From a virus: 63,906 nt of DNA. The notes under the pieces were generated by a model. That model was not told the origin of the DNA. It was given only the letters and a program-made list of their open reading frames with translations, and did not search any database. The stretch is taken from positions 1 through 63,906 of IMG/VR virus record IMGVR_UViG_3300031521_000058. One strand, written 5' to 3'. Position numbers and translations under genes: made by a program. Each line of letters starts with the position of its first letter. Position 1 is the first letter of the stretch. Of the stretch, positions 1 through 63,906 are shown piece after piece.

Positions 1-75
1 AAAAGTGACTACAATTTCATAACAATCTTTTTTATTTAATTGCTTTTTATCTTTATTAATCTTAAATTCCTTCAT
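1..75 (-). CDS. Hypothetical protein, runs off left edge
   Basis: Only the first 25 codons, beginning MKEFKINKDKKQL, are inside the window; no stop is reached before base 1. The ATG lies five bases beyond the stop of the preceding leftward gene, as expected for an operon. Too little is visible for any assignment. Confidence 0.5.
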   Translation of the reverse strand, partial: MKEFKINKDKKQLNKKDCYEIVVTF

Positions 76-80
76 ATTTT

Positions 81-449
81 CTAATTTATTACCAAATAAG
101 GCATACCTCCAGGTAGAACATTCCACAACTCTCTAGGCATCAAATACGTCATTTTATCAACTGCTATACCTAAACAAACCAATTCATCAACAGTAACATG
201 AAAATCTGTCCATTGAACCCCATTCTTATCCTCACACATATTGAGAAATGACCATCCATCACCAGTTCCTTTTTTAAAATTATCAGGTAAATCATTTAGC
301 ATATCTGATATGTTGGATTTATTTTCTTCCAATTTTTTAACACAAAAATTAGCTTTGGTTAATACACCATCTACTATTTTTGTTTCTACACTATCATTAG
401 ATAAACATTTTTTAAAAATGTCGTGTACATTTTCTGCAGTTAGATTCAT
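81..449 (-). CDS. Conserved phage/bacterial protein of unknown function
   Basis: 122 aa, soluble. The central stretch DGWSFLNMCEDKNGVQWT and the C-terminal PRELWNVLPGGMPY resemble a family of unknown function that I recall from phage and bacterial genomes (WSFLN..QWT..H and LPGGMPY motifs). The start at 449 leaves a two-base gap to the stop of the ankyrin gene upstream, so the two are probably co-transcribed leftward. No catalytic motif is evident. Confidence 0.75.
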   Translation of the reverse strand: MNLTAENVHDIFKKCLSNDSVETKIVDGVLTKANFCVKKLEENKSNISDMLNDLPDNFKKGTGDGWSFLNMCEDKNGVQWTDFHVTVDELVCLGIAVDKMTYLMPRELWNVLPGGMPYLVIN

Positions 450-451
450 AA

Positions 452-1507
452 TTATTTATTTTTTAAATATTCTTGATATTGTTTTGGATAATTATCAATA
501 ATATGTTGTTTGTGTTGTTTTTTACTCCACATATCAGCACAATCAAAAGCATCTTTTCCATCAAGATCTATATCATTATATCCATTAGTTTTAATACTCA
601 AATCAGCACCATGAGACATCAATGCATCTATAACATCCAAAATTTTTGAAGATTTATACTTATTTGATAATATTTCCATCAATGGGGTTGAAATGATATG
701 TTTATAAGGTTTATTAACATCACATCCGCCATTTATAAGATTGACAGCAACTTCCCATTGTTGTTGATCTATTGCATATAATAACAAAGTTTGTAGAACA
801 TTACCTCTATCACTAGTATCTTTATTTTCGGGTAAATCTCCTATATAAGAATCTAAATCACCTCCATTTTTAATATATTCTCGTACTTCTTCTAAATCTC
901 CAATCTTAACTGCTTTTATAATATCATTTTTCTTTTTTACAGGAATTGAATTTGTATCAATTTTATCTAATTTTGGGTTACCATAATCAGCAATATATTC
1001 TATGAAATCATCTGAATCTGTTATTTTTTTACCATCTATTTCAACTACTGCAGAAGTTTCATCTTCACATTTACCAAGACATATCCAAATAGATTCATCA
1101 GAATTTTTAACTAATTTTTTTGCTTTTTTCTGTGTTAGTTTATTAGGATAAAAATCATAACCATCTTCACCATCAGAAGGTGATATACATAACATAACTT
1201 CACTTGAGCCACAATTTTTACATTTACACTTCATGGTCCTTTTTTGTGGAGCAACAAATGTCTTGAAATTTGAAACATTTGGTTGTGCACCAGTTTCACT
1301 CACACTTAAAATTTCATGTTCTGATGATGTCACATTAATTAAATCTTTCGTGTCAGAATTTCTAAAAACTCTAATGATAGAATCACCTTTACCAGATTTT
1401 GACACTCTTTTCCATGATGATGCACGTACTAATGAGTAGTTTGGAAGATCTTTTTCAATGAAATAATCAACAATTGCTGCTACACAATCTGAGGTTTCAA
1501 TTTTCAT
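452..1507 (-). CDS. Ankyrin-repeat protein with a zinc-ribbon-like segment
   Basis: 351 aa. Residues 94-107 carry a C-x-C-x2-C-x7-C cluster and a further C-x3-C pair lies near residue 143, suggesting a metal-binding ribbon. The C-terminal third (about 190-345) has ankyrin-like units with NGGCDVNKP and MSHGADLSIKTNG turns. The end (YPKQYQEYLKNK) matches the end of the other ankyrin protein of the window (23152-23664, FPEKYKDYLKKD), so the two share an origin. Ankyrin repeats mediate protein binding; the partner is unknown. First gene of its operon, with a TATCTTTG promoter element just upstream. Confidence 0.75.
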   Translation of the reverse strand: MKIETSDCVAAIVDYFIEKDLPNYSLVRASSWKRVSKSGKGDSIIRVFRNSDTKDLINVTSSEHEILSVSETGAQPNVSNFKTFVAPQKRTMKCKCKNCGSSEVMLCISPSDGEDGYDFYPNKLTQKKAKKLVKNSDESIWICLGKCEDETSAVVEIDGKKITDSDDFIEYIADYGNPKLDKIDTNSIPVKKKNDIIKAVKIGDLEEVREYIKNGGDLDSYIGDLPENKDTSDRGNVLQTLLLYAIDQQQWEVAVNLINGGCDVNKPYKHIISTPLMEILSNKYKSSKILDVIDALMSHGADLSIKTNGYNDIDLDGKDAFDCADMWSKKQHKQHIIDNYPKQYQEYLKNK

Positions 1508-1528
1508 ATTATTATTTATTATTTACCA

Positions 1529-1536
1529 CAAAGATA
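1529..1536 (-). promoter_or_regulatory. Bacteroidota-type promoter, -7 element
   Basis: Read leftward this is TATCTTTG, the -7 box of Bacteroidota sigma-A promoters, 22 bases before the ankyrin gene. No convincing TTTG box lies 19-20 bases further upstream, so only the -7 element is supported. Confidence 0.5.
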
Positions 1537-1620
1537 ATAAAATTATATCAAATAAAATAATTTTTTAATTATATTTCGCATAATTTTCTTCTTCTACTAA
1601 TATCAATTAAATCTTTCAAT

Positions 1621-2067
1621 TTATTCATATGATGAATCTTTTATAATATTTCCTAATTTATTTTTTCTATCAATTTTTAATTTAAGTAAATTATACTCAC
1701 TTAAATTATTTATTATTATTTTTTCTACAAATGGCATCATAACATGATCTCTTTTAAAAAAAGATGTTATTATAGTATAATCCTCATTTTTCAATTTTGA
1801 AAAAATATAAGGAATTTCTATTATTTCATTAAATGTACCCCAATTACAATAATTAGTTTTCCAATATTTTTTTAATCTACCATTTTTTGACAATTTTGGA
1901 ATTGAATAGCCTCCAGTAGGATTCACACTATAAACAACTTTAATAGAATTCAATTCAGTTCTAATATTATCAAGTTCAATTGAGCATAAACAAGTACATA
2001 TAACTCCCTTTCTTGAATAATTTTTAGGTGTGGTAAAACAATAATCTAAATTACTTGATTTAATCAT
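1621..2067 (-). CDS. Hypothetical protein
   Basis: 148 aa, basic, no membrane segment. I do not recognise a family. It follows smpB after seven bases and is probably co-transcribed with it. A C-x-C-x-C cluster (CTCLCS) near residue 25 and a YWKTNYCNWG stretch are its most distinctive features. Confidence 0.7.
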   Translation of the reverse strand: MIKSSNLDYCFTTPKNYSRKGVICTCLCSIELDNIRTELNSIKVVYSVNPTGGYSIPKLSKNGRLKKYWKTNYCNWGTFNEIIEIPYIFSKLKNEDYTIITSFFKRDHVMMPFVEKIIINNLSEYNLLKLKIDRKNKLGNIIKDSSYE

Positions 2068-2074
2068 GTTTATA

Positions 2075-2518
2075 TTATTTATAAGATTTTAAGATTTTAT
2101 CAGTGTCTCTTTTAATATCTCTTTCTTTTATGTGTTCTTTTTTACTATATGTATTTTTACCTTTTGCTATACAAATAGTAACCTTACAAAGTCCTTTTTC
2201 ATTTATAAACATATTTTTAGCTATAATAGTAAATCCTTTTTCTTTTACTTTCTTACGAATTTTAGACAATTCTTTCTTTTTAAGTAAAAGTTTTCTTTGT
2301 CGTCTTGGTTCATGATTATATCTATTACCAAATTCATATTCATCAATATGAGAATTCAATAAAAATAATTCATCACCTTGAAAAGCACAATAACTATCAA
2401 CAATAGAAGCTTTACCTAATCTAATTGATTTTATTTCTGTTCCAACTAATATAATACCTGATACAAAATTATCAAGTAGTTCATATTCATAAGAAGCTTT
2501 TTTATTTTTAATTATCAT
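2075..2518 (-). CDS. smpB: SsrA-binding protein SmpB
   Basis: 147 aa, the normal length of SmpB. SmpB binds tmRNA and delivers it to stalled ribosomes for trans-translation. Family hallmarks are visible in order: KKASYEYEL at the N-terminus, GTEIKSIRLGKASI with the invariant GTE-KS-R, the loop with NRYNHEPRRQRKLLLKKKE, EKGFTIIAKNMF, and the basic tail with AKGKNTYSKKEHIKERD. The C-terminal tail remains lysine- and arginine-rich, as required in the family for decoding-centre contacts. SmpB in a phage is unusual; no tmRNA gene is visible in the window, so it may work with host tmRNA. Confidence 0.93.
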   Translation of the reverse strand: MIIKNKKASYEYELLDNFVSGIILVGTEIKSIRLGKASIVDSYCAFQGDELFLLNSHIDEYEFGNRYNHEPRRQRKLLLKKKELSKIRKKVKEKGFTIIAKNMFINEKGLCKVTICIAKGKNTYSKKEHIKERDIKRDTDKILKSYK

Positions 2519-2540
2519 TTTTTAATTATTAATTTGAGTG

Positions 2541-2548
2541 TAAAGATA
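2541..2548 (-). promoter_or_regulatory. Possible promoter -7 element for smpB
   Basis: Leftward reading TATCTTTA, one base from the Bacteroidota TAnnTTTG box, 22 bases before the smpB start in a non-coding gap. No clear upstream box. Confidence 0.35.
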
Positions 2549-2586
2549 CACATTTTTATTTATATACAATAATATAATTATATTAT

Positions 2587-2958
2587 TTAATATAAATTAT
2601 CAATATCATAATTCCAGAAATTCAATTTTCCTTTTATATTTTCAATTGGAGCATCAAATAATATTGGATTTTTTAATATCCAATGATATGTACCTTTTTC
2701 AGCCCAAATTGAGTTAGAATTTATTATACAATCAACAATTTCAACACTTCCTATAATTGAACCAAATTTCATTTTTTTATTTATATCAAATAAAATATTA
2801 TTTTGTTGTTCTATACTCATAATAGCATCTGATATTTTTTTAGAAGAATGAATCAATACTCTTCCTCTAAAATTAGTTTTCCAACTACGATTTTCAACAT
2901 CTTTTATTCCTGAACATATTAGATATGACCATGGTTGTTTCACTGAAATTGTTTTCAT
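2587..2958 (-). CDS. ASCH-domain protein
   Basis: 123 aa. The start MKTISVKQPWSYLICSG followed by KDVENRSWKTNFRGRVLIHSSKK is the classic ASCH pattern (beta strand, QPWA-like turn, E-N-R/K strand, RG-(x)-hydrophobic-H). ASCH domains bind RNA or modified nucleotides and are common in phages near nucleotide and RNA metabolism genes. It starts three bases after the stop of the downstream-coded fusion protein, so they are one operon. Substrate unknown. Confidence 0.8.
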   Translation of the reverse strand: MKTISVKQPWSYLICSGIKDVENRSWKTNFRGRVLIHSSKKISDAIMSIEQQNNILFDINKKMKFGSIIGSVEIVDCIINSNSIWAEKGTYHWILKNPILFDAPIENIKGKLNFWNYDIDNLY

Positions 2959-2960
2959 TA

Positions 2961-4037
2961 TTATTCAAATACGTTATTATCATAAAATTTTTCAATTGCT
3001 TCTTTATAAAACAGCACTTCTTTCATATTAATTGGTTTAAAATGATGTCCATCTACACCAACATCTAGTCCATATCTTTTTACCATTTGTCTACCGTGTA
3101 TATGTCCAAATAGAGTAAAATACTTTTTATCAGCATTTAATGGTTCATGAGTCATAAATAAATTATCTTTTTTATCAAATTCTTTAAATGGTAAAACCTT
3201 TTCATCATCAATATTAGTAGAAATTATCAAATCATTATACACGTTTTTAAACCCTTTTTTCAACAACATTTTCTTAAATAAATTAAAATCACCTTTGTAA
3301 TCTTTATTCATTTCATCAATTTCATAATTTCCTAATATTAAAAATATATTACCATTCAATTTATTAATGAATGAATAATCACCAAAATCACCCAAATTAT
3401 AAACATTATCATTAGGTTTAACTACTGAATTCCAGAAATTAATCATACATTGATTCATTTCTTCAACTGAAGTGAAAGGACGTTTAGATAATTCTAGTGT
3501 TCTTTTACTTCCAAAGTGATCATCAGATGTAAAAAAAGTATCTGGTTTAGAATTAGATAAAAAATCTATTTTATTTTTAACTTCGCTTAAAACATCTTTA
3601 TAATTATTAAGAACTTTAACATTATAATCGTTTTCAAGTCTATTTTTAATATATCTTTTCATTGGAAATTCATCATCAATTCCAATTATTATTTTCTCAC
3701 TACATTTTGATATCCATTCACCGACTTCAAATCTAGTAGTTTGACCATACATTCTACCTTCTATTTTTTCTTCTTCATTTGGAATCCAAAAAACTAAAAT
3801 ATCAGATTCATTTAAATATTCTGTCTCCCATTTTACTTGTTCATCAAAATTAAATTTTGATTTGTCTAATGATTTTCTTCTTGGATTAGTAATTACTAAA
3901 TTTTTATATCCTGATAAATCATTACATATATCATTTTGCCAATTAGGAGCACCTTGAATAGGACCACCTAAAAAAACACACACATTATTTCCTTTTTCTT
4001 CATCAAATCTTTCTGGACTTGTTATAATTTTTGTCAT
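2961..4037 (-). CDS. Nucleoside 2-deoxyribosyltransferase-like / metallophosphoesterase fusion
   Basis: 358 aa with two domains. Residues about 18-145 (VFLGGPIQGAPNWQ, later VKWETEYLNESDILVFWIP and TRFEVGEW) match the nucleoside 2-deoxyribosyltransferase-like fold. Residues about 165-350 match a calcineurin-type phosphoesterase of the phage/YfcE-like group: TSDDHFGS, RPFTSVEEMN, NVYNLGDFGD, LILGNYEID, MTHEP and LFGHIHGRQ. The usual GNHD is GNYE here, so one metal/catalytic position is altered while D-x-H, GD and GH-x-H are retained. The combination suggests processing of nucleotides or nucleotide-derived molecules; the actual substrate is not evident. Confidence 0.82.
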   Translation of the reverse strand: MTKIITSPERFDEEKGNNVCVFLGGPIQGAPNWQNDICNDLSGYKNLVITNPRRKSLDKSKFNFDEQVKWETEYLNESDILVFWIPNEEEKIEGRMYGQTTRFEVGEWISKCSEKIIIGIDDEFPMKRYIKNRLENDYNVKVLNNYKDVLSEVKNKIDFLSNSKPDTFFTSDDHFGSKRTLELSKRPFTSVEEMNQCMINFWNSVVKPNDNVYNLGDFGDYSFINKLNGNIFLILGNYEIDEMNKDYKGDFNLFKKMLLKKGFKNVYNDLIISTNIDDEKVLPFKEFDKKDNLFMTHEPLNADKKYFTLFGHIHGRQMVKRYGLDVGVDGHHFKPINMKEVLFYKEAIEKFYDNNVFE

Positions 4038-4095
4038 TTATTACTTTTAATTTTTATAATATGATATACTCATATTATTTATATTTGTTTCTATT

Positions 4096-4287
4096 TTAGA
4101 ATTTCCAACTGACACTATCTACATAGGATTGTTTAAATTTTAAAATTTCTTTATTCAATTCATCTTCATCATTAATAGCTTCTAATTGAGAAATTTTAAT
4201 CAATTGTTTAGTTTCATTTATAGTAAAAACACGCCTACCACTATCATTAGTAAGAGTATCTATCAACAAATCTGTTCTTGTTTTCAT
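4096..4287 (-). CDS. Hypothetical small protein
   Basis: 63 aa, helical, no recognised domain. The start MKTRTDLLIDTLTNDSGRR and the spacing to the exonuclease gene (13 bases) fit co-transcription. Confidence 0.6.
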   Translation of the reverse strand: MKTRTDLLIDTLTNDSGRRVFTINETKQLIKISQLEAINDEDELNKEILKFKQSYVDSVSWKF

Positions 4288-4300
4288 ATTTTAATTTTTT

Positions 4301-4990
4301 TTATATTAGATGTACGATTTTTTTTGCGGCTTTAACACAACCCATAACATCTTTTTCACAATAATTTTGAATTTTATCTAATTCTTTAGTTTCCCAAAAA
4401 TATTTATGAACATCTTTACCAGCCATTAAATCTTTTGGACTATCAACATTTAAAGAATATAACATTTCATCAAATGATACAGGTTCTAATGTGCCAAGAC
4501 TTTTCCAAACCTCAGCTAGATCAACAACATTCATATCCCATGGCTTAACACTATGAGTTTTAAGAATTTTAGGAATTATATATCCATACTTCAGCATTTT
4601 TCTGTTTAGCCATGGTATATCAAATCCTTTTATATAAAATCCACTCAAACCTAATAAAGAATTATTAGATACATTCATTAGTGATTGCTGAGTTTTTTTA
4701 ATTATATATTCTTCATCCTCATCACATATTGACATCATTTTAATTTCATCATTTTTAGTTATTCTAGACATAGAAACACAAACAACTCTACCAAATTCTG
4801 GTATCAATGATGATTTATTGAGATAAACATCATTTGGATCTTCTTTCCAATCCAAAAATTGTAAACTTTTTCTATCTAATTTACGCATAAAAAGATCATA
4901 TCCTCTAATATCATCTTCTTTTAGAGATGATAAATTTGGATAAAATCCTGCAGTTTCAATGTCAATATATACTAAATCTTTATAATCCAT
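4301..4990 (-). CDS. DEDD-family 3'-5' exonuclease, PolB-exonuclease-like
   Basis: 229 aa. Exo I is YIDIETAGF (D10, E12), Exo II lies in GFYIKGFDIPWLNRK, Exo III in YCEKDVMG, giving the DEDD set; the arrangement matches the stand-alone family related to the exonuclease domain of family B polymerases. It would remove nucleotides from 3' ends. The family B polymerase segment at 24445-25806 lacks an exonuclease domain, so a proofreading role in trans is conceivable but unproven. Confidence 0.8.
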   Translation of the reverse strand: MDYKDLVYIDIETAGFYPNLSSLKEDDIRGYDLFMRKLDRKSLQFLDWKEDPNDVYLNKSSLIPEFGRVVCVSMSRITKNDEIKMMSICDEDEEYIIKKTQQSLMNVSNNSLLGLSGFYIKGFDIPWLNRKMLKYGYIIPKILKTHSVKPWDMNVVDLAEVWKSLGTLEPVSFDEMLYSLNVDSPKDLMAGKDVHKYFWETKELDKIQNYCEKDVMGCVKAAKKIVHLI

Positions 4991-5007
4991 TTAATATTTA
5001 TAAAATA

Positions 5008-5370
5008 TTATTTGAATAGTTTATTTAATTTCTCTATTTTTTCTGATCTTATAATATTATTTATTAATTTAGATTCATCATTTACTATATCATCAAATGA
5101 ACGAATATTATATAAATCTGAGATGAGTTCATCTTTCTGTTCAGTTGTTAAATTACATGATGATTTTTGTTTTATATTCAAACCTACATCATATAAATTT
5201 ATCAATTTTTCTTTTCTAAATATTTTTCTTGCTTCATTATAATATTTAATATGAACATCCTTATACTTAATGAAAGTTGTTAAATCTATCTGTTTTTTAA
5301 AATTAATAGTACAATAATTCCAACACAAATTATATGCTTTATAATCTAATAAAGTAGGCTCTTCTATCAT
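5008..5370 (-). CDS. Hypothetical protein
   Basis: 120 aa, helical, basic, overlaps the stop of the methyltransferase gene by four bases (translational coupling). Its C-terminus (IIRSEKIEKLNKLFK) resembles the R-K-x-K-[LI] tail found on several other small proteins of this window. No domain recognised. Confidence 0.68.
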   Translation of the reverse strand: MIEEPTLLDYKAYNLCWNYCTINFKKQIDLTTFIKYKDVHIKYYNEARKIFRKEKLINLYDVGLNIKQKSSCNLTTEQKDELISDLYNIRSFDDIVNDESKLINNIIRSEKIEKLNKLFK

Positions 5371-6266
5371 TTTTCTTTTTTCTTTCTATTTGCTAATATT
5401 TGTTCTCTACTAATAATAAATTTTAATTTTTCATTAGGTGAATCATTAGTATAAGGCTTAATATCAACTCTTTTGTTTGATATTTCAACATATTCTTCAT
5501 TAATATCAATTCCTATAAAATTTCTATTATTCATCTTAGACATTTTACAAGTAGTAGCTGAACCACACATAGGATCTAATACTATATCTCCTTCATTACT
5601 CCATGATAAGATATGATCCTCTGCCAAACTTTCTGGAAATGCAGCAGGATGAGCATATGCAAATTTATCTTTTGTGGTAAAACCTGCTCCATTATTTATA
5701 TGCCAAACATTATATCTATACCCTAATTTACTAACAGTGAAACTTTTGCTTTTTTTTAATTCACCATCTTTAGTTCTAGCACTTGGAGTTCCAAAATTTT
5801 TACTTCCTGCCCAACGATTCTCTTTATCACGAAATAAGTTAACAGTTTTAGGCTTACCCTTTGAAAATACAAACATATATTCAAATACTTGTGAGTATCT
5901 ACCTGATTCAGGAAATGCAGGTCCATTCTTGTGATATATCATTGTATCATGAATATTGAAGCCTATTTCTTTGAATTTTAATGCTTGTCTAAAAGAATCA
6001 CCACTCTCAGAGCCATCAACTATCTGATCACCAATAACCCAAACAACAACTCCTCCATCTTTAGTTATTCTATATAATTCCTCTACCATTGGTATAAATG
6101 GAAAACTATAACCATCAAAATGATCTTTATCTTTTATAATTCCTTTGTATGTTCTTAATGAACCATATGGTGGAGATGTAACGGTCAAATCTATAGAATT
6201 ATCAGGTATATTTTTCATCACATCAACTGCATCTCCACATATTATTTTATTTAAAAATTTATTCAT
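5367..6266 (-). CDS. DNA methyltransferase (N4/N6 amino-methyltransferase, PF01555-like)
   Basis: 299 aa. The catalytic motif TSPPYG sits at residues 30-35 and the AdoMet-binding motif DPMCGSATT near residue 232, followed by NRNFIGIDINEEYVEIS, i.e. the beta-class order. The TSPPY form is often found in N4-cytosine enzymes, but N6-adenine cannot be excluded. No restriction partner is adjacent, so it probably protects phage DNA from host restriction or modifies it epigenetically. Confidence 0.88.
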   Translation of the reverse strand: MNKFLNKIICGDAVDVMKNIPDNSIDLTVTSPPYGSLRTYKGIIKDKDHFDGYSFPFIPMVEELYRITKDGGVVVWVIGDQIVDGSESGDSFRQALKFKEIGFNIHDTMIYHKNGPAFPESGRYSQVFEYMFVFSKGKPKTVNLFRDKENRWAGSKNFGTPSARTKDGELKKSKSFTVSKLGYRYNVWHINNGAGFTTKDKFAYAHPAAFPESLAEDHILSWSNEGDIVLDPMCGSATTCKMSKMNNRNFIGIDINEEYVEISNKRVDIKPYTNDSPNEKLKFIISREQILANRKKKEK

Positions 6267-6320
6267 AATAATGTTTTTATTTATCTATTATATAAATAAA
6301 AATTGATTATGTTTAACAAA

Positions 6321-6354
6321 AAAAAGAGAATACAAGTTAATGTATTCTCTTTTT
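6321..6354 (-). terminator. Rho-independent terminator after pncB
   Basis: A 14-bp A/T-flanked stem (AAAAAGAGAATACA and its complement) with a 6-base loop; read leftward it is followed by a run of T. It lies downstream of pncB and upstream of the methyltransferase gene. Confidence 0.85.
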
Positions 6355-6387
6355 ATTAAATTTAATGTGATATAATTACTCTAAATA

Positions 6388-7587
6388 TCATTTTTCATAA
6401 TTATTTTTTATAATATCAAAATGAATATATTTCATTATTTCAACCATTTTAGAATCTCCAATTGCTTTACCAGGATCATCTGATAATTTAACACAAGGAA
6501 CTCCATTCATACGAGTAAGTTTAATTACCATATTCATTGGTTTACTTTTTAAATTCGTAACACTCTCTTTTTTGAAATCATTTGTAAAATGAGTTCCAAT
6601 ACCAAAAGAGCAAAGAATTTTATTTTTACAATATTCTATCAATTCAATAGCAGAATAAACATCCAATGCATTACTAAAAATAATAGATTTTGTCATTGGA
6701 TTAATATTTAATTTTTTATAATTTTCAACAATTTTATCAGTGAAAAGGTGAGCATCTCCACTATCATGTCTAACACTATCCCACAATTTTGCATCTTGTA
6801 AAGAAAAATCAGATAAGAAAGATTCAAGTCCAAAAGTATCAGGTAACATTGTACCTAAGTCACCTTGAAATGTTTCTTGCCATCTTTTCATGAAAATCTT
6901 ATTAGGATGATTAAGACTTTCTAATGCTGCTACACCAGATATAGCCTCATGAGCACATGTTCCTGTAGCTTTAACACCATGCTTCATTGCAAGAAATGGA
7001 TTACTTGTACCAACAAATCCTGTATATTTACATAATTCACGAACCACAATATCTTGTGTCATAAAATTACGTCTTCTGCGAGTACCAAAATCAGCAAATG
7101 TCGCTCCAGCATCACTTAATAGTTTTCCTTTTTCGTTGATTAATTCTACTTGTCCATCCATGTTCCAATCTTTATCCATCACTTTGAAATAAACTTCTGA
7201 TATGATAGCCATCAAAGGAACCTCCCAAAGTATTGCATCCCTCCAAAAACCTTCAATTTTTATGTTAAGTTCACCATTTTCTTCGTGAGTGATATTAACT
7301 TGTGAAGAATTAAATTTATATGCAGCTAAATATTGACGAGCAGAGACAGAAATATAACCTACTTTTTCTTTCAAATAATCATACTCATCATCAGTCAATT
7401 TCAAATTTTCCATCAATTTGATTTGTTTTTTGATAATTTTGATAGATTTACGATTGAAAATCATAGATTTATCACGATTATTAAACGTATATTCTCCTTT
7501 CGCATCAGGATAATGTTCTATGACAAACTGCATCATACTTAACTTGTAAAGGTCAGTATCTAAAATACTGTTGATAATTTGTTTCAT
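6388..7587 (-). CDS. pncB: Nicotinate phosphoribosyltransferase
   Basis: 399 aa, full family length. Converts nicotinate and PRPP to nicotinate mononucleotide (Preiss-Handler pathway). Seen: N-terminal LDTDLYKLSMMQ and YTFNNRD, FGTRRRRNF, GTSNPFLAMKHGVKATGTCAHEA, DTFGLESFLSDF, VRHDSGD, and SIIFSNALD, all characteristic of PncB, including the autophosphorylated-histidine segment (TCAHE). It has its own promoter-like TATCTTTG at 7617-7624 and a terminator. With the nicotinamidase gene at 9386-10045 it gives a two-step nicotinamide-to-NaMN route. Confidence 0.95.
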   Translation of the reverse strand: MKQIINSILDTDLYKLSMMQFVIEHYPDAKGEYTFNNRDKSMIFNRKSIKIIKKQIKLMENLKLTDDEYDYLKEKVGYISVSARQYLAAYKFNSSQVNITHEENGELNIKIEGFWRDAILWEVPLMAIISEVYFKVMDKDWNMDGQVELINEKGKLLSDAGATFADFGTRRRRNFMTQDIVVRELCKYTGFVGTSNPFLAMKHGVKATGTCAHEAISGVAALESLNHPNKIFMKRWQETFQGDLGTMLPDTFGLESFLSDFSLQDAKLWDSVRHDSGDAHLFTDKIVENYKKLNINPMTKSIIFSNALDVYSAIELIEYCKNKILCSFGIGTHFTNDFKKESVTNLKSKPMNMVIKLTRMNGVPCVKLSDDPGKAIGDSKMVEIMKYIHFDIIKNNYEK

Positions 7588-7616
7588 TTTAATTTGTTTT
7601 AATTTGAATTATTTCA

Positions 7617-7624
7617 CAAAGATA
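7617..7624 (-). promoter_or_regulatory. Bacteroidota-type promoter -7 element for pncB
   Basis: Leftward TATCTTTG, 30 bases before the pncB ATG; an ATTG close to a -33 TTTG lies about 20 bases further upstream. Confidence 0.55.
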
Positions 7625-7659
7625 ATACTTTTATTTTTAAATACAATAAAATATTTAGT

Positions 7660-8283
7660 TTATTTTTTAGAATATGGATTTTTACTCAAATATGAATTAT
7701 AATATTCTTTATTTCCAGTAACTTCTTCACCTAACCATTCTGGAATATCATATGATTCATCTTCACTACTAAGTTCAACTTCAGCAATAGTTAATCCTTC
7801 ATTCTCACCATGAAATTCATCAACTTCAAATATGTGATTTCCAACTTGAATATTATAACGAGTTTTATCTATTTTACCATCTCCACATAATAACATCAAT
7901 TCTTTTGCTTCATCAACTAATATTTCTTTTTCAAATTCATAGCGAGACACACCAGTTTCATTAGTTTTTCCTTTGATAGTTATATATGCTTTATCATTTT
8001 TAATGCGAATTCTAACTGCAGGATTAGATGAAATATATCCTTGAATAATTTTATATTCATTAACTGATAATGATTTATATTCACCTTTAACAAGAAATTT
8101 TCTTTCAATTTCTTGAGGCATTGGTTTTCTACCCATTTGAAATAAAATTTTTTGCTGAATATGAACAATAGATAAGCAAATTTCATCTATTCTATTTTTT
8201 ATTTCTTCAGTTTGTTCTTGACTTTCAAGATATTTCAACCTTTCATTCATTTCATCATAAATTTCCTTATACATTCCAATCAT
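7660..8283 (-). CDS. CYTH / triphosphate tunnel metalloenzyme
   Basis: 207 aa. After a helical N-terminal ~55 residues comes the signature EIERKFLV, then VRIRIKNDKAYITIKGK, SRYEFEKEI, KTRYNIQVGNHIFEVDEF and GLTIAEVEL: alternating charged strands that line the triphosphate tunnel. Family members hydrolyse tripolyphosphate or nucleoside triphosphates or act as class IV adenylate cyclases. The ATG at 8274 is an alternative start that shortens the overlap with the next gene. Located between pncB and pncA. Confidence 0.88.
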   Translation of the reverse strand: MIGMYKEIYDEMNERLKYLESQEQTEEIKNRIDEICLSIVHIQQKILFQMGRKPMPQEIERKFLVKGEYKSLSVNEYKIIQGYISSNPAVRIRIKNDKAYITIKGKTNETGVSRYEFEKEILVDEAKELMLLCGDGKIDKTRYNIQVGNHIFEVDEFHGENEGLTIAEVELSSEDESYDIPEWLGEEVTGNKEYYNSYLSKNPYSKK

Positions 8284-8590
8284 ACTTTTTTTTTATTTTA
8301 TTTAGTTCTTCTAGTTTTTCTTTTCTTATTTCAATTAAAGTTTTTTCTATTTTAGGTTTTATAAACCAACTATTTATTTCACCTGCATTCCATCTGCTAC
8401 TTCTATATAAATCAAATTTTTTCTTTTTTATTTCCAAATATCCTTTCAAGTCAAAAAAATCTACAATTTCACGCATATGTAAATCATAATACTTAGTTGG
8501 AATATTAGTAATAATATCTGATACAAATGTTTGTTCGCAAATAATATGTCCAGTTAAAGAATTCTTATAATATTTATTTTTTGATTCCAT
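8267..8590 (-). CDS. Hypothetical protein with RKEKL C-terminal tail
   Basis: 107 aa. Unrecognised body; near the C-terminus it carries IRKEKLEELNKIKKK, the same tail as the next two small genes. It overlaps both neighbours by about 17 bases, so translation is probably coupled. Confidence 0.68.
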   Translation of the reverse strand: MESKNKYYKNSLTGHIICEQTFVSDIITNIPTKYYDLHMREIVDFFDLKGYLEIKKKKFDLYRSSRWNAGEINSWFIKPKIEKTLIEIRKEKLEELNKIKKKYDWNV

Positions 8591-8843
8591 TTATTTCTTC
8601 AAGTTTTTCTTTTCTTATTACTAATACTGATTTATTGTAATATTGTGCTACATGTCCTGTGTTTTTTTCATATGAATGTTGCATACAGAATATGTATTGT
8701 GTTATTGGTTCTTCAAAACCTACAGAATGAAACCAATTATCATAATCTTTAAGATAAAGATGATATGCAAGTTCATCTAAATAACTACAATTTCCTAAAT
8801 TCCAACATCCTAACGATTTATCAATATTCATTTTTATCAACAA
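8574..8843 (-). CDS. Hypothetical protein with RKEKL C-terminal tail
   Basis: 89 aa. Ends in IRKEKLEEINGIKK, nearly identical to the tail of the 8267-8590 protein although the bodies are unrelated. Overlaps neighbours by 17 and 23 bases. An internal Met (MNIDKSLG) gives an alternative start at 8831. Confidence 0.62.
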   Translation of the reverse strand: MLIKMNIDKSLGCWNLGNCSYLDELAYHLYLKDYDNWFHSVGFEEPITQYIFCMQHSYEKNTGHVAQYYNKSVLVIRKEKLEEINGIKK

Positions 8844-9150
8844 TACGATTAATTTTCATTTTATCTGCAAGAATCCATGATCCACCTTGAGATTCAGGTC
8901 TATCGTAAGTTTTTATACCTTCAACTTCAACTTCTACCCATACTCTTATTTCTCCACTTGATAGATTTTCTTTCAAGTGTGGAGCATTTGGAGTGAAACA
9001 GCAATGCCAACCAAATCTTTCAGAAAAACCATTTGTTGGTATAAGCTCAGCATTCATCCAAACATTAAAAGAATATACTTCTTTAGCATTTATAAATAAA
9101 CTACCAAGAGTACCATTCTTTCTTTGTTTCATTAATTTATATGCTATCAT
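8821..9150 (-). CDS. Hypothetical protein
   Basis: 109 aa. Strand-rich, with GWHCCFTPNAPHLKE and EIRVWVEVEVEGI segments. No recognised family. Overlaps the next gene upstream by four bases (ATGA). Confidence 0.68.
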   Translation of the reverse strand: MIAYKLMKQRKNGTLGSLFINAKEVYSFNVWMNAELIPTNGFSERFGWHCCFTPNAPHLKENLSSGEIRVWVEVEVEGIKTYDRPESQGGSWILADKMKINRIVDKNEY

Positions 9151-9383
9151 TTTAAATTATTTATTTTTTCAAGTTTTCTTTTTCTATATTCAGACAATGT
9201 TTCAAATTCATCTGACATAAATGGTACGCATGTTTCAAATCCAACCAATACATATAAATCATAACCAGAATGATGGTTTACATATTTTATTGTATAATTT
9301 GAATCAAGAATTAATTCATCATAAACTATTTTATCAGGAGCATAACCAATATATATGACTCTATCACCTGCTTTACCTATCAT
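9147..9383 (-). CDS. Small SH3-like protein with RK(x)KL tail
   Basis: 78 aa. The opening KAGDRVIYIGYAPD followed by YTIKYVNHHSGYDLYVLVGFE looks like the small SH3/KOW-type barrel of many phage proteins (GD-hydrophobic strand, Y-T-I strand, F-E end). The C-terminus YRKRKLEKINNLK carries the recurring tail. Similar architecture occurs at 18781-19044 and 54515-54796. Confidence 0.65.
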   Translation of the reverse strand: MIGKAGDRVIYIGYAPDKIVYDELILDSNYTIKYVNHHSGYDLYVLVGFETCVPFMSDEFETLSEYRKRKLEKINNLK

Positions 9384-9385
9384 TT

Positions 9386-10045
9386 TTAAATTACTTCAAT
9401 TTCATCAGCAGAATTTACAACTACAATATTATAATCATTGACTAACATATCTACATAATTATTAATATCTTCATCTGAGCCAATTCCTTTACATCCTCCA
9501 AGGTTAAGAATAACATCAAATCCTGCATTTACCAAATCAATAACAGTTGATCCAACACAATAATTTGTAGCTAATCCACCAACTATAACAGTATCAATAT
9601 GTTTAGAAATATACCATTCAATTAGTCCTGTAGATATTTTTTTATTTAAGTCATGATAGCAACTTGAGTAAGGATGTAAATCTGGTTCAAATCCCTTTGC
9701 TACAAAAAAGTCATAATCACACATTTTAGGAAGTCCTGATATAAGTTCAGATCCAAATGTACCTGATATACAATGAGATTTCCAAGCAATATCAACATTT
9801 TCTCCTTCTATTGTTGAAAATTGAGGATGTTCATCACTTGCTATCCAAATTGAATTAACAGGATGCATATCTTTTGATACTGTTTTATATTTAACAAGAT
9901 TATTCTGTTTATTTAATTCATCTACAATTTTATCACCATCTGTTACAGGTAACTCAGTTGGACACAATGGAGTAAATCCATTTTGAGGATCTACATTATG
10001 ACTTGCTGTTAAATTTTCAAATACTGTTATTTTTTTATCCATCAT
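9386..10045 (-). CDS. pncA: Nicotinamidase (isochorismatase-like cysteine hydrolase)
   Basis: 219 aa from the ATG at 10045. Hydrolyses nicotinamide to nicotinate. Seen: VDPQNGFTP with the catalytic Asp, SKDMHP and DEHPQF metal-site region, an HCISGTFGSEL segment, FFVAKGFEPDLHPYS containing the catalytic Lys, and GGLATNYCVGSTVIDLVNAGF with the nucleophilic Cys. An upstream ATG at 10111 would add 22 residues overlapping the preceding gene by 65 bases, so the start at 10045, one base after that gene's stop, is preferred. Pairs functionally with pncB. Confidence 0.9.
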   Translation of the reverse strand: MMDKKITVFENLTASHNVDPQNGFTPLCPTELPVTDGDKIVDELNKQNNLVKYKTVSKDMHPVNSIWIASDEHPQFSTIEGENVDIAWKSHCISGTFGSELISGLPKMCDYDFFVAKGFEPDLHPYSSCYHDLNKKISTGLIEWYISKHIDTVIVGGLATNYCVGSTVIDLVNAGFDVILNLGGCKGIGSDEDINNYVDMLVNDYNIVVVNSADEIEVI

Positions 10046-10046
10046 T

Positions 10047-10385
10047 TCATTTTTTAATATTTTTTTTATAATACTCTTCGACTTTTCCAAAATGCTCTGA
10101 CCAATTATCAACTAAATGAACATTTGATAAATCTATTCTTATTTTAATTACTGGTTTATTATTTTTAACTATAAATCTTTTCCTTCTATCTATTGAATTT
10201 ACAGTATTAGTGAATATTGAATTTATATCACAACTATAAATAAAAATAAACTCTTGAAATCTTGAAATATTGTTTTTTGTGTCATGCAAATTAACAAATC
10301 CTAAGTCATGTTTACCAATATTTAGTTGTTCTTTATAATTATTTTCAAATATTTTACGATATTCAAGATATTTTTCTTTTTTCAT
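10047..10385 (-). CDS. Hypothetical protein
   Basis: 112 aa, basic; abuts the next gene upstream with no gap. No recognised domain; a strand-rich centre (FIFIYSCDIN, VIKIRIDLSNVHL) is flanked by lysine-rich helices. Confidence 0.65.
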   Translation of the reverse strand: MKKEKYLEYRKIFENNYKEQLNIGKHDLGFVNLHDTKNNISRFQEFIFIYSCDINSIFTNTVNSIDRRKRFIVKNNKPVIKIRIDLSNVHLVDNWSEHFGKVEEYYKKNIKK

Positions 10386-10922
10386 TTATTGAGATATGAT
10401 ATTATAAGTATTTATAAATATTTTTCTTTTTACAATCCAAATATCATTTTTATCTTCTCTATTTCTACAAATGAAGTCACCTATATCTGATCTCTGAATG
10501 TTTATTTTTTTATCAAGAATAGAAACTTCTTCACCCCATAATCCTTTAATAAAAAAATGTTCCTTTTCCGTTACCCAAAAATCTGAATCATCAACAAATT
10601 CTGATAAATCTGTGGTAATTTCTATACATTCTACTGAGTTATCAGGTCTTGGTTCACAAATCATCCAACCATCATTATCAATACTAATAACACTATATTT
10701 TTGAAGAAGTTTTTTAGGCATTTGTTGCCAAACATCATTACTATCACCAAGACAAATAATAGATCCATCACCAAGAGGTTCTTTACCTTCTAATGTATCA
10801 ACTAAAAATTTTGATAAAACATTTCTATCCACCATTATTGAAATTAGTGGTTTAGCTTTTATTGTTTTTGTCTTTTTAGCTATATTCCATTTAATTATTT
10901 CTTCTACTCTAATTCTTTTCAT
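10386..10922 (-). CDS. Conserved-looking hypothetical protein
   Basis: 178 aa. Contains GDGSIICLGDSNDVWQQMP, SIDNDGWMICEPRPDN and FWVTEKEHFFIKGLWGEEV. I do not recognise the family with confidence. It overlaps the upstream gene by 14 bases. Confidence 0.7.
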   Translation of the reverse strand: MKRIRVEEIIKWNIAKKTKTIKAKPLISIMVDRNVLSKFLVDTLEGKEPLGDGSIICLGDSNDVWQQMPKKLLQKYSVISIDNDGWMICEPRPDNSVECIEITTDLSEFVDDSDFWVTEKEHFFIKGLWGEEVSILDKKINIQRSDIGDFICRNREDKNDIWIVKRKIFINTYNIISQ

Positions 10923-11562
10923 TTTTTATTTTTCCACCTTCATATCTAACTCTATAAAAACTTAAATATGATGTTAATGTAATTTTAATAATTGTAAGTT
11001 TATAAAACATATTTATTCCGAGATTATCAACAAAATATTTTTTTATATCATTCTTATAAAAATTAAAGAATTTTATTGAGTTTTCTGAAAATGAAAATGG
11101 AATACAATTAAATGTTGAGAATGGTAAACAGTTTAATATATATGAATTTTTTTCAACAACTTCATTATCAATTGTTCTCATTTTAGGTGAAGTCATTATT
11201 TTACCGAATCCACATTCTTCAGCATTTATATAATTATTATCATCATTGGTATTTAGATGAGTTTCACCACTCATTATATAATTTATCATTTCTTCTGTTG
11301 ATAATGACTTTATTTTTTCTATTTTTTCATTTTTCAAATCTCCACTTGAGTGTGAAAATTCATAATTATCATAAAACCAAAAAAATCTATCATTTTTATC
11401 AAAGAAATTTTTCAAATCATCATAAACAGTTTTTAACTCTACTATATCTTTAAATGAAATCCAAACTTCATCTGAATCACTTTTAATACAATAAGAAACT
11501 AATATAGTTAAAGTTTTTTCGCTTACTGTAACATGATAATTTTTATTTCCAAAATTTTCCAT
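10909..11562 (-). CDS. Hypothetical protein
   Basis: 217 aa, no clear domain. Starts MENFGNKNYHVTVSEKTLTIL; the C-terminal third is hydrophobic (MFYKLTIIKITLTSYLSFY) but not a clean membrane helix. Abuts the 57-aa gene upstream. Confidence 0.68.
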   Translation of the reverse strand: MENFGNKNYHVTVSEKTLTILVSYCIKSDSDEVWISFKDIVELKTVYDDLKNFFDKNDRFFWFYDNYEFSHSSGDLKNEKIEKIKSLSTEEMINYIMSGETHLNTNDDNNYINAEECGFGKIMTSPKMRTIDNEVVEKNSYILNCLPFSTFNCIPFSFSENSIKFFNFYKNDIKKYFVDNLGINMFYKLTIIKITLTSYLSFYRVRYEGGKIKNEKN

Positions 11563-11736
11563 TTAAAAATGTGTTTTTCTATATTCTAAATAATCATTAT
11601 AATTTTCATCTAATATATCAATCATAGTACCAAATCCAATATCTTGAAGTGCTATTTTAACACCATCTTTTTCAATAACTTCACCTTTGGTTAATTTCTG
11701 AAAATCTTCTTCATTTAACATTATATTTTTAGCCAT
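11563..11736 (-). CDS. Hypothetical small protein
   Basis: 57 aa (MAKNIMLNEEDFQKLTKGE...), too short for simple gene finders but packed exactly between two genes: its stop abuts the ATG of the 10909-11562 gene and its ATG follows the 11749-12084 gene after 12 bases. The segment EEDFQKLTKGEVIEKDGVKIALQDIG resembles small phage proteins of unknown function. It ends LEYRKTHF. Confidence 0.7.
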   Translation of the reverse strand: MAKNIMLNEEDFQKLTKGEVIEKDGVKIALQDIGFGTMIDILDENYNDYLEYRKTHF

Positions 11737-11748
11737 ATTTTTAATATT

Positions 11749-12084
11749 TTAACAGTAACATGATTCTTTTTGTATTTTATTAATTCTTTCTGTGTCAGTT
11801 ATTTTATAAACATCAATATCAATCAAATTTCTCAAATCAAAATCTTTCATACTATCAAATTTTGAATAATATCCTACTTCACAAGCATCTACTGATAAGT
11901 CTTTACTTTTAATTGAAATATCCATTACTTCAAAACAATGAATTTTATTATCAACTTTAATATCCACATAATTACCAATTATCACATTGACATTGGTTTC
12001 AAATGTTATATATGTACCATTTTTTACTCTTCTACCTGATGATACTATGAAAGCATTTGATACTTTACCTATTTTATTTTCCAT
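11749..12084 (-). CDS. Hypothetical beta-rich protein
   Basis: 111 aa, strand-rich (GKVSNAFIVSSGRRV, YITFETNVNVIIGNYVDIKV), probably a small barrel. First gene of a leftward operon with a complete Bacteroidota promoter at 12102-12132. Function unknown. Confidence 0.7.
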   Translation of the reverse strand: MENKIGKVSNAFIVSSGRRVKNGTYITFETNVNVIIGNYVDIKVDNKIHCFEVMDISIKSKDLSVDACEVGYYSKFDSMKDFDLRNLIDIDVYKITDTERINKIQKESCYC

Positions 12085-12101
12085 TTTATATTTATTTTGT
12101 G

Positions 12102-12132
12102 CAAAGATACAATTATTTTTTATAATATCAAA
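12102..12132 (-). promoter_or_regulatory. Bacteroidota-type promoter (leftward)
   Basis: Leftward: a TTTG box, 19-base spacer, TATCTTTG box, 18 bases before the ATG of the 11749-12084 gene. Both boxes match the Bacteroidota consensus. Confidence 0.8.
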
Positions 12133-12172
12133 ATATTTTGAAATATAATTTTTTTATATGAAAATAAATTAT

Positions 12173-12180
12173 TATATTTG
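12173..12180 (+). promoter_or_regulatory. Promoter -7 element (rightward)
   Basis: TATATTTG, 19 bases before the ATG at 12200; divergent from the leftward promoter at 12102-12132. An upstream TTTG is present but at a non-standard distance. Confidence 0.5.
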
Positions 12181-12199
12181 TAATAAGAAAATTAAAAAA

Positions 12200-12586
12200 A
12201 TGGAATTAACAAAGAAACAAATAGATAAAATAAACAATGAATGTACAATATCAGATCAAGGTATATTTATTGAACCATATGGATGTGATGGTATTAAAGA
12301 ATTGATTGTGTATATGCGTTGGTCTGAAGGAGGTTCACAAGGTGGTAATTGTTGGAATGATGATGAGTCAGAAGAATATTATGGAGAGGACAAGCCAAAA
12401 TTTAAAGCTCTTGATATGGTTTTAGAGCAATTAGCGCCAGGAATAACTTATCTTCAATTTAAAAAAATAGAAGAATCATTAGAATCAACAACTAAACATG
12501 ATTGGGAATACTACGGTAATTATGATGATTATGGTATAGAATACATAAAATTAAAGGATTTGATAGATTTATTAGAATCTTTTTAA
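12200..12586 (+). CDS. Hypothetical protein
   Basis: 128 aa from the ATG at 12200, chosen because the promoter element lies inside the longer frame beginning at 12158. Acidic; contains YMRWSEGGSQGGNCWNDD and KHDWEYYGNYDDYGIEYIKLKDL. The sequence resembles small phage proteins of unknown function. Confidence 0.72.
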   Translation: MELTKKQIDKINNECTISDQGIFIEPYGCDGIKELIVYMRWSEGGSQGGNCWNDDESEEYYGEDKPKFKALDMVLEQLAPGITYLQFKKIEESLESTTKHDWEYYGNYDDYGIEYIKLKDLIDLLESF

Positions 12587-12596
12587 TATATTTAAT

Positions 12597-12627
12597 AAAA
12601 AGAGAGCCTAAGTGCTCTCTTTTTTTA
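12597..12627 (+). terminator. Rho-independent terminator
   Basis: Stem AAAAAGAGAGC with its complement, loop of 6, followed by seven T; ten bases after the preceding stop. Confidence 0.88.
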
Positions 12628-12670
12628 TTTATTTAACAAAATATAATTAGATTTTATTTATATAAATGGT

Positions 12671-12678
12671 TATCTTTG
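12671..12678 (+). promoter_or_regulatory. Promoter -7 element
   Basis: TATCTTTG followed by CA, 42 bases before the ATG at 12721; typical Bacteroidota -7 box. The -33 box is not well matched. Confidence 0.6.
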
Positions 12679-12720
12679 CATTGTCAATTAAACACAAATA
12701 ATCATTTAAAATTTAATGTT

Positions 12721-13149
12721 ATGAAAACAAATTTAAAAGGTAAAATTACATTAGAAATTGTACTTAGTTATATGGAAGAAAATAATCTTAGTGTTTCTGA
12801 AACTATTGATGCTATTCAGAAAAATTCTGATGAATATCCAGAAAGACCAATAAAGCCATATCTTACTAAGAAACACTCATTAGATGATGTTAAATTATAT
12901 ACAGAAAAACTTCAAAGATATGAAGAATCTCTTCCTGAATATAAAAAAATTAATGATGAATATCATAAATATTTTAATGATAGAAATTCTGTAATTGAAA
13001 ATTTCATTAAAACTGAAAGTGGTCTTTATGATAATGTACCAGAAAAATATCAAAAAAAAGTATATAGCCTTTCATATTCCAATGGACATTCTGGTGGCTA
13101 CAATGAAATCTATAATAACCTTGTAGATATAATAGAGATATTTGAATAA
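12721..13149 (+). CDS. Hypothetical protein
   Basis: 142 aa, start at 12721 because the promoter overlaps the longer reading. Helical and charged, no known domain. Followed after 20 bases by the YopX-like gene. Confidence 0.72.
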   Translation: MKTNLKGKITLEIVLSYMEENNLSVSETIDAIQKNSDEYPERPIKPYLTKKHSLDDVKLYTEKLQRYEESLPEYKKINDEYHKYFNDRNSVIENFIKTESGLYDNVPEKYQKKVYSLSYSNGHSGGYNEIYNNLVDIIEIFE

Positions 13150-13169
13150 TAACACAATAAACTATTAAA

Positions 13170-13586
13170 ATGGAAAAAATTTTTAGAGTAAAATTAGAAA
13201 ACAATGATTGGATATACTATAACCAATTTGGAATAGTATTTTCAGATATTATTACAGAAGAACGTACCTGTAAATACATACCAGAATTCAGTATTTTATC
13301 TGAAACAGAAGGACAATTCACAGGGATCACTGATAAGAATAATGTTAGAATTTTTGAAAATGATATACTATCTGATGATGATATCATGTACATTGTGGAA
13401 TGGAATCAACAAAATACTTGTTGGTGGATTAATCCAATAAAATCAATAAAAGAAATCAAATCAAAGAATGATGATCTTTTCATATTACTTACAACATGTA
13501 ATAGCAAATTGGGTAATGGTTATTATTCAAGAAAAGATATGGAAATTATAGGAAATATACAAGATAACCTGGATATAACATTATAA
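13170..13586 (+). CDS. YopX-family phage protein
   Basis: 138 aa. The centre FTGITDKNNVRIFENDILSD and the end MEIIGNIQDN match the YopX family (TGL-DKNG--I-EGDI and IGNI-EN motifs), widespread in phages and prophages but of unknown function. Confidence 0.82.
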   Translation: MEKIFRVKLENNDWIYYNQFGIVFSDIITEERTCKYIPEFSILSETEGQFTGITDKNNVRIFENDILSDDDIMYIVEWNQQNTCWWINPIKSIKEIKSKNDDLFILLTTCNSKLGNGYYSRKDMEIIGNIQDNLDITL

Positions 13587-13763
13587 TATATAAATTAAGT
13601 ATCTGATATATAGTTAATTAAGATTAATATATAAATATATATAATATATATATCATGATCTTGCATCTTTTTATTTTTATACATGAAAATCAGGTTGTTA
13701 TCCTTCCTGATTTTCGTTTTTTATTTGATTAAACTTTATTAATCATTTTTTATATCATGAGTT
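13587..13763. other. Intergenic AT-rich tract before the primase gene
   Basis: 177 bases without a gene. The first half is almost pure A/T with alternating AT stretches around 13630-13655, the second half holds a terminator hairpin. An easily melted tract just upstream of a primase gene could be a replication or promoter element; nothing in the sequence proves it. Confidence 0.3.
13685..13722 (+). terminator. Rho-independent terminator
   Basis: Ten-bp stem GAAAATCAGG/CCTGATTTTC, 11-base loop, then a T-rich tail; ends the 12721-13586 transcript. Confidence 0.85.
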
Positions 13764-14981
13764 ATGTCAAAAATAGATATTGAATATATAAAAAGTAAGA
13801 TTTCAGAAGTATTAAAAAATGCTCATTCTGATCCCCGTAAATTTCTAATTAAAGATTATAATGATAGAATAAATTTTGCTTGCCCAGTATGTGGTGATTC
13901 ACAGAAAGATCCTAATGCAAAAAGAGCAAACATTTACAAGGATAATCCTACATTTATGGTTTGCTTTAATGAAGGTTGCAGAGCTAGTGTTACTCATCTA
14001 TGTAGTGATTTTAAAGTTGATATTGGGTTAGAAGAGAAACAAGCATTATATGATTTTGCGGATTCTCATATGAAATTTGATAGGAAGAAAGATGTTTATA
14101 TTCCTGAAAATTTGAACAAATTAATTGATATTGATGAATTTTCTAATTATGTTAATGAGCATTCAGAACATCAAATATCAAAATTTAAACCTATACAATT
14201 TAATTCCGCTGCATATCAATATTTGAAATATGAAAGATTAATTGAAGATTTTGAAAATATTTATGAATGCGATTATCATTTGACTGATAGATGGACTGAG
14301 AAATGTATTGTGATGTTGAATAAGTCAGGTAAAAAAATGTTGGGAATGCAAATTCGAAATATGAAGCCTGGTGATAAGAGATTTTTTAAGATTTTTAATT
14401 TTGAAAAAGTATATTCAATTTTACATCCTGATGAAATATTAGATGAATTAGAAATGTTATCTTATAATAAGCTTTCTAACTTTTTTAATATATTGAATGT
14501 TGATTGGAATGAACCAGTGACAATATTTGAAGGAATGTTAGATTCATTATTTATGAATTATGAAAAATCTCATAGTAATTCTATTGGAGCAATAGGATTA
14601 AATAGTATTGACACTGACTTATCATTTTTATTTGATTCTGACTTAGATATTCAATTCTTTTTAGATCAAGATAATGTTGGTATAAGAAAATCTCAAACTC
14701 TCTTAGATCAAGGATATAAGGTTTTTTTGTGGCAAAAATTGGTAGAAGATTTATTAAAAAATAAGAAAGATAAATACGTTGCTAAGAAATATTTAATTAA
14801 AATTAAAGATTTGAATAAATTAGTTCAGGAAATAAAAGATATGGAAAAATTCAAAAAAATAAATCTTCAAAAATATTTTTCAAATGATGTTTTTGATAAA
14901 TTATATTTAGATGAAACTTTATATCCTAAACCAGAGTATTTTGGTAAAAAACAATACGATAAAAATAAATACAAAAAATAA
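13764..14981 (+). CDS. DNA primase (zinc-binding plus TOPRIM)
   Basis: 405 aa. N-terminal zinc-binding domain: CPVCGDSQKDPNAKRAN and MVCFNEGC supply C-x2-C ... C-x4-C with the KRANIY strand typical of phage DnaG-like primases. The TOPRIM core shows VTIFEGMLDSLF (catalytic Glu) and QFFLDQDNVGIRKS (D-x-D). Makes RNA primers for phage replication. Shorter than bacterial DnaG; no helicase domain is attached. Confidence 0.9.
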   Translation: MSKIDIEYIKSKISEVLKNAHSDPRKFLIKDYNDRINFACPVCGDSQKDPNAKRANIYKDNPTFMVCFNEGCRASVTHLCSDFKVDIGLEEKQALYDFADSHMKFDRKKDVYIPENLNKLIDIDEFSNYVNEHSEHQISKFKPIQFNSAAYQYLKYERLIEDFENIYECDYHLTDRWTEKCIVMLNKSGKKMLGMQIRNMKPGDKRFFKIFNFEKVYSILHPDEILDELEMLSYNKLSNFFNILNVDWNEPVTIFEGMLDSLFMNYEKSHSNSIGAIGLNSIDTDLSFLFDSDLDIQFFLDQDNVGIRKSQTLLDQGYKVFLWQKLVEDLLKNKKDKYVAKKYLIKIKDLNKLVQEIKDMEKFKKINLQKYFSNDVFDKLYLDETLYPKPEYFGKKQYDKNKYKK

Positions 14982-14982
14982 A

Positions 14983-15660
14983 ATGAATAAAGACATTGAA
15001 GAATGGAATGATTTTTTAAATGAGTTGGATAAATCAATTCTAAATATTTATAAAAAACATGAAAATAGTTTTGATGAATATGGAATTCATGGAAGACGTC
15101 ACATATCAAGATCTATTATTTTTTCTGAATTTATGTCAAGATTTTATACAAAGGAATTAGGTAAAGATATAGATTTCAATGCAATAAGATATGCAGTATC
15201 TTTTCATGATAGCGGTAGAAAAGGAAGTGGAATAGATTTATGGGAAGATGATAGTGCAAATAATTGTTTAAAATACTTATTAGAAAATTCTTTTTATGAT
15301 GAAGATAAATGTAAATATATTTCATCACTAATTAGTAAGAACTTAACAAATGACATAAATCATAATATAGTTTATGATTCTGATGTTTTGGATATTATGA
15401 GACCTTGCTGTGGACATGGTGAACTTGATAATTTTAGAAGAAGTGAACTTCGTTTTTTAGGGCAAAAAGATAATTTTTCCAATTATCAATTATATGAAGA
15501 AATAAGGGAAGAATTGATTTTAGATGCTTGGAAATTAATAGAATATACTGAATATAATGATGTATTATTTAATACTAATGAAAATAATCAACTTTATTCT
15601 ATGATTAATATTATAAATAAAAATAAATTAAATTTTAATATATTTCATAAATATTTTTAA
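14983..15660 (+). CDS. HD-domain hydrolase
   Basis: 225 aa from the ATG at 14983, one base after the primase stop; a longer reading from 14911 would overlap the primase. GIHGRRHISRSIIFSEF and AVSFHDSGRKGSG give the H...HD metal set, and IVYDSDVLDIM the distal Asp. HD proteins are phosphohydrolases acting on nucleotides. Co-transcribed with primase. Confidence 0.82.
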   Translation: MNKDIEEWNDFLNELDKSILNIYKKHENSFDEYGIHGRRHISRSIIFSEFMSRFYTKELGKDIDFNAIRYAVSFHDSGRKGSGIDLWEDDSANNCLKYLLENSFYDEDKCKYISSLISKNLTNDINHNIVYDSDVLDIMRPCCGHGELDNFRRSELRFLGQKDNFSNYQLYEEIREELILDAWKLIEYTEYNDVLFNTNENNQLYSMINIINKNKLNFNIFHKYF

Positions 15661-15675
15661 TGAAGTATCAATATA

Positions 15676-15707
15676 TTTGGTATATAGAAATAATTTTATT
15701 ATATTTG
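15676..15707 (+). promoter_or_regulatory. Bacteroidota-type promoter for infC
   Basis: TTTG, 20-base spacer, TATATTTG followed by CA, 22 bases before the infC ATG: a complete match to the Bacteroidota sigma-A consensus. Confidence 0.82.
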
Positions 15708-15728
15708 CACAAATAATTAATAATAAAT

Positions 15729-16256
15729 ATGAGTAAACCAGAAAATCAAAACAAGATTAATAGATTTATTACCAATCAAAGTGTTAGATTAGTAGGAGAT
15801 AACGTCGAAAATTGTGTTTTAGATACTAGAAAGGCTATTAGACTTGCAGATGAAATGGAATTAGATTTAGTAGAAATATCATCTAATAATAATATTTCTA
15901 TATGTAGAATAGTTGATTATGAAAAATTTCTTTATGATAAAAAGAAAAAAGATAAAGAACAAAAGAAAACTCAAAAACAAAATCAGATTGAAGTCAAAGA
16001 GATTAGAATGACTCCTAATATTGATGAACATGATTTCAATTTTAAATTGACACACGCAAAAAACTTTTTATCTGAAGGAAATAAAGTATTATTATCAGTA
16101 TTTTTCAAAGGAAGAGAGATAGTATATCAAGATCAAGGTAAAGTTAAATTATTGAAGTTTGTTGAAGAATTAGATGGAATTGGAATAGCAGAGTCTATGC
16201 CAAAATTAGAAGGTAAAAGAATGCAAATGACAATAAAACCAAAAAAAACAAAATAA
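15729..16256 (+). CDS. infC: Translation initiation factor IF-3
   Basis: 175 aa, full length. IF-3 binds the 30S subunit, prevents premature 50S joining and enforces selection of initiator tRNA and start codon. Seen: N-domain NRFITNQSVRLVGDN and KAIRLADEMELDLVEIS, SICRIVDYEKFLYDKKKK linker, C-domain VKEIRMTPNIDEHDFNFKL, AKNFLSEGNKVLLSVFFKGREI and EGKRMQMTIKP. All conserved blocks are present in order, so it is likely functional. It has its own promoter and heads an operon with a 241-aa protein and oligoendopeptidase F. Confidence 0.95.
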   Translation: MSKPENQNKINRFITNQSVRLVGDNVENCVLDTRKAIRLADEMELDLVEISSNNNISICRIVDYEKFLYDKKKKDKEQKKTQKQNQIEVKEIRMTPNIDEHDFNFKLTHAKNFLSEGNKVLLSVFFKGREIVYQDQGKVKLLKFVEELDGIGIAESMPKLEGKRMQMTIKPKKTK

Positions 16257-16982
16257 ATGGAAAAAACAGAAATGCTAAATAAGATTATTCATCTTACAAA
16301 AGAAACTGGTCAAGGCTTGGCACTATCAATCATTAGAGCAAAATCAAGTGAATATGCTAAATTAGTAGATGAACTTATTGAAGAAGGTAAAGCTGATATT
16401 TATGTTAAATCATTTTCATTCTTACCATCTGATGAATGGGTTGTTCCTGCTGGTTGTTATTTTGCTATTAAAGATGATGATACAACCCATCCAGGCGCTT
16501 TAATTTTTATTAGAATGTATCTTGGAAAGGAAGATTTAGGAATAGGAGTTAAAATATCTGATATGTTGAAAAACGTTGGTAATATGGAACGATATACTAA
16601 ATGGCTAAAAGATAATGAAAATAAATTAATTGATTTGACTAATATGAAAGAAGTTGAATTAACATCAGAGCAATTTCAAATAGATGATGATACAAAAAAA
16701 TGGATAACACAAAAAACTTGGTATATAAATAATGATGATGTAAAAACATGCTTGATTCAATCAACTAAGATGCTGAATGATGGTAATGATAAAAGTCAAT
16801 TAGATTTATATAATGAGCTTATGCCTTTATATAATTCTGATAAAGAAAGATTTCATAAAGAAATTGAAGATTCCAAAAAAAAGATTAAAGAGATTAAAGA
16901 TAGCATAAAATATAGAAAAATTACAAATAAATGGTTGCAAAATCAAACACAAACGGATAAAATTCAAACAATTATAAAATAA
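16257..16982 (+). CDS. Hypothetical protein in the IF-3 operon
   Basis: 241 aa, starting immediately after the infC stop. Soluble; N-terminal region contains LPSDEWVVPAGCYFAIKDDDTTHPGAL, C-terminal third is a basic coiled coil. No recognised domain. The tight packing suggests it is made together with IF-3. Confidence 0.75.
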   Translation: MEKTEMLNKIIHLTKETGQGLALSIIRAKSSEYAKLVDELIEEGKADIYVKSFSFLPSDEWVVPAGCYFAIKDDDTTHPGALIFIRMYLGKEDLGIGVKISDMLKNVGNMERYTKWLKDNENKLIDLTNMKEVELTSEQFQIDDDTKKWITQKTWYINNDDVKTCLIQSTKMLNDGNDKSQLDLYNELMPLYNSDKERFHKEIEDSKKKIKEIKDSIKYRKITNKWLQNQTQTDKIQTIIK

Positions 16983-16984
16983 AA

Positions 16985-18784
16985 ATGGAAACAAAATTAA
17001 GAAAAGACATTCCCGAAGAGTTTAAATGGAATTTGACTCATATTTACGAAAATAGATCAGATTTTGATAGTGATTGTAATAAAATTGTTGGATTCACTGA
17101 AAAAATTGAATTATTTAATGGAAAATTATCAAATCCAAAAGAACTGAAAGATTGCTTAGATTTAATGGGAGATGTAAGAAAAATGATCACAAAACTTTTT
17201 TGTTATGCTAACATGTATTTAGATCAAGAGCAAAATAATGAAGATGCAGATAAGTTGGTTCAGAAAGTGAAAGATGCGTCTGTTAAAATAAGTTCAAAAT
17301 GCGCATTCATCACTGATGAAATTATTCATTTTGATGATGAAACAATTTCTATAATATTATCAAATGATGATTTGAAGCTTTATCATTTTGATATTAAAGA
17401 TACCTTAAAAAATAAGAGTCATATTTTATCTAAAATAGAAGAAGAACTTCTTACTAAAATCTCGGATGTTTTTTCTACGTCAAGTGATGTTTATACTATA
17501 TTCAAAAATACTGAACTGAAATATTCAACTGTAAAATTATCTAATGGAGAAGATGTTTTGGTTGATGATAGGAATTATAGAGTATTAATTGAGTCAAGTA
17601 ATAGAGATGACCGTAAATTAGTTTATGATACTTTCTATAAGACATTTGATGAATATAAGAACACACTATCTAAATTGATGTTCAAATTTATTAAGAGTTC
17701 AACAACAGGAAGTAAAATTAGAAATTATAAATCATCTTTAGATCAATCTTTATCATCAGAAAATATTCCAACATCTATTTATGACGGATTGATTGAAAAC
17801 GTTTCTAATAATCTTGATAAAATGTTTGATTATCTTAATCTTAGAAAAGATATTTTAGGATATGAAGATTTGAATTATTATGATTTGTATAATCCTATTG
17901 TTGATGATGTTGATTATGAATATTCGTATGATAACGCTAAGAAATTACTTATTGAATCTACTGCAATTCTTGGTGAAGAATATACAGATATTATGAATAG
18001 AGCAATAAGTGAAAGTTGGATAGATATTTATCCAAATCAATTTAAAGATACTGGTGCTTATATGAATGGTTCTGTGTATGATGTTCATCCTTATATTCTA
18101 TTGAACTATAAAGGTAAATATGATGATGTTTCAACTATGCTTCATGAAGCTGGACACGCTGGACATTCTGTTCTAAGTAATGAAAATCAACCATACAATA
18201 AAGCAAGTTACTCAACATTCATTGCTGAAATTGCATCAACAACAAATGAGTTATTGCTTCTTAATCATATGCTAACTACAACAGATGATAAGCAATTGAA
18301 AATTTTCTTGTTGAATAATTATATTGAACATTTTAGGACTACTGTATTCAGACAAACCATGTTCGCTGAATTTGAAAAATTTATGTATGAATCAGTAGAA
18401 AATGAAGAGGTTCTAACATCATCAATGATGAATGATAAGTATTATGAATTACTTAAAAAGTATCATGGTGAAGATAAAAACATCATAAAAATTGATAAAC
18501 TATATGCAAATGAATGGTCACGTATTCCACATTTCTATTATGATTTTTATGTATTTCAATATTCAACTAGCTTTATTTCTGCAGTTATTCTTTCGACTAG
18601 AATTTTGAATGGAGATAAAGAACAATTAGAAAAATATATGGAATTATTGAAATCTGGTGGTAGTGATTATCCTGTAGATTTGCTTAAAAAAGCTGGTATT
18701 GATTTGACTGATGGAGAATGTTATAAAGATGCATTCAAACAATTCTCTGATTATTTAGAAGAATTGAAATCTTTGCTTAAATGA
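16985..18784 (+). CDS. pepF: Oligoendopeptidase F (M3 metallopeptidase)
   Basis: 599 aa, full length for PepF. The zinc motif MLHEAGHAGHS lies near residue 385, followed by the downstream Glu region (FIAEIASTTNE) and the PepF signature NEWSRIPHFYYDFYVFQY near residue 510. The enzyme cleaves short peptides in the cytoplasm. It lies two bases after the preceding gene and overlaps the next by four (ATGA). Rare in phages; it may recycle peptides or destroy a signalling or defence peptide. Confidence 0.94.
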   Translation: METKLRKDIPEEFKWNLTHIYENRSDFDSDCNKIVGFTEKIELFNGKLSNPKELKDCLDLMGDVRKMITKLFCYANMYLDQEQNNEDADKLVQKVKDASVKISSKCAFITDEIIHFDDETISIILSNDDLKLYHFDIKDTLKNKSHILSKIEEELLTKISDVFSTSSDVYTIFKNTELKYSTVKLSNGEDVLVDDRNYRVLIESSNRDDRKLVYDTFYKTFDEYKNTLSKLMFKFIKSSTTGSKIRNYKSSLDQSLSSENIPTSIYDGLIENVSNNLDKMFDYLNLRKDILGYEDLNYYDLYNPIVDDVDYEYSYDNAKKLLIESTAILGEEYTDIMNRAISESWIDIYPNQFKDTGAYMNGSVYDVHPYILLNYKGKYDDVSTMLHEAGHAGHSVLSNENQPYNKASYSTFIAEIASTTNELLLLNHMLTTTDDKQLKIFLLNNYIEHFRTTVFRQTMFAEFEKFMYESVENEEVLTSSMMNDKYYELLKKYHGEDKNIIKIDKLYANEWSRIPHFYYDFYVFQYSTSFISAVILSTRILNGDKEQLEKYMELLKSGGSDYPVDLLKKAGIDLTDGECYKDAFKQFSDYLEELKSLLK

Positions 18785-19044
18785 TAAAAGTTGGAGATAA
18801 ATTATGTTGTTATAAATCTGAATGTGGTTCATCAATTTTAACTTGTGGTTCATTATATGAAATCATAAGTATTGATATTGATACAGATTATATGAGATTA
18901 TGTATTTTAGATGATAATGATGAAAATTCATTTTTTACAATAAATAAAGATAACTTTGGATTGTCATATAAAAATTGGTTTTATCTAAAAGATATATCAT
19001 ATGAAAGAAAAATAAAAATTTTAGAAATAGAACATAATATTTAA
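18781..19044 (+). CDS. Small SH3-like protein with basic C-terminal tail
   Basis: 87 aa. KVGDKLCCYKSE, SLYEIISIDIDTDYMRLCILDD and FFTINKDNF resemble the small SH3/KOW-type phage barrel. The end YERKIKILEIEHNI is a variant of the recurring RK(x)KL tail. Translationally coupled to pepF. Confidence 0.68.
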   Translation: MIKVGDKLCCYKSECGSSILTCGSLYEIISIDIDTDYMRLCILDDNDENSFFTINKDNFGLSYKNWFYLKDISYERKIKILEIEHNI

Positions 19045-19047
19045 CAT

Positions 19048-19085
19048 AAAAAATCTGAATTACTTTTGTAGTTCAGATTTTTTTA
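19048..19085 (+). terminator. Rho-independent terminator of the infC-pepF operon
   Basis: Stem AAAATCTGAA/TTCAGATTTT with a 12-base loop and T run. The -33 box of the next promoter lies inside its loop. Confidence 0.82.
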
Positions 19086-19095
19086 TATACCTTTG
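19065..19095 (+). promoter_or_regulatory. Bacteroidota-type promoter
   Basis: TTTG, 19-base spacer, TACCTTTG; 38 bases before the ATG of the 46-aa gene. It is interleaved with the upstream terminator. Confidence 0.75.
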
Positions 19096-19133
19096 TATTC
19101 AATTAATTATAAAACAATCTAAAAATTAAAAAA

Positions 19134-19274
19134 ATGAATGAACAATTAATTTCTTTTTACAATGGTTATGTTTCAACTGGATCAAACATTGCTGAATATG
19201 CAGAGAAAAATGGCATTACACCTACTCAGTGCTTTCAATTGGTTACAATGGGTGAGTTTTATAGCAAAAACTAA
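19134..19274 (+). CDS. Small protein, 46 aa
   Basis: MNEQLISFYNGYVSTGSNIAE... to ...MGEFYSKN. Shorter than the usual gene-finding cut-off, but it has its own complete promoter and is followed directly by a terminator, so it is a convincing single-gene unit. Resembles a short helix-turn-helix (IAEYAEKNGITPTQCFQLV), function unknown. Confidence 0.72.
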   Translation: MNEQLISFYNGYVSTGSNIAEYAEKNGITPTQCFQLVTMGEFYSKN

Positions 19275-19293
19275 TTTCAATATTAGTTTATAT

Positions 19294-19328
19294 AAAAAAA
19301 CCAACATTAATAATGTTGGTTTTTTTTG
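19294..19328. terminator. Bidirectional terminator
   Basis: Near-perfect inverted repeat AACCAACATTA/TAATGTTGGTT flanked by A7 and T8, between the convergent 46-aa and 73-aa genes; serves both strands. Confidence 0.85.
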
Positions 19329-19331
19329 TTT

Positions 19332-19553
19332 TTAATTCTTATATAGAACTTTGTGAGTTCGTCCTATGTGGGCTAATGGAGTGTCATTATAGAATTCTTT
19401 AATTTCTTTTGAGTGTAATTTATTATATATTGATTCAAATTTATCTAAAAATTTAATGTCATCATTTGATAAATTAAAAATGTTTGATAATTTGTTATAT
19501 CTGTTGAAATTCTCAGATACCCAAATATTTCTACTTTTATTTGTGAGTATCAT
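19332..19553 (-). CDS. Hypothetical small protein
   Basis: 73 aa, basic, helical; contains NRYNKLSNIFNLSNDDIKFLDKFE. Follows the HAD gene by four bases, so same operon. No recognised domain. Confidence 0.65.
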   Translation of the reverse strand: MILTNKSRNIWVSENFNRYNKLSNIFNLSNDDIKFLDKFESIYNKLHSKEIKEFYNDTPLAHIGRTHKVLYKN

Positions 19554-19557
19554 AATT

Positions 19558-20415
19558 TTACATTACCTTTTTTACTCTTTTATCACCACCTGTATCAAAT
19601 ACTGAATATGTTACATTCTTAGTTGATAATCTTAATTCTAAAAATTGATCCATTGCAGCCTTAACAAAATTAGGATCATCATCTGAAAAACCATATTCAA
19701 CATTTATTCCTAATTTATTTGCATATTTATTAACTAATACATTAAAATCTTGAAGAGCAACTTTTTTTGATTCTTCTATTGGCATTATTCCATATTTTTC
19801 AATGAAATAATCAGATGATACAGTATAAATTGGACATAATTCAATATAATAATCAATTACTTGGTGAGATTCAGTTCCAAATATTTTGTGATATTTCAAA
19901 AGATTGTTTATCATTTGAGTTTTGAAATCAACATCTTTATTCACATTTTCAATTTGTAAATCTTTGAAATTTTCTAAACCATACTCATATATAAGCCAAT
20001 ATAACGCTTTTTTTATGTTTTTTGGCGAGTGACCTCTTGATGTTACAATAGAGAATATATTACCATTTATGATACATTCTATAAATGTTGTCCAAGAAGG
20101 TGCAAATTTCTTATTCATTACAGCATCTTTGAATGCAACGATGAATGTCTCATCTTTTAGTTTACCCCAATCTCTAAAATTTGCAAATGATAGTTGTCCT
20201 GACTTATACCGCCATCCTTCAGCACTTCTGACTTTAGCAAACATTTCTGTGTCTACTTCTTCATCAATCCATTCATTATTTACTAAATGTTCCATGATGA
20301 TTTTAGTGTTTGTGTATAGCAAATTATCATCAATATCAAATGAATAATATTTGAATGTTTTCTCGTTAATTTTAGCGTTCTTTTTGATTTTTAAATTTTC
20401 AACTTTTGTATTCAT
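19558..20415 (-). CDS. HAD-superfamily phosphatase-like protein
   Basis: 285 aa. Motif I YSFDIDDNLLYTNTK (D-x-D), motif II FSIVTSRGHS, and motif IV YGFSDDDPNF fit the HAD fold; a large insertion (residues about 60-120) forms a cap. Probably a phosphohydrolase or nucleotide phosphatase; substrate unknown. Promoter-like TATATTTG lies upstream at 20454-20461. Confidence 0.82.
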   Translation of the reverse strand: MNTKVENLKIKKNAKINEKTFKYYSFDIDDNLLYTNTKIIMEHLVNNEWIDEEVDTEMFAKVRSAEGWRYKSGQLSFANFRDWGKLKDETFIVAFKDAVMNKKFAPSWTTFIECIINGNIFSIVTSRGHSPKNIKKALYWLIYEYGLENFKDLQIENVNKDVDFKTQMINNLLKYHKIFGTESHQVIDYYIELCPIYTVSSDYFIEKYGIMPIEESKKVALQDFNVLVNKYANKLGINVEYGFSDDDPNFVKAAMDQFLELRLSTKNVTYSVFDTGGDKRVKKVM

Positions 20416-20453
20416 TATATACCTTTTTAAGTGAGTTATTATAATTCCGAATA

Positions 20454-20461
20454 CAAATATA
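20454..20461 (-). promoter_or_regulatory. Promoter -7 element for the HAD gene
   Basis: Leftward TATATTTG, 39 bases before the HAD gene ATG. No clear -33 box. Confidence 0.45.
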
Positions 20462-20485
20462 CAAATAATAATTTGAATAAAAAAA

Positions 20486-20761
20486 TTATATGTTATATTT
20501 TTTTGAAGATAAGTGTATTTTTATTTCAGGAATCATATTCAAGTCTACAATCTCTTCTGTTACTTTTTTTATCCACATATTATTATCATAACCTTTATAA
20601 TCTAAGTATAATTGAACAATTTCATTTAAATCAAATGGATTTACATCACTCTCAATTTCTTCTGAGTCTCCATTTGAATGAATCTGCATTAGTCTGTATT
20701 CAGGATCTTGTATAAAAGGCTCAATTTTATTTTCGTATTTTTCAAATTTTCTAATTTCCAT
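20486..20761 (-). CDS. Small protein with leader MEIRKFEKYE and tail KKYNI
   Basis: 91 aa. N-terminus MEIRKFEKYENKIEP and C-terminus HLSSKKYNI both match the tags shared by a set of small proteins in 20.4-34 kb. The body is unrecognised and acidic. Two bases separate it from the next gene of the leftward cluster. Confidence 0.68.
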   Translation of the reverse strand: MEIRKFEKYENKIEPFIQDPEYRLMQIHSNGDSEEIESDVNPFDLNEIVQLYLDYKGYDNNMWIKKVTEEIVDLNMIPEIKIHLSSKKYNI

Positions 20762-20763
20762 AT

Positions 20764-21024
20764 TTAATTATTATGTTTATTGTAGTATTTGTGTACTGTA
20801 TAATTGAAAAAATTTCTAACTATTAAGTTAGATTCTATTGTATAAATCAATAATTTTTTAATTTTATCAAGAAATGTGCTTGTTGTTTCATTTTGAAACA
20901 TCAAATTAGATAATGATCTTGTCATCAGTCCTTCTTCATAATCAAATCCTGTTATTATATTATCATTTATATGTTTTAAATCATATAATTCTTTAATTTG
21001 CATATCTTTTTCTATCATAATCAA
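20764..21024 (-). CDS. Hypothetical small protein
   Basis: 86 aa, helical; overlaps the upstream gene by four bases. Its ends (MIMIEKDMQIKELYD, HKYYNKHNN) only weakly resemble the leader and KFN tail of its neighbours. Confidence 0.62.
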   Translation of the reverse strand: MIMIEKDMQIKELYDLKHINDNIITGFDYEEGLMTRSLSNLMFQNETTSTFLDKIKKLLIYTIESNLIVRNFFNYTVHKYYNKHNN

Positions 21025-21560
21025 ATATTAAATTTTTTTGTTGAGTCATAAGATTCTATATTATTTATGAAATATATTAATGATTGATATTCATCTTTAT
21101 CGAATGTGTAATCCCTGCTAAGATTGAATACATCATTGTCTGTTATTCCTATTTCTAATGCATCATTTCCAGTTTCAGTATAAGTATAAAAATCAACATA
21201 TTCAGAATCTTTACATAAATTATTAAATTTTAAATATTCAGTAATCCATCCAAATGTATCATTTCTATCTGATATTATTTTTTTATAATTATTTATTCCA
21301 TTTTCTTTTAAATATTTCTTATATTCTATCATTCTATTTTTTGATATTTCAAATTCTTCTTCATTTTCATTACTGTCAGTATATGCTATCATATTATCAT
21401 CCCAAAAATCAGTTATTTTAACTATATCTTCTATTTCCTCATATATTTTTAAATATTCAATTGTATATTCTAATAATTCATCATACCTATCTACTATTTT
21501 AGATAATTTATCTTCCCGAATTACACTTTCATTTAATTGAAAAAATCTTTTAATTATCAT
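21021..21560 (-). CDS. Tagged protein: leader MIIKRFFQLNE, tail KKFNI
   Basis: 179 aa. Leader MIIKRFFQLNESVIRED and tail DSTKKFNI place it in the tagged family. The body is acidic with YEDLL and TYTETGNDALEIGI segments, no known domain. Overlaps the next gene by four bases. Confidence 0.7.
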   Translation of the reverse strand: MIIKRFFQLNESVIREDKLSKIVDRYDELLEYTIEYLKIYEEIEDIVKITDFWDDNMIAYTDSNENEEEFEISKNRMIEYKKYLKENGINNYKKIISDRNDTFGWITEYLKFNNLCKDSEYVDFYTYTETGNDALEIGITDNDVFNLSRDYTFDKDEYQSLIYFINNIESYDSTKKFNI

Positions 21561-22093
21561 TCAGTTAATTTGTCTTTTTTGTCAGTCCAAATATAATAGC
21601 CATTGAATTCATTGTCATATACCATATTACCTAATGTTGATATGACGTTTATTGTTGTGTCAAATGTTATTGTTTGTTGAAATGAATATTTAACTTTTTC
21701 TTTATCAATAAACGATAAAGGTTTCATCATAATACCAAAAACGTTTAATGAATCAGGTATATCAGAATAGAATTCTGATAATGCAAAAGTTACTAAATTT
21801 TCTCTAATATTTTCAATATCTTCTTTATCAAAAATACTACATTTAAATACTACTTTTTCTGTACCTAAAATATCTCCTGACATATCATTAATTTTGAATT
21901 GATGTTTCTTTTTATCCATTAAATCAATATATTGTTCATATGTTTTAAAATAATCAACAAGAGTTTTAGTATATTTAGCAGTAGCTAATTTTATGTTATA
22001 GAAAAATTCATCCAATTTTACATTAGGTATTTGAAATTCATATAATGGAGACCATTCTGTGAATTTTTTTATATTATTTATTTCATTTATCAT
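21557..22093 (-). CDS. Hypothetical protein
   Basis: 178 aa. A leader-like NNIKKFTEW is offset by a few residues; there is no KFN tail. Strand-rich body with MKPLSFIDKEKVKYSFQQTITFDTT-type segments. Unknown function, part of the same leftward cluster. Confidence 0.68.
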   Translation of the reverse strand: MINEINNIKKFTEWSPLYEFQIPNVKLDEFFYNIKLATAKYTKTLVDYFKTYEQYIDLMDKKKHQFKINDMSGDILGTEKVVFKCSIFDKEDIENIRENLVTFALSEFYSDIPDSLNVFGIMMKPLSFIDKEKVKYSFQQTITFDTTINVISTLGNMVYDNEFNGYYIWTDKKDKLTE

Positions 22094-22102
22094 TTTTGAT
22101 AA

Positions 22103-22429
22103 TTATTTTTTATATTCATATGAGTTGAATTCTTTTATGTGAGTTAGTTTTTTATATTCATCATCTTTTTCTTTTGCTATTAAATCATCTAATATATCAT
22201 TTAATACAGTTCTTACTAAATTTTTATACTCAATATCATCTGTTATTATATTAGCACCTTTGTTTTTTATATCATCTAAAATATCATTAAACCTTTTAGA
22301 GTTTCTATAATATTTTTTCAATGCTTGTGATGTAGCTCCTTTATTGATATAAAAAATTATAATTGGATATAATTCAGAGAATATATCAGATCTTGCTTGC
22401 TTAGTTAAGTTAGAATTTTCCATATTCAT
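22103..22429 (-). CDS. Hypothetical protein
   Basis: 108 aa, helical and highly charged; no leader or KFN tail. First gene of the leftward cluster, divergent from 22476. No recognised domain. Confidence 0.66.
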   Translation of the reverse strand: MNMENSNLTKQARSDIFSELYPIIIFYINKGATSQALKKYYRNSKRFNDILDDIKNKGANIITDDIEYKNLVRTVLNDILDDLIAKEKDDEYKKLTHIKEFNSYEYKK

Positions 22430-22475
22430 ATATATTAATATTTATTTTCTAAAAATGTTTTTTATATATAATGAC

Positions 22476-22841
22476 ATGATAACTAAATTTAAACTATTTG
22501 AAGATTCTGATAAAAAATTAGTTTGGAATATTCCAGTAAAAATGCCAGATTTTTATATCTCTCTTAAAAAAATTGGAATGCCAGATAAACAAATTATCGA
22601 TTGGATAAGGCTTCGTAAGAATAAAGTTTTTTCAACTAAAGATACTAATACTAATTTTGAAACTATTTCATTAGTAAAACATCCAGAACATGAAGACTCA
22701 TATACATGGTATTGGTATCCAACATCAGAAAGTAATGAATATAATATATTTATGGGTAAATTAGAATGTACTCCAGAAGAAATTCAAGAATACTATGACG
22801 ATATTGAATTTAAAAAAAATACCACTAAATTCAATATATGA
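22476..22841 (+). CDS. Tagged protein: leader MITKFKLFE, tail TKFNI
   Basis: 121 aa from the ATG at 22476; this start is preferred over 22455 because it aligns the leader with that of the next gene (MITKFKLFE in both). Ends KNTTKFNI. Body contains SLVKHPEHEDSYTWYWYP; unrecognised. Its stop overlaps the next ATG (ATGA). Confidence 0.74.
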   Translation: MITKFKLFEDSDKKLVWNIPVKMPDFYISLKKIGMPDKQIIDWIRLRKNKVFSTKDTNTNFETISLVKHPEHEDSYTWYWYPTSESNEYNIFMGKLECTPEEIQEYYDDIEFKKNTTKFNI

Positions 22842-23155
22842 TAACTAAATTTAAATTGTTTGAAACAATTAGTAAAGATGAGCCAGAAATTGGAGATTGG
22901 GTAGTATGTAATGAATCAGAGTTATATTCTTATTATGACGTTATTAATTTCACATCAAATAATATAGGTAAATATATTAGATATGATACAGATTTCATGG
23001 GACCATATGTGATATATTATGAAGAAATACCAAAAAATTTAGAAAAATATTTCTCGCACAATGAAAGAAATATGTCATTAGATGAAATAAAATATATATC
23101 AAAAAATAAAGAAGAATTAGAATATATAATACAAACAAACAAATTTAATTTATGA
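22838..23155 (+). CDS. Tagged SH3-like protein: leader MITKFKLFE, tail NKFNL
   Basis: 105 aa. Leader identical over nine residues to the previous protein. The body EIGDWVVCNE ... NIGKYIRYD ... YVIYYEEIP resembles a small SH3-like barrel and is similar to that of 28057-28395 (GDYVRCHE ... NIGKI ... VKFENIP). Ends QTNKFNL. Confidence 0.74.
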   Translation: MITKFKLFETISKDEPEIGDWVVCNESELYSYYDVINFTSNNIGKYIRYDTDFMGPYVIYYEEIPKNLEKYFSHNERNMSLDEIKYISKNKEELEYIIQTNKFNL

Positions 23156-23664
23156 TAATAAAATTTAATATATTTGAAAATTATTCTGATTATTCTGAGA
23201 TTAGAAAAATTGAATCAACATTAGAATTGATGAAAATTTTAGATGCGAAATCTTTAGATAGTAGAAGCATGGAGCCTTCAATAAAAATGATAAATTTATT
23301 AGATGATGGAGCATATCCAAACATAAAATCTAAAAATGGACAGACTCCTTTGACTTATGCTGCTACGTTATGTTATCATGACTTAATTTATAAACTAATA
23401 GAAGTTGGTGCTGAAATAGAAGCTAAAAATGATAATAATGATACTCCTTTGATGAGATCAGCTATAAATAGTGATGTTGCATCAATGTTTGTGTTATTAT
23501 CTGCTGGATCTTCATTATATTGCAAAAATAATCAAGGACATAAACCATTTGATTTTTTAACTGATTATGATATTAATAAAATAGCTATTAAATTTCCAGA
23601 AAAATATAAAGATTATTTAAAGAAAGATGAGTTTGATAATTCAGTAAAAAAATTTAATTTATAA
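23152..23664 (+). CDS. Tagged ankyrin-repeat protein: leader MIIKFNIFE, tail KKFNL
   Basis: 170 aa. Leader MIIKFNIFENYSD, then ankyrin repeats from about 45 to 140 (KNGQTPLTYAATLCYHDLI, GAEIEAKNDNNDTPLMRSAI, NNQGHKPFDF), then FPEKYKDYLKKD, and tail NSVKKFNL. The pre-tail end matches the C-terminus of the 452-1507 ankyrin protein, which has no tag. A good example of tags added to a known fold. Confidence 0.82.
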   Translation: MIIKFNIFENYSDYSEIRKIESTLELMKILDAKSLDSRSMEPSIKMINLLDDGAYPNIKSKNGQTPLTYAATLCYHDLIYKLIEVGAEIEAKNDNNDTPLMRSAINSDVASMFVLLSAGSSLYCKNNQGHKPFDFLTDYDINKIAIKFPEKYKDYLKKDEFDNSVKKFNL

Positions 23665-23665
23665 T

Positions 23666-24343
23666 ATGAAACATGTTAAAATGTATGAAGAAAATAGTTA
23701 TTCTATAATATTATTCAAAAATGAAAAAGAATTGAAAACATTATTATTAAAAAATGAAGATTTTTCAAAAGGTGATGTATTTCACGGTATAATTGATGTT
23801 TTATATAAAGATTATTCATCTGATATTAATTATGATGATTTTTTAAATTTGGTAAAAGAAAAATATGGAACATTACCGTGTTTTTGTGTTCTTCTTGGTA
23901 ACTATAATGGACAAGTTTTTAATGGCGGGCATCTACAATATTATGATAATGGATATGCCAGTTCTAAATCAAAAGGTTATTATAACCGTGGTGGTAATCC
24001 TTATAATAACGTTGATATTCATGAAAAAATGATTATTTTGTTTGAAAAATTAAAAATATCAGAACATATTTCTAAAAAATTAGTATATGATGCATATTCA
24101 ATAATGAAAGATTTTAATTTTGATAGTGTTAATTTTAATTGTTACAATGGAGATAACGGAGAATATAGTGAGTATGATAATGATAAAAATGAAGATTTAG
24201 ATAAATTAGATCAAAGATGGTATGATATAAATGAAGATTTTATTGATGAATTTAATAATTATCTAAAATCATTAAATTTAGAAGGAGATTCAATATCAAA
24301 ATTAATAGAGTTATCAAACAAAATAAATAAATACAATATATAA
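23666..24343 (+). CDS. Tagged protein: leader MKHVKMYEE, tail NKYNI
   Basis: 225 aa. Leader MKHVKMYEENSYS and tail KINKYNI. Body unrecognised, with PCFCVLLGNYNGQVFNGGHLQYYDNG and KGYYNRGGNP glycine/asparagine-rich turns, which look like a binding or enzymatic core. Last gene before a strong terminator. Confidence 0.74.
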   Translation: MKHVKMYEENSYSIILFKNEKELKTLLLKNEDFSKGDVFHGIIDVLYKDYSSDINYDDFLNLVKEKYGTLPCFCVLLGNYNGQVFNGGHLQYYDNGYASSKSKGYYNRGGNPYNNVDIHEKMIILFEKLKISEHISKKLVYDAYSIMKDFNFDSVNFNCYNGDNGEYSEYDNDKNEDLDKLDQRWYDINEDFIDEFNNYLKSLNLEGDSISKLIELSNKINKYNI

Positions 24344-24373
24344 AAAGAGATGATTAATATCATCTCTTTTTTT
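24342..24373 (+). terminator. Rho-independent terminator
   Basis: Stem AAAAAGAGATGAT/ATCATCTCTTTTT with 4-base loop and T run, overlapping the stop of the preceding gene. Confidence 0.88.
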
Positions 24374-24444
24374 ATATGTCAGTTTAATATTTTTTATTTA
24401 AACCAATTATAAAATAATTGATATAATAAGAAACAATAAATATA

Positions 24445-25806
24445 ATGACAGCACAAGAAAAGAGAGATAAAATAGCAGAATTAAAAACAAAAATTGATGT
24501 AACTAAGGCTGATTATGATAGAGCAAAAGCAATGCAATTAGCTTTGAAATTGGTTATTAACGGTACATATGGAGCATTCGCTCATCCTAAATTTGTATTG
24601 TCAAATTCTCATATTGCAAATGCTATTACTGCTCAAGGACGTGATGTTATAAATTATATGCTTAAAAAAATAGAAACATATTTCTATAAAGAATGGCACT
24701 TAGATGTAAAGACTCATCAACTACTTGGATTAGAATATATTGCTGAAAAAGATGGTAGTTTTTATTTATTAGATAGAAATGGAGATAATATTCATTATAA
24801 ATATGAATCAGTTGATAATTTATTAGAAAAATTGAATTACTATCGTAATGATTTAGTTGAAGATAAAAAAGAATTAAATGGTTATAATGTATTATTTAGT
24901 AGATTTATTCATGATTTCTCTAATGTAACTCAGTTACCAAAAGATGTTCCAATTACAATTTACGGCGATACTGATTCATTATATATTTCATTCGCTCCTA
25001 TGATAAAGTCATGTGGATTTAATGGAGATGAATTAGACTTCATTCTTCATATGGATAGAGTTTTTATAGAAAAAAAATATAATGGTTGGCTAGATGAATA
25101 TGCTGCAAGATATGGAGTTAAGAATATACACAACTTTGAATTAGAAACAATTAATAGATCAGCATTACACATACAAAAAAAGCATTATATAAATAATGTA
25201 GCTTGGGAAGATGGCTTATTTTATGAAAGTATGAGTTATTTTTATCCAAAAGGTGTTGAAATTGTTAAATCATCTACCCCTCCATTTGTTAGAGAAAATA
25301 TTTATGAGTTTTTGAGATATATATTTTCTAATCCTAATAATTTGAATATTAGAAAAATATTACTAATTGTGAAAGATTTGAAAAAACAATTCATGATGGC
25401 TAATATTGAAGATATTAGTATGACTTCAAGTTGCACTAATTATCCAATTAAAGTTATTGATGATGTTACTGATGTTTTATGTGTTAAGGGTGCTCACTTT
25501 GCAGTTAAAGCTGCAGCTTTACACAATTACTTATTAAATAAAAACTCTGAATATAAAACAAAGTATGATAATATTAGAGGAGGACGTATAAAATATTTTT
25601 ATTGTAATCATGTTAAAAATAGCGTATTTGCATATCAAAGAGGATTATATCCATATGAAATATGTGAAAAAGAAGGTGTTAAAATAGATTATGATGAACA
25701 ATTTGATGTGACAATGCTTCACATCGTAAATAGGTTTCTTGAACCAATTGGATTACCTACAATAAATAAAAGATTGTCAGTTTTGAATTCAATCTTTCAA
25801 TTTTAA
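24445..25806 (+). CDS. Family B DNA polymerase, C-terminal part only
   Basis: 453 aa. Motif B is K35-LVINGTYGA, motif C YGDTDSLY at 173-180, and the K-K-x-Y motif lies in HIQKKHYINNV; the remainder corresponds to palm end and thumb. The exonuclease domain and motif A (D-x2-SLYPS) are absent, and the protein starts only about 35 residues before motif B. It therefore cannot be a complete polymerase; the N-terminal part must be encoded elsewhere or the gene is split. It is preceded by a terminator and about 70 bases of non-coding DNA. Confidence 0.9.
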   Translation: MTAQEKRDKIAELKTKIDVTKADYDRAKAMQLALKLVINGTYGAFAHPKFVLSNSHIANAITAQGRDVINYMLKKIETYFYKEWHLDVKTHQLLGLEYIAEKDGSFYLLDRNGDNIHYKYESVDNLLEKLNYYRNDLVEDKKELNGYNVLFSRFIHDFSNVTQLPKDVPITIYGDTDSLYISFAPMIKSCGFNGDELDFILHMDRVFIEKKYNGWLDEYAARYGVKNIHNFELETINRSALHIQKKHYINNVAWEDGLFYESMSYFYPKGVEIVKSSTPPFVRENIYEFLRYIFSNPNNLNIRKILLIVKDLKKQFMMANIEDISMTSSCTNYPIKVIDDVTDVLCVKGAHFAVKAAALHNYLLNKNSEYKTKYDNIRGGRIKYFYCNHVKNSVFAYQRGLYPYEICEKEGVKIDYDEQFDVTMLHIVNRFLEPIGLPTINKRLSVLNSIFQF

Positions 25807-25880
25807 ACAAATATTGTTGTTGATTAATTATCAAACAAATTATCATATTTATAATATATATTTAATAACGTAAAATAAAT

Positions 25881-26726
25881 ATGAAAAAAATAACAGGAGA
25901 TAAATTTCAAGAATCATTTAAAAATGATTTAAGTAAAGTTAATAAAAATACAAATCATGAGCTTAGCTTTGATTTGTTTGGTGTATCACATAAAGAAGTT
26001 AAAGATATAGATTCTAAAAATAAGATAAATAATATTGATAGAAAAATAATTAAATGTGAATATATTAAATTAAAAAAAATAAAGATACCAGGACTTAATT
26101 GCTGTAGTGCATATCGAGGTGATTTATTAATAACTAATTTTAATAACTTTATAATTGCTGATGTTAAAAATTATTATGATATTAATAATATTATGAAATT
26201 TCCTAAAGATTTAAATAAAAAAAATTTTTTTAAAGGAGTGGATTCTAATATTAAACCATTAATTTTTTGTGAATTATTGAATATACCTATATTAAATAAT
26301 TTATTTAAAAGTGAATCTGACTTCAATAAAATAAAAAACAATTTTAGTTTATTGACAAAAATTGGAAAAATAACTAGAGAAAAATGTATTGATATAATAT
26401 CATTTTCGGAAATTGGTTATGCATATAAAGAAAAACAACTTGAGAATATTAAATATTTTTTATCAAAATCTGATAGTAGTGATGATATTTTATTTTTAAA
26501 AAAATTAGATATAAATAATTTTGTTAATTGTGATTACATAACAGTTAAGATGAGAATAGATGATAATGGTTATACTTATATTTATTTTTGTGATGATAAA
26601 GATGAATGTATTTATGTATTATCACAAAGAAAATATAACAAAAAACACGGATTTGTTGGAAATTGTTCTTTTTTATGCAGAAATATTGTACCAGAAATTG
26701 TCGTTGATTTGTCATCTTATGCATGA
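25881..26726 (+). CDS. Candidate restriction-type nuclease (PD-D/ExK-like)
   Basis: 281 aa, basic. A possible nuclease core is YRGDLLI (D81) followed by FIIADVKNYYD (D94-x-K96), the spacing and strand pattern of PD-(D/E)xK enzymes. It sits 46 bases before a DNA methyltransferase in the same orientation, the usual layout of type II restriction-modification pairs. Fold assignment is by motif only; no family is recognised. Confidence 0.5.
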   Translation: MKKITGDKFQESFKNDLSKVNKNTNHELSFDLFGVSHKEVKDIDSKNKINNIDRKIIKCEYIKLKKIKIPGLNCCSAYRGDLLITNFNNFIIADVKNYYDINNIMKFPKDLNKKNFFKGVDSNIKPLIFCELLNIPILNNLFKSESDFNKIKNNFSLLTKIGKITREKCIDIISFSEIGYAYKEKQLENIKYFLSKSDSSDDILFLKKLDINNFVNCDYITVKMRIDDNGYTYIYFCDDKDECIYVLSQRKYNKKHGFVGNCSFLCRNIVPEIVVDLSSYA

Positions 26727-26772
26727 TTAAATAATTTATATTATAATTAAAAACAAAAAAAACAAATAATAA

Positions 26773-27519
26773 ATGCTAGAATTTAATAAAATATATCAGA
26801 TGGATGTATTAGAAGGATTAAGAAAACTAGATGATAATAGTATTGATGCTGGAGTATCTTCACCACCATATAATAAACTTGGACTCATGAAAGGAAAAAA
26901 GCAAAAAGGTGGAGATTGGGATGGATATATCACATATGATAATTTTGAAGATAATATGCCTGAAGATGAGTATCAGAAATGGCAAATAGAAATATTAAAT
27001 GAAATTCAGAGAGTATTAAAACCTGGTGGCTCATTTTTTTATAATCATAAAAATAGAAGATATGATAAAACAGAGTATTCTCCATATGAATGGGTTAGTA
27101 AATCAAATATAAATATTTATCAAACAATTATTTGGGATAGAAAAGCTGATGTTAATAATTCTTTATATTTTTTTCAACCAGTATATGAATTAGTATATTG
27201 GTTAACAAAAGATAATAAAAAAGCACCAATTTTCAATAAAAGAGATTTGATTGAACAAAAAAGTATTTGGAGAATATCACCAAAAATGAATATTCCTCAT
27301 CCAGCTCCTTTTCCAGAAGAATTAGTTGAACATTGTATAAATGCAACTACTAAAGAAGGAGATGTAGTATTAGATCCTTTTATGGGAGTAGGCACAACTG
27401 CTCTTGTTGCAAAAAGATTAGGTAGAAAGTATATCGGTTTTGATATATCAGGAGAATATATTAATATTGCTGAAAAAAATGTAGAGGAAGGCAAAATTAG
27501 AAAAAAAAATGAAATGTAA
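26773..27519 (+). CDS. DNA methyltransferase (PF01555-like)
   Basis: 248 aa. Catalytic SSPPYN at 29-34, AdoMet motif DPFMGVGTTALVAKRLGRKYIGFD near 198, beta-class order; the start MLEFNKIYQMDVLEGLRKLDD is typical. SSPPY suggests N4-cytosine, though some N6-adenine enzymes share it. Possible partner of the upstream candidate nuclease. Its stop overlaps the next ATG by one base. Confidence 0.9.
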   Translation: MLEFNKIYQMDVLEGLRKLDDNSIDAGVSSPPYNKLGLMKGKKQKGGDWDGYITYDNFEDNMPEDEYQKWQIEILNEIQRVLKPGGSFFYNHKNRRYDKTEYSPYEWVSKSNINIYQTIIWDRKADVNNSLYFFQPVYELVYWLTKDNKKAPIFNKRDLIEQKSIWRISPKMNIPHPAPFPEELVEHCINATTKEGDVVLDPFMGVGTTALVAKRLGRKYIGFDISGEYINIAEKNVEEGKIRKKNEM

Positions 27520-27743
27520 TGAAAGAAAAAGTCACTGTAGAAAAAGAAAAGAAAAATGTTGAATTTGTTTTTGAAAATTCAGAAGATTTTAATAAATATA
27601 CAGGAAAAATTAAAACATCTGAAATAGATACTGAAGATTGTATATTAACTATTTATAAAAAAGGATCAGTCGTTAGAAAACTTCGTAGAATAGGAATCAA
27701 TGAAAATTCAACAAAAAATATTAATTATAGAGAAATAATTTAA
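27519..27743 (+). CDS. Hypothetical small protein
   Basis: 74 aa, highly charged, one-base overlap (TAATG) with the methyltransferase stop. No recognised domain; tight coupling suggests it is made with the methyltransferase. Confidence 0.66.
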   Translation: MKEKVTVEKEKKNVEFVFENSEDFNKYTGKIKTSEIDTEDCILTIYKKGSVVRKLRRIGINENSTKNINYREII

Positions 27744-27745
27744 AA

Positions 27746-27994
27746 ATGAGCATAAAAACAACACATATAGTAACAAGAGAATTCGCAATTAATGCAATTA
27801 TTAAAAAACAATCAGATCTTTATAATTTATCTGATGAAGATCTTTCAAATTTATTAGAAGAAAGTATTCATAATGGTTTTTATAATTTTATCATTGTTAG
27901 TGAATCTGAAATGATAGAAAACAAAAATAAAAATTGTTCTAGTCCTTATTTGGATGATATTTATTATTTACCAGAAAGTAATGATGCTTGGTAA
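27746..27994 (+). CDS. Hypothetical small protein
   Basis: 82 aa, acidic: THIVTREFAINAIIKKQ, LYNLSDEDLSNLLEESIHNGFYNFIIVSE. Resembles small phage proteins of unknown function. Ends the operon before a terminator. Confidence 0.7.
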   Translation: MSIKTTHIVTREFAINAIIKKQSDLYNLSDEDLSNLLEESIHNGFYNFIIVSESEMIENKNKNCSSPYLDDIYYLPESNDAW

Positions 27995-27995
27995 T

Positions 27996-28027
27996 AAAAA
28001 ATCCACAATTTATTGTGGATTTTTTTA
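27996..28027 (+). terminator. Rho-independent terminator
   Basis: Stem AAAAATCCACAA/TTGTGGATTTTT, loop TTTA, T run. Confidence 0.88.
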
Positions 28028-28056
28028 TATATAATTATTATAAAATAATTTTTAAT

Positions 28057-28395
28057 ATGAAATTTTTAAAACATTATGAAGATTTAAATTCTGGATTTAA
28101 CGTAGGTGATTATGTAAGATGTCATGAATTGACATATTCAAAAGATTTGAAAAACTTTTTTGAGAATAATATCGGAAAAATTGAATCCATAGATTATGAT
28201 AAACATGACAATTTTAAATATTATAATGTCAAATTTGAAAATATTCCTATTGAAATATTAGATTATATAAAAAAATATTATACTAGTAACTTTGATTATA
28301 CTATGCCGTTTTCTGATGCAGATTTAATATTAGCTACACCTGATGAAATTAAAGAACAGAAAATTAAAAATTTATCTGATAAATTTAATATTTAA
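28057..28395 (+). CDS. Tagged SH3-like protein: leader MKFLKHYED, tail DKFNI
   Basis: 112 aa from the ATG at 28057; the longer reading from 27988 crosses the terminator. Leader MKFLKHYEDLNSG, body FNVGDYVRCHE ... NIGKIESIDYDK ... YYNVKFENIPIEI, tail NLSDKFNI. The body is similar to that of 22838-23155. Its 3' end overlaps the convergent SLOG-like gene by 11 bases. Confidence 0.75.
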   Translation: MKFLKHYEDLNSGFNVGDYVRCHELTYSKDLKNFFENNIGKIESIDYDKHDNFKYYNVKFENIPIEILDYIKKYYTSNFDYTMPFSDADLILATPDEIKEQKIKNLSDKFNI

Positions 28396-28918
28396 ATAAA
28401 CTTATTATTGCATTCATTCCATTTTCATTTATATTTCTTGTTCCAATTCCTGCAAATTTTTCAGTTAATTTTGGAATACCTTCATATATTTCAAATGCGT
28501 TTGACTCATAATCAAAATAATGCCACTGGTTCACATTTTGCTCAAATAAATATACTGGTTTGTGATTGTCAATCGCACAAGAACAAGCATAACCTGTTCC
28601 ACCTCTGACATTAGTTTCATTTTCAAGAGTACCAATTGCAAATATTGTATCAGAACATTTTACTTGAAACCAATCTCTTGATATTAGATATTTTACATAT
28701 GAAGAAATATTCTTTATGTTTCTATTTAGTCTTTCATTAGCAATTTTTATATGTTCATAACCTTCTTTTATCTGATTTGTTGATAGAATATATTTATTAT
28801 CTGATTTTGTGTTATGTCCTTCAAAAGAAAAAGATATGACTTTTATTCCTTTTTTAATTGATTCTTGCTCAAATATATAATCTGATCCAGATGCACCTCC
28901 GCTATAGCATGTTTTCAT
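28385..28918 (-). CDS. SLOG/Rossmann-type nucleotide-binding protein
   Basis: 177 aa. The N-terminal CYSGGASGSDYIFEQ glycine loop, DTIFAIGTLEN, VRGGTGYACSCAIDNHKPVYLFEQ and FAGIGTRNINENG are typical of SLOG-like (DprA/LOG-related) Rossmann domains, which bind nucleotides or NAD/ADP-ribose-type ligands. Whether it is an enzyme or a sensor cannot be told. In the leftward operon with three other genes. Confidence 0.68.
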   Translation of the reverse strand: MKTCYSGGASGSDYIFEQESIKKGIKVISFSFEGHNTKSDNKYILSTNQIKEGYEHIKIANERLNRNIKNISSYVKYLISRDWFQVKCSDTIFAIGTLENETNVRGGTGYACSCAIDNHKPVYLFEQNVNQWHYFDYESNAFEIYEGIPKLTEKFAGIGTRNINENGMNAIISLFKY

Positions 28919-29343
28919 ATTGACTTATTTATATTAATTAATTTTTCTTTTCTTTTATGTGTAATTAGGTATTTGTTGAATATGTCTTTTTTATTATCCC
29001 AATAATCACTTGTCTCTCCAATATTATCATTTTCCATTAAAGAGTTATATCCAGACACTTTTTCATATATTTCACATGGATTATAAAGACATATATCATT
29101 TATATAATCTGATTTATGATAATCTATTATTAATTTTATATAATTTCCTGTTCCAAAATTTATATCATTTAAAATATTTATCCAATTATTAATAGGTTTT
29201 ATGATTTTATATATGTGTATTGCATACGGATGAACAGAAATTAAATATTTTTCGTTTAATCCATAATAATCTCTATAGCTCAAGTTATGAAATTTTGTTT
29301 TTAACATTTCATCTATAATTTTAATGATATCAGTTTCTCTCAT
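28915..29343 (-). CDS. Hypothetical protein with RKEKL tail
   Basis: 142 aa. Unrecognised body; ends HKRKEKLININKSI, the recurring tail. Overlaps the SLOG-like gene by four and the methylase gene by 14 bases. Confidence 0.68.
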   Translation of the reverse strand: MRETDIIKIIDEMLKTKFHNLSYRDYYGLNEKYLISVHPYAIHIYKIIKPINNWINILNDINFGTGNYIKLIIDYHKSDYINDICLYNPCEIYEKVSGYNSLMENDNIGETSDYWDNKKDIFNKYLITHKRKEKLININKSI

Positions 29344-29842
29344 TTGTTATTATTATTTCATTTCTAAAAATAAAATTATCTCCACTATATTTATTAATAT
29401 TATAATCTTTATATAATTTTCTTATGAATTGGTTATCCTCATATGATATAATAACTTTTCCTTTGAGCTTATCAATTTCATTTTTTAGTTCTATATGAAA
29501 ATTTTCATTATAATTCTCACAATTTTCATATAAAAATTCTTTTTTATAATATGGAGGGTCTAAATACCAAAAAATATTTTCAGTATTATACATACTGAAA
29601 ATTTCTTTATAATCTAAGTGATGAATTATATTAGCATCAATTTTTTTATCATAAGTATTTATGTCATTATAAATTGAAAAATTAGGTTTAATTTTTAAAT
29701 AATTAAAAACACAGTAGTTACCACCAAATGGCTCACAATACATATCAATTTCATTAGGTATGAAATTTATTATAAATGAGTCATATAACTCTTTCTTTTT
29801 ATATCCAAATATCATTTCTATTATTTTATTAATGATAACCAT
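29330..29842 (-). CDS. Small Dam-like (D12 class) adenine methyltransferase
   Basis: 170 aa. CEPFGGNYCVF corresponds to the AdoMet motif (F-x-G-x-G variant), then YNDIN, the catalytic WYLDPPYYKKE (DPPY at 95-98), VIISYEDNQFIRKLYKDY and NEIIITN at the end: the D12 order. It is about 100 residues shorter than Dam, mainly lacking target-recognition segments, so activity and specificity are uncertain. Confidence 0.75.
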   Translation of the reverse strand: MVIINKIIEMIFGYKKKELYDSFIINFIPNEIDMYCEPFGGNYCVFNYLKIKPNFSIYNDINTYDKKIDANIIHHLDYKEIFSMYNTENIFWYLDPPYYKKEFLYENCENYNENFHIELKNEIDKLKGKVIISYEDNQFIRKLYKDYNINKYSGDNFIFRNEIIITNERN

Positions 29843-30543
29843 TCATTGAAAAAATTTCTAAAATTTTGATCTCCTCCAAGCTCTCTTTTAAATATCTCAA
29901 ACACTTTACTATCTTTGTATAGTCTATGTTCAATACTTGGAACTTCTTCAATATTATTATTAGTTATTTTTATTTTTTTAAAGTTTAAAAATTTTTTAAA
30001 TCCAAATGGTTCATCTGATAATATACGATAATCTGTATTACCATTTAAAACTCCATTTAATTCACTATCAGATAGAATTTTCAAATATACAGAAGCATCT
30101 GCCAATGCTGCATATTCAATATTTTCTAAATTTTCTGGTAAAAATACAGAGAATTCTATTTCTGCTTCATCATTAACGAATCCTCTATTTTCAAATTCCT
30201 CGTCTATCTTCTTTTGTTCATTTTCAGGTAAATCATCATATTCGTATCCATTATCATCTAGAAAATCTTCCCATGACTGTTTTTTTCCAACTTCAACTCT
30301 ATTTTCAATAAAATTTGTTTCATCTGACAGTAACAGATGCTGTTTTTTCATCCAATCAAATACATTTACATTAATATCAAATCCGTAATTATTAAACAAC
30401 TCTAAAACTTTAGAACCTAATTTTAAATCTAATTCTTTATTGCCTATTTTAATTTTTGGCTGTAGTATATTATTAACACTCCATTTATCAATTTTTGAGA
30501 ATGGTACTGTTTTTATTTCTTCGTTAAATCTTTTTATTTCCAT
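29821..30543 (-). CDS. Hypothetical protein with KRFNE leader
   Basis: 240 aa. Starts MEIKRFNEEIKTVPFSK, a leader of the tagged family, but ends NEWLSLIK without the KFN tail. Acidic body containing EVGKKQSWEDFLDDNGYEYDDLPENEQKK. Unknown function. Confidence 0.7.
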   Translation of the reverse strand: MEIKRFNEEIKTVPFSKIDKWSVNNILQPKIKIGNKELDLKLGSKVLELFNNYGFDINVNVFDWMKKQHLLLSDETNFIENRVEVGKKQSWEDFLDDNGYEYDDLPENEQKKIDEEFENRGFVNDEAEIEFSVFLPENLENIEYAALADASVYLKILSDSELNGVLNGNTDYRILSDEPFGFKKFLNFKKIKITNNNIEEVPSIEHRLYKDSKVFEIFKRELGGDQNFRNFFNEWLSLIK

Positions 30544-30627
30544 AATTTCCTTGTTTTTTGTGAAAGTATATATTAATTTTTTGATGAATTTTTTTTTATA
30601 TATACTTGAAAATATAATATAATATTA

Positions 30628-32043
30628 ATGAAAATCTACTCTAATGAATATATTACAGATTTTAACAAATTAAAAAATTCTGTTATAGGGTTTGAATTTG
30701 AATTTTATACCGATAAATCATATTTTAAATTAATTGAATTATTAAATAATACTCTTGCTCCTATTCAGGTACATGGTTATAGAAAATATCACTCAACTTT
30801 TACTCCAGATGAAAATAATTTTAAAATTGAACCAGATTTATCAGGTGGTGCTGATCTTGTAGAATTAATTACTGGACCAATACCTTATGTAAATTCTAAA
30901 ATAATTTTATTGAAAATTTTAAAAGTTCTTGATAAATATGCTAGAACTGATGAAAAATGCTCTATTCACATCAATATATCTTTTGATGATATAGGTAATG
31001 GTAAAGTATTAGATAATTTAAATAAGTTAAAATTAATTTTATCTGTAGATGAAGAACGAATATACAACTTTTTTCCTGAAAGAAAAAATAATATCTATGC
31101 AAAAAGTGTTAAAACATTAATTCCATTCAAAGGTTTTGATTTTTCTACTAATGCAGTAGATATATTACAGAATAATGTACAAATAGGAAATACTAAATAT
31201 TATGGAATAAATTTTATACCAGCAGAAAATATTGAAGCATCTGGACAAAGATTAGAGTGGAGATATATTGGAGGAGATAATTATAATCAGAAATCATCTG
31301 AGATATTATCATTAATGGATTATTTTATAGCAATTACTTGGAATTGTTGTGATGCTAAATTGGATGATAATGATTTAAAAAAATTACAAAAATATTTATT
31401 TGAAAATATTAATATATTCAAAACATTTTCAAATTATAATGATTTTATTGCAGAATTTCCAACAATTGATATTCAAGTAGATAAATTGAATGATTATAGT
31501 ATAGTGAAAGCTTATTATGATACTATTTATACTAAGATATTTGACATGGTTAGAAATATTTATAATCTTAAAGATTGTATTATAAATTTAGATACTGAAG
31601 TTAATAGAATTGAATTGGTTGATGCAACTTTTAAAACAATATTTGATTTATATGATTTAGATTTTATTGAATGCTCTATGAATAATGGTAGATATACAAG
31701 CTGTAATTTTATCTCATCAGAATTAGTTAATGGTACTATTCATGGCGGAGAAATTTCTGATACTGATATATTGAATTCTAAAATTGAAAGTGCTACGATT
31801 GATTTAGATTCAGAAGTTAGTGATTGTTATTTATATCAATGTATGATTAACTGTAGAGTAAAAGGAAATTCTGTTATAAGAATGTGTAAGCTTGGACCAA
31901 ATGCAATTATAGATGATTCTGTTAAGATTGCAACTGATACTAACAATTATTTTCACACTACACCAACTGGAGAAGATATTAAAAAAGGACCAGAAGATTT
32001 GAAAGATATGAAAATACCATTCACAAAAGGAAAAAAATGGTAA
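30628..32043 (+). CDS. Amidoligase-like protein with C-terminal beta-helix-like repeats
   Basis: 471 aa. Residues about 15-230: VIGFEFEFYTD, EPDLSGGADLVELITGP, CSIHINIS and QRLEWRYIGGDN match the COOH-NH2 ligase (amidoligase) family related to glutamine synthetase, in which E, H-x-N and R-x-E-R residues bind metal and ATP. Residues about 335-440 look like a right-handed helix (IECSMNNGRYTSCNF, INCRVKGNSVIRMCKLG). Probably joins an amino group to a carboxylate on a peptide or protein; substrate unknown. Confidence 0.62.
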   Translation: MKIYSNEYITDFNKLKNSVIGFEFEFYTDKSYFKLIELLNNTLAPIQVHGYRKYHSTFTPDENNFKIEPDLSGGADLVELITGPIPYVNSKIILLKILKVLDKYARTDEKCSIHINISFDDIGNGKVLDNLNKLKLILSVDEERIYNFFPERKNNIYAKSVKTLIPFKGFDFSTNAVDILQNNVQIGNTKYYGINFIPAENIEASGQRLEWRYIGGDNYNQKSSEILSLMDYFIAITWNCCDAKLDDNDLKKLQKYLFENINIFKTFSNYNDFIAEFPTIDIQVDKLNDYSIVKAYYDTIYTKIFDMVRNIYNLKDCIINLDTEVNRIELVDATFKTIFDLYDLDFIECSMNNGRYTSCNFISSELVNGTIHGGEISDTDILNSKIESATIDLDSEVSDCYLYQCMINCRVKGNSVIRMCKLGPNAIIDDSVKIATDTNNYFHTTPTGEDIKKGPEDLKDMKIPFTKGKKW

Positions 32044-32044
32044 T

Positions 32045-32377
32045 ATGAAAATAGAAAAATTTAATGAAAATAATAGAGAAGATTATGACAATTTTGTAAA
32101 TAAAGTTAAATCTTTGTTTTTAGAATTATGGGACGATAAATTAGGAATTTCAAGTTTTAAAATAGATACTAATGTCAGATTTAATCTATCTTTTAATATT
32201 AGTATGTCTATTACGAGTGATAATTTTGTAGAATATAATGAACTGTGTAATGTTTTAAACGATTCTGATTCAAGATTTCAATTAATTTCTGGCGTTATGT
32301 ATGCAAGCATAACAGATTTTAATAAACTTATTGATAATATTAAACTATTGCTAAATTCAAGAAAATTTAATGTATAA
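32045..32377 (+). CDS. Tagged protein: leader MKIEKFNE, tail RKFNV
   Basis: 110 aa. Leader MKIEKFNENNRED and tail LNSRKFNV. The body (VKSLFLELWDDKLGIS) is paralogous to the 32811-33149 protein (AKELFLDLWDDSLKLY). One base after the previous stop. Confidence 0.75.
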   Translation: MKIEKFNENNREDYDNFVNKVKSLFLELWDDKLGISSFKIDTNVRFNLSFNISMSITSDNFVEYNELCNVLNDSDSRFQLISGVMYASITDFNKLIDNIKLLLNSRKFNV

Positions 32378-32379
32378 TA

Positions 32380-32811
32380 ATGAAAATAGATAAATTCAAT
32401 GAAGGTTTTTTTAGTAAAAAAGATAAAATTTCATTGAAAAAAATAGGAGATTCTAAAGTTATAGATGATAGGATAAAGAAATGTGAAGAATATATATCTT
32501 TATTAAAAAAAACATTTTTTAGTGATTTAAAATGCTTCATTAAATACGAATATTTTGAAGAATATGACAATTTATTATTAATAATTAATGTTTCAGATAA
32601 GATAAGTAATTTTTCCAGTGATAAATTAAGGTTATCTAATAATTATAATAATTTTAAACTATTTTTGACTTACATAGAAGACCGTTGTGATTTCGTGATA
32701 TATCCTGGGAGTAATTCATCAACAAAAATTTCTTTGACATTTCATAACAATGTTGAAATATGTTTAGATGATTTATACACAAAAATAGATTCAAAAAAAT
32801 TCAACATATAA
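32380..32811 (+). CDS. Tagged protein: leader MKIDKFNE, tail KKFNI
   Basis: 143 aa. Leader MKIDKFNEGFFSKKDK and tail KIDSKKFNI; body has ECYISLLK-like and IYPGSNSSTKISLTFHNN strands, unrecognised. Overlaps the next ATG by one base (TAATG). Confidence 0.75.
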   Translation: MKIDKFNEGFFSKKDKISLKKIGDSKVIDDRIKKCEEYISLLKKTFFSDLKCFIKYEYFEEYDNLLLIINVSDKISNFSSDKLRLSNNYNNFKLFLTYIEDRCDFVIYPGSNSSTKISLTFHNNVEICLDDLYTKIDSKKFNI

Positions 32812-33149
32812 TGGAAATAGATAGATTTCAAAGTGAAGGTAAAAATTTAGCTGATGAAGCTAAAGAATTATTTTTAGATTTATGGGATGATTCGTTAAAA
32901 TTGTATCAAATGACATGCTATTCTTATATAGATACATCTGATAATATTTTTTATGAAATAAACACTAAAACTCGTGTAGCCATTACAAAAGAATCTTATA
33001 TTGATTATAAAGATATGTTTGATCTTATTCTAAGATGCGGAGAAAATTTTAAATATGAAAAGGATACATTACTGGTAAATTTTGATGATATTAAACCTTT
33101 TATAAAGGAAATGAAAATATTAAAAAACTCAAAAAAATATAATTTATAA
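32811..33149 (+). CDS. Tagged protein: leader MEIDRFQSE, tail KKYNL
   Basis: 112 aa. Leader MEIDRFQSEGKN and tail KNSKKYNL. Paralogue of 32045-32377 (LFLDLWDD motif). One-base overlap with the next gene. Confidence 0.75.
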   Translation: MEIDRFQSEGKNLADEAKELFLDLWDDSLKLYQMTCYSYIDTSDNIFYEINTKTRVAITKESYIDYKDMFDLILRCGENFKYEKDTLLVNFDDIKPFIKEMKILKNSKKYNL

Positions 33150-33574
33150 TGATTACAAGCTTTGATACTAAATCAACAGATCATAATTTTTATTTTCCAT
33201 CTGTTGCAGGGCCAGAAGGTAAAATTCCTTTTGCTGGAACTAATTATGGGGAGGAACCAAGGATAAAGAACTTCAAGCAATATTTTGGAGAATATCGAAA
33301 AGGATCTGATAAATTTGGCAAATTAGTTGAAAGAATAATGGAATTTTTAAGATTACCAGAATTTAAAGATCGTCTTAGTGAGAACGATGGACTAAAATTT
33401 TTAATTTATGACTTTGAATCAAGATCACATATTAAAGTAGAAAAAATTAAACAATTATTAAGTAATGATACAAACCTTTATAGCTTTGATATTAAGATAG
33501 ATGATAAATTCATAACATTTTCTAATATAAACAAAACTAGAAAAGGTAGATATGTATCAGGTAGAAAAGATTAA
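33149..33574 (+). CDS. Hypothetical protein
   Basis: 141 aa. No leader or tail although inside the tagged cluster. Starts MITSFDTKSTDHNFYFPSVAG; contains a region that looks like EGKIPFAGTNYGEEPRIKNF. Unrecognised. Confidence 0.68.
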   Translation: MITSFDTKSTDHNFYFPSVAGPEGKIPFAGTNYGEEPRIKNFKQYFGEYRKGSDKFGKLVERIMEFLRLPEFKDRLSENDGLKFLIYDFESRSHIKVEKIKQLLSNDTNLYSFDIKIDDKFITFSNINKTRKGRYVSGRKD

Positions 33575-33579
33575 ATCAT

Positions 33580-34050
33580 ATGATAAAAAATTATAGTGAC
33601 TATTCTCAAAAATTAAAAACTAATAATTTAGCAAAATCTATATGTGATACATTTACATCTGATACTAATTTTAAAGATTTTGATTGTTTAATATATAAGG
33701 ATATACCAACAATATCAAAAAAAGATTATTCTTGTAATATAGAATTCTTTACTAAAGATGAAAAACAGTTAATATATAATTTAGATATTAGTTTTTGTTT
33801 AGATTCTGATAATTATTATATAATATGGATTCGTGATTCTTGGGTAGATTTAGAATATAAATATTTGAAAGTTTTTATGATTTTCATTCAATTCTTAATA
33901 TATTCATTTCATATAATTTCTGGTGGTAGTAAATCATATTTTTCATTTCAAGGTAAATCAGATGATGTTAATGATTTGGACGAAATAATAACTAATATTA
34001 ACCCTGAAAGATATGAAATTTTTAAACAATCAAAAAAATTTAATGTATAA
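33580..34050 (+). CDS. Tagged protein: leader MIKNYSDYS, tail KKFNV
   Basis: 156 aa. The N-terminus MIKNYSDYSQKLKTNN is a divergent leader, the tail KQSKKFNV is canonical. Body with YNLDISFCLDSDNYYIIWIRDSW and a hydrophobic helix; related in outline to the neighbouring paralogues. Confidence 0.7.
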   Translation: MIKNYSDYSQKLKTNNLAKSICDTFTSDTNFKDFDCLIYKDIPTISKKDYSCNIEFFTKDEKQLIYNLDISFCLDSDNYYIIWIRDSWVDLEYKYLKVFMIFIQFLIYSFHIISGGSKSYFSFQGKSDDVNDLDEIITNINPERYEIFKQSKKFNV

Positions 34051-34067
34051 CTTTTTAATAAATATTT

Positions 34068-35375
34068 ATGAATAAAAATTTAACTTTTGTGATATTATTA
34101 TCAATTGCTGCATTATCACTAGCAGGTACTGCAGCATATTTTTCGATATTTGGATTGACAAAATTATTTGCATCTGCAGGATTAGGTATAACTATATTAG
34201 CAGCAGCTTTAGAATTTTCTAAGTTAGTCACAGTATCTTACGTTTATCGTTATTGGAAAAATATAAAGCCAATACTAAGAGCATTCTATGTTTTTGCTGT
34301 TGTGTTTATTATGTTTTTGACATCAGTAGGTATATATGGATTTTTGACTGGTGCTTATCAGCAATCTGCCAATAAATTAGAAAGTAGAGATTCTCAAATA
34401 AAAATAGTTGAAAGTAAAAAATCACTATTTAAAGTTCAGTTAGATATGATAAATAAATCTATTGAGAGTTCAAATAATAGAATTAATACATTATCTGGAT
34501 TGAGAACACAGCAAGAAAAACGTTTAGATGATTTATATACTAAAAAAAATAATAGTATCGCAAAAAGTGCAGAAAGTCATATAACAGGATCAGATAATCA
34601 GATAAATATGATTAATTCTGATATCACCTTAAAAATGAAGCAAGCAAGTGTATATAATGACTCTATTTCATATTACGAGCAGAAGATTATTAATCTTAAG
34701 TCATCTGATGCAACAAATGAAATAGGTCCTTATAAATTTGTCGCAAAATTAACAGGAATACCTATTGATAATTTAGTTAATATAGTAGCATTACTTATTA
34801 TATGCGTGTTTGATCCATTGGCGATTACTTTATTAATAGGTATTAATCAATTAACAGAAAAAAAGGAGGACGATGAAGTTGAAGAAGATGAAGAAGTTGA
34901 AGAAGTTGAAAAAGAAAAATATAATAAAATAGTTATAGATGTTATAAACTATATTATTAATAATCCTAAATCTTTTGATATAAATACCAATATTGTAGAA
35001 CCTATTGTAGAACCTATTGTAGAACCTATTGTAGAACCTATTGTAGAACCTATTGTAGAACCTATTGTAGAACCTATTGTAGAACCTATTGTAGAACCTA
35101 TTGTAGAACCTATTGTAGAACCTATTGATTATATGGATGAAATATACAATGAAATACGTGAGGAATGGTATAATGAAGAATTAGAATATCATTTTGATAA
35201 ATTGAATAATACTGAATTGGATGAAGAACCATTGGTAGAGGAATTAGAAGAATTTATGACTTTGTTTGATAATAATAATAACAACGATGATGATCTTATA
35301 ACAGTAATAAAAAGAGATGATTCTATAACTGAGTATTACTACGAAAATAATAAAAAGAAAAAACCACTCAATTGA
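34068..35375 (+). CDS. Membrane protein with coiled coil and VEPI repeats
   Basis: 435 aa. Three membrane segments at about 5-27, 32-55 and 70-95, a long coiled coil at about 100-215, a fourth membrane segment near 240-265 (VNIVALLIICVFDPLAITLLIG), then an acidic linker and 11 consecutive VEPI units at about 309-352, and an acidic tail. The repeat is encoded by an exact 12-bp tandem repeat. Possibly an envelope or virion membrane-interacting protein; no family recognised. Confidence 0.78.
   Translation: MNKNLTFVILLSIAALSLAGTAAYFSIFGLTKLFASAGLGITILAAALEFSKLVTVSYVYRYWKNIKPILRAFYVFAVVFIMFLTSVGIYGFLTGAYQQSANKLESRDSQIKIVESKKSLFKVQLDMINKSIESSNNRINTLSGLRTQQEKRLDDLYTKKNNSIAKSAESHITGSDNQINMINSDITLKMKQASVYNDSISYYEQKIINLKSSDATNEIGPYKFVAKLTGIPIDNLVNIVALLIICVFDPLAITLLIGINQLTEKKEDDEVEEDEEVEEVEKEKYNKIVIDVINYIINNPKSFDINTNIVEPIVEPIVEPIVEPIVEPIVEPIVEPIVEPIVEPIVEPIVEPIDYMDEIYNEIREEWYNEELEYHFDKLNNTELDEEPLVEELEEFMTLFDNNNNNDDDLITVIKRDDSITEYYYENNKKKKPLN
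34992..35123 (+). repeat. 12-bp tandem repeat (11 copies) encoding VEPI
   Basis: ATTGTAGAACCT repeated eleven times without a mismatch, in frame. Perfect identity points to recent expansion by slippage, so copy number probably varies between isolates. Confidence 0.95.
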
Positions 35376-35390
35376 GTGGTTTATTTTTTT
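35361..35390. terminator. Terminator between convergent genes
   Basis: AAACCACTC/GAGTGGTTT stem with AATT centre followed by T run on the plus strand, and an A-rich flank giving a weaker T run on the minus strand. Confidence 0.82.
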
Positions 35391-36141
35391 ATCTATCCAT
35401 AATGAACCAGCCTGTGTTTGTTTCTGATCTAACTTTTTCTACTATAGCATCCATTTTTTCTTTACCTTGAGTAATCATATCAGCAGCGTTATATTGAAAA
35501 CTTCCAGGCATATTGAAATTGAATCTTCCAACTGCTTGACCCATTCTCATTTGACATAATCCAATAAGATATTGCTTGAAATATACATTATCAAAAAGTT
35601 CTTCTTCTTCAATTCTTGCATATATCTCTAACATCATATCAGTATCAATCATAGTTAATAAATTTAGATGCTTATTTATGTGATTAAAATTAAATCTTAA
35701 TGTATTAGTGGTCATTTTATTTATTTGATCTGCAAATGCACTAATAACTGATCTATATACTCCTAATTCACCTGCTGTTGTTACAAAACTTGTTAAAAAT
35801 GGTTGATTAGTTACACCAAGATTTATTGATAATTGCGGAGCTTGTATACCAAGTCTAAACATATTAGGATTATCTATCTTTACAATTCTAACCAAATCTT
35901 CAACTTCTGGAGGTAAAACAATCGTTTTATTTCTATGATATTCATCCGTGTATATGAAATCTTTTTTTAGATAATAAAACATTTTTATTTTAGAGAATTG
36001 ATAGTTTTTATAGAACCAATCTAATGCTTCTTCTCTAACTAAACGAATTATTTCCATGTCAGGTAAAATTTTATCAAAAAGTCCTGATATTGTCAAATCA
36101 CCTTGAACTATATCGACTAATTGATCAATTGTCATTGCCAT
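35389..36141 (-). CDS. Virion structural protein, possibly neck/head-completion
   Basis: 250 aa, soluble. Has the look of myovirus neck-type structural proteins: long helices, LVREEALDWFYKNYQFSKIK, LPPEVEDLVRIVKID, EIYARIEEEELFDNVYFKQYLIGLCQMRMGQ and MITQGKEKMDAIVEKV. I cannot place it in a specific family with certainty. Single gene on the minus strand between rightward blocks. Confidence 0.55.
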   Translation of the reverse strand: MAMTIDQLVDIVQGDLTISGLFDKILPDMEIIRLVREEALDWFYKNYQFSKIKMFYYLKKDFIYTDEYHRNKTIVLPPEVEDLVRIVKIDNPNMFRLGIQAPQLSINLGVTNQPFLTSFVTTAGELGVYRSVISAFADQINKMTTNTLRFNFNHINKHLNLLTMIDTDMMLEIYARIEEEELFDNVYFKQYLIGLCQMRMGQAVGRFNFNMPGSFQYNAADMITQGKEKMDAIVEKVRSETNTGWFIMDR

Positions 36142-36375
36142 AATTATATATTATTATTTTTTATTATATATAAATTTTAAACTTTAATAAATTAAAAGTA
36201 AATTCATATTCTTATTTCATTATTATATTTTTTGATAACATATAGTATTTATGTGTAGATATTTATCATTATATATATTTCAATAATGATTGCTACATGT
36301 GCTAATTCCCTGAGTTTTTTGATATTCACAAATTTATATATAAAAAATAAGTTAATAAATTATATATATAAATCT

Positions 36376-37017
36376 ATGAAGATATTTAAATTTGAAAATT
36401 TTGCTATAAATGAAAATATATCACTAATTAATCATGACGGAATATTATTAATCGTTGATGTTCAGTCTAATTTTAAGAAATATTTTCCTACTGATCCTAA
36501 TGGTTTCATTAAAAAAATTGACAAATATTGTTTGGATTTTCCATCAGATGAAACAGGAAAAGGAGTGTATCAAATATGGGATTCAAATCAAGGTTCTAAG
36601 CCTACTTATAAATTTAAAAATGAGATAGATTTGATAGAAAAAAAATATGGAGTTAAAAAATTTTATTCTAAATATAAAGGAGGGTTTAAAGAATGGATAA
36701 CACATATTTTTGATAAAAAAACACTTGAAGAATTCAAATCAAGAAATAATGTATTTAAGAAAGGAGATGCATTTAGATTAAAGGAACAAAATGAATTCTT
36801 AATATATATAGGAAATAATCATCAATGGTTTTATGTCAATGATGAATTGGTAGAACTATTTAAAAAATTAAGAAATAAAAAGGTTATAATATGTGGAGGA
36901 GCAGAAGATGAATGCTTAGACGATGTATATATAGCATTAAAGTCGTTTAATGTTAATGTAATTAAAAATCATCAATATATCTATAGTGCTGAAACAGGTA
37001 ACTATTTGAAGAAATAA
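36376..37017 (+). CDS. Isochorismatase-like hydrolase with phage leader
   Basis: 213 aa from the ATG at 36376, where the leader MKIFKFENFAINE begins; a longer frame from 36286 lacks it. After the leader the chain continues HDGILLIVDVQSNFKKYF (catalytic Asp) and later KKVIICGGAEDECLDDVYIALKSFNVNVI, whose Cys is in the nucleophile position of the isochorismatase/nicotinamidase fold. The middle Lys is not certain. The leader suggests packaging or targeting of this enzyme. Confidence 0.68.
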   Translation: MKIFKFENFAINENISLINHDGILLIVDVQSNFKKYFPTDPNGFIKKIDKYCLDFPSDETGKGVYQIWDSNQGSKPTYKFKNEIDLIEKKYGVKKFYSKYKGGFKEWITHIFDKKTLEEFKSRNNVFKKGDAFRLKEQNEFLIYIGNNHQWFYVNDELVELFKKLRNKKVIICGGAEDECLDDVYIALKSFNVNVIKNHQYIYSAETGNYLKK

Positions 37018-37034
37018 AAAACAAATAAATTAAA

Positions 37035-37739
37035 ATGTTAAATTCAATACTAGCAGTAAATATCGTCAATATATTTCAAGATTATGGTTTTATAATTACA
37101 GTTTTTTTAATAATAATACTAATTGCATATATGTTGATAAATAGTTCAGCAAAAAGAATAAAAGAACAAGAAGATAAGATTGATTCATTATATAATAGAT
37201 TGGATAATATGATGAAAAAAATGCCAAATGATGACCATTCAGATTTACCAGCAAAATTCATGAATTTTGCTGAAAATGCGAATAAAATACAAATACAAAT
37301 GTACCATTTGTTGCAAATATTTGATAGTGAGAGAATATCAATTTTTGAATTTCATAATGGAGGTAAAAATTTAGCAGGAATAGAATTTAAAAAATGTAGT
37401 AATACATACGAAGCAGTATCATTAGAAACTAAACCAATGATAAAAGAGATGCAAAATATGCCATTGAGTATAAATCCTCTTTGGAATCGAATATTAGCAA
37501 CAAGAGAAGAAATTTTTATTCCATTAGTATCTAATTTGAAAGACCAATTTTTAAAAGATTATTTAACATCATTAGGAATAAAAACTTACTATTCAACAAT
37601 TTTAGAAGATTATGATAATACTCCAATTGGATTAATAACAATGGAATATTATAATCACACAAAAGAATTGACAACTGAACAATTTTCTGAATTTGCTGAA
37701 ACAGCCATAAAAATAGCGGTGTTAATAAATAAAAAATAA
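37035..37739 (+). CDS. Membrane-anchored GAF-like protein
   Basis: 234 aa. One membrane helix at about 17-35, a coiled-coil linker, then a domain with ISIFEFHNGGKNLAGIEFKKCSNTYEAVS, FIPLVSNLKDQFLKDYLTSLGIKTYYSTIL and PIGLITMEYY, resembling GAF-type sensory folds. Followed by a smaller paralogue. Role unknown. Confidence 0.68.
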   Translation: MLNSILAVNIVNIFQDYGFIITVFLIIILIAYMLINSSAKRIKEQEDKIDSLYNRLDNMMKKMPNDDHSDLPAKFMNFAENANKIQIQMYHLLQIFDSERISIFEFHNGGKNLAGIEFKKCSNTYEAVSLETKPMIKEMQNMPLSINPLWNRILATREEIFIPLVSNLKDQFLKDYLTSLGIKTYYSTILEDYDNTPIGLITMEYYNHTKELTTEQFSEFAETAIKIAVLINKK

Positions 37740-37750
37740 TTCATAAGAGT

Positions 37751-38398
37751 ATGAATGAAATAGTTATCTGTGTATTTATTACTTTAGTTATTGTTGTATT
37801 TATTATTATTAGAAAAAATCATAATGCTAACAAAAAAAAATATAGTTCAATAATCGAAATTTTATCAAAAAATATTGAAAAATTATCAAATCATGAAGAT
37901 TTGAATTATATGAAAATATTAAAAGAAACTAGTGATATGTTTTCTAATGGCAAAGATTATAACGGTAATGAGTCATCATACAATTCACAATTTAATTATA
38001 TGAGTTTTTTTAAATATAATTATAAAAACGATTATATATCATTAGATTTATTGTTTACAATTAATAATTCTGGTGTAGTTATTGATAATTTTTTATTAGA
38101 TGATTTAACCGTTACTGCCAATATAATATCATCATCTATTTTAAAAAGTGATGACAATTTAAATTATATATTTATTGATGATATTAAATCAATTAAATAT
38201 AACAAATCTATATATAGTATTATAAAAGAAAGAGATATATATAAAATATACTTAAAAAAGAATTATGAAGATTTAGAATATGCTGAATCAGATTGCTTAG
38301 GCTTTTTTTATGCTACATATTCAGATGATTATATCATATCAGATAATGAGGAAGAAGTGCTATCAGATGTTGTTTCACAAGTAGTAGAATTGATTTAA
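37751..38398 (+). CDS. Membrane-anchored GAF-like protein, paralogue
   Basis: 215 aa. N-terminal membrane helix (IVICVFITLVIVVFIII), coiled linker, then a domain similar in layout to the preceding protein (MSFFKYNYKNDYISLDLLF, CLGFFYATYSDDYIISDNEEEVLSDV). More divergent; the HNGG loop is lost. Confidence 0.62.
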   Translation: MNEIVICVFITLVIVVFIIIRKNHNANKKKYSSIIEILSKNIEKLSNHEDLNYMKILKETSDMFSNGKDYNGNESSYNSQFNYMSFFKYNYKNDYISLDLLFTINNSGVVIDNFLLDDLTVTANIISSSILKSDDNLNYIFIDDIKSIKYNKSIYSIIKERDIYKIYLKKNYEDLEYAESDCLGFFYATYSDDYIISDNEEEVLSDVVSQVVELI

Positions 38399-38423
38399 AT
38401 ATTAAAATATATTAAATATTTAT

Positions 38424-38456
38424 AATCCTTGATAATATATGTATCAAGGATTTTTT
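38424..38456 (+). terminator. Rho-independent terminator
   Basis: Stem AATCCTTGATA/TATCAAGGATT followed by TTTTT. Confidence 0.86.
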
Positions 38457-38473
38457 ATTAGTCTAAAATGTTG

Positions 38474-38481
38474 TATCTTTG
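38474..38481 (+). promoter_or_regulatory. Promoter -7 element
   Basis: TATCTTTG followed by TA, 22 bases before the ATG at 38504, with TTTT at the -33 position. Confidence 0.6.
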
Positions 38482-38503
38482 TACTATAATTAAAAACAAA
38501 GAT

Positions 38504-39007
38504 ATGAAAAAAGAAACTCTTTATCAGTTTGAAAATGTCGAAGACATTAAAAATTTCATAGTTGGAGGTAATGCAATTTTAACATTAGAAAGCAAAGTGA
38601 CTGGTAATTGGTTTACTTATAAAGTCAGAAAAATGAAAGATGATGATGAAAAATCACCATTATTTGTATATGTACTTACAGGAAGCGATAATGAAGGCGC
38701 ATATACTTATATGGGTGCTATTTTTAATTATATTACATTGAGGTTTAAATTAACTCAAAAATCTAAAATTGGTACAGATGCATTATCTTACAAAGCATTC
38801 ACATTTTTCTTTAACTTACTGATGATGAATAAAACTCATAAAGATATGGTAATATATCACAAAGGAATTTGTGGAAGGTGCGGTCGGACGCTCACCACAC
38901 CAGATAGTTTATTAAGAGGTTTAGGACCAGAGTGTTACTCTTTGACTAATAAAGTTTATGAAGTTGGTAATAAAAAATTAAATAGAAAGATTATCAAGTA
39001 TGCATGA
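38504..39007 (+). CDS. DUF6011-type zinc protein
   Basis: 167 aa from 38504; the promoter lies inside the longer frame from 38468. The C-terminal region CGRCGRTLTTPDSLLRGLGPEC is the DUF6011-type zinc motif found in many phage proteins; the N-terminal part (residues 1-110) is of unknown fold. Monocistronic between two terminators. Confidence 0.82.
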   Translation: MKKETLYQFENVEDIKNFIVGGNAILTLESKVTGNWFTYKVRKMKDDDEKSPLFVYVLTGSDNEGAYTYMGAIFNYITLRFKLTQKSKIGTDALSYKAFTFFFNLLMMNKTHKDMVIYHKGICGRCGRTLTTPDSLLRGLGPECYSLTNKVYEVGNKKLNRKIIKYA

Positions 39008-39097
39008 TTTGATATAGTAACCTTTAAATTTTTTGTTTTTATCGCAAAAAATAAAAATATGGCATTGGACTAAAATGTTATTAATTAAAAATAAACT

Positions 39098-39139
39098 AAT
39101 AGTCTTTTTTCTTATATTATAAGAAAAAGACTATTTTTT
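39098..39139 (+). terminator. Rho-independent terminator
   Basis: Long hairpin AATAGTCTTTTTTCTTAT with its complement, then TTTTT. It ends exactly at the next ATG (39140), so it may also act as an attenuator or restrict access to that start. Confidence 0.75.
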
Positions 39140-39349
39140 ATGTGGAAATTCCTTATTATATCACTTTTTTTCAACGTAATATTATTTTCTACTTATAAAA
39201 CATTTGGATTTGAAGTGACAATTATATTTGCGTTAGCTATTATATGTTCAAGCCTTATTAATCCAACAATTTTAAATAAAAAGAAAAAAATAATTCAAAG
39301 ACCACCCCAACAATTTTATTCTGCTAATAAAAAACAAGTTAGACGTTAA
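39140..39349 (+). CDS. Small membrane protein
   Basis: 69 aa with two hydrophobic stretches (about 3-17 and 24-43) and a basic C-terminal tail. Overlaps the next ATG by one base. Function unknown; holin-like size but no further evidence. Confidence 0.6.
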   Translation: MWKFLIISLFFNVILFSTYKTFGFEVTIIFALAIICSSLINPTILNKKKKIIQRPPQQFYSANKKQVRR

Positions 39350-40011
39350 TGCTAAGAGATTATCAAAAATGCGCATTCAATAAAATTATTGAATATGATA
39401 AATCTATAATAATATGGCCAAGACAAACAGGAAAGAGTTTATTAATAAATAAAATTATAGAAAATTTTGTTTTAAATAATAATAATAAGATAATGTTATT
39501 TATTACTGATTTGAAAAGTTATTTTAGTAATTCGATATCAAGAATACAAACAGATATAGATAATGTTGTTGTTAGATATAAAAAAAATGATATTAATTTT
39601 ATAAATAATAACAAATTAATATTTTTATCAATAAAAGATGATATACCAACAATATTATTAAAATATAAACCAGAATTGATAGTATATGATGGTTATATGG
39701 GTGTGTATAAGGATGTTAATAAATTTTTAGAATTTAATTCATATTATAGTATTATAAAGTGTAAATTAGTTTTTACTTTTTTTTATAATATAGATTTAAT
39801 CAAGACTGCAGATTGTAATAATGATTTTTATATAAATATATTTCCATATGATAAAAATACTAAATCTATATTTGATTCAATCGACTCCAATCTAAATTCT
39901 GATGTATTAAAAGACTTGAGTTATAAATCTTGTTATTTATTGGATTATTATGATGAATCATATATTAGAAAACAGAAAATACAAGCATTAAATAGTTTAA
40001 ATTCTATTTAA
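39349..40011 (+). CDS. Terminase-like ATPase, shortened
   Basis: 220 aa. LRDYQKCAFNKIIEYDKSIIIWPRQTGKSLL matches the N-terminal ATPase start of T4 gp17-type large terminases (LRDYQ ... R-Q-x-GK[ST]). The expected Walker B and catalytic Glu region is ELIVYDGYMG, lacking the usual DE. The nuclease domain is absent and the chain ends YIRKQKIQALNSL, the recurring tail. Probably not the packaging motor itself but a derived or decayed ATPase. Confidence 0.65.
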   Translation: MLRDYQKCAFNKIIEYDKSIIIWPRQTGKSLLINKIIENFVLNNNNKIMLFITDLKSYFSNSISRIQTDIDNVVVRYKKNDINFINNNKLIFLSIKDDIPTILLKYKPELIVYDGYMGVYKDVNKFLEFNSYYSIIKCKLVFTFFYNIDLIKTADCNNDFYINIFPYDKNTKSIFDSIDSNLNSDVLKDLSYKSCYLLDYYDESYIRKQKIQALNSLNSI

Positions 40012-40371
40012 TACTTGTATTTTTTTATTCCTGATTATTGAATTGCTTTTTTTGCTCCATTCATTCATATCAAAATATTCTTTACCATAAATACACCAGT
40101 TATTATAATACCAACCAGTAGAAGGTTTTCTAGATATACATGATGAACCGTAAATATTATGCTCTTTTCTATTGCGATAATATGCAATTATTATATCAAG
40201 ATTATTGTGTTTATTATTTATTATAAATTTAATATCTTTATATTTTTTGTATTTTTTAGGAATTTTATACCAAAAATTGTGTTCAATGATATTTTCCCAA
40301 TTAGAACAACCATCTTCTTCTATTACTAAATAATTTATTCGGTTTTCTACTATTTTATAAATTTTCTTCAT
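39997..40371 (-). CDS. Hypothetical protein
   Basis: 124 aa, basic and aromatic-rich (NWENIIEHNFWYKIPKKYKKYKDI, STGWYYNNWCIYGKEYF). Ends IIRNKKIQVLNRI, similar to the tail of the convergent terminase-like protein with which its 3' end overlaps by 15 bases. Confidence 0.66.
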   Translation of the reverse strand: MKKIYKIVENRINYLVIEEDGCSNWENIIEHNFWYKIPKKYKKYKDIKFIINNKHNNLDIIIAYYRNRKEHNIYGSSCISRKPSTGWYYNNWCIYGKEYFDMNEWSKKSNSIIRNKKIQVLNRI

Positions 40372-42097
40372 TTATTACTGAGAATGACATTTTTTTGTTT
40401 ATTTTTAATATTCTATCAAAATAACTACTCATTGGAGAACTTTCAGTGAAATATACTTTTGGATCCAATATAATTATATTAAGATTAAATTCCTTAGTGA
40501 AATCTTTAAGAACTTTCAAAGCAAATTCAACATTTACTGGACCCATACTTGAAAATACTTCATCTAAAAATAAAATATTAAGTTTTCTAAATTTTAATAT
40601 TAATTTTAAATAAGATAGAGCTATACCAATATTTATTTTCTTTGATTCACCCATTGATAAACTTTCTGAATGTATCTCAGTAGTTAATCTTTCATATATT
40701 TTGACATTAAAATTTTCATCTATTTTTACACTATATGTAGATTTCATGTCATCTAAAATTTCTTTTAAATAAACATTTATAGGTTTTACTATATTTTTAA
40801 CAATACTTTTTCTAACTCCATTAGTAGAAAAAACTATTTTTAATTCTTCATACACCTGATTTTTTCCTTTTATTTCTAATATTTTTTCGTTATTTTTGAT
40901 ATTATTATTTTTAAGTTCTATAATGTTTTTTTCTAATTCTGAAATTGATACATGTTCAGTTATTTCTATTAAATCTGATATTTTTTTAGTTATTATTTTT
41001 AAGTCAGAAATCAAATTGTTATATACTAAACTTGTTATATTTTTCTTTTTGTATAATGAATCTCTATTGTTTGAAATCTGAGTCAATTTTAATGTCAATT
41101 CATTTTTTTCTAAATTTAGTTTTTTGAATTTTTCTTTTTCAATTATAAATTTAGAATTAATTTTACTCAAGTCATGCTTATGATTTTCATCACTCAAATT
41201 AGTACTACATAATGGACAAGTTCCAGATTCATATATCTCAAGTTTCTCCTCTATATTTTTTATTTCAAATTTTATTTCAATGATATTATTAGATATTATA
41301 TTTCTTTGATTCTCAAAATCCTGCCTTTCTATCTCTAATTTTTTAAATTTTTCTGCATATGATAGCATTTCTTTTTTAGAATTTATATATGGTTCTCTTT
41401 TAGAATTTTTTTCTATCTCTAATTTTTCTTTTTCTTTCTCCTTATCTAATATTCCACTTTTTTTTATATTTTCAATATTTTTACTCAGTGTTATAATCGT
41501 TTGATTATTAGTTTCTATTATAGATGATAATTTTAATTCTTCTTCTTTGTTTTGCCTAATTAATCCGTTACTTAACGATAGATATTCATCTAAGTCTTGT
41601 AAATTGAATAATCTATTTATTATACTTCTTTTTTCCTCAGGATTTAAGTCTATGAAATTTGCAAAATCAGATACTGACATAGATATAAAACTCTTGTATG
41701 TATCATAATCAAATCCTATTAATTTATCTCTATCTTCTTTTTTTAAATTTTTAAATTTCCTTGTTTCATCTACGTCATTAATAAAAACTTTTGCATGATT
41801 TGGCTCCAAACATCTCTGAATTCTGATGTTATCAGACATATTATTGACAAAATGTATTTCAGTTTCTAAATTCTTATTAATTCTATTGGATAATATTGCT
41901 TGTGGAACTCTTTTTCCGCTTTTTCCTCTTACAATACCAAATAGCGAAAAATCAAATGATTGTTGAAAAGATGACTTACCACCACCGTTATCTGCTGTTA
42001 ATAATATTAAATCAGATGAATTATCTTCAAATTTTACTGATTGTGTGTTGTTTCCAAATGATTTGAAATTTCTAAGAGATATGGATTTAATTATCAT
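40355..42097 (-). CDS. Rad50/SMC-like recombination ATPase (T4 gp46-like)
   Basis: 580 aa. Walker A TADNGGGKSSFQ near residue 35, a coiled coil broken near 294 by the zinc hook CPLC, the ABC signature LSMGESKKINIG near 478 and Walker B ILFLDEVFSSMG near 508. The length and order match T4 gp46, the ATPase of the gp46/gp47 complex that resects DNA ends for recombination-dependent replication. A gp47/Mre11 partner is not in the window. Confidence 0.92.
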   Translation of the reverse strand: MIIKSISLRNFKSFGNNTQSVKFEDNSSDLILLTADNGGGKSSFQQSFDFSLFGIVRGKSGKRVPQAILSNRINKNLETEIHFVNNMSDNIRIQRCLEPNHAKVFINDVDETRKFKNLKKEDRDKLIGFDYDTYKSFISMSVSDFANFIDLNPEEKRSIINRLFNLQDLDEYLSLSNGLIRQNKEEELKLSSIIETNNQTIITLSKNIENIKKSGILDKEKEKEKLEIEKNSKREPYINSKKEMLSYAEKFKKLEIERQDFENQRNIISNNIIEIKFEIKNIEEKLEIYESGTCPLCSTNLSDENHKHDLSKINSKFIIEKEKFKKLNLEKNELTLKLTQISNNRDSLYKKKNITSLVYNNLISDLKIITKKISDLIEITEHVSISELEKNIIELKNNNIKNNEKILEIKGKNQVYEELKIVFSTNGVRKSIVKNIVKPINVYLKEILDDMKSTYSVKIDENFNVKIYERLTTEIHSESLSMGESKKINIGIALSYLKLILKFRKLNILFLDEVFSSMGPVNVEFALKVLKDFTKEFNLNIIILDPKVYFTESSPMSSYFDRILKINKKMSFSVINEENL

Positions 42098-42143
42098 ATA
42101 TAATTATATAATACTATAATAAAAAAGTTTTCTATAAAAAATG

Positions 42144-42177
42144 TTAATATTATTAATAATATTATTAATAATATTAA
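42144..42177. promoter_or_regulatory. 34-bp perfect palindrome, operator candidate
   Basis: A perfect inverted repeat made only of A and T, with half-sites built from ATTATTAATAAT units, lying between the divergent Rad50-like gene and the ribbon-helix-helix gene. Ribbon-helix-helix regulators bind short tandem and inverted repeats of this kind next to their own gene. Confidence 0.6.
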
Positions 42178-42223
42178 TTTGAACAATAAAATATTTATAT
42201 ATAAACTAAAAACAACTAAAAAC

Positions 42224-42901
42224 ATGAAAACAATAAAAACTTATTCAATTGATGAAACGTTGTATAATGCTTTTGATACATTAGCGACAGAGAAAAATAT
42301 TAATAAAAGTTCTTTTTTTGAAGATGCTATTAAAAAATATTTAAAAGAAAATAATTTAGAAATAGTCGGAGAAGATTATAGATTAAAAACAAATGATGCA
42401 TATATTGTAACAATTCTATCTCAAAATGATAAAATGTGTAATTTGAGTAATGGAGATAAAATTCAAAGAGGACTATTTTATGATTTGTTTATGCCAGTTG
42501 ATGGTGTTGATCCAGATGAATTTTTTGGTCGTAGTAATAAAGTATTAGAAGAAGTATTTAGTAAAGTTAAAACATTAAATCCAGATGAAGTAGGAGATAT
42601 TAATTGTGTTCCTACTAATGAACTTTATAGAAAAAGTTTGTTTAATTCGATTAATTCTGAAACTAAATCTGATAATTGTATAGTGTCTATAATTAAAGAA
42701 ACTGCAGAAGATGTAAAGGAATTATTTAATATGAATCATAATTATCATACAAAAGAGTATTTTAAATATACAAAACGTGAAATATGTGAAATAATAATTA
42801 AATTAAAGAAAATGAAATTTGATATGGATAATTCATCAGATAATTTGAGAAATTTGTTAGTAGATATTTATGTGATTTATAAAGACACTATTATAGAATA
42901 A
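42224..42901 (+). CDS. Ribbon-helix-helix DNA-binding protein with C-terminal domain
   Basis: 225 aa from the ATG at 42224. Residues 1-48 (KTIKTYSIDETLYNAFDTLA ... INKSSFFEDAIKKYLKE) form the strand-helix-helix pattern of the CopG/Arc type. The remaining 175 residues are an unrecognised, mixed-fold domain. Probably a repressor acting at the palindrome 47 bases upstream, possibly also on the divergent recombination gene. Confidence 0.76.
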   Translation: MKTIKTYSIDETLYNAFDTLATEKNINKSSFFEDAIKKYLKENNLEIVGEDYRLKTNDAYIVTILSQNDKMCNLSNGDKIQRGLFYDLFMPVDGVDPDEFFGRSNKVLEEVFSKVKTLNPDEVGDINCVPTNELYRKSLFNSINSETKSDNCIVSIIKETAEDVKELFNMNHNYHTKEYFKYTKREICEIIIKLKKMKFDMDNSSDNLRNLLVDIYVIYKDTIIE

Positions 42902-42903
42902 AT

Positions 42904-42933
42904 AAAAAGAGATTCATTTGAATCTCTTTTTAT
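42904..42933. terminator. Bidirectional terminator
   Basis: AAAAAGAGATTCA/TGAATCTCTTTTT hairpin between convergent genes. Confidence 0.86.
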
Positions 42934-43701
42934 TTATTTCAATTTCTCAAATCTCCATTTAAAGTAATAATAGTCATTGTTTTCTATATGATAAGTATCT
43001 TCATTTACTTTCATTATAATATATGGCTTGTTATTACTATTGATATTATATCCTAAAATCTCAACTACTTTATTTTCATTTATTTCGTATAATTTACCAA
43101 TATTATTTTTTACTTTAGTTTCATTTTTCATATTTTTATAAAAACCTTGATCTGGAATGAACCATTTTTCCAATTTCTTATAAAAATAATTACTTAATTT
43201 TAGTTTATACTCACTATCAAATCTATATAAGTATTCTGGATCAAAATATACTTCAGATTCAAGTGTTGGCCTTATTAATCCATTATAGTTTCTGAACACT
43301 CCAAAGTATTCTTCTTTATCAAATTCAAATGATATAAACACATCTAATTTTAAACTATTATTTTCATATATTCTTAAAATTTTGATATTATCGTATAATT
43401 CGATATCTTCTAAAAAAGGATTACTATCTTTATAAATTAAATTATTTTGACCACGTAAGCTTTTTATTACTCTATCTAAATTCGATACTAATCCAGATTG
43501 TCTTGCATAAAAATCAGTGTAAGGACTGTCTTGATAATTATAATATGAAGCACCTGGATCCATAGCAAATGCAAAGTCTCCTCCCCCTCCAGCTGTACCC
43601 ATTGGTTCGATTCCGAATTGAAATTGTTGAAATTCAGAATCTTCTGTTATAAGATTTGCTTCCTTTAAAAATGAATATCTACTATATTTTAATACTTTCA
43701 T
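42934..43701 (-). CDS. Probable virion protein with leader-like N-terminus
   Basis: 255 aa. MKVLKYSRYSFLKEANLITED resembles the cleavable leaders of T4-type core proteins (F-(hydrophobic)-x-E-A). A glycine-rich stretch (GTAGGGGDFAFAMDPGASYY) follows, then an SH3-like end (LYEINENKVVEILGYN). Lies divergent from the structural block. Family not recognised. Confidence 0.6.
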   Translation of the reverse strand: MKVLKYSRYSFLKEANLITEDSEFQQFQFGIEPMGTAGGGGDFAFAMDPGASYYNYQDSPYTDFYARQSGLVSNLDRVIKSLRGQNNLIYKDSNPFLEDIELYDNIKILRIYENNSLKLDVFISFEFDKEEYFGVFRNYNGLIRPTLESEVYFDPEYLYRFDSEYKLKLSNYFYKKLEKWFIPDQGFYKNMKNETKVKNNIGKLYEINENKVVEILGYNINSNNKPYIIMKVNEDTYHIENNDYYYFKWRFEKLK

Positions 43702-43790
43702 AATGTTATATATAAATTTTTAGATTTATTATTTTAATATATATTTAAAGGAATAATTAATATTAATATATAAAGATAAAAAGAATATTT

Positions 43791-44279
43791 ATGTCAGAAG
43801 AATTAGATAATAATCAAGAAAATAATAAAAATATCAATAATAATAAAAAATTTGATATTGTTGAAAAATATCAATTTAAAGATGATTCTGCTGAGCTAAT
43901 AACTGATTCTCCTTCAGAATCATCAATTAAGAAGCATATTAATGATGAATTAATTCAAGATATTCCATCTAAATCACTTAATAAAAAAAGTGAAAATAAA
44001 AAAAACGAAAAAATCTCAGAAGTGAAAAAAATAGAAAATATTGAATCATCAGTAGTAAAACCTGAAAAAAAATATACTATTATGAAATCTAATAAAGAAT
44101 TATATGGATCTTTTATAAATGAATTAAAAAATTATTCATTAAGCATCAATGATGTTATTATTTATGATTCAAGTATAGATAAATCTAAAGATTGCCCTGT
44201 TAAATTTGAAAATGATTATTTTGTATTATTTGGTAAAAAATATTCATATAATGGTCTAAAAATTAAAAAATTAATATAA
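43791..44279 (+). CDS. Probable virion-associated protein
   Basis: 162 aa. N-terminal two thirds is polar, low-complexity and lysine/asparagine-rich; the last 60 residues look folded (YGSFINELKNYSLSINDVIIYDSS). First gene of the rightward structural block and six bases before the 649-aa gene. No family recognised. Confidence 0.62.
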   Translation: MSEELDNNQENNKNINNNKKFDIVEKYQFKDDSAELITDSPSESSIKKHINDELIQDIPSKSLNKKSENKKNEKISEVKKIENIESSVVKPEKKYTIMKSNKELYGSFINELKNYSLSINDVIIYDSSIDKSKDCPVKFENDYFVLFGKKYSYNGLKIKKLI

Positions 44280-44284
44280 AATAA

Positions 44285-46234
44285 ATGGAATTTAAAAATA
44301 TTCAAAGTCGTAAAGATTTTATTAAAATGAATGAAATATTTGGCGGTACTCAAGGTGGAGTTGGAGCTAGAGATGGATTTGCTAATAATGCTGATTTGAA
44401 AGATACATATTTAGGAAAATTGATGAATGGTTTATTCAAAGGTTTGAGTTGGCTATGGAGAAAGGGTAAAGAAAATTTCATAATTAATAGATTGATTGCA
44501 AAATTAATAAATGAATTGGTACGTGGAGTTATAATATATTGTTTTATTAAAAAAATTAATTTGCAATCAGGTAAAATTGAAGGAGGAGAAGAAAATACTA
44601 ATTCTGATTCATCTGAAAATAAAAATGATGTTAATTTTGAAGCAATTAAAAAAGATATTGGAGAAGATTTATTTAATAGGATGATGAATGGCACAGAAGG
44701 TGAAGATGTTGAAGAATTGATTAAAAAATCAGGAATAAAAACAGATAATGATAGACCTATAATAAAAAATATTAATGATGTAAAAGAAGTTGTAGATAAA
44801 GAAGAATATGATAGAATGGAATCTGAGACATACGAATTTTTGAAAAAAAATATTCAATATTTTGATGAAATTAAGAAAAACGCAGATGAAGGTGACGAAG
44901 ATGCTAAAAAGAAACTTGATATGATAAAAGCTATATATGTTAATTATGAGATAGTTAGAAAATTAAAAGAAAAAGAATCTAAAAGTAAAGGTGCATCAGA
45001 AGCAACATCTACAAATGAAGCATTAGCTCAACTTAAGACAGATTCAAGCGCAGGTAAAATAGGATTAGGATCAAATTCACCAACTATCAGACCAAAATCA
45101 GGAGTCAAGAGTTGGGTTAGTGTTAAAAGTATAATAACTAAAAGAGATCAAGATAAATATAAAGAACGAGAAGAAGATTTTTCTCTTCCAATATCAGATA
45201 TAAATTTAGCAGAAATAGAAAAAACAATTAATAGAAAAACTGATGTTATGAAAGAAGTTGCATCAAATGTAAATTCAGAAAGCTTGAAAGTTATTCAACT
45301 TACTGCAAAAGAATTATTTGTCCCAGAAAATCAAGGTCAAGATGTTGAAAAACAAAAATTGAAATTGAGATGGGATAAAGAATTATCAAAAGTATATGCA
45401 AGTTTTTCTTTGCTTATGGACATACCAATTGTTGATATAAGAGAAGGTAACTATGGATCAACTGTAAATTTATCAGGATCTACATTAAAAGCAAATAAAG
45501 AAGTAAAAAAACTTGGAAGTGACACTGAATCATTAGAGATTGGTGATCAACTTGGTGATTCATTAAATCAATATGAAACTAAGATTGGTGGTTTGGAAGG
45601 AAATTGGCAATATTGTATATTTGATTATCAAGGAATAAATTATAATTCTACAATTGCACCAATTAGTTCAGCGCCATCAAATGGCTTCTATATGTTTATG
45701 ATCACTCAGACAATAAAGAAAATTGAAAATAATATAGTTACATCAAATTTTAAAGAATTTCAAAATATATTTTCATCTACTAATTTTGCAAATGTGACTC
45801 TTAAAAAAGATGATGTCGTTAATGTATATTTTATGCTAAAGAAAGGTGCAAGCTTACCATCAGGTACAAGTGCAAATACTAATGGACAAAGTAATAGTTT
45901 TTTAGTTTTTAATAATTATATTAGCTCCGATAATAAGACAAATAAATTATTTTTGTGCGAGCCATCAGGTGAAAAATTCATAGCTGATTTAGATCTAAGT
46001 AATCCTAGTAATTCATTTGATGGTGTAATAGCTAGTAATTATCAAAAAGATAAAATAAATATTAAGAGCTGTCGTAAAATTGATAGAGTTAAGTTTTGGT
46101 GGAAAGCATTAAATTTAATATCAGATTCCAATGATAAAAAATTTAGTGCATTTAAAGATGAGGAAAGTAATCCTAATTTTTGGGATAATAAAGTAGTATT
46201 AGATAATTTGAAAAAAATTGCATCTAAATTTTAA
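44285..46234 (+). CDS. Large structural protein
   Basis: 649 aa. N-terminal NIQSRKDFIKMNEIFGG resembles a T4-type leader with a possible cleavage at MNE. Then a GLFKGLSWLWRKGKENFI amphipathic region, one hydrophobic segment (VRGVIIYCFIKKI), an acidic middle and a strand-rich C-terminal half. Position suggests a virion or tail-associated protein; no homologue recognised. Confidence 0.66.
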   Translation: MEFKNIQSRKDFIKMNEIFGGTQGGVGARDGFANNADLKDTYLGKLMNGLFKGLSWLWRKGKENFIINRLIAKLINELVRGVIIYCFIKKINLQSGKIEGGEENTNSDSSENKNDVNFEAIKKDIGEDLFNRMMNGTEGEDVEELIKKSGIKTDNDRPIIKNINDVKEVVDKEEYDRMESETYEFLKKNIQYFDEIKKNADEGDEDAKKKLDMIKAIYVNYEIVRKLKEKESKSKGASEATSTNEALAQLKTDSSAGKIGLGSNSPTIRPKSGVKSWVSVKSIITKRDQDKYKEREEDFSLPISDINLAEIEKTINRKTDVMKEVASNVNSESLKVIQLTAKELFVPENQGQDVEKQKLKLRWDKELSKVYASFSLLMDIPIVDIREGNYGSTVNLSGSTLKANKEVKKLGSDTESLEIGDQLGDSLNQYETKIGGLEGNWQYCIFDYQGINYNSTIAPISSAPSNGFYMFMITQTIKKIENNIVTSNFKEFQNIFSSTNFANVTLKKDDVVNVYFMLKKGASLPSGTSANTNGQSNSFLVFNNYISSDNKTNKLFLCEPSGEKFIADLDLSNPSNSFDGVIASNYQKDKINIKSCRKIDRVKFWWKALNLISDSNDKKFSAFKDEESNPNFWDNKVVLDNLKKIASKF

Positions 46235-46254
46235 ATAAAAATATAAAACATAAA

Positions 46255-47451
46255 ATGAAAAAAACGTATTCAGATTTCATGTTAAATGAAGCAGAAACAT
46301 CAACAGTAATTGCTCCTAGTGTCACAAAAAAAGAAGATACATCTAATAATACAACTTCCACTAATACAATCAAACCAGATGAGTCAGGTGAAGAAAAAAC
46401 AGATGAACAATCACCTGATGAAACAAAAAAAAATGATGATACACCAGATACTGTAAGTTCAAGTTTTGATAATATAAAAGGTGAGGAAATAATAAAAGAA
46501 ATTCATGATTTTTGGACAAATAAAATAATAACAGAAAATGAATTAAATTTTTCTGGTAATACACTAAAGATTCTTTATGTGAAACAAAAAAATTCAAAAT
46601 ACACTAAATATAAAGAAAGAATCAATGAAGTTATTAATGATAAGACAGCAGATTGTCAAAAACGATTGGATGATTCTGAAGTAGGAGACTTGTTTTTCTA
46701 TAATGAATACCCAGTTAAATTAGAAAAAAAAGGATTAGGAGGAAAACCTAGTATTATTTCATTTTTTGAAAGAAAAAATGACGAAAATTATAATTCAAAA
46801 ATAAAAGAAATAATAAATAGTAAAGATTATGTTGATAGTTCAAAATTGAAGGCATTTGAAAAAGGATTACGATTGGATGAATTTGAATTATTAACTGATA
46901 TAGATGAAAATCAAACATATCTATATGATGAACAGCCAGTTGAATTCACATTTGAAAATCATGCTATAAAAACTATGGTTAACGCTGATACAAATCAATC
47001 AATTAGTTTAGTAGATAAAAACAATGACCCTATATTTGATATTACTAAATTGAAAATATATAATGAATCTAATAAATCAAATAATACCACTACAACAACT
47101 ACAACAGATAGTCAAAAACTGACATTAGTTAAAAACCCAGGTACAGGAACATCAGGAGCAAGTACAGTTGCAACAGGAACATCAGGAACAAGTACAGTTG
47201 AGCCAGGAACATCAGGAACAAGTACAGTTGAGCCAGGAACATCAGGGACAAGTACAGTTGCACCAGGAACATCAGGAGTGAGTAAAGGTACATCAGGTAC
47301 AAGTACAGTTGAAGCAGGAACATCAGGAGTGAGTAAAGGTACATCAGGAACAAGTACAGTAACAAATTCTGATAACCCCCATGTTATGTCTAGTAAAGAA
47401 TTTAAAAATAGTGAAACTCTACGTAGAGCTAAAAATAAACATCAAAATTAA
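46255..47451 (+). CDS. Virion protein with T4-like capsid-targeting leader and TSG repeats
   Basis: 398 aa. The N-terminus MKKTYSDFMLNEAE closely parallels the capsid-targeting leader of T4 internal proteins (MKTYQEFIAEA), where the prohead protease cuts after the Glu. A Thr/Asp-rich linker, a folded centre (about 75-265) and a C-terminal tract of GTSG(T/V)S repeats (about 297-375) follow. Inference: a protein packaged or incorporated during head assembly. Confidence 0.7.
   Translation: MKKTYSDFMLNEAETSTVIAPSVTKKEDTSNNTTSTNTIKPDESGEEKTDEQSPDETKKNDDTPDTVSSSFDNIKGEEIIKEIHDFWTNKIITENELNFSGNTLKILYVKQKNSKYTKYKERINEVINDKTADCQKRLDDSEVGDLFFYNEYPVKLEKKGLGGKPSIISFFERKNDENYNSKIKEIINSKDYVDSSKLKAFEKGLRLDEFELLTDIDENQTYLYDEQPVEFTFENHAIKTMVNADTNQSISLVDKNNDPIFDITKLKIYNESNKSNNTTTTTTTDSQKLTLVKNPGTGTSGASTVATGTSGTSTVEPGTSGTSTVEPGTSGTSTVAPGTSGVSKGTSGTSTVEAGTSGVSKGTSGTSTVTNSDNPHVMSSKEFKNSETLRRAKNKHQN
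47141..47366 (+). repeat. Imperfect tandem repeat encoding GTSGTSTVEP-type units
   Basis: About eight imperfect copies of a 24-30 bp unit containing GGAACATCAGGA and AAGTACAGTTG, in frame in the 46255-47451 gene. Codes for a flexible Ser/Thr/Gly tract. Confidence 0.85.
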
Positions 47452-47452
47452 A

Positions 47453-47887
47453 ATGATACATATAAATAATTACGAAATTTTTTTAGAAAACGGAATGAAT
47501 AATCCTAACACTACACAAGGTTATATAAATTCATTATCAAATAAAACAAAATTAAAACCAGTTCAAAATAACAATAATCATCAGACAAATAACAATAAAC
47601 CAACAGATGGTGTGGATAATATTTTAATAGATACTGAACAACAAAAACAAACCATTTTAGCAAAGAAAGATGTTATTGAAAAAGGATTGTTACAAAATAT
47701 TCAAGATCTAGAGCCAGAAAATCAAAAAGAAGTAAAAACACAAGTTCAAGATTATAAAAATCAAGTACAAGAATTTGATAAAACAGTACAGCAAATAGAT
47801 AAATTAAATCAAACACTTAAAAAATCTAATATTAACTCAGTTCCAAACCCTAATATGAAAAAAGTAAGAACCCAAAATAATCTTTAA
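47453..47887 (+). CDS. Small virion-associated protein with leader
   Basis: 144 aa from the ATG at 47453, directly after the preceding stop. Leader-like MIHINNYEIFLENGMNNP, Asn/Gln-rich linker, then a coiled coil (VIEKGLLQNIQDLEPENQKE). Between the TSG-repeat protein and the large hydrophobic protein. Unrecognised. Confidence 0.66.
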   Translation: MIHINNYEIFLENGMNNPNTTQGYINSLSNKTKLKPVQNNNNHQTNNNKPTDGVDNILIDTEQQKQTILAKKDVIEKGLLQNIQDLEPENQKEVKTQVQDYKNQVQEFDKTVQQIDKLNQTLKKSNINSVPNPNMKKVRTQNNL

Positions 47888-47893
47888 TTATAA

Positions 47894-50884
47894 ATGTCTA
47901 AAATAGATGAAAAATACATAGAATCATTAGATACATTCACTACCGCATTAGAGAAAATTGTGGAAATATTAAAAGAACAGCAAAAAACTGGCAAATCAGA
48001 CGTCGTTAATGATTTTTTAAAGACTCCTATGAATGATTTGAGTCATGTAGTAAAGGATTTACAGAAAATTACAGAAGACGGATTTAAAAATGTCAAAACT
48101 GATAATGAAAAAATATTACAGAAAATTGATGGAATAAAGAAGCAAAAAGAATCTGGAATGTTTGGTAGCATAGAAGATCCTAAGAACAAAAATAAGATTG
48201 TTGATGGTATAAAAGTTGTTGTTTTAATTGCTGCAGGAGTTTTAGCGTTAGGATTGGCATTTAAAATAATAGGAAAAGTAGATTTTCTATCAGTTGTCGC
48301 GTTATCAGTATCTATGATAGCTATGTCATTGGCATATAGTAAAATAGCGGACATAAAAAATTTAAAATATACTAATATACTGTTAATTTCATCTATTATG
48401 CCATTGATGGCAATTGGCTTAGCATTGTCTGGCTACATATTAAAAGGAATGCCAGACTTTTCAGTAATGCAATCAATGTCAATTCTTCTAATTAGTACCG
48501 CAATGGGATTAGCTGCGTATCTTATAATGAAATCAGTGTCTAAAATTAGTAGTTCATCATTAAAAATGGTACCATTGCTACCTTTAATATTACCAATGAT
48601 AGCATGGGGCATTGTAAAATCTTCTCATATTTTAAAAGGGGTTGAAAATATATCTTTTATGCAAGTATTATCTGTAGGTATGATAGGATTGGCTTTGGGT
48701 GTAGCAACTATTGGAATTTCTTTAGCATTAAAAGGATTAAAAAATGTGACATATAAAGAAATGTTGGCATTGCCTTTTATGATACCATTAATAGCAGGAG
48801 GTATAGTTTTAGCAAGTGAAATATTTAAAGGATTTGTTCCAATTAGTAATCCATTAGATTTATTAATTGGTAGTGCTGTTATTGGATTATCGTTGCTGTT
48901 TTTTACTCCCGCAATTTATTTTTTAGGTAAAATGAAATTGGAAGATGTTATTACTGGAACATTAATGATTTTGCCAATGTCTATTGCTATTACACAATCT
49001 AGTATAATTTTTAGTGAATTTATATCTCTTTCTGATCCATTAAATGTTGTATTAAGTACATTAGCAATGGGTATATCAATATTAATTTTTACACCTACAG
49101 TTATGTTGTTAGGTAAATTATCTCTTTCTGATTTGCTTGTTGGTATAGCAGGAAGTATATTAACATCTATTGCTATTGTAGTCGTTGCTAATATATTTTC
49201 ATCATTGCCTACTAATATGATAGCACCTGATTTTATGTGGACATTATCTGCTGGATTAGCAATTGGAGGATTTGCTCTTATTGCTGCTGGAGTTGGATTA
49301 TTTGCTGGAACTAATCCATTTTTCTGGATTGGTCTTGCTGCTATTCTTGCTGTTGCTGGAATTATGGTTCTTGTTTCACATATAATACCAACTGGTGATT
49401 ATACTAAATATCCACCTTTGGATTGGGCATTAGGAGTAGGTGGATCATTAATTGCGTTTAGTTCTGCTATGGTGATAGCATCCGCTGGTAGTATTGCAGG
49501 AGCGATATCAAAAATATTTACTGGTGAAGAAAACCCTTTAATTAAAATAGCAAATACAATGGTTGAAGTATCTTTATTATTACAAAGTGGTAAATGGGAT
49601 AGTGGTTATCCAAAATTGGAATGGTCATTGGGAGTTGGTACAGCACTCACATTATTCGCTGCTGCTTATGTTGCTATTACAGGATTGCAAGGAATTAATA
49701 AAGTATTTTCATTTTTGACTGGTACCAAAGCCCAAAGTTTTAATGATTTTGTAATATCAGCAGCAGGAGCAATGAAAACTGCAAATTCAGAATTATCTGG
49801 TGTTAATTGGAGTACAGCAGGTAGTTATCCATCTAAAGATTATGCTGATGGAGTTGGTGAATTATTAAAATCATTCGCTGAAACATATGCAATAGTATCT
49901 ATCGCAGGCGCTAATATATTTAGTGTGAATCCTGAAAGTTTCAATGTATTTGTTAAAAACGCTGCTTCTTCTATGGTTACAGCAAAAACAATATTAGATT
50001 CTACAAATTGGAATAATGCTGGACATCCAACTAAAGAATATTCAGAAGGAATTGGTAGCTTTCTTATATCTATGGCTACAGCATATTCTAAAGTTAATGA
50101 TATAGGAATAATGGATATTATAGCTAGATTATTTAATGTTGGTGGTAATAAAATGACAATAACAGATTTTGTGAGAGAATCATCAAATTCAATAGTTTTA
50201 GCATCAAATATATTATCAGACGGTAATTTTACTAATATTCCAGATGCAACTTATTTAACAAATTTTAATAATTTTATAGTTTCAATGGCTAAAAATATAA
50301 ATGATTTTGCAGTAAATATAAATGATGTGATGAATTTTACAAATAATTTAGGTATGCTATTTCCATCTTTAATATTATTGTCAAATGCAACACAAAATCC
50401 TTTATCAGAACTTTATATTCAAGGATTTGATAAATTAGTTAAATTATTAGATAATATGCCAGATAAAAGTGTTCAAATACATAAATTGGCAGACTCGTTT
50501 GTTGATTTATCTAATTCTTTGAAAGATATTACAACATTTGATAATTTATCAAAAGTTTCAGCTAGTGTTGTTTTATTGAGTGCTGTTGATGATGCAAAAT
50601 TGCAAATAGTTCTTGATAAATTAAAAGATAATCAAGATACAATAAAAACTATTTATGGTAACTCTGATTCTACTCCTAATTTAATGAAAACAATTGGTAA
50701 TGCATTTAATAACTTAACAGGATCCGATAAAATAGAAGATGAGAAAAAAGCAAAAGAACCTATGGTAGTTGTCACTAAAATTGAACCTCAATTTTATTCT
50801 GAAATATCTGAGGTTAGAAAATTATTAAAATCAATTAAAAATTCTTTAGATAAGCCAGCACCAGCATCTAGCTTTCATAGATAA
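47894..50884 (+). CDS. Large hydrophobic protein, tape-measure-like
   Basis: 996 aa. N-terminal coiled coil (about 1-100), then about a dozen hydrophobic segments between residues 110 and 570 in an imperfect repeated pattern (LLISSIMPLMAIGLALSG, LLPLILPMIAWGIV, MLALPFMIPLIAGGIV), then soluble repeats with SYPSKDYADGVGELLKSF and HPTKEYSEGIGSFLISMA. Long, hydrophobic, helical and repetitive composition fits a tail tape measure; a multi-span membrane protein is the alternative. Confidence 0.58.
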   Translation: MSKIDEKYIESLDTFTTALEKIVEILKEQQKTGKSDVVNDFLKTPMNDLSHVVKDLQKITEDGFKNVKTDNEKILQKIDGIKKQKESGMFGSIEDPKNKNKIVDGIKVVVLIAAGVLALGLAFKIIGKVDFLSVVALSVSMIAMSLAYSKIADIKNLKYTNILLISSIMPLMAIGLALSGYILKGMPDFSVMQSMSILLISTAMGLAAYLIMKSVSKISSSSLKMVPLLPLILPMIAWGIVKSSHILKGVENISFMQVLSVGMIGLALGVATIGISLALKGLKNVTYKEMLALPFMIPLIAGGIVLASEIFKGFVPISNPLDLLIGSAVIGLSLLFFTPAIYFLGKMKLEDVITGTLMILPMSIAITQSSIIFSEFISLSDPLNVVLSTLAMGISILIFTPTVMLLGKLSLSDLLVGIAGSILTSIAIVVVANIFSSLPTNMIAPDFMWTLSAGLAIGGFALIAAGVGLFAGTNPFFWIGLAAILAVAGIMVLVSHIIPTGDYTKYPPLDWALGVGGSLIAFSSAMVIASAGSIAGAISKIFTGEENPLIKIANTMVEVSLLLQSGKWDSGYPKLEWSLGVGTALTLFAAAYVAITGLQGINKVFSFLTGTKAQSFNDFVISAAGAMKTANSELSGVNWSTAGSYPSKDYADGVGELLKSFAETYAIVSIAGANIFSVNPESFNVFVKNAASSMVTAKTILDSTNWNNAGHPTKEYSEGIGSFLISMATAYSKVNDIGIMDIIARLFNVGGNKMTITDFVRESSNSIVLASNILSDGNFTNIPDATYLTNFNNFIVSMAKNINDFAVNINDVMNFTNNLGMLFPSLILLSNATQNPLSELYIQGFDKLVKLLDNMPDKSVQIHKLADSFVDLSNSLKDITTFDNLSKVSASVVLLSAVDDAKLQIVLDKLKDNQDTIKTIYGNSDSTPNLMKTIGNAFNNLTGSDKIEDEKKAKEPMVVVTKIEPQFYSEISEVRKLLKSIKNSLDKPAPASSFHR

Positions 50885-50950
50885 TTAACTACAATAATAC
50901 GTCTTTCAAGTAAACTTTAAATTATTTTTAATCTATATGTAATTGAAGTA

Positions 50951-51021
50951 AATAATTTGATATTAATAAATATCAAATTATTTATTGATATAGGCACATT
51001 TGAACCTATATCAATAAATAT
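50951..51021 (+). other. Two consecutive stable hairpins in an intergenic gap
   Basis: Two inverted repeats: one around TTTGATATTAATAAATATCAAA at 50951-50978 and one with arms TTATTGATATAGG/CCTATATCAATAA at about 50982-51019. Neither is followed by a run of T, so they are not classic terminators; they could be processing or stability elements after the tape-measure-like gene. Confidence 0.55.
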
Positions 51022-51039
51022 ATAAATAAAAAATAAGAC

Positions 51040-51465
51040 ATGAAAAGATTTTTATATTTGATAAGATATTTTAAGCTTCTTAAGAAGAATAAAAAAGTTT
51101 TGGAAGAATCAAGAATTAATAAAAATATTAATCCTTACGGTATTCAGTATGATTGGATAGGTAGATTATATACAGTATTAAACTTACCTTTAGATGATAA
51201 AGAAAATATTGATAAGTATGGCTACTATTATGTTGATAATATGGTTAGAAATCATGTGATTGAAATTAATAATTTTTTATTTGAATTAGGAATGCTAGAA
51301 TATGTTGAATTAGATACAGATAATATTCAACAAATTGATGATTTAAATATAAGAATAGTATTGAAGTTTAAATATCTAAATACTAAATTTATTGCAAGAT
51401 TCATTATAGTATCAATAATCTCATTAATTTTATTTGGAATGTTTTCTTTATTATTTTTATTATAA
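51040..51465 (+). CDS. Membrane protein
   Basis: 141 aa. Basic N-terminus, soluble middle (NPYGIQYDWIGRLYTVLNLP), and a C-terminal membrane helix (FIIVSIISLILFGMFSLLFLL). Similar small tail-anchored proteins occur in jumbo phage structural regions; no name can be given. Confidence 0.65.
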   Translation: MKRFLYLIRYFKLLKKNKKVLEESRINKNINPYGIQYDWIGRLYTVLNLPLDDKENIDKYGYYYVDNMVRNHVIEINNFLFELGMLEYVELDTDNIQQIDDLNIRIVLKFKYLNTKFIARFIIVSIISLILFGMFSLLFLL

Positions 51466-51506
51466 ACTTTATTAAATAATTACAATATATTTAAAAAACA
51501 AAAAAC

Positions 51507-51944
51507 ATGGCAAAAGAACAATATCACGAATTAGCAGATTATATTATAGACTATTTTAAAGTCTTAGAAGAAAAATTGTGCATCCCAATAAATTTAAAAT
51601 TTGTATTTCAAGCGGATGATAAACAAAAAACATTAATAAAAATAGTTAAAATTAATGATAGATATGTAAGTTTATTAAATGCTGAACTTTTAGTCAGTTT
51701 TAATGAAAATTTTTATGACGCATTTGATGATGAAATAAAAAACATTTTAATTGATCAAGAGTTGGCATTAATTGAAACAGATCTTGATAAAGGAACTATA
51801 AAATTAGGTAAAGCAGATTTAGTAACATCATACGGTATTATTAATAGATATGGAGTTGAAGCAGTTGAAAGAGCAAATAAATGTAGAGATTTATATAATA
51901 GTCAACAAGCTGAAAAAGAAAAAGAAACAAAAGCAAATAGATAA
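51507..51944 (+). CDS. Hypothetical phage protein
   Basis: 145 aa. YVSLLNAELLVSFNENFYDAFDDEIKNILIDQELALIETDLDKGTIKLGKAD resembles a widespread phage protein with a metallopeptidase-like outline, but the HExxH zinc motif is missing (DQELA). Function unknown. Confidence 0.66.
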   Translation: MAKEQYHELADYIIDYFKVLEEKLCIPINLKFVFQADDKQKTLIKIVKINDRYVSLLNAELLVSFNENFYDAFDDEIKNILIDQELALIETDLDKGTIKLGKADLVTSYGIINRYGVEAVERANKCRDLYNSQQAEKEKETKANR

Positions 51945-51968
51945 AATAAAAACAAAAAACAAAAATAA

Positions 51969-52754
51969 ATGATAATGGAAGAAAAAAAATTTTTTAATTT
52001 TAACGGTGATGAAGCATTCGATTTAAATACAGAATATACAAATTTATTTGTAGATGGAGATAACCAAAAAATTAGTACAAACGATAATAAAATTAAAGAT
52101 GCTGAAAAGATTATTTCAGAAACAGGACAGAAATATATTGAAAGTAAATCCCTTCAAAAATATGAATACCTATTTACCAATTTAGATTTATTTTTAAATA
52201 GATTTCAAACTGATTCAGTAGAAGTAAAATCTATGACTAAAGAAGATAGAGATAAATTGTTTGGATATGGTAGAGAACTATTCTCAACATATCAAACTCA
52301 ATATAGTTCATTGAATTTTAATTTTGAACTCTCTATTAAAGAGTGGAATTATATGGATAATATATTAACAAAAAAATTGTCATATAATGGAAATGAACTT
52401 TTCAATTTTTGGGAACTTTTCACCAAATTTATTGATCCAACAAGAAATTATATCAAAAGTTTACCAAAAGGAATCGAATCATTCGTTCCAGCTTGCTCAA
52501 TACAAAGTTTAGTTTTAGTTAGTCACTTGTTGATGAAACATGAAGAAAAAGGATCAACTGATCATTTCTTTTATTTTAAAAATGTATTAACTGAAGTTGG
52601 TTTGATGACAAGACTTTTTAATGCTTATGGAGTAGTATTAGAAAGATACACCAATATGTTTAACAATTGGGTAGATGCATTAAATACTATGGACGGATAT
52701 AATAACATAGATAGAATAGATGAACCAGGAACAGTATCAGAAACACAGCAATAA
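51969..52754 (+). CDS. Hypothetical protein
   Basis: 261 aa; a second Met at 51975 is an alternative start. Acidic, helical: KKFFNFNGDEAFDLNTEYT, LFGYGRELFSTYQTQY, NFWELFTKFIDPTRNY. Similar length and position to structural or assembly proteins; unrecognised. Confidence 0.7.
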   Translation: MIMEEKKFFNFNGDEAFDLNTEYTNLFVDGDNQKISTNDNKIKDAEKIISETGQKYIESKSLQKYEYLFTNLDLFLNRFQTDSVEVKSMTKEDRDKLFGYGRELFSTYQTQYSSLNFNFELSIKEWNYMDNILTKKLSYNGNELFNFWELFTKFIDPTRNYIKSLPKGIESFVPACSIQSLVLVSHLLMKHEEKGSTDHFFYFKNVLTEVGLMTRLFNAYGVVLERYTNMFNNWVDALNTMDGYNNIDRIDEPGTVSETQQ

Positions 52755-53082
52755 TAAGGAGATTTTTGATGAAATAAGAGACATAATATATAATAATAGC
52801 GAAAATGCTATTGATATAAGTGATGTTAAGATATCTTCATTGAAAAATCTTTATATTATTGATGAGATAAAAAATCTCAAGGTTATCGAATTAGATAACC
52901 TTGATGATTTTATGTCTTATGTAAATTATGATCACTACTTGATATTTAAATATAATAATTCTTATTATTTCTGTGATACAGAACTTGCATCGTATTTAGA
53001 TAAACTTAGTTTAATTAAAATAACTGATTTTAGCTTATATCTCAGAAAAGATAAAATAAATAAAATAGAGAATTTTAATTGA
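52720..53082 (+). CDS. Hypothetical protein, start uncertain
   Basis: 120 aa if the ATG at 52720 is used, overlapping the preceding gene by 35 bases in another frame. The region from KEIFDEIRDIIYNN onwards looks genuine; no in-frame ATG exists near 52755-52790, so either the overlapping start, a non-ATG start or a frameshift product is involved. Acidic, ends YLRKDKINKIENFN. Confidence 0.6.
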   Translation: MNQEQYQKHSNNKEIFDEIRDIIYNNSENAIDISDVKISSLKNLYIIDEIKNLKVIELDNLDDFMSYVNYDHYLIFKYNNSYYFCDTELASYLDKLSLIKITDFSLYLRKDKINKIENFN

Positions 53083-53116
53083 TTAATCAATTAATATAAA
53101 ATAAAAACATAAAAAT

Positions 53117-53443
53117 ATGCCAAAATCAAAAAATAGAAAAGGACACGATTCTAAAGTTAGAAAATATAACGAAAATAAGAAAGTACAGCAAGAAATATTG
53201 AAGAAGAAAATGATGGAAAATTATATTAAACTTCAACAGGAGATTATGGCTGGACAAGCACATACATCAACAGAAGATGCTATTGATTCAGATATAAATA
53301 TTGATGAATTGAATACTATAGATGATATATCATTAATTGATATTGATAATCTAAGTGTTATACCAGAAGTAGTTGAAGAAAGTATAATTTCTCCTGAATC
53401 GGTAGAAATTGTTGATGCTGAATTAGTCGATACTAATAAATAA
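53117..53443 (+). CDS. Hypothetical protein, basic head and acidic tail
   Basis: 108 aa. Lysine/arginine-rich helix in the first 45 residues (PKSKNRKGHDSKVRKYNE), acidic and hydrophobic repeats afterwards. Could bind nucleic acid through the N-terminus. Not recognised. Confidence 0.65.
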   Translation: MPKSKNRKGHDSKVRKYNENKKVQQEILKKKMMENYIKLQQEIMAGQAHTSTEDAIDSDINIDELNTIDDISLIDIDNLSVIPEVVEESIISPESVEIVDAELVDTNK

Positions 53444-53452
53444 TTTAATTAT

Positions 53453-54493
53453 ATGATAACCATAACAAACAATAAAATCTATTATAGCGAAGAATCAATT
53501 TTATACCTAGATTCAATAGATAATGCTGATGTTATTGACCCAAACGATATATTACTTTTTTTGTCAGATACTGTTGAATTAGGTGAGAATTTAATATTTA
53601 AAAGATTGTTTGATATTATATCACATAATGTTAATGATTTTAATGATATTTTTTATTCATCATTAGATGGATATTATATTGATCCATTTTTACAAGAAAT
53701 TGAAAATAATCCAACTGACAAACTTGATATGGATTATCTAGAAGTTAATTGGAGCTGTAATAAGTATGATAATGAATTAAATGTAACATCTACAATTCAC
53801 GGCGTATCAAATAACAATTCTGATTTTTATTCAATAGACTTTGTATCTCTTAATAATTTAAAAAAATTAAACATTTCACTCAATAAAAATTTCACTGTAT
53901 ATGATTATAATAAATTGATAGAGGGTAAAAATGAAGAAGATTCAAAATTTGAGTTAGGAGAAAAAACATTTACATTATTTGATTTGTATAACGCAATATT
54001 TAGTGAAATAACATTTCATGGTGGTCCTCTTGATAAAAAAGAAAGATTTGAAGAGCTAGAAAAATGTATTGAAGACGAAGATATTAATCCTGAAGAATAT
54101 AAAGAATTGAAAAGTTCTACACTAAATGATTTGATTGACAAATATGAAAAAGAGGATAAATATTTGGTTAAATATAAAGAGTTTAGAAGTAGAGTTGATG
54201 AGAATAGAATTCAAATTAATGAAAATTTATCAAAATTGAAAGATTGTTTGTTAAATAAATTGAAGATTTATGATGATATTTATAACTGTGAAGGTAGTAT
54301 AAAAAAATATTATAAAAAACTAACTAATATTGAATTTAATATGCAAACTCTTTACGGAGAAGATGAAGATATATTATTTCATAAATTTTGGCAAACTCCA
54401 AGATGTACATGTCCAAAAATTAATAATATTGAAATTTATCCTTCAAAAAAATGTTTAATTGATGATAACTGTCCTATTCATGGTAAAAATTAA
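53453..54493 (+). CDS. Hypothetical protein with C-terminal zinc-type cysteines
   Basis: 346 aa. Helical core (about 200-310 coiled), ending with RCTCPKINNIEIYPSKKC and DDNCPIHGK: a C-x-C ... C ... C-x2-H pattern suggesting a small metal site. Similar C-terminal signatures occur in large phage proteins of unknown function. Last gene before a strong bidirectional terminator. Confidence 0.7.
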   Translation: MITITNNKIYYSEESILYLDSIDNADVIDPNDILLFLSDTVELGENLIFKRLFDIISHNVNDFNDIFYSSLDGYYIDPFLQEIENNPTDKLDMDYLEVNWSCNKYDNELNVTSTIHGVSNNNSDFYSIDFVSLNNLKKLNISLNKNFTVYDYNKLIEGKNEEDSKFELGEKTFTLFDLYNAIFSEITFHGGPLDKKERFEELEKCIEDEDINPEEYKELKSSTLNDLIDKYEKEDKYLVKYKEFRSRVDENRIQINENLSKLKDCLLNKLKIYDDIYNCEGSIKKYYKKLTNIEFNMQTLYGEDEDILFHKFWQTPRCTCPKINNIEIYPSKKCLIDDNCPIHGKN

Positions 54494-54499
54494 AAAATT

Positions 54500-54534
54500 A
54501 AAAAAGCTTCATATTTAAATATGAAGCTTTTTTA
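54500..54534. terminator. Bidirectional terminator
   Basis: Perfect hairpin AAAAAAGCTTCATATTT and its complement between convergent genes. Confidence 0.88.
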
Positions 54535-54796
54535 ATTTCTCTTTTCTTGTGTGCTTAATAGAAAACTCTAAACATTCTTCTGAAATACTTTCATAAGTTA
54601 CTCCATTTATTGTCTTATTTGTCATCATTCCTATGTTATCAGAGTCCCAATAATCAGTATAGTAACAATTACCATATTCTGAAAATCCAATAATTGACAT
54701 AGGAATTTTATGATACCAAGGATATTCTTTAATGTCATTGCAAATTTCAGAACAAATAACAATGTCACCTATTTTAAATTTTCTTTCCATTTTCAA
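54515..54796 (-). CDS. SH3-like small protein with RKEKL tail
   Basis: 93 aa; the second Met (MERKFKIGD, 54790) is an alternative start. FKIGDIVICSEICND ... MSIIGFSEYGNCYYTDYWD ... EECLEFSIKHTRKEKLKKLHI: small barrel plus the recurring tail. Overlaps the zinc-ribbon gene by 23 bases. Confidence 0.68.
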   Translation of the reverse strand: MKMERKFKIGDIVICSEICNDIKEYPWYHKIPMSIIGFSEYGNCYYTDYWDSDNIGMMTNKTINGVTYESISEECLEFSIKHTRKEKLKKLHI

Positions 54797-55070
54797 TTGA
54801 ATCTAAATGCTCTTTTTCAACTTCAGTCCATTTTTGAATAGGACATGTTCCTCCGATATCTTGATATGTTTTAGGTGTGAATATTTTTGCTTTTAACGCA
54901 CAGCCACATAAATTACATCTTGCAAATATATCAATCTCTCCTATATTTAACATCTCTTTATGCTCACACCCATCACATATTTCAATTCTTTTACTTGCAA
55001 GATCTGATTGCTCATCATTTGGGTTGAATGATATTCTCCAAGATTTGAAAATTTCTTCAATTTTATTCAT
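54774..55070 (-). CDS. Phage zinc-ribbon protein
   Basis: 98 aa. RIEICDGCEHKE ... ARCNLCGCALKAKIFTPK ... GTCPIQKW: six cysteines in the C-x2-C, C-x2-C-x-C, C-P arrangement typical of a common phage zinc-ribbon family of unknown function. Confidence 0.8.
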   Translation of the reverse strand: MNKIEEIFKSWRISFNPNDEQSDLASKRIEICDGCEHKEMLNIGEIDIFARCNLCGCALKAKIFTPKTYQDIGGTCPIQKWTEVEKEHLDSIENGKKI

Positions 55071-55145
55071 TTATTTAATTTTTTAATTTTAAGTTTATTA
55101 ATTAACTTATATATAAAATTAAATTAGTCCAAATTGATTTTTTTG

Positions 55146-55217
55146 TATGCCTAGAAGGACTCGAACCTTCAACTCATCATCCGTAGTGATACGTGTTATC
55201 CATTACACTATAAGCAC
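55146..55217 (-). tRNA. tRNA-Arg (ACG)
   Basis: Cloverleaf read leftward: acceptor GTGCTTA/TAGGCAT, D stem GTGT/ACAC with AATGGATA loop, anticodon stem TATCA/TGATG with loop CTACGGA (anticodon ACG), T loop TTCGAGT. CCA is not encoded. Confidence 0.93.
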
Positions 55218-55231
55218 ATGTAAGTATTTAC

Positions 55232-55717
55232 TCATTTATTTTTAATGACTTGATTAATGTTTTTTAATTTTTCTTTTCTTGAGTATGCTAATTTGTATTT
55301 CATAACTCCTTCTATTTTATTATTTAAACATTGTTCCATTAAATATTCAGATTGATGTATTACATATTCTTTAGAACATTTTTCAATACTATCTCCATAA
55401 TGATTAGTATCAAATCCTATCATCCAATAATTATCTAATTTTTTATAATTATCTATTGTTACATCACCATCAATTTCTAAATTATCAATCCATTCTAAAA
55501 ATGATTTAGAATCAAAAAATTGACCATATGTTAATCCTCCATGTACACTTATTGTATTCATATCATCATATGAAACTCCATATGATGGATGATTATTAGG
55601 TATTAATATATAACCATTACCCCATCCGAATTCCATTTTTAATGAAAATGTACTTAGTAGAGGTAAATTTTTAGTGATATAATTCTCAATTACTAATGTG
55701 TAAATTCCGTATTTCAT
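55232..55717 (-). CDS. Hypothetical protein with RKEKL tail
   Basis: 161 aa. Contains LKMEFGWGNGYILIPNNHPSYG, ISVHGGLTYGQFF and WMIGFDTNHYGDS, a pattern seen in small phage and bacterial proteins of unknown function, then the tail YSRKEKLKNINQVIKNK. Preceded by a promoter; the tRNA-Arg gene lies just downstream and may share the transcript. Confidence 0.75.
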   Translation of the reverse strand: MKYGIYTLVIENYITKNLPLLSTFSLKMEFGWGNGYILIPNNHPSYGVSYDDMNTISVHGGLTYGQFFDSKSFLEWIDNLEIDGDVTIDNYKKLDNYWMIGFDTNHYGDSIEKCSKEYVIHQSEYLMEQCLNNKIEGVMKYKLAYSRKEKLKNINQVIKNK

Positions 55718-55737
55718 GTTGATTTTTTAAATAAAAA

Positions 55738-55768
55738 CAAAGATACACAATTTTTTTGTATATTCAAT
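55738..55768 (-). promoter_or_regulatory. Bacteroidota-type promoter (leftward)
   Basis: Leftward ATTG, 19-base spacer, TATCTTTG, 20 bases before the ATG of the 55232-55717 gene. Confidence 0.7.
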
Positions 55769-55780
55769 ATTAAAAATTTT

Positions 55781-56191
55781 TTATTGTTGAATAACTACAT
55801 TATATGTAATTCCACCAGATTTCTTTTTTATTGCGTTTTTTAATTCTTCACTGTCTTTAATATCTTCCAAATTATCATTTTTAATATCATCTTTGATTTT
55901 ACTAATATCAGAATCAACATCCTTTAATTCTCCTTTTATTTCACCTACATTACCTACTATATTATCAACATCAGTATCAACATTTTTTATATTTTGTTGT
56001 ATGTCATAAATAATATTTTTTATTTCACTAACTTCATTTGTTATTTGTGCAGTTATTGTGTCTATTTTTTTAGATAACTCTTCTATCTTTGTAATAATAT
56101 CATCAGTTCTTAATGATATATTTTCTTGCTCCGACTTAATATTTTCTACTAAATTATCCATATCATTTGTCTTTATGTATAAATAGTACAA
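55781..56191 (-). CDS. Coiled-coil protein
   Basis: 136 aa, almost entirely a coiled coil with a repeating V/I-DxDVxxIxxxVxxIKxEL pattern. Paralogous to the C-terminal half of the next gene (KIEELSEKIEAMT and DVDTDV repeats) but without its membrane segments. The start may be the Met at 56164 (MDNLVENIKSEQ). Confidence 0.7.
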   Translation of the reverse strand: MYYLYIKTNDMDNLVENIKSEQENISLRTDDIITKIEELSKKIDTITAQITNEVSEIKNIIYDIQQNIKNVDTDVDNIVGNVGEIKGELKDVDSDISKIKDDIKNDNLEDIKDSEELKNAIKKKSGGITYNVVIQQ

Positions 56192-56232
56192 ATTATATTA
56201 AAATTTTTATACAATGATAATTTTAATGTAAA

Positions 56233-56772
56233 TTATTTTTTTTCTTTTTCTATATTATCTTGAATGTTATTTATGTCAAAGTCTACATTTTTTAAATCTT
56301 CTTGTATATTATCAACATGATTTTGTATTTCATTAACGTCTGTGTCAGCATACTTTAACTCAATATCTATATCATCAACATGACTTTTTATGTCACTAAC
56401 ATCAGTATCTACATCTTTTAATTCAATATCAATATCAACTACATGAGTTTTTATGTCATCAACATCAACATTTATATGCTCTGTCATAGCTTCTATTTTT
56501 TCGGATAATTCTTCAATCTTTGATATTATTGCATCAGTTCTACTTCCACTTATCTTAGCAATATATCCTAAAACTGGTAATGCTACTCCTTGAAAGAAAA
56601 CTGATACTAAATATTGCATCCATGCAACTAAACCTGATGGCTGACTAAAAAATAATGGAAATATAACTAATATTGTAATTATCCAAAACATTGTCATACT
56701 AGATAATGAATCTGATAAAAATATTGCAAATTTTTCTTGTGATGATTTAAATTTCTCGACTAATTTATTCAT
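56233..56772 (-). CDS. Two-span membrane protein with coiled-coil repeats
   Basis: 179 aa. Membrane helices at about 27-45 (MFWIITILVIFPLFF) and 50-72, then SRTDAIISKIEELSEKIEAM and heptad repeats based on DIDIELKDVDTDVSDI. The two-helix part plus the Ala-I-x-x-K-I-E-E-L helix resembles small low-affinity-permease-like membrane proteins. Possibly an anchored scaffold pairing with the soluble coiled-coil paralogue. Confidence 0.7.
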   Translation of the reverse strand: MNKLVEKFKSSQEKFAIFLSDSLSSMTMFWIITILVIFPLFFSQPSGLVAWMQYLVSVFFQGVALPVLGYIAKISGSRTDAIISKIEELSEKIEAMTEHINVDVDDIKTHVVDIDIELKDVDTDVSDIKSHVDDIDIELKYADTDVNEIQNHVDNIQEDLKNVDFDINNIQDNIEKEKK

Positions 56773-56838
56773 ATTTTTTTTATTTATATATAAATAGTGA
56801 TAATTATATAAATAATATAAATTGTATTAAATATTTTT

Positions 56839-56923
56839 TGTGGTACTAGTTGGGCTCGAACCCACAACCTCCGAAGAGATCAGTTTTACATACTGACATG
56901 ACTACCTGTGTCATATTAATCAC
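56839..56923 (-). tRNA. tRNA-Tyr (GTA), imperfect acceptor
   Basis: D stem ATGAC/GTCAT, anticodon stem TCAGT/ACTGA with loop ATGTAAA (GTA), long variable arm with CTC-TTCG-GAG hairpin, T loop TTCGAGC. The acceptor pairs poorly: GTGATTA against TAGT-AC-CAC needs a two-base bulge. Possibly degenerating. Confidence 0.65.
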
Positions 56924-56932
56924 ATATTTTTG

Positions 56933-57057
56933 TGGTAGCAGATGGACTCGAACCATCAACTTCTGAGACATCGGCCCAGCACTCTATCCTTCGCTCGTTT
57001 CAAATTATTTATTCTAGTTTCATAATTATCCCCTTTGTGCTTTTGAGTTACACTACC
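56933..57057 (-). tRNA. tRNA-Ile-like (GAT) with large D-arm insertion
   Basis: Leftward: acceptor GGTAGTG/TGCTACC pairs fully, D stem ACTC/GAGT pairs, anticodon stem CTGGG/CTCAG with loop CCGATGT (GAT, but C instead of T at position 33), T stem GATGG/CCATC. Between the D-stem arms there are roughly 58 bases instead of about 8; the last eight (GAAGGATA) look like a normal D loop, so about 50 bases appear inserted. Confidence 0.6.
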
Positions 57058-57070
57058 TTGTTGTTTATTG

Positions 57071-57149
57071 TACTGCCGAAGGGACTTGAACCCTCATACA
57101 CCAATTACCTTGTTAATGACTGGATATAAGCCAGTGGGGATACGACAGT
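57071..57149 (-). tRNA. tRNA-like gene without recognisable D arm
   Basis: Acceptor ACTGTCG/CGGCAGT and T arm GAGGG-TTCAAGT-CCCTT pair well. A 5-bp stem ACTGG/CCAGT with loop CTTATAT (TAT, Ile ATA codon) follows the acceptor after only seven bases, and about 23 bases lie before the T arm, including AAGGTAATTGGT. Shares this architecture with the next tRNA-like gene. Confidence 0.5.
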
Positions 57150-57162
57150 GTGTTTTTTATTG

Positions 57163-57239
57163 TTGGTGAAGTGGGAATTGAACCCACATGTGACCAATTA
57201 ACCTTTCTACTACTTATCAGGCAGAGGGTATATTCACCA
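57163..57239 (-). tRNA. tRNA-like gene (GAT loop) without recognisable D arm
   Basis: Acceptor TGGTGAA/TTCACCA and T arm GTGGG-TTCAATT-CCCAC pair perfectly. The loop CTGATAA, identical to that of the normal tRNA-Ile at 57251, sits on a 4-bp stem CTGC/GTAG starting about eight bases after the acceptor; about 22 bases including AAAGGTTAATTGGT precede the T arm. Confidence 0.55.
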
Positions 57240-57250
57240 ATGTTATTTAG

Positions 57251-57324
57251 TAGTCCTGGTGAGACTTGAACTCACGACCTCCATCTTATCAGGATGACAA
57301 TCTAACCGACTGATATACAAGACT
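57251..57324 (-). tRNA. tRNA-Ile (GAT)
   Basis: Standard cloverleaf: acceptor AGTCTTG/CAGGACT, D loop AGTCGGTTA, anticodon stem TCATC/GATGG with loop CTGATAA, T arm GTGAG-TTCAAGT-CTCAC. Confidence 0.93.
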
Positions 57325-57391
57325 ATTTTAGTTTATTTTTATTAATCATAACATACTATTAGTATGATACTAGTCATAATAATAAACTCTG

Positions 57392-57462
57392 TACCGAATA
57401 TGAGGTTCGAACTCATTTGGATTTCCTTATGAGAGAAATCTCTTTTCCACTAAGCTTCGGCA
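57392..57462 (-). tRNA. tRNA-Met (CAT), elongator type
   Basis: Acceptor TGCCGAA or GCCGAAG against ATTCGGTA, anticodon stem TTTCT/GGAAA with loop CTCATAA, T arm ATGAG-TTCGAAC-CTCAT. CAT could also be a lysidine-modified Ile tRNA. Confidence 0.85.
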
Positions 57463-57474
57463 TAATGTTCATTG

Positions 57475-57548
57475 AGGCCAAGGTGGGACTCGAACCCACA
57501 CAATATAGTTTTGCAGACTATCCCTTTATTCCATTCGGGCACTCGGTC
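57475..57548 (-). tRNA. tRNA-Cys (GCA)
   Basis: Acceptor GACCGAG/CTTGGCC (one mismatch), D stem CCC/GGG, anticodon stem ATAGT/ACTAT with loop CTGCAAA, T arm GTGGG-TTCGAGT-CCCAC. Confidence 0.92.
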
Positions 57549-57555
57549 ATTTTTG

Positions 57556-57637
57556 TGGAAATAGAGGGACTCGAACCCACGAACTTGTGAAAGAACTGAT
57601 TTACAGTCAGTTGCAATTGCCACTATGCGATATTTCC
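57556..57637 (-). tRNA. tRNA-Tyr (GTA)
   Basis: Acceptor GGAAATA/TATTTCC, anticodon stem ACTGA/TCAGT with loop CTGTAAA, long variable arm with CTT-TCAC-AAG, T loop TTCGAGT. A regular class II tRNA-Tyr. Confidence 0.93.
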
Positions 57638-57647
57638 ATTATCTTTG

Positions 57648-57733
57648 CGGTTCTGAGGAAAGTCGAATTCCCTATATCCCTTACGAGAAGCCTGAGTGAC
57701 AGTCAGGTACACCAGCCGTTATGCGCCAGAACC
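57648..57733 (-). tRNA. Class II tRNA with GTC (Asp) anticodon
   Basis: Acceptor GGTTCTG/CAGAACC, anticodon stem CCTGA/TCAGG with loop CTGTCAC, an 18-base variable region with CTT-CTCGT-AAG hairpin, T arm GGGAA-TTCGACT-TTCCT. The long variable arm is unexpected for Asp, and a normal tRNA-Asp exists at 58813. Its 5' end overlaps the end of the HNH gene by 15 bases. Confidence 0.75.
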
Positions 57734-58543
57734 ATTTTTATTTTTTATTTCATAATGTATTTCTGTGTGACAATTTTTACACACTAACATACATTTATCA
57801 ACTTCTTTTTTTAATCTTTCATATGAATAAGATTTTGCACTTATTCCAAAATCTTTTTGAGTAGGATCTTTATGATGAAAATCAAATACATCTATACATT
57901 TATCATATCCACACCTTTCGCATTTTCCTCCTTTATATTCAACAAGTTTCCTTTTTTTATCTTTTCTCCAACTAATAACATTATTTACAATATCATTTTT
58001 TCTTTTTATTTTATACTCTTCTTTAGATAATTTTTCTTTTTTATTTATAATTAAAATTTTAGATATTTGATATCTACCAATATTGAATTTTTTAGATACT
58101 TTTCTTGTACTTTTACATTCATCATAGTATTTTTGCATTTCAATAACGTCATCATTATTAACGTTTTCATATATTTTACAATAATTATTTTTTTTATAAT
58201 TACCATCATTGATATTATTTAATCTGCATATTTTTTTAATTTTATCTAAAGATAATTTAGTTTTTTCTATTATTTCTTCATATGTATTACCATTTATTCG
58301 ATATTCAATAACTTTTTTAAAAATCTCATCAGATATCTCATCACCAAAATCTATATTTGGTATATTTTTTAATTTTTTTAAATTTGATAATTTTGTGTTT
58401 TTTTTATTTAATTCAATATTATTATATAATTTTTTACAATGATAAGATATTGTACCTTTTGAACAATTTAATAATTCTGATATTTCATTGTATGTTTTTC
58501 CTTCTTTTCTTAATGATAATATTTTAGTTTTAATGCTTTCCAT
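57719..58543 (-). CDS. HNH endonuclease with N-terminal helix-turn-helix
   Basis: 274 aa. Residues 1-40 form a helix-turn-helix (EGKTYNEISELLNCSKGTISYH); similar motifs recur near 75 and 140. The C-terminal HNH domain has CERCGYDKC, FDFHHKDPTQKDF and MLVCKNCHTEIHYE with zinc cysteines and the HH catalytic residues. Likely a homing endonuclease lodged in the tRNA array; its last codons run into the 57648-57733 tRNA. Confidence 0.88.
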   Translation of the reverse strand: MESIKTKILSLRKEGKTYNEISELLNCSKGTISYHCKKLYNNIELNKKNTKLSNLKKLKNIPNIDFGDEISDEIFKKVIEYRINGNTYEEIIEKTKLSLDKIKKICRLNNINDGNYKKNNYCKIYENVNNDDVIEMQKYYDECKSTRKVSKKFNIGRYQISKILIINKKEKLSKEEYKIKRKNDIVNNVISWRKDKKRKLVEYKGGKCERCGYDKCIDVFDFHHKDPTQKDFGISAKSYSYERLKKEVDKCMLVCKNCHTEIHYEIKNKNGSGA

Positions 58544-58623
58544 AATTTATTTATATTTTTATTGTATATATAAAAATATATAATATTAAAAAAGATTAAA
58601 GTTTAAAGTTAATCATTTATTCG

Positions 58624-58695
58624 CGGGAGTGGGGAATTGCGACATCCCAACACTTTCGTTAACAGCGAAACGCTCTACCTTTGAGCTACACTCCC
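58624..58695 (-). tRNA. tRNA-Asn (GTT)
   Basis: Acceptor GGGAGTG/CACTCCC, D arm GCTC-AAAGGTA-GAGC, anticodon stem TTTCG/CGAAA with loop CTGTTAA. The T loop is GTCGCAA rather than TTCRANY. Confidence 0.88.
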
Positions 58696-58701
58696 TTTTT
58701 G

Positions 58702-58789
58702 CGCACTGGATAGGATTCGAACCTACGTTGAAGATTACTCTTACTGGTTTAACAGACCAGACTTTTCGACCGACTAAAGCAACCAATGC
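58702..58789 (-). tRNA. Class II tRNA with GTT (Asn) anticodon
   Basis: Acceptor GCATTGG/CCAGTGC, D stem CTTT/AAAG with a GG-containing loop, anticodon stem CTGGT/ACCAG with loop CTGTTAA, variable arm with AAGA-GTAA-TCTT, T arm GTAGG-TTCGAAT-CCTAT. A long variable arm is not expected for Asn; a normal tRNA-Asn lies next to it. Confidence 0.78.
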
Positions 58790-58812
58790 ATTTTTAATTT
58801 TTTGATAATAAG

Positions 58813-58885
58813 CGGGATATACGAGATTCGAACTCGCTCCGTGCACCGTGACGGGGTGACATCTTAACCATTTGACCTATATCCC
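58813..58885 (-). tRNA. tRNA-Asp (GTC)
   Basis: Acceptor GGGATAT/ATATCCC, anticodon loop CCGTCAC, short variable region, T arm GCGAG-TTCGAAT-CTCGT. Confidence 0.92.
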
Positions 58886-58893
58886 ATTTTTTG

Positions 58894-58965
58894 TAATGCG
58901 TATGAGAGTTGAACTCATCTTGCTAGGTTGAAAACCTAGAGTACTTTCCGATATACGAACGCATC
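58894..58965 (-). tRNA. tRNA-Glu (TTC)
   Basis: Acceptor GATGCGT/ACGCATT, D stem GTAT/GTAC, anticodon stem CTAGG/CCTAG with loop TTTTCAA, T arm ATGAG-TTCAACT-CTCAT. Confidence 0.92.
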
Positions 58966-58975
58966 GTGTTTTTTG

Positions 58976-59058
58976 TGGGAGCAGCCAGATTCGAACTGAC
59001 GACCTAAAAGGTTACAAAATTTACAGTTTTGCGCCTGACCAATTTGAGCATTACTCCC
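58976..59058 (-). tRNA. tRNA-Tyr (GTA)
   Basis: Acceptor GGGAGTA/TGCTCCC, anticodon stem CAAAA/TTTTG with loop CTGTAAA, long variable arm ACCT-TTT-AGGT, T arm GTCAG-TTCGAAT-CTGGC. Third Tyr anticodon in the cluster. Confidence 0.9.
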
Positions 59059-59101
59059 ATTTATTATTCATTATCTAGTATTTCAAAGAGCATTTAAAAA
59101 T

Positions 59102-59141
59102 AAAAAACTCAGTTCTTATTTTTAAGAACTGAGTTTTTTTA
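59102..59141 (-). terminator. Rho-independent terminator
   Basis: AAAAAACTCAGTTCTTA and its complement, 4-base loop, T run; ends the leftward transcript of the 44-aa gene before the tRNA cluster. Confidence 0.86.
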
Positions 59142-59165
59142 TTATTCACATAATAATTTTTTAAC

Positions 59166-59300
59166 TTATCCAGTTCTTCCTACATTATTTTCATCATCAT
59201 TAATATAATCATTATTAATCATATTAATACATATCTCTTCCATATTGTAATTAATATTACAATTGCGATAAATGCTGTATATGTTATTAATGTTATTCAT
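59166..59300 (-). CDS. Microprotein, 44 aa
   Basis: MNNINNIYSIYRNCNINYNM and on to DENNVGRTG. The segment YRN..I..NMEEICINMINN resembles the 29-aa product at 59789-59878 (YRNLYINEEMCNNEIINN). Followed by a terminator. Short length makes translation uncertain, but the similarity of the pair supports it. Confidence 0.5.
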   Translation of the reverse strand: MNNINNIYSIYRNCNINYNMEEICINMINNDYINDDENNVGRTG

Positions 59301-59334
59301 GATATTTACTTTTAATTTATTATTTTTAAAAAAA

Positions 59335-59402
59335 CTATTTTGAGTTTAGCTGCTAGTGTACTCGCATTGTCCCCATTACCAGTGAGGTGCTGTTCAATAT
59401 AG
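59335..59402 (-). tRNA. Possible degenerate tRNA-Thr-like (GGT)
   Basis: An anticodon-type arm CCTCA/TGGGG with loop CTGGTAA (GGT) and ends that pair (CTATATT/AAAATAG, one mismatch). No normal D arm and no TTCRANY T loop. May be a tRNA remnant. Confidence 0.35.
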
Positions 59403-59413
59403 TTTTTTAATTG

Positions 59414-59485
59414 TTGCGCAGGCTGGACTCAAACCAGCGTTCTCAAGGTTATGAGCCTTGCGGGGTATCACTTCCCTACCGCGCG
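59414..59485 (-). tRNA. Initiator tRNA-fMet (CAT)
   Basis: Acceptor CGCGCGG/CTGCGCA pairs except the first position, giving the C1-A72 mismatch that marks bacterial initiator tRNA. D stem GGG/CCC, anticodon stem CAAGG/CCTTG with loop CTCATAA, T arm GCTGG-TTTGAGT-CCAGC. Two of the three G-C pairs typical of initiator anticodon stems are kept. Confidence 0.85.
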
Positions 59486-59492
59486 ATATATT

Positions 59493-59726
59493 TTAATCTT
59501 TTTCTTTATCTATTTTCTTATAAAGTTTCTTAGCAATCTCTTTTGCTTTTGAATTCATTCCTTTTTCTGTTTTAGGAACTTCACTATAATCAATTTTGAT
59601 TTTATCAGCAAACATTATAAATTTTTCAGTTCTATCAGATTTCCTTTTCAGTTCATCATAATTTTTTTGAATTTTATTTACTACTTCTGCTGATTCATCA
59701 ATTTTATTTTCTTTAACTTTTTTCAT
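59493..59726 (-). CDS. Hypothetical small protein
   Basis: 77 aa from the ATG at 59726; a start at 59744 would lie in the 3' arm of a terminator hairpin. Highly charged helices: MKKVKENKIDESAEVVNKIQ, MNSKAKEIAKKLYKKID. No domain recognised. Confidence 0.66.
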   Translation of the reverse strand: MKKVKENKIDESAEVVNKIQKNYDELKRKSDRTEKFIMFADKIKIDYSEVPKTEKGMNSKAKEIAKKLYKKIDKEKD

Positions 59727-59730
59727 AACA

Positions 59731-59764
59731 AAAAATCCAGTCATTTTTTAATTGACTGGATTTA
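59731..59764 (-). terminator. Rho-independent terminator
   Basis: Leftward AAATCCAGTCA ... TGACTGGATTTTTT; ends the 29-aa microprotein transcript just before the 59493-59726 gene. Confidence 0.8.
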
Positions 59765-59788
59765 TAATTATAGGCATAAGCCTTAATT

Positions 59789-59878
59789 TTATTTCTCAGT
59801 CAATTGGGATGTATCATCAATATTATTGATAATTTCGTTGTTACACATTTCCTCATTTATATATAGATTACGATACAT
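59789..59878 (-). CDS. Microprotein, 29 aa
   Basis: MYRNLYINEEMCNNEIINNI... ending QLTEK. Lies between two leftward promoters and a terminator, a complete small transcription unit. Resembles the 44-aa product at 59166-59300. Confidence 0.5.
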   Translation of the reverse strand: MYRNLYINEEMCNNEIINNIDDTSQLTEK

Positions 59879-59992
59879 CTTGTTTTGCTTTTTTATATTA
59901 GTTTTTATTTTCTATAAAGTTTATTCTTTGTTATATATAATAGAAAAAAAGTCATTTTTTTCTATTTTTTATTTTCTTTTAATATGATAGTA

Positions 59993-60024
59993 CAAAAGTA
60001 ATAAAAAGTTTTCATTCTACCAAA
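59993..60024 (-). promoter_or_regulatory. Bacteroidota-type promoter, copy 1
   Basis: Leftward TTTG, 20-base spacer, TACTTTTG. Part of a duplicated block of about 35 bases repeated at 60092-60123. Confidence 0.8.
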
Positions 60025-60091
60025 CATTTTTCAATCTTTTTTTTATATTAATGAAAAACTATCATTTTTTTCTACTTTTAATATGATAGTA

Positions 60092-60123
60092 CAAAAGTAA
60101 TAAAAAGTTTTTAATCTACCAAA
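60092..60123 (-). promoter_or_regulatory. Bacteroidota-type promoter, copy 2
   Basis: Leftward TTTG, 20-base spacer, TACTTTTG; downstream flank (GTACTATCATATTAAAAG) identical to that of copy 1. Confidence 0.8.
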
Positions 60124-60156
60124 TGTTTCTAAACTTATTATTTAAATAAATAAAAA

Positions 60157-60393
60157 TTATAATATTGGTTCAATGACTATTGAATTTTCATAATTTTTTA
60201 ATTCATCATAATATTCTTCTTCATCACATTCGTTTAGTTCACAATATTCTTCTTTTGATTCTCCCATATACACTTTTATGTACTCTGTTTTTGCATCACT
60301 GGCTTCTTTAGGAGTATTAAATATACCTATGAAATCATTGTCTGACATTGTACCAGTGCTTGTGTAATAATCTACTTTATATTTCATATTCAA
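60157..60393 (-). CDS. Hypothetical small acidic protein
   Basis: 78 aa (or 76 from the Met at 60387). KYKVDYYTSTGTMSDNDFIGIFNTPKEASDA then a very acidic C-terminus. Own promoter 20 bases upstream. Unrecognised. Confidence 0.72.
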   Translation of the reverse strand: MNMKYKVDYYTSTGTMSDNDFIGIFNTPKEASDAKTEYIKVYMGESKEEYCELNECDEEEYYDELKNYENSIVIEPIL

Positions 60394-60412
60394 TTATTTT
60401 TAATTTGGAGTA

Positions 60413-60443
60413 TAAAAGTAATAAAAAATTATCAATTTACAAA
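60413..60443 (-). promoter_or_regulatory. Bacteroidota-type promoter
   Basis: Leftward TTTG, 19-base spacer, TACTTTTA (last base deviates), in front of the 60157-60393 gene. Confidence 0.65.
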
Positions 60444-60465
60444 ATGTTTATAATCTTATTTTTAT

Positions 60466-60510
60466 AAAAATAACCTTTCTTTTCAATTAAGAAAAAAAGG
60501 TTATTTTTTA
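60466..60510 (-). terminator. Rho-independent terminator
   Basis: Inverted repeat around AAAAATAACCTTT/AAAGGTTATTTTT with T run, downstream of the 60530-60700 gene. Confidence 0.8.
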
Positions 60511-60529
60511 TACTATATTATTTTTTATA

Positions 60530-60700
60530 TTACATTGCAAGTTCTTTTTCTTTCTTTGCATAAAATGAGAAGCCACCAACTTCTTTATTTATTCCTGGAA
60601 CTCTGGTGAAATTTTTAAGGTTTACTACCTCTTTAATAACATTATACTCATTTTGAGTCAAAAAGAAAACTTTTGTTGATTTACTTGAATTAGTTGTCAT
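60530..60700 (-). CDS. Small protein, copy A of a tandem duplication
   Basis: 56 aa: MTTNSSKSTKVFFLTQNEYN, then NFTRVPGINKEVGGFSFYAK, then KEKELAM. Nearly identical to the 60794-60958 product. The NEYNVIKEVVNLKNFTRVPG segment may form a small folded unit; function unknown. Own promoter. Confidence 0.72.
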   Translation of the reverse strand: MTTNSSKSTKVFFLTQNEYNVIKEVVNLKNFTRVPGINKEVGGFSFYAKKEKELAM

Positions 60701-60747
60701 AATGTTTAATTTAAATGATTTAAATGATTATTGTTTTATTTTCAATA

Positions 60748-60778
60748 CAAAATTACTATATTTTTTTAAATTGTCAAA
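60748..60778 (-). promoter_or_regulatory. Bacteroidota-type promoter for copy A
   Basis: Leftward TTTG, 19-base spacer, TAATTTTG. Confidence 0.75.
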
Positions 60779-60793
60779 ATATTTTATGATTTT

Positions 60794-60958
60794 TTATAGA
60801 ACATTTTCTTTCTTTGCATAAAATGAGAAGCCACCAACTTCTTTATTTGCACCTGGAACTCTGGTGAAATTTTTTAGATTTACAACTTCTTTAATTCCAT
60901 TGTATTCTGATTTAGTCAAAAAGAAAACTTTTTCTGATTTACTTGAATTAGTAGTCAT
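60794..60958 (-). CDS. Small protein, copy B of a tandem duplication
   Basis: 54 aa from the ATG at 60958 (a longer reading to 61036 would include the promoter). MTTNSSKSEKVFFLTKSEYN, then NFTRVPGANKEVGGFSFYAK, then KENVL. Differs from copy A at a handful of positions; 5' untranslated regions are also similar. Confidence 0.75.
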   Translation of the reverse strand: MTTNSSKSEKVFFLTKSEYNGIKEVVNLKNFTRVPGANKEVGGFSFYAKKENVL

Positions 60959-61005
60959 AATTTTTAATTTAGATGATTTAAATGATTGTTGTTTTAATTT
61001 CAATA

Positions 61006-61037
61006 CAAATGTACTTCGGTTTGAATTGTTTACCAAA
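61006..61037 (-). promoter_or_regulatory. Bacteroidota-type promoter for copy B
   Basis: Leftward TTTG, 20-base spacer, TACATTTG. Confidence 0.78.
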
Positions 61038-61136
61038 TATTTTATTGTTTTTTAATATTTTACTTATATTTTCATTTATATTTTATAGTTTGATAACATT
61101 ACAATATAAATATATACTGAAAATGATATTATAAAC

Positions 61137-61379
61137 ATGAAAATGATGAAAAATTTTATAGATTATAAATCTATGAATGAAAAATGGGATGAGAAAGTTA
61201 AAGTTAAACATACTGGTGAACATGCAGGTAAAACTATTGATGAGTTGGAGAGTGAATTATCATCACTTAAAAAAAGAAGTAAGAAATATCAAGATGAAGG
61301 CAAAGATGTTCCAAAGAGTATTATTGATCAAGAACAAGAAATTAATTTTGCTATTAGAGCAAAAAGAAATTGGAAATAA
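61137..61379 (+). CDS. Small charged protein with leader-like start
   Basis: 80 aa. MKMMKNFIDYKSMNEKWDEK resembles the leaders of core proteins; the rest (KHTGEHAGKTIDELESELSSLKKRSKK) is a charged helix with a conserved-looking GKT-I-DEL turn. Only rightward gene in this area, followed by a terminator. Confidence 0.72.
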   Translation: MKMMKNFIDYKSMNEKWDEKVKVKHTGEHAGKTIDELESELSSLKKRSKKYQDEGKDVPKSIIDQEQEINFAIRAKRNWK

Positions 61380-61407
61380 AAAAAGCTTCTTTTTAGAAGC
61401 TTTTTTA
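61378..61407. terminator. Bidirectional terminator
   Basis: AAAAAAGCTTCT/AGAAGCTTTTTT hairpin between convergent genes. Confidence 0.85.
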
Positions 61408-61412
61408 TTTAA

Positions 61413-61937
61413 TCAATGACAATTGACAGTTATATTTTTTAATTTGTTGAATATTCCATCATGTTCAAGTGCACTATAATATTCTCCATCATTATCTGAA
61501 AAACTAAAACAATACATCACTCCATCATTTACCTCTTTACCATCAATAACTTGAAGTTTTAATTTTCTTACATTGAAAAATTCTTTAAGTAATTTTTTTG
61601 AATATTTATCTTTAGCTTCTGCAAATGCTTCCCATCTTTCATTTCTATCTTCAATATATTTAAAATCATCAAAATCAGGAGCATCATTTTCCATTTCCAA
61701 ATATCCATTCGATATTATTTCACTTGCCTTATCAATATCATTCTTAGTTTGATCACATATATCATTCCAGATAGTTTCTGAAACTTTATTTACAGAATAA
61801 TTTTCATCTCCATAATATAACTGTTCTTCCCTAAAAAGAATTTTTTTTACATCTTCCATACATTTCGGTTCAAATGGGAAGATAACTACAAAACTACTTG
61901 ATGATGAATTGCTTACAAATCCAGTTCTTATTTTCAT
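61413..61937 (-). CDS. SNSSSSSF-leader protein 1
   Basis: 174 aa. Starts MKIRTGFVSNSSSSSFVVIF, a leader shared with three other genes here. Body: helical, ends DGVMYCFSFSDNDGEYYSALEHDG. Leaders of this type occur on many hypothetical phage and bacterial proteins; role unknown. Confidence 0.8.
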   Translation of the reverse strand: MKIRTGFVSNSSSSSFVVIFPFEPKCMEDVKKILFREEQLYYGDENYSVNKVSETIWNDICDQTKNDIDKASEIISNGYLEMENDAPDFDDFKYIEDRNERWEAFAEAKDKYSKKLLKEFFNVRKLKLQVIDGKEVNDGVMYCFSFSDNDGEYYSALEHDGIFNKLKNITVNCH

Positions 61938-61938
61938 A

Positions 61939-62130
61939 CTATTTTTTATTATCTGTTTTATCTGTTTTATCTGGTTTATCTTTTTTATCTGTTAAATCTA
62001 TTCTAATCTCTGACTTTTTAAAAATTGCGTTGAATATTTCCACTATAAAACTTCCAATTACAGAAATTATGAAAAAACAAAATATAAATGTCCAAAAATC
62101 TGAAGTAGCATATTTTAATAATTCTAACAT
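61939..62130 (-). CDS. Small membrane protein
   Basis: 63 aa: one or two hydrophobic segments (FWTFIFCFFIISVIGSFIVEIF) and a KxDKxDKTDK charged tail. One base from the next gene, so co-transcribed. Confidence 0.68.
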   Translation of the reverse strand: MLELLKYATSDFWTFIFCFFIISVIGSFIVEIFNAIFKKSEIRIDLTDKKDKPDKTDKTDNKK

Positions 62131-62202
62131 ATATTTTTATTTTTATTTTTATTTACAAAATTATAAAAAATATTTGATATTATAATATTTTAATCAAAAA
62201 TA

Positions 62203-62841
62203 TTATAAATTTTTAGTTATTTCATCTAATTTATCTTTTCTTTTATATACTGTATTACATACTGGACATATAAGACCGTGCTTTTTTGTTTCCCACATAT
62301 AATTAAAATCTCCTTTTTTATCACATATTGGACAAGATTCATAACTTTCTTTTCCTAATAATTGATAATCTAAAGAATAATAATCATTATCAAAAGAATA
62401 AAATTCACTATCACCATCAAGTAGACTGGTTATGCTGCACCATTCATCATCATCTTCCTTATATTTTTGTAATAATATTCGTAATTCTGATTTTGCATCA
62501 TCAGTTAATTTAGTGCTAAATTGCCATAAATCCCAATCTTCGTTATTACTAGTAGAAACTAAATAGCAATCTGCTACTTTTTTTATATAAGTATCATAGT
62601 TACAACTTTGAAATGTTATTGCCTGATTTTTGTCTATATTTTTTAGCCCATTAATGTATAAATCATGCTCTTTTATTCTATATTTATCATATTGTTTATC
62701 TCTTCCAGTATTACCCATATAATCATCATATTTCGATTTAATCATATGCGTAGCAAGATCACGTAAACTTTCAAAATTGTTGTTAGAAATTATAAAGCTA
62801 CTAGATGATGAGTTACTTACAAATCCATTTCTTATTTTCAT
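62203..62841 (-). CDS. SNSSSSSF-leader protein 2 with zinc ribbon
   Basis: 212 aa. Leader MKIRNGFVSNSSSSSFIISN; C-terminal CPICDKKGDFNYMWETKKHG and LICPVCNTVYKRKDKL form a four-cysteine zinc ribbon, followed by a variant of the RKEKL tail. Confidence 0.8.
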   Translation of the reverse strand: MKIRNGFVSNSSSSSFIISNNNFESLRDLATHMIKSKYDDYMGNTGRDKQYDKYRIKEHDLYINGLKNIDKNQAITFQSCNYDTYIKKVADCYLVSTSNNEDWDLWQFSTKLTDDAKSELRILLQKYKEDDDEWCSITSLLDGDSEFYSFDNDYYSLDYQLLGKESYESCPICDKKGDFNYMWETKKHGLICPVCNTVYKRKDKLDEITKNL

Positions 62842-62858
62842 ATTTTATATTATTTATA

Positions 62859-63161
62859 TTAACAATATCTAGTTCCAGTTATTAATTCTACTTCACTAAT
62901 ATCAACATTTAATGTTTCTGCTACTATTTTTGACTTTTCCATTATAACAGATATTGGTGTTATACTAGAATTTAATTCTTCACCATTTGAAATTATATAT
63001 CCAACAATATATCCATAATTAGACATTTCAACATCAAGTGCTTCTATTCCATTTTCAAATCCATTTTCAACTTCTTCTTCTGTACAATCTAATCTTTTGA
63101 CTCCAATTATAACAAAACTACTTGATGATGAATTGCTAACAAATCCATTTCTTATTTTCAT
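62859..63161 (-). CDS. SNSSSSSF-leader protein 3
   Basis: 100 aa. Leader MKIRNGFVSNSSSSSFVIIG followed by a short acidic body with ISVIMEKSKIVAETLNVDISEV. Unknown function. Confidence 0.78.
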   Translation of the reverse strand: MKIRNGFVSNSSSSSFVIIGVKRLDCTEEEVENGFENGIEALDVEMSNYGYIVGYIISNGEELNSSITPISVIMEKSKIVAETLNVDISEVELITGTRYC

Positions 63162-63182
63162 ATTTTATTTTTATTTTATTTT

Positions 63183-63644
63183 TTATCCATTTCGACCTGC
63201 ACCAAAATAAACTTCTGATTTATTTAAGTCCAATCCCGATTTATTACTATAAAATGCATTATAAACGTTTTTATCATTTTTATTAAAGAATGACATATCA
63301 ATATCATAATCAATATCATCATAATCAGATGTCATAAAATCTGAATCACCTTCATTATTACATATATTAACAACTAAAAATAAATCTTCATCTTTACAAT
63401 CTTTAATATCTAAATTTGCATCTGTTTGAAATGAATCTACATAAATTTTATTGTTATTAAAATGTATATCATAATTAGTACTTTCTTTAATATTAGATAA
63501 GGTTAATACTTTAACATCATAATCTAATTTAATATTATTATCTTTTGTGTATTGTGTAAATTCATTGTAATCATTAATCTTGGCTATGCCAACAATAAAA
63601 CTACTTGATGATGAATTACTAACAAATCCATTTCTTATTTTCAT
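63183..63644 (-). CDS. SNSSSSSF-leader protein 4
   Basis: 153 aa. Leader MKIRNGFVSNSSSSSFIVGI; acidic, strand-rich body; ends SEVYFGAGRNG. Unknown function. Confidence 0.78.
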   Translation of the reverse strand: MKIRNGFVSNSSSSSFIVGIAKINDYNEFTQYTKDNNIKLDYDVKVLTLSNIKESTNYDIHFNNNKIYVDSFQTDANLDIKDCKDEDLFLVVNICNNEGDSDFMTSDYDDIDYDIDMSFFNKNDKNVYNAFYSNKSGLDLNKSEVYFGAGRNG

Positions 63645-63662
63645 GTTATCATGTTTTTATTT

Positions 63663-63906
63663 TTATAATAAATGTGGTCTTGCTTCAGCAATTCCAGCAT
63701 TTGTTACTTGATACCATTTAGGGTGATATTCAGATAAATTTTTTGCACCTCCATAAGATAATGCAGAACGAACACCGTTTATTAATCCTTCAATTACAAA
63801 TTTGACTCCTCCTTTAAATGGAATTGTTGTTGACTCTCCTTCCACATTTCTTTCCGCTTGACCATGAACAGTTTTTGTTTCTAATGATGCAGAGCCTCTA
63901 TATCGT
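63663..63906 (-). CDS. IMP dehydrogenase/GMP reductase family, C-terminal end
   Basis: 81 C-terminal codons; the gene runs off the right edge. RYRGSAS, then VEGESTTIPFKGGVKFVIEG and LINGVRSALSYGGAKNL match the flap and C-terminal barrel region of the IMPDH/GMP reductase family (YRGM-S, EG...PFKG, GLRS-MGY-GA). It acts in purine nucleotide interconversion; which of the two enzymes it is cannot be told from this part. Confidence 0.85.
   Translation of the reverse strand, partial: RYRGSASLETKTVHGQAERNVEGESTTIPFKGGVKFVIEGLINGVRSALSYGGAKNLSEYHPKWYQVTNAGIAEARPHLL

Follow-up and report, generated by a model that had tools for sequence, protein, structure and literature searches.

Why would a set of small viral proteins that otherwise differ from one another begin and end with almost the same few residues? 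We addressed this question in a virus record of 63,906 nucleotides (IMGVR_UViG_3300031521_000058), whose full length is hereafter called the window, and in which a preliminary description had reported at least ten proteins tagged at both ends between positions 20,486 and 34,050. This count held: eleven open reading frames of the region have K[FY]N[ILV] as their exact C-terminus, and ten of them start with a leader, recognised by eye as a short stretch with basic and aromatic residues and a Glu within 8–11 residues, the sole exception being 33580 (MIKNYSDYSQ). These genes, together with those carrying a leader or leader-like start only, are listed below.

20486..20761, minus strand: tagged gene, leader MEIRKFEKYE, tail SKKYNI
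21021..21560, minus strand: tagged gene, LNE-type leader MIIKRFFQLNE, tail KKFNI
22476..22841, plus strand: tagged gene, leader MITKFKLFE, tail TKFNI; stop overlaps the next ATG (ATGA); start placed by the leader within ORF 22455-22841
22838..23155, plus strand: tagged gene, predicted SH3-like barrel, leader MITKFKLFE, tail NKFNL
23152..23664, plus strand: tagged gene, ankyrin repeats, leader MIIKFNIFE, tail KKFNL
23666..24343, plus strand: tagged gene, leader MKHVKMYEE, tail NKYNI
28057..28395, plus strand: solitary tagged gene with a convergent neighbour, leader MKFLKHYE, tail DKFNI; TTTTTTATATATA upstream
29821..30543, minus strand: leader-only gene without tail, MEIKRFNEE
32045..32377, plus strand: tagged gene, leader MKIEKFNE, tail RKFNV
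32380..32811, plus strand: tagged gene, leader MKIDKFNE, tail KKFNI
32811..33149, plus strand: tagged gene, leader MEIDRFQSE, tail KKYNL
33580..34050, plus strand: tagged gene, degenerate leader MIKNYSDYSQ, tail KKFNV
36376..37017, plus strand: leader-only gene without tail, MKIFKFENFAINE; putative start within ORF 36286-37017
42934..43701, minus strand: leader-like start MKVLKYSRYSFLKEANLITE (by eye), without tail
46255..47451, plus strand: leader-only gene, T4-like start MKKTYSDFMLNE (by eye)
47453..47887, plus strand: leader-only gene, MIHINNYEIFLE; putative start

The last of these genes resembles gene 45973 of a near relative (G002, a 330-kb record), a member of a leader-only family. Searches of G002 with tblastn at 1e-5 returned no match for the tagged genes 32380..32811 and 33580..34050.

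Extent of the two-ended tagging

The two-ended tagging is real and more extensive than first noted, with similar short peptides on both ends of about a hundred small proteins that differ in other respects. The tail K[FY]N[ILV] ends 11 of the 104 called genes of the window against 0.01 expected, and 103 of the 593 genes of G002 against 0.16 expected, genes coming from a simple gene caller and expectations from the internal occurrences of the motif. Tail genes were also recovered from the relatives G008 (22/224), G004 (16/62), G003 (6/51, part of the record) and G007 (4/60); four of the 33 genes of G006 end in DFNL or EFNL, and none of the 68 genes in the part of the G010 record covered carries the tail. 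Whole-record counts of the pattern against its reversed form revealed nothing comparable in six more distant named huge phages (10 v 12, 11 v 5, 13 v 13, 17 v 14, 20 v 15 and 19 v 8); the same comparison in G002, with a slightly narrower pattern, gave 54 v 2. Among 251 families, the tail was present in all members of 56, absent from 194 and mixed in a single one. Its consensus is [AST]-x-K-[FY]-N-[ILV]-COOH, preceded by residues whose logo is acidic and which two models render as a helix. No junction between [DE]FNL and a leader was found by a dedicated search, and the 25 stretches of a species-genome collection that matched the junction pattern did so once each; we ascribe these single hits to chance, though without a shuffled comparison, and they pointed to no host. 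In the portions of the mostly open literature reached by our searches, no earlier account of the C-terminal tail or of these tags appeared.

The typical leader reads M-[KI]-[YHT]-[IL]-K-x-[FY]-E, with Glu at position 8 in 67 of 93 leaders of G002, where tagged genes also start with MKTYQQFNE, MKTFIQFNE or MKTFNQYNE. A strict regular expression built from the forms of other genomes picks up no more than 5 leader genes across the window, and the leaders there are thus more varied than those of G002. Leader and tail are associated: in G002, on which the strict expression was itself shaped, the leader occurs in 81/104 tail genes and 20/489 others, and at loci selected by the junction pattern (100 of 120 junction loci taken in) the counts are 273/365 and 70/839. 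A looser leader test is failed by 11 tail genes of G002; 20038 and probably 257680 are cut at the ends of 20-kb pieces, 142755 and 259635 begin in a leader-like way at a codon other than ATG, the leader of 268395 is followed by an in-frame stop, 228570 has leader-like residues without ATG, and the remaining five are leader variants.

Likely destination of the tagged proteins

The preliminary description had likened the leader to the capsid-targeting peptides of phage T4, and a rank test agreed. A matrix made from huge-phage leaders and run on 259 T4 ORFs placed the internal protein IPI first and IPII/IPIII twelfth (tied), with Alt at rank 102 and the core and shell proteins below the 70th; most of the remaining top-ten matches are not known as head proteins. 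Passages of a published account (PMC9026906) state that targeting in T4 is governed by residues 4 and 7, and these positions are mostly I/L and F/Y in the leaders studied here. Starts of the form F..[phi][NHA]E occur at 36/571 genes of W01 and 28/593 of G002, and at 24/1934 and 17/1258 internal Met, respectively; for [phi][NHA]E-type starts, no significant enrichment was detected in the window, W03, W04 or G008. P3 (two residues before Glu) is hydrophobic in only 66 of 142 leaders, so that a good number of them may be at odds with a gp21-like site.

The prohead protease that the earlier description had proposed to look for was found in G008, as a head maturation protease (phrog_207, E 5e-32) within a 790-aa protein that falls just below the Pfam S77 cut-off, and whose gene adjoins that of a gp23-like capsid protein (Pfam Gp23). 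The same search found neither protease nor gp23 match in the window, and in G002 no protease match and one weak gp23 match only. The capsid proteins of W01–W04 and G008 have in common, near residue 40, [LMI][NH]E-N, a motif that we take for a putative maturation site and that matches the LNE/FNE form of some leaders.

Upstream of the tagged genes, TTTT[TA]ATATATA, a motif chosen after seeing the tagged set, precedes 15 of the 28 with a gap vs 25/270 genes with neither tag nor leader, and is also common to a collagen-type tail fibre gene and a baseplate-wedge gene. It is not present upstream of the protease and capsid genes of G008 and is not clearly enriched at leader-only genes (2/10 vs 25/270, p 0.25), so that a role in marking late genes is only suggested. 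The T4 late promoter TATAAATA is not enriched upstream of tagged genes (2/28 vs 20/280), and the depletion of the host-like TATCTTTG is not significant (0/28 vs 29/280, p 0.09). Promoters of the TATCTTTG type, together with statements on the largest Mahaphages in PMC7162821, make Bacteroidota the likely host group.

On balance, it seems rather likely that the tagged proteins are head-loaded cargo of a giant T4-type head, bearing a leader akin to a capsid-targeting sequence (CTS) and a clade-specific C-terminal tag, and encoded in exchangeable cassettes. We infer that the leader would act like the T4 sequence by recruiting the protein into the prohead core, after which the prohead protease would probably remove it. 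The C-terminal tag would provide a further address, specific to the clade and retained by the mature protein; most likely it would make a second contact in the core or serve ejection, such that only complete proteins would be loaded. Cassette junctions would let the phage gain, lose and diversify its injected proteins. If so, a single 330-kb phage stretch names about a hundred candidate injected proteins, mostly without known function in the samples scanned, among which host-takeover or anti-defence factors may abound. The C-terminal tag would then be a protein address that has gone unrecognised, and the junctions would account for the way in which huge phages assemble and exchange arsenals of injected proteins. 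The tags amount to a simple sequence rule, directly testable by proteomics on any isolate of the clade.

The same tags could instead direct the proteins to an infection-induced compartment, assembly scaffold or membrane site, where leader and tail would be bound together and nothing packaged, a reading that we regard as unlikely. It draws on a second C-terminal tag, RKxK[LI]xx[LI] (class B), carried by 67 of the 593 genes of G002, which almost never have a leader: none is shared with the 105 genes of class A (the K[FY]N[ILV] tail) where about 12 would be expected, which looks like sorting to two places, even if the non-overlap may partly reflect that both motifs need the same end. It would also fit the distant huge phages that have CTS-like leaders and no tail, from which it follows that CTS-type loading does not generally require the tail. 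Against it, the leader matrix picks out T4 internal proteins, and LNE/INE leaders match the capsid-protein motif. Combined with head loading, the two classes allow a broader, speculative proposal, which we consider conceivable without leaning towards it: the clade may sort 29% of its genes (172/593 in G002) by peptide labels, class A being head cargo and class B a second set, with other second labels in other huge phages (such as DPYGEE, a recurrent motif of a 735-kb huge phage genome), and the tail would then be a new viral C-terminal sorting signal. When the SH3-like family of class A was aligned by profile with a class B family, the probability reached only 10.8% over 34 columns, and we claim no relation between the two.

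The tail could also be a stability signal that limits protein lifetime independently of the leader, acting either as a degron with a free carboxylate or as a PDZ-like ligand recognised by a protease or adaptor of host or phage. The terminal residue is hydrophobic, its position is exactly C-terminal, AlphaFold2 confidence is low for the last residues, and the tail fits the phi-x-phi-COOH form of class II PDZ ligands. We nevertheless hold this to be improbable, as it leaves unexplained why nearly all tail genes of G002 carry a leader or leader variant.

Conservation of the ends, cassettes and bodies

Tails are held at the protein level. Homologue partners picked without the last 18 residues kept the tail in 71 of 74 cases, and the amino-acid difference amounts to 0.144 for the final four residues and 0.196 for residues 2–8 of the leader vs 0.337 in the body, so that the ends are indeed more conserved than the bodies, as the modular reading of the preliminary description supposed. 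Synonymous change per codon is 0.148 in the last four codons vs 0.142 in the body: the junction is thus not conserved as DNA at synonymous sites.

These values bear on the proposal that the ends are by-products of DNA, either a recombination site or an ATGA translational-coupling element at the junctions, with no role for the protein. Tagged genes are often arrayed, with near-identical tail-stop-start-leader junctions, and in G002 the tail gene overlaps the next ATG by 4 bases in 52/103 cases, Asn AAC is over-used in tail codons (52/103 vs 13.6%) and A is almost always the final base of the last codon. Single cassettes are cleanly gained and lost at the junction: 10 comparisons, drawn from the same 100 of 120 loci and chosen by the junction pattern, gave 7 distinct insertions, in which the extra genes were tagged every time. 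However, tail retention, a synonymous change equal to that of the body with less than half its amino-acid change, and the 14 of 103 G002 tail genes that face a convergent neighbour (simple gene caller) together mean that a DNA site or translational coupling is insufficient; moreover, codon choice for Y and N lies close to background in the G008 group. We therefore reject an explanation by DNA only, which appears very improbable, and recombination at junctions probably adds to the picture.

Bodies behave as expected from the earlier suggestion of modular tags: with their ends trimmed, the 104 tailed proteins of G002 still split into 62 BLAST clusters, among them an SH3-like one (23 members) and an ankyrin one (12 members), with alignments leaving out 1 and 2 of their members, respectively. 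The ankyrin repeats initially reported in the window were confirmed (Pfam Ank_2, E 5e-8), and beyond them nothing passed the cut-off in a Pfam scan of 10 of the 11 tagged proteins. The reported SH3-like barrel (22838..23155) is supported by an AlphaFold2 model (pLDDT 84.8), of which the best PDB matches, to photosystem I chain E (PsaE), an SH3-like protein, are weak (E only about 0.01). Orthologues between the window and G002 were found for 7/11 tagged and 45/64 untagged proteins (at least 80 aa), with no clear difference. Duplication of a single ancestor, its bodies diverged beyond recognition, would suit the 23 and 12 members gathered in single clusters but is scarcely credible and was rejected, since divergence of one domain does not yield both an ankyrin solenoid and an SH3-like barrel, and the trimmed bodies remain so divided.

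Comparison with known systems

The T4 internal proteins IPI, IPII and IPIII resemble this system in their short leader with hydrophobic or aromatic residues at positions 4 and 7, borne by small, otherwise unrelated proteins, and in the T4-type protease and shell protein found in G008. They differ in being few, against about a hundred here, where the leader is usually 8–9 residues long and ends in [FY]E or FNE; the conserved C-terminal tag is a further difference, as we know of no such tail in the T4 internal proteins. Encapsulins load unrelated proteins into an HK97-fold shell through a short C-terminal peptide. Compared by description, that peptide is like the present tail, which is however accompanied by an N-terminal leader.

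In T4 Alt, propeptides lie at both termini and the C-terminus is processed, according to parts of the same account (PMC9026906); both ends thus matter in head maturation, but Alt is no match of the leader matrix, and no processing is known for the tail described here. Giant Salmonella phage SPN3US and the phiKZ group contain many internal head proteins, some processed by the prohead protease (passages of PMC5694885 and PMC10052503), and are comparable in this large internal set within a giant head; their propeptides, however, mostly exceed 100 residues, and these passages describe no shared short tags. Judged by a piece of the DNA polymerase, with 49% identity to the 735-kb genome, the closest named relatives are the Mahaphage huge phages, those compared (LR756501 and others) being taken for phages presented in PMC7162821. 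CTS-like leaders are present in W01–W03, as in the clade studied here, whereas these phages are without the KFN tail and the 735-kb genome has DPYGEE instead.

Shared protein ends in the window and its relatives

In the window, a 63.9-kb virus record with a G+C content of 21-29%, 11 open reading frames (ORFs) within 20486-34050, on both strands, have K[FY]N[ILV] (the tail) as their very last residues. This represents 11 of 104 genes called with a simple gene caller (ATG first, minimum 45 amino acids, overlap filter), vs 0.01 expected from internal occurrences of the motif. Short N-terminal leaders such as MITKFKLFE, MKIEKFNE and MKHVKMYEE were recognised by eye at 10 of the 11, the start of gene 33580 being only degenerate as a leader; a strict leader expression matched five window genes.

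Using the DNA-polymerase piece 24445-25803 as query, we recovered 11 related loci, the nearest named phages being uncultured huge phages of 735, 642, 635 and 636 kb (49-36% identity). PMC7162821 assigns the largest huge-phage genomes to the Mahaphage clade and predicts Bacteroidetes hosts for them. The tail closes 103 of 593 genes in the near relative G002 (330 kb), vs 0.16 expected. The family with shared ends proposed in the preliminary description stands, much stronger than visible from the window alone. Further relatives carried it at 22/224 (G008), 16/62 (G004), 6/51 (G003) and 4/60 (G007) genes; G006 showed [DE]FNL at the end of 4/33, and G010 no tail among 68. Six named huge phages, including Lak, displayed no comparable excess over the reversed pattern (largest ratios 11 v 5 and 19 v 8). 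Matches to a degenerate pattern spanning the junction of two tagged genes lay in at least 120 stretches of the viral collection, and among the matches listed, 80 rows corresponded to 58 contigs from 31 metagenomes (two of the rows having nine matches); across 84,980 species genomes it matched 25 stretches, once apiece.

The tail can be roughly summarised as E-E-phi-E-phi-x-x-x-[AST]-[NK]-K-[FY]-N-[ILV]-COOH, where the final three positions are the selection rule itself while -4 and -6 lie outside it (in G002, K at -4 in 103/105, [AST] at -6 in 86/105), and the leader as M-[KI]-[YHT]-[IL]-K-x-[FY]-E (93/105 passing a loose rule). The two ends tend to occur together: the strict leader was found in 81/104 tail proteins of G002 vs 20/489 genes without tail, and in junction-selected loci in 273/365 vs 70/839. 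The 11 G002 tail genes failing a looser leader test comprised one certain and one probable piece-end artefact, two non-ATG leader-like starts, one in-frame stop after the leader, one set of leader-like residues without ATG, and five leader variants. Leaders also exist without tails, in 12 of 194 tailless families, and the tail is therefore an addition to the leader. One such gene, G002 287298-288941, encodes a PPK2 + HAD RNA-repair protein with the leader MLKYDDYNKLNEAF, resembling the capsid-targeting sequence (CTS) of the phage T4 internal proteins, and bears the motif TTTT[TA]ATATATA.

The bodies differ behind these ends, as had been described beforehand: once 15 N-terminal and 18 C-terminal residues were trimmed, 104 G002 tail proteins fell into 62 clusters (E 1e-3), the biggest having 23 SH3-like and 12 ankyrin members, with one pair of LRR proteins recognised by eye. 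Among ten of the 11 window tail proteins scanned, the ankyrin protein alone exceeded the Pfam cut-off, confirming that body. Aligning 22 of the 23 SH3-like members with two window proteins left only two invariant columns, Glu in the leader and, partly through selection, Asn in the tail. Two AlphaFold2 models gave well-defined bodies (blocks 75-97) and low confidence at both ends, with 50 and 42 for the leaders and 56 and 66 for the last blocks.

Constraint on the tail and gain of tagged genes

Searching other records with tail proteins deprived of their last 18 residues returned 656 pairs, 74 of them independent (50-92% identity), and 71 of these 74 partners still terminated in [FY]N[ILVM]; among the three exceptions, one has KFSI at its end and another resembles a shifted reading. 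Substitutions affected Asn -2 in 3 pairs, the aromatic residue in 8 and Lys in 7, and positions -5 to -7 in about half. Per codon, the last four codons showed 0.148 synonymous and 0.144 amino-acid differences, the body 0.142 and 0.337. By whole-protein identity, 56 families were all-tail, 194 no-tail and 1 mixed, and a convergent gene faces the tail in 14/103 G002 tail genes (simple gene caller). The tail is under protein-level constraint. Codon use in G002 nevertheless counts against a purely protein view: the tail Asn is AAC in 52/103 vs 13.6% elsewhere, a bias persisting without gene overlap, and the last codon ends in A, 52 ATGA overlaps accounting for only part of both biases. The G008 group showed no such AAC bias (7/48); TTA was likewise preferred.

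In 431 comparisons, the neighbours of tagged genes were identical in two phages; one or two genes were added in 10 (7 distinct), at loci picked by the junction pattern, and the added genes were always tagged, one being the interrupted gene 268395. Several joins were clean inside a near-identical stretch running from tail codons through ATGA to leader, and contig L187 retained a short remnant between two junction copies.

Likeness to T4 capsid targeting

A matrix built from huge-phage leaders and scored on 259 T4 ORFs placed IPI at rank 1, the annotated gp61.1 at rank 2 and IPII and IPIII jointly at rank 12, which bears out the likeness to T4 capsid-targeting peptides noticed earlier; Alt came 102nd, and core and shell proteins below 70th. 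T4 gp61.1 (NC_000866 18966-19130) starts with MKTFKEFIKE, very similar to the IPI leader. PMC9026906 states that T4 CTS targeting is governed by residues 4 and 7, and processing by residues 8 and 10.

The prohead protease search suggested in the preliminary description gave a match in G008, a head maturation protease (phrog_207, E 5e-32) within a 790-aa protein, adjoined by a gp23-like protein. Capsid-protein N-termini share [LMI][NH]E-N in G008 and four more distant named huge phages, W01-W04 (LYE-N in W05); some leaders end similarly, in LNE, INE or FNE. Such starts were enriched in W01 (36/571 vs 24/1934) and G002 (28/593 vs 17/1258), with marginal enrichment in W02 (p 0.04); W03, W04, G008 and the window showed no enrichment. 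Because most leaders of KFN-tailed proteins end KFE, TFE, LFE or IFE, and hydrophobic P3 occurs in only 66/142, leader cleavage is likely at best.

Judged from sequence, the leader looks like a T4 CTS and probably works like one. We consider, with moderate confidence, the best explanation to be head loading of the CTS type, supplemented by a C-terminal tag. Two alternatives are live: tagged proteins may be bound for a destination different from the head, or the tag may act as a stability signal.

Beside head loading, late expression of the tagged genes is suggested only: TTTT[TA]ATATATA, selected once tagged genes had been inspected, lies upstream of 15/28 tagged genes preceded by a gap of 40 bases or more, vs 25/270 genes without tag or leader. 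It is also present at a collagen-type tail fibre gene and a baseplate-wedge gene, and absent at the G008 protease and capsid genes. The host-like TAnnTTTG, whose genes include a Cas3-like helicase, NAD synthase, NAPRTase and a gp32-like protein, showed no significant depletion at tagged genes (3/28 vs 58/280).

Further tags and neighbouring genes

A second C-terminal tag, RKxK[LI] within the last 22 residues, marks 67/593 genes in G002 (1.1 expected), 19/224 in G008 and 11/104 in the window.

Window genes with an RKxK[LI]xx[LI]N-like tag and no leader
1621-2067, tag gene
8267-8590, tag gene
8574-8831, tag gene
9147-9383, tag gene
18781-19044, tag gene
28915-29343, tag gene
39349-40011, tag gene
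52720-53082, tag gene
54515-54790, tag gene
55232-55717, tag gene
62203-62841, tag gene

It is never combined with the KFN tail (0 in G002 vs about 12 expected, p 1.5e-6), and the strict leader is rare among its genes (3 in G002), which lie mainly in runs of their own. Their bodies are diverse (65 proteins in 56 clusters), and the named huge phages W01-W06 and T4 have almost no such tag. Two mutually exclusive C-terminal classes within one genome look like address labels.

Other repeated strings were observed. In W01 (LR756501, 1-396200), a motif centred on DPYGEE.W occurs in 37/571 called genes, 20 of the 37 with a loose CTS-like leader, frequently four residues before the C-terminus or directly after the leader; a literature text search for DPYGEE turned up a single, unrelated paper. 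Adjacent genes of G010 (54155-58436) share a ...NF.KWFGDS start after a CTS-like leader, and INEN[IV], perhaps another tag type, ends three of four. Four adjacent window genes (61413-63644) start with MKIR[NT]GFVSNSSSSSF.

The DNA polymerase is apparently split: window ORF 24445-25806 matches phage DNA polymerases, and in G002 (23642 and 111471) a second ORF, at a distance of roughly 87 kb, gives DNA polymerase family matches as well. By eye, the window also encodes SmpB-like (2075-2518), IF-3-like (15729-16256) and oligoendopeptidase F-like (16985-18784) proteins, and a nicotinamide/nicotinate phosphoribosyltransferase-like protein (6388-7587), the only one of the four with support, via its G002 relative.
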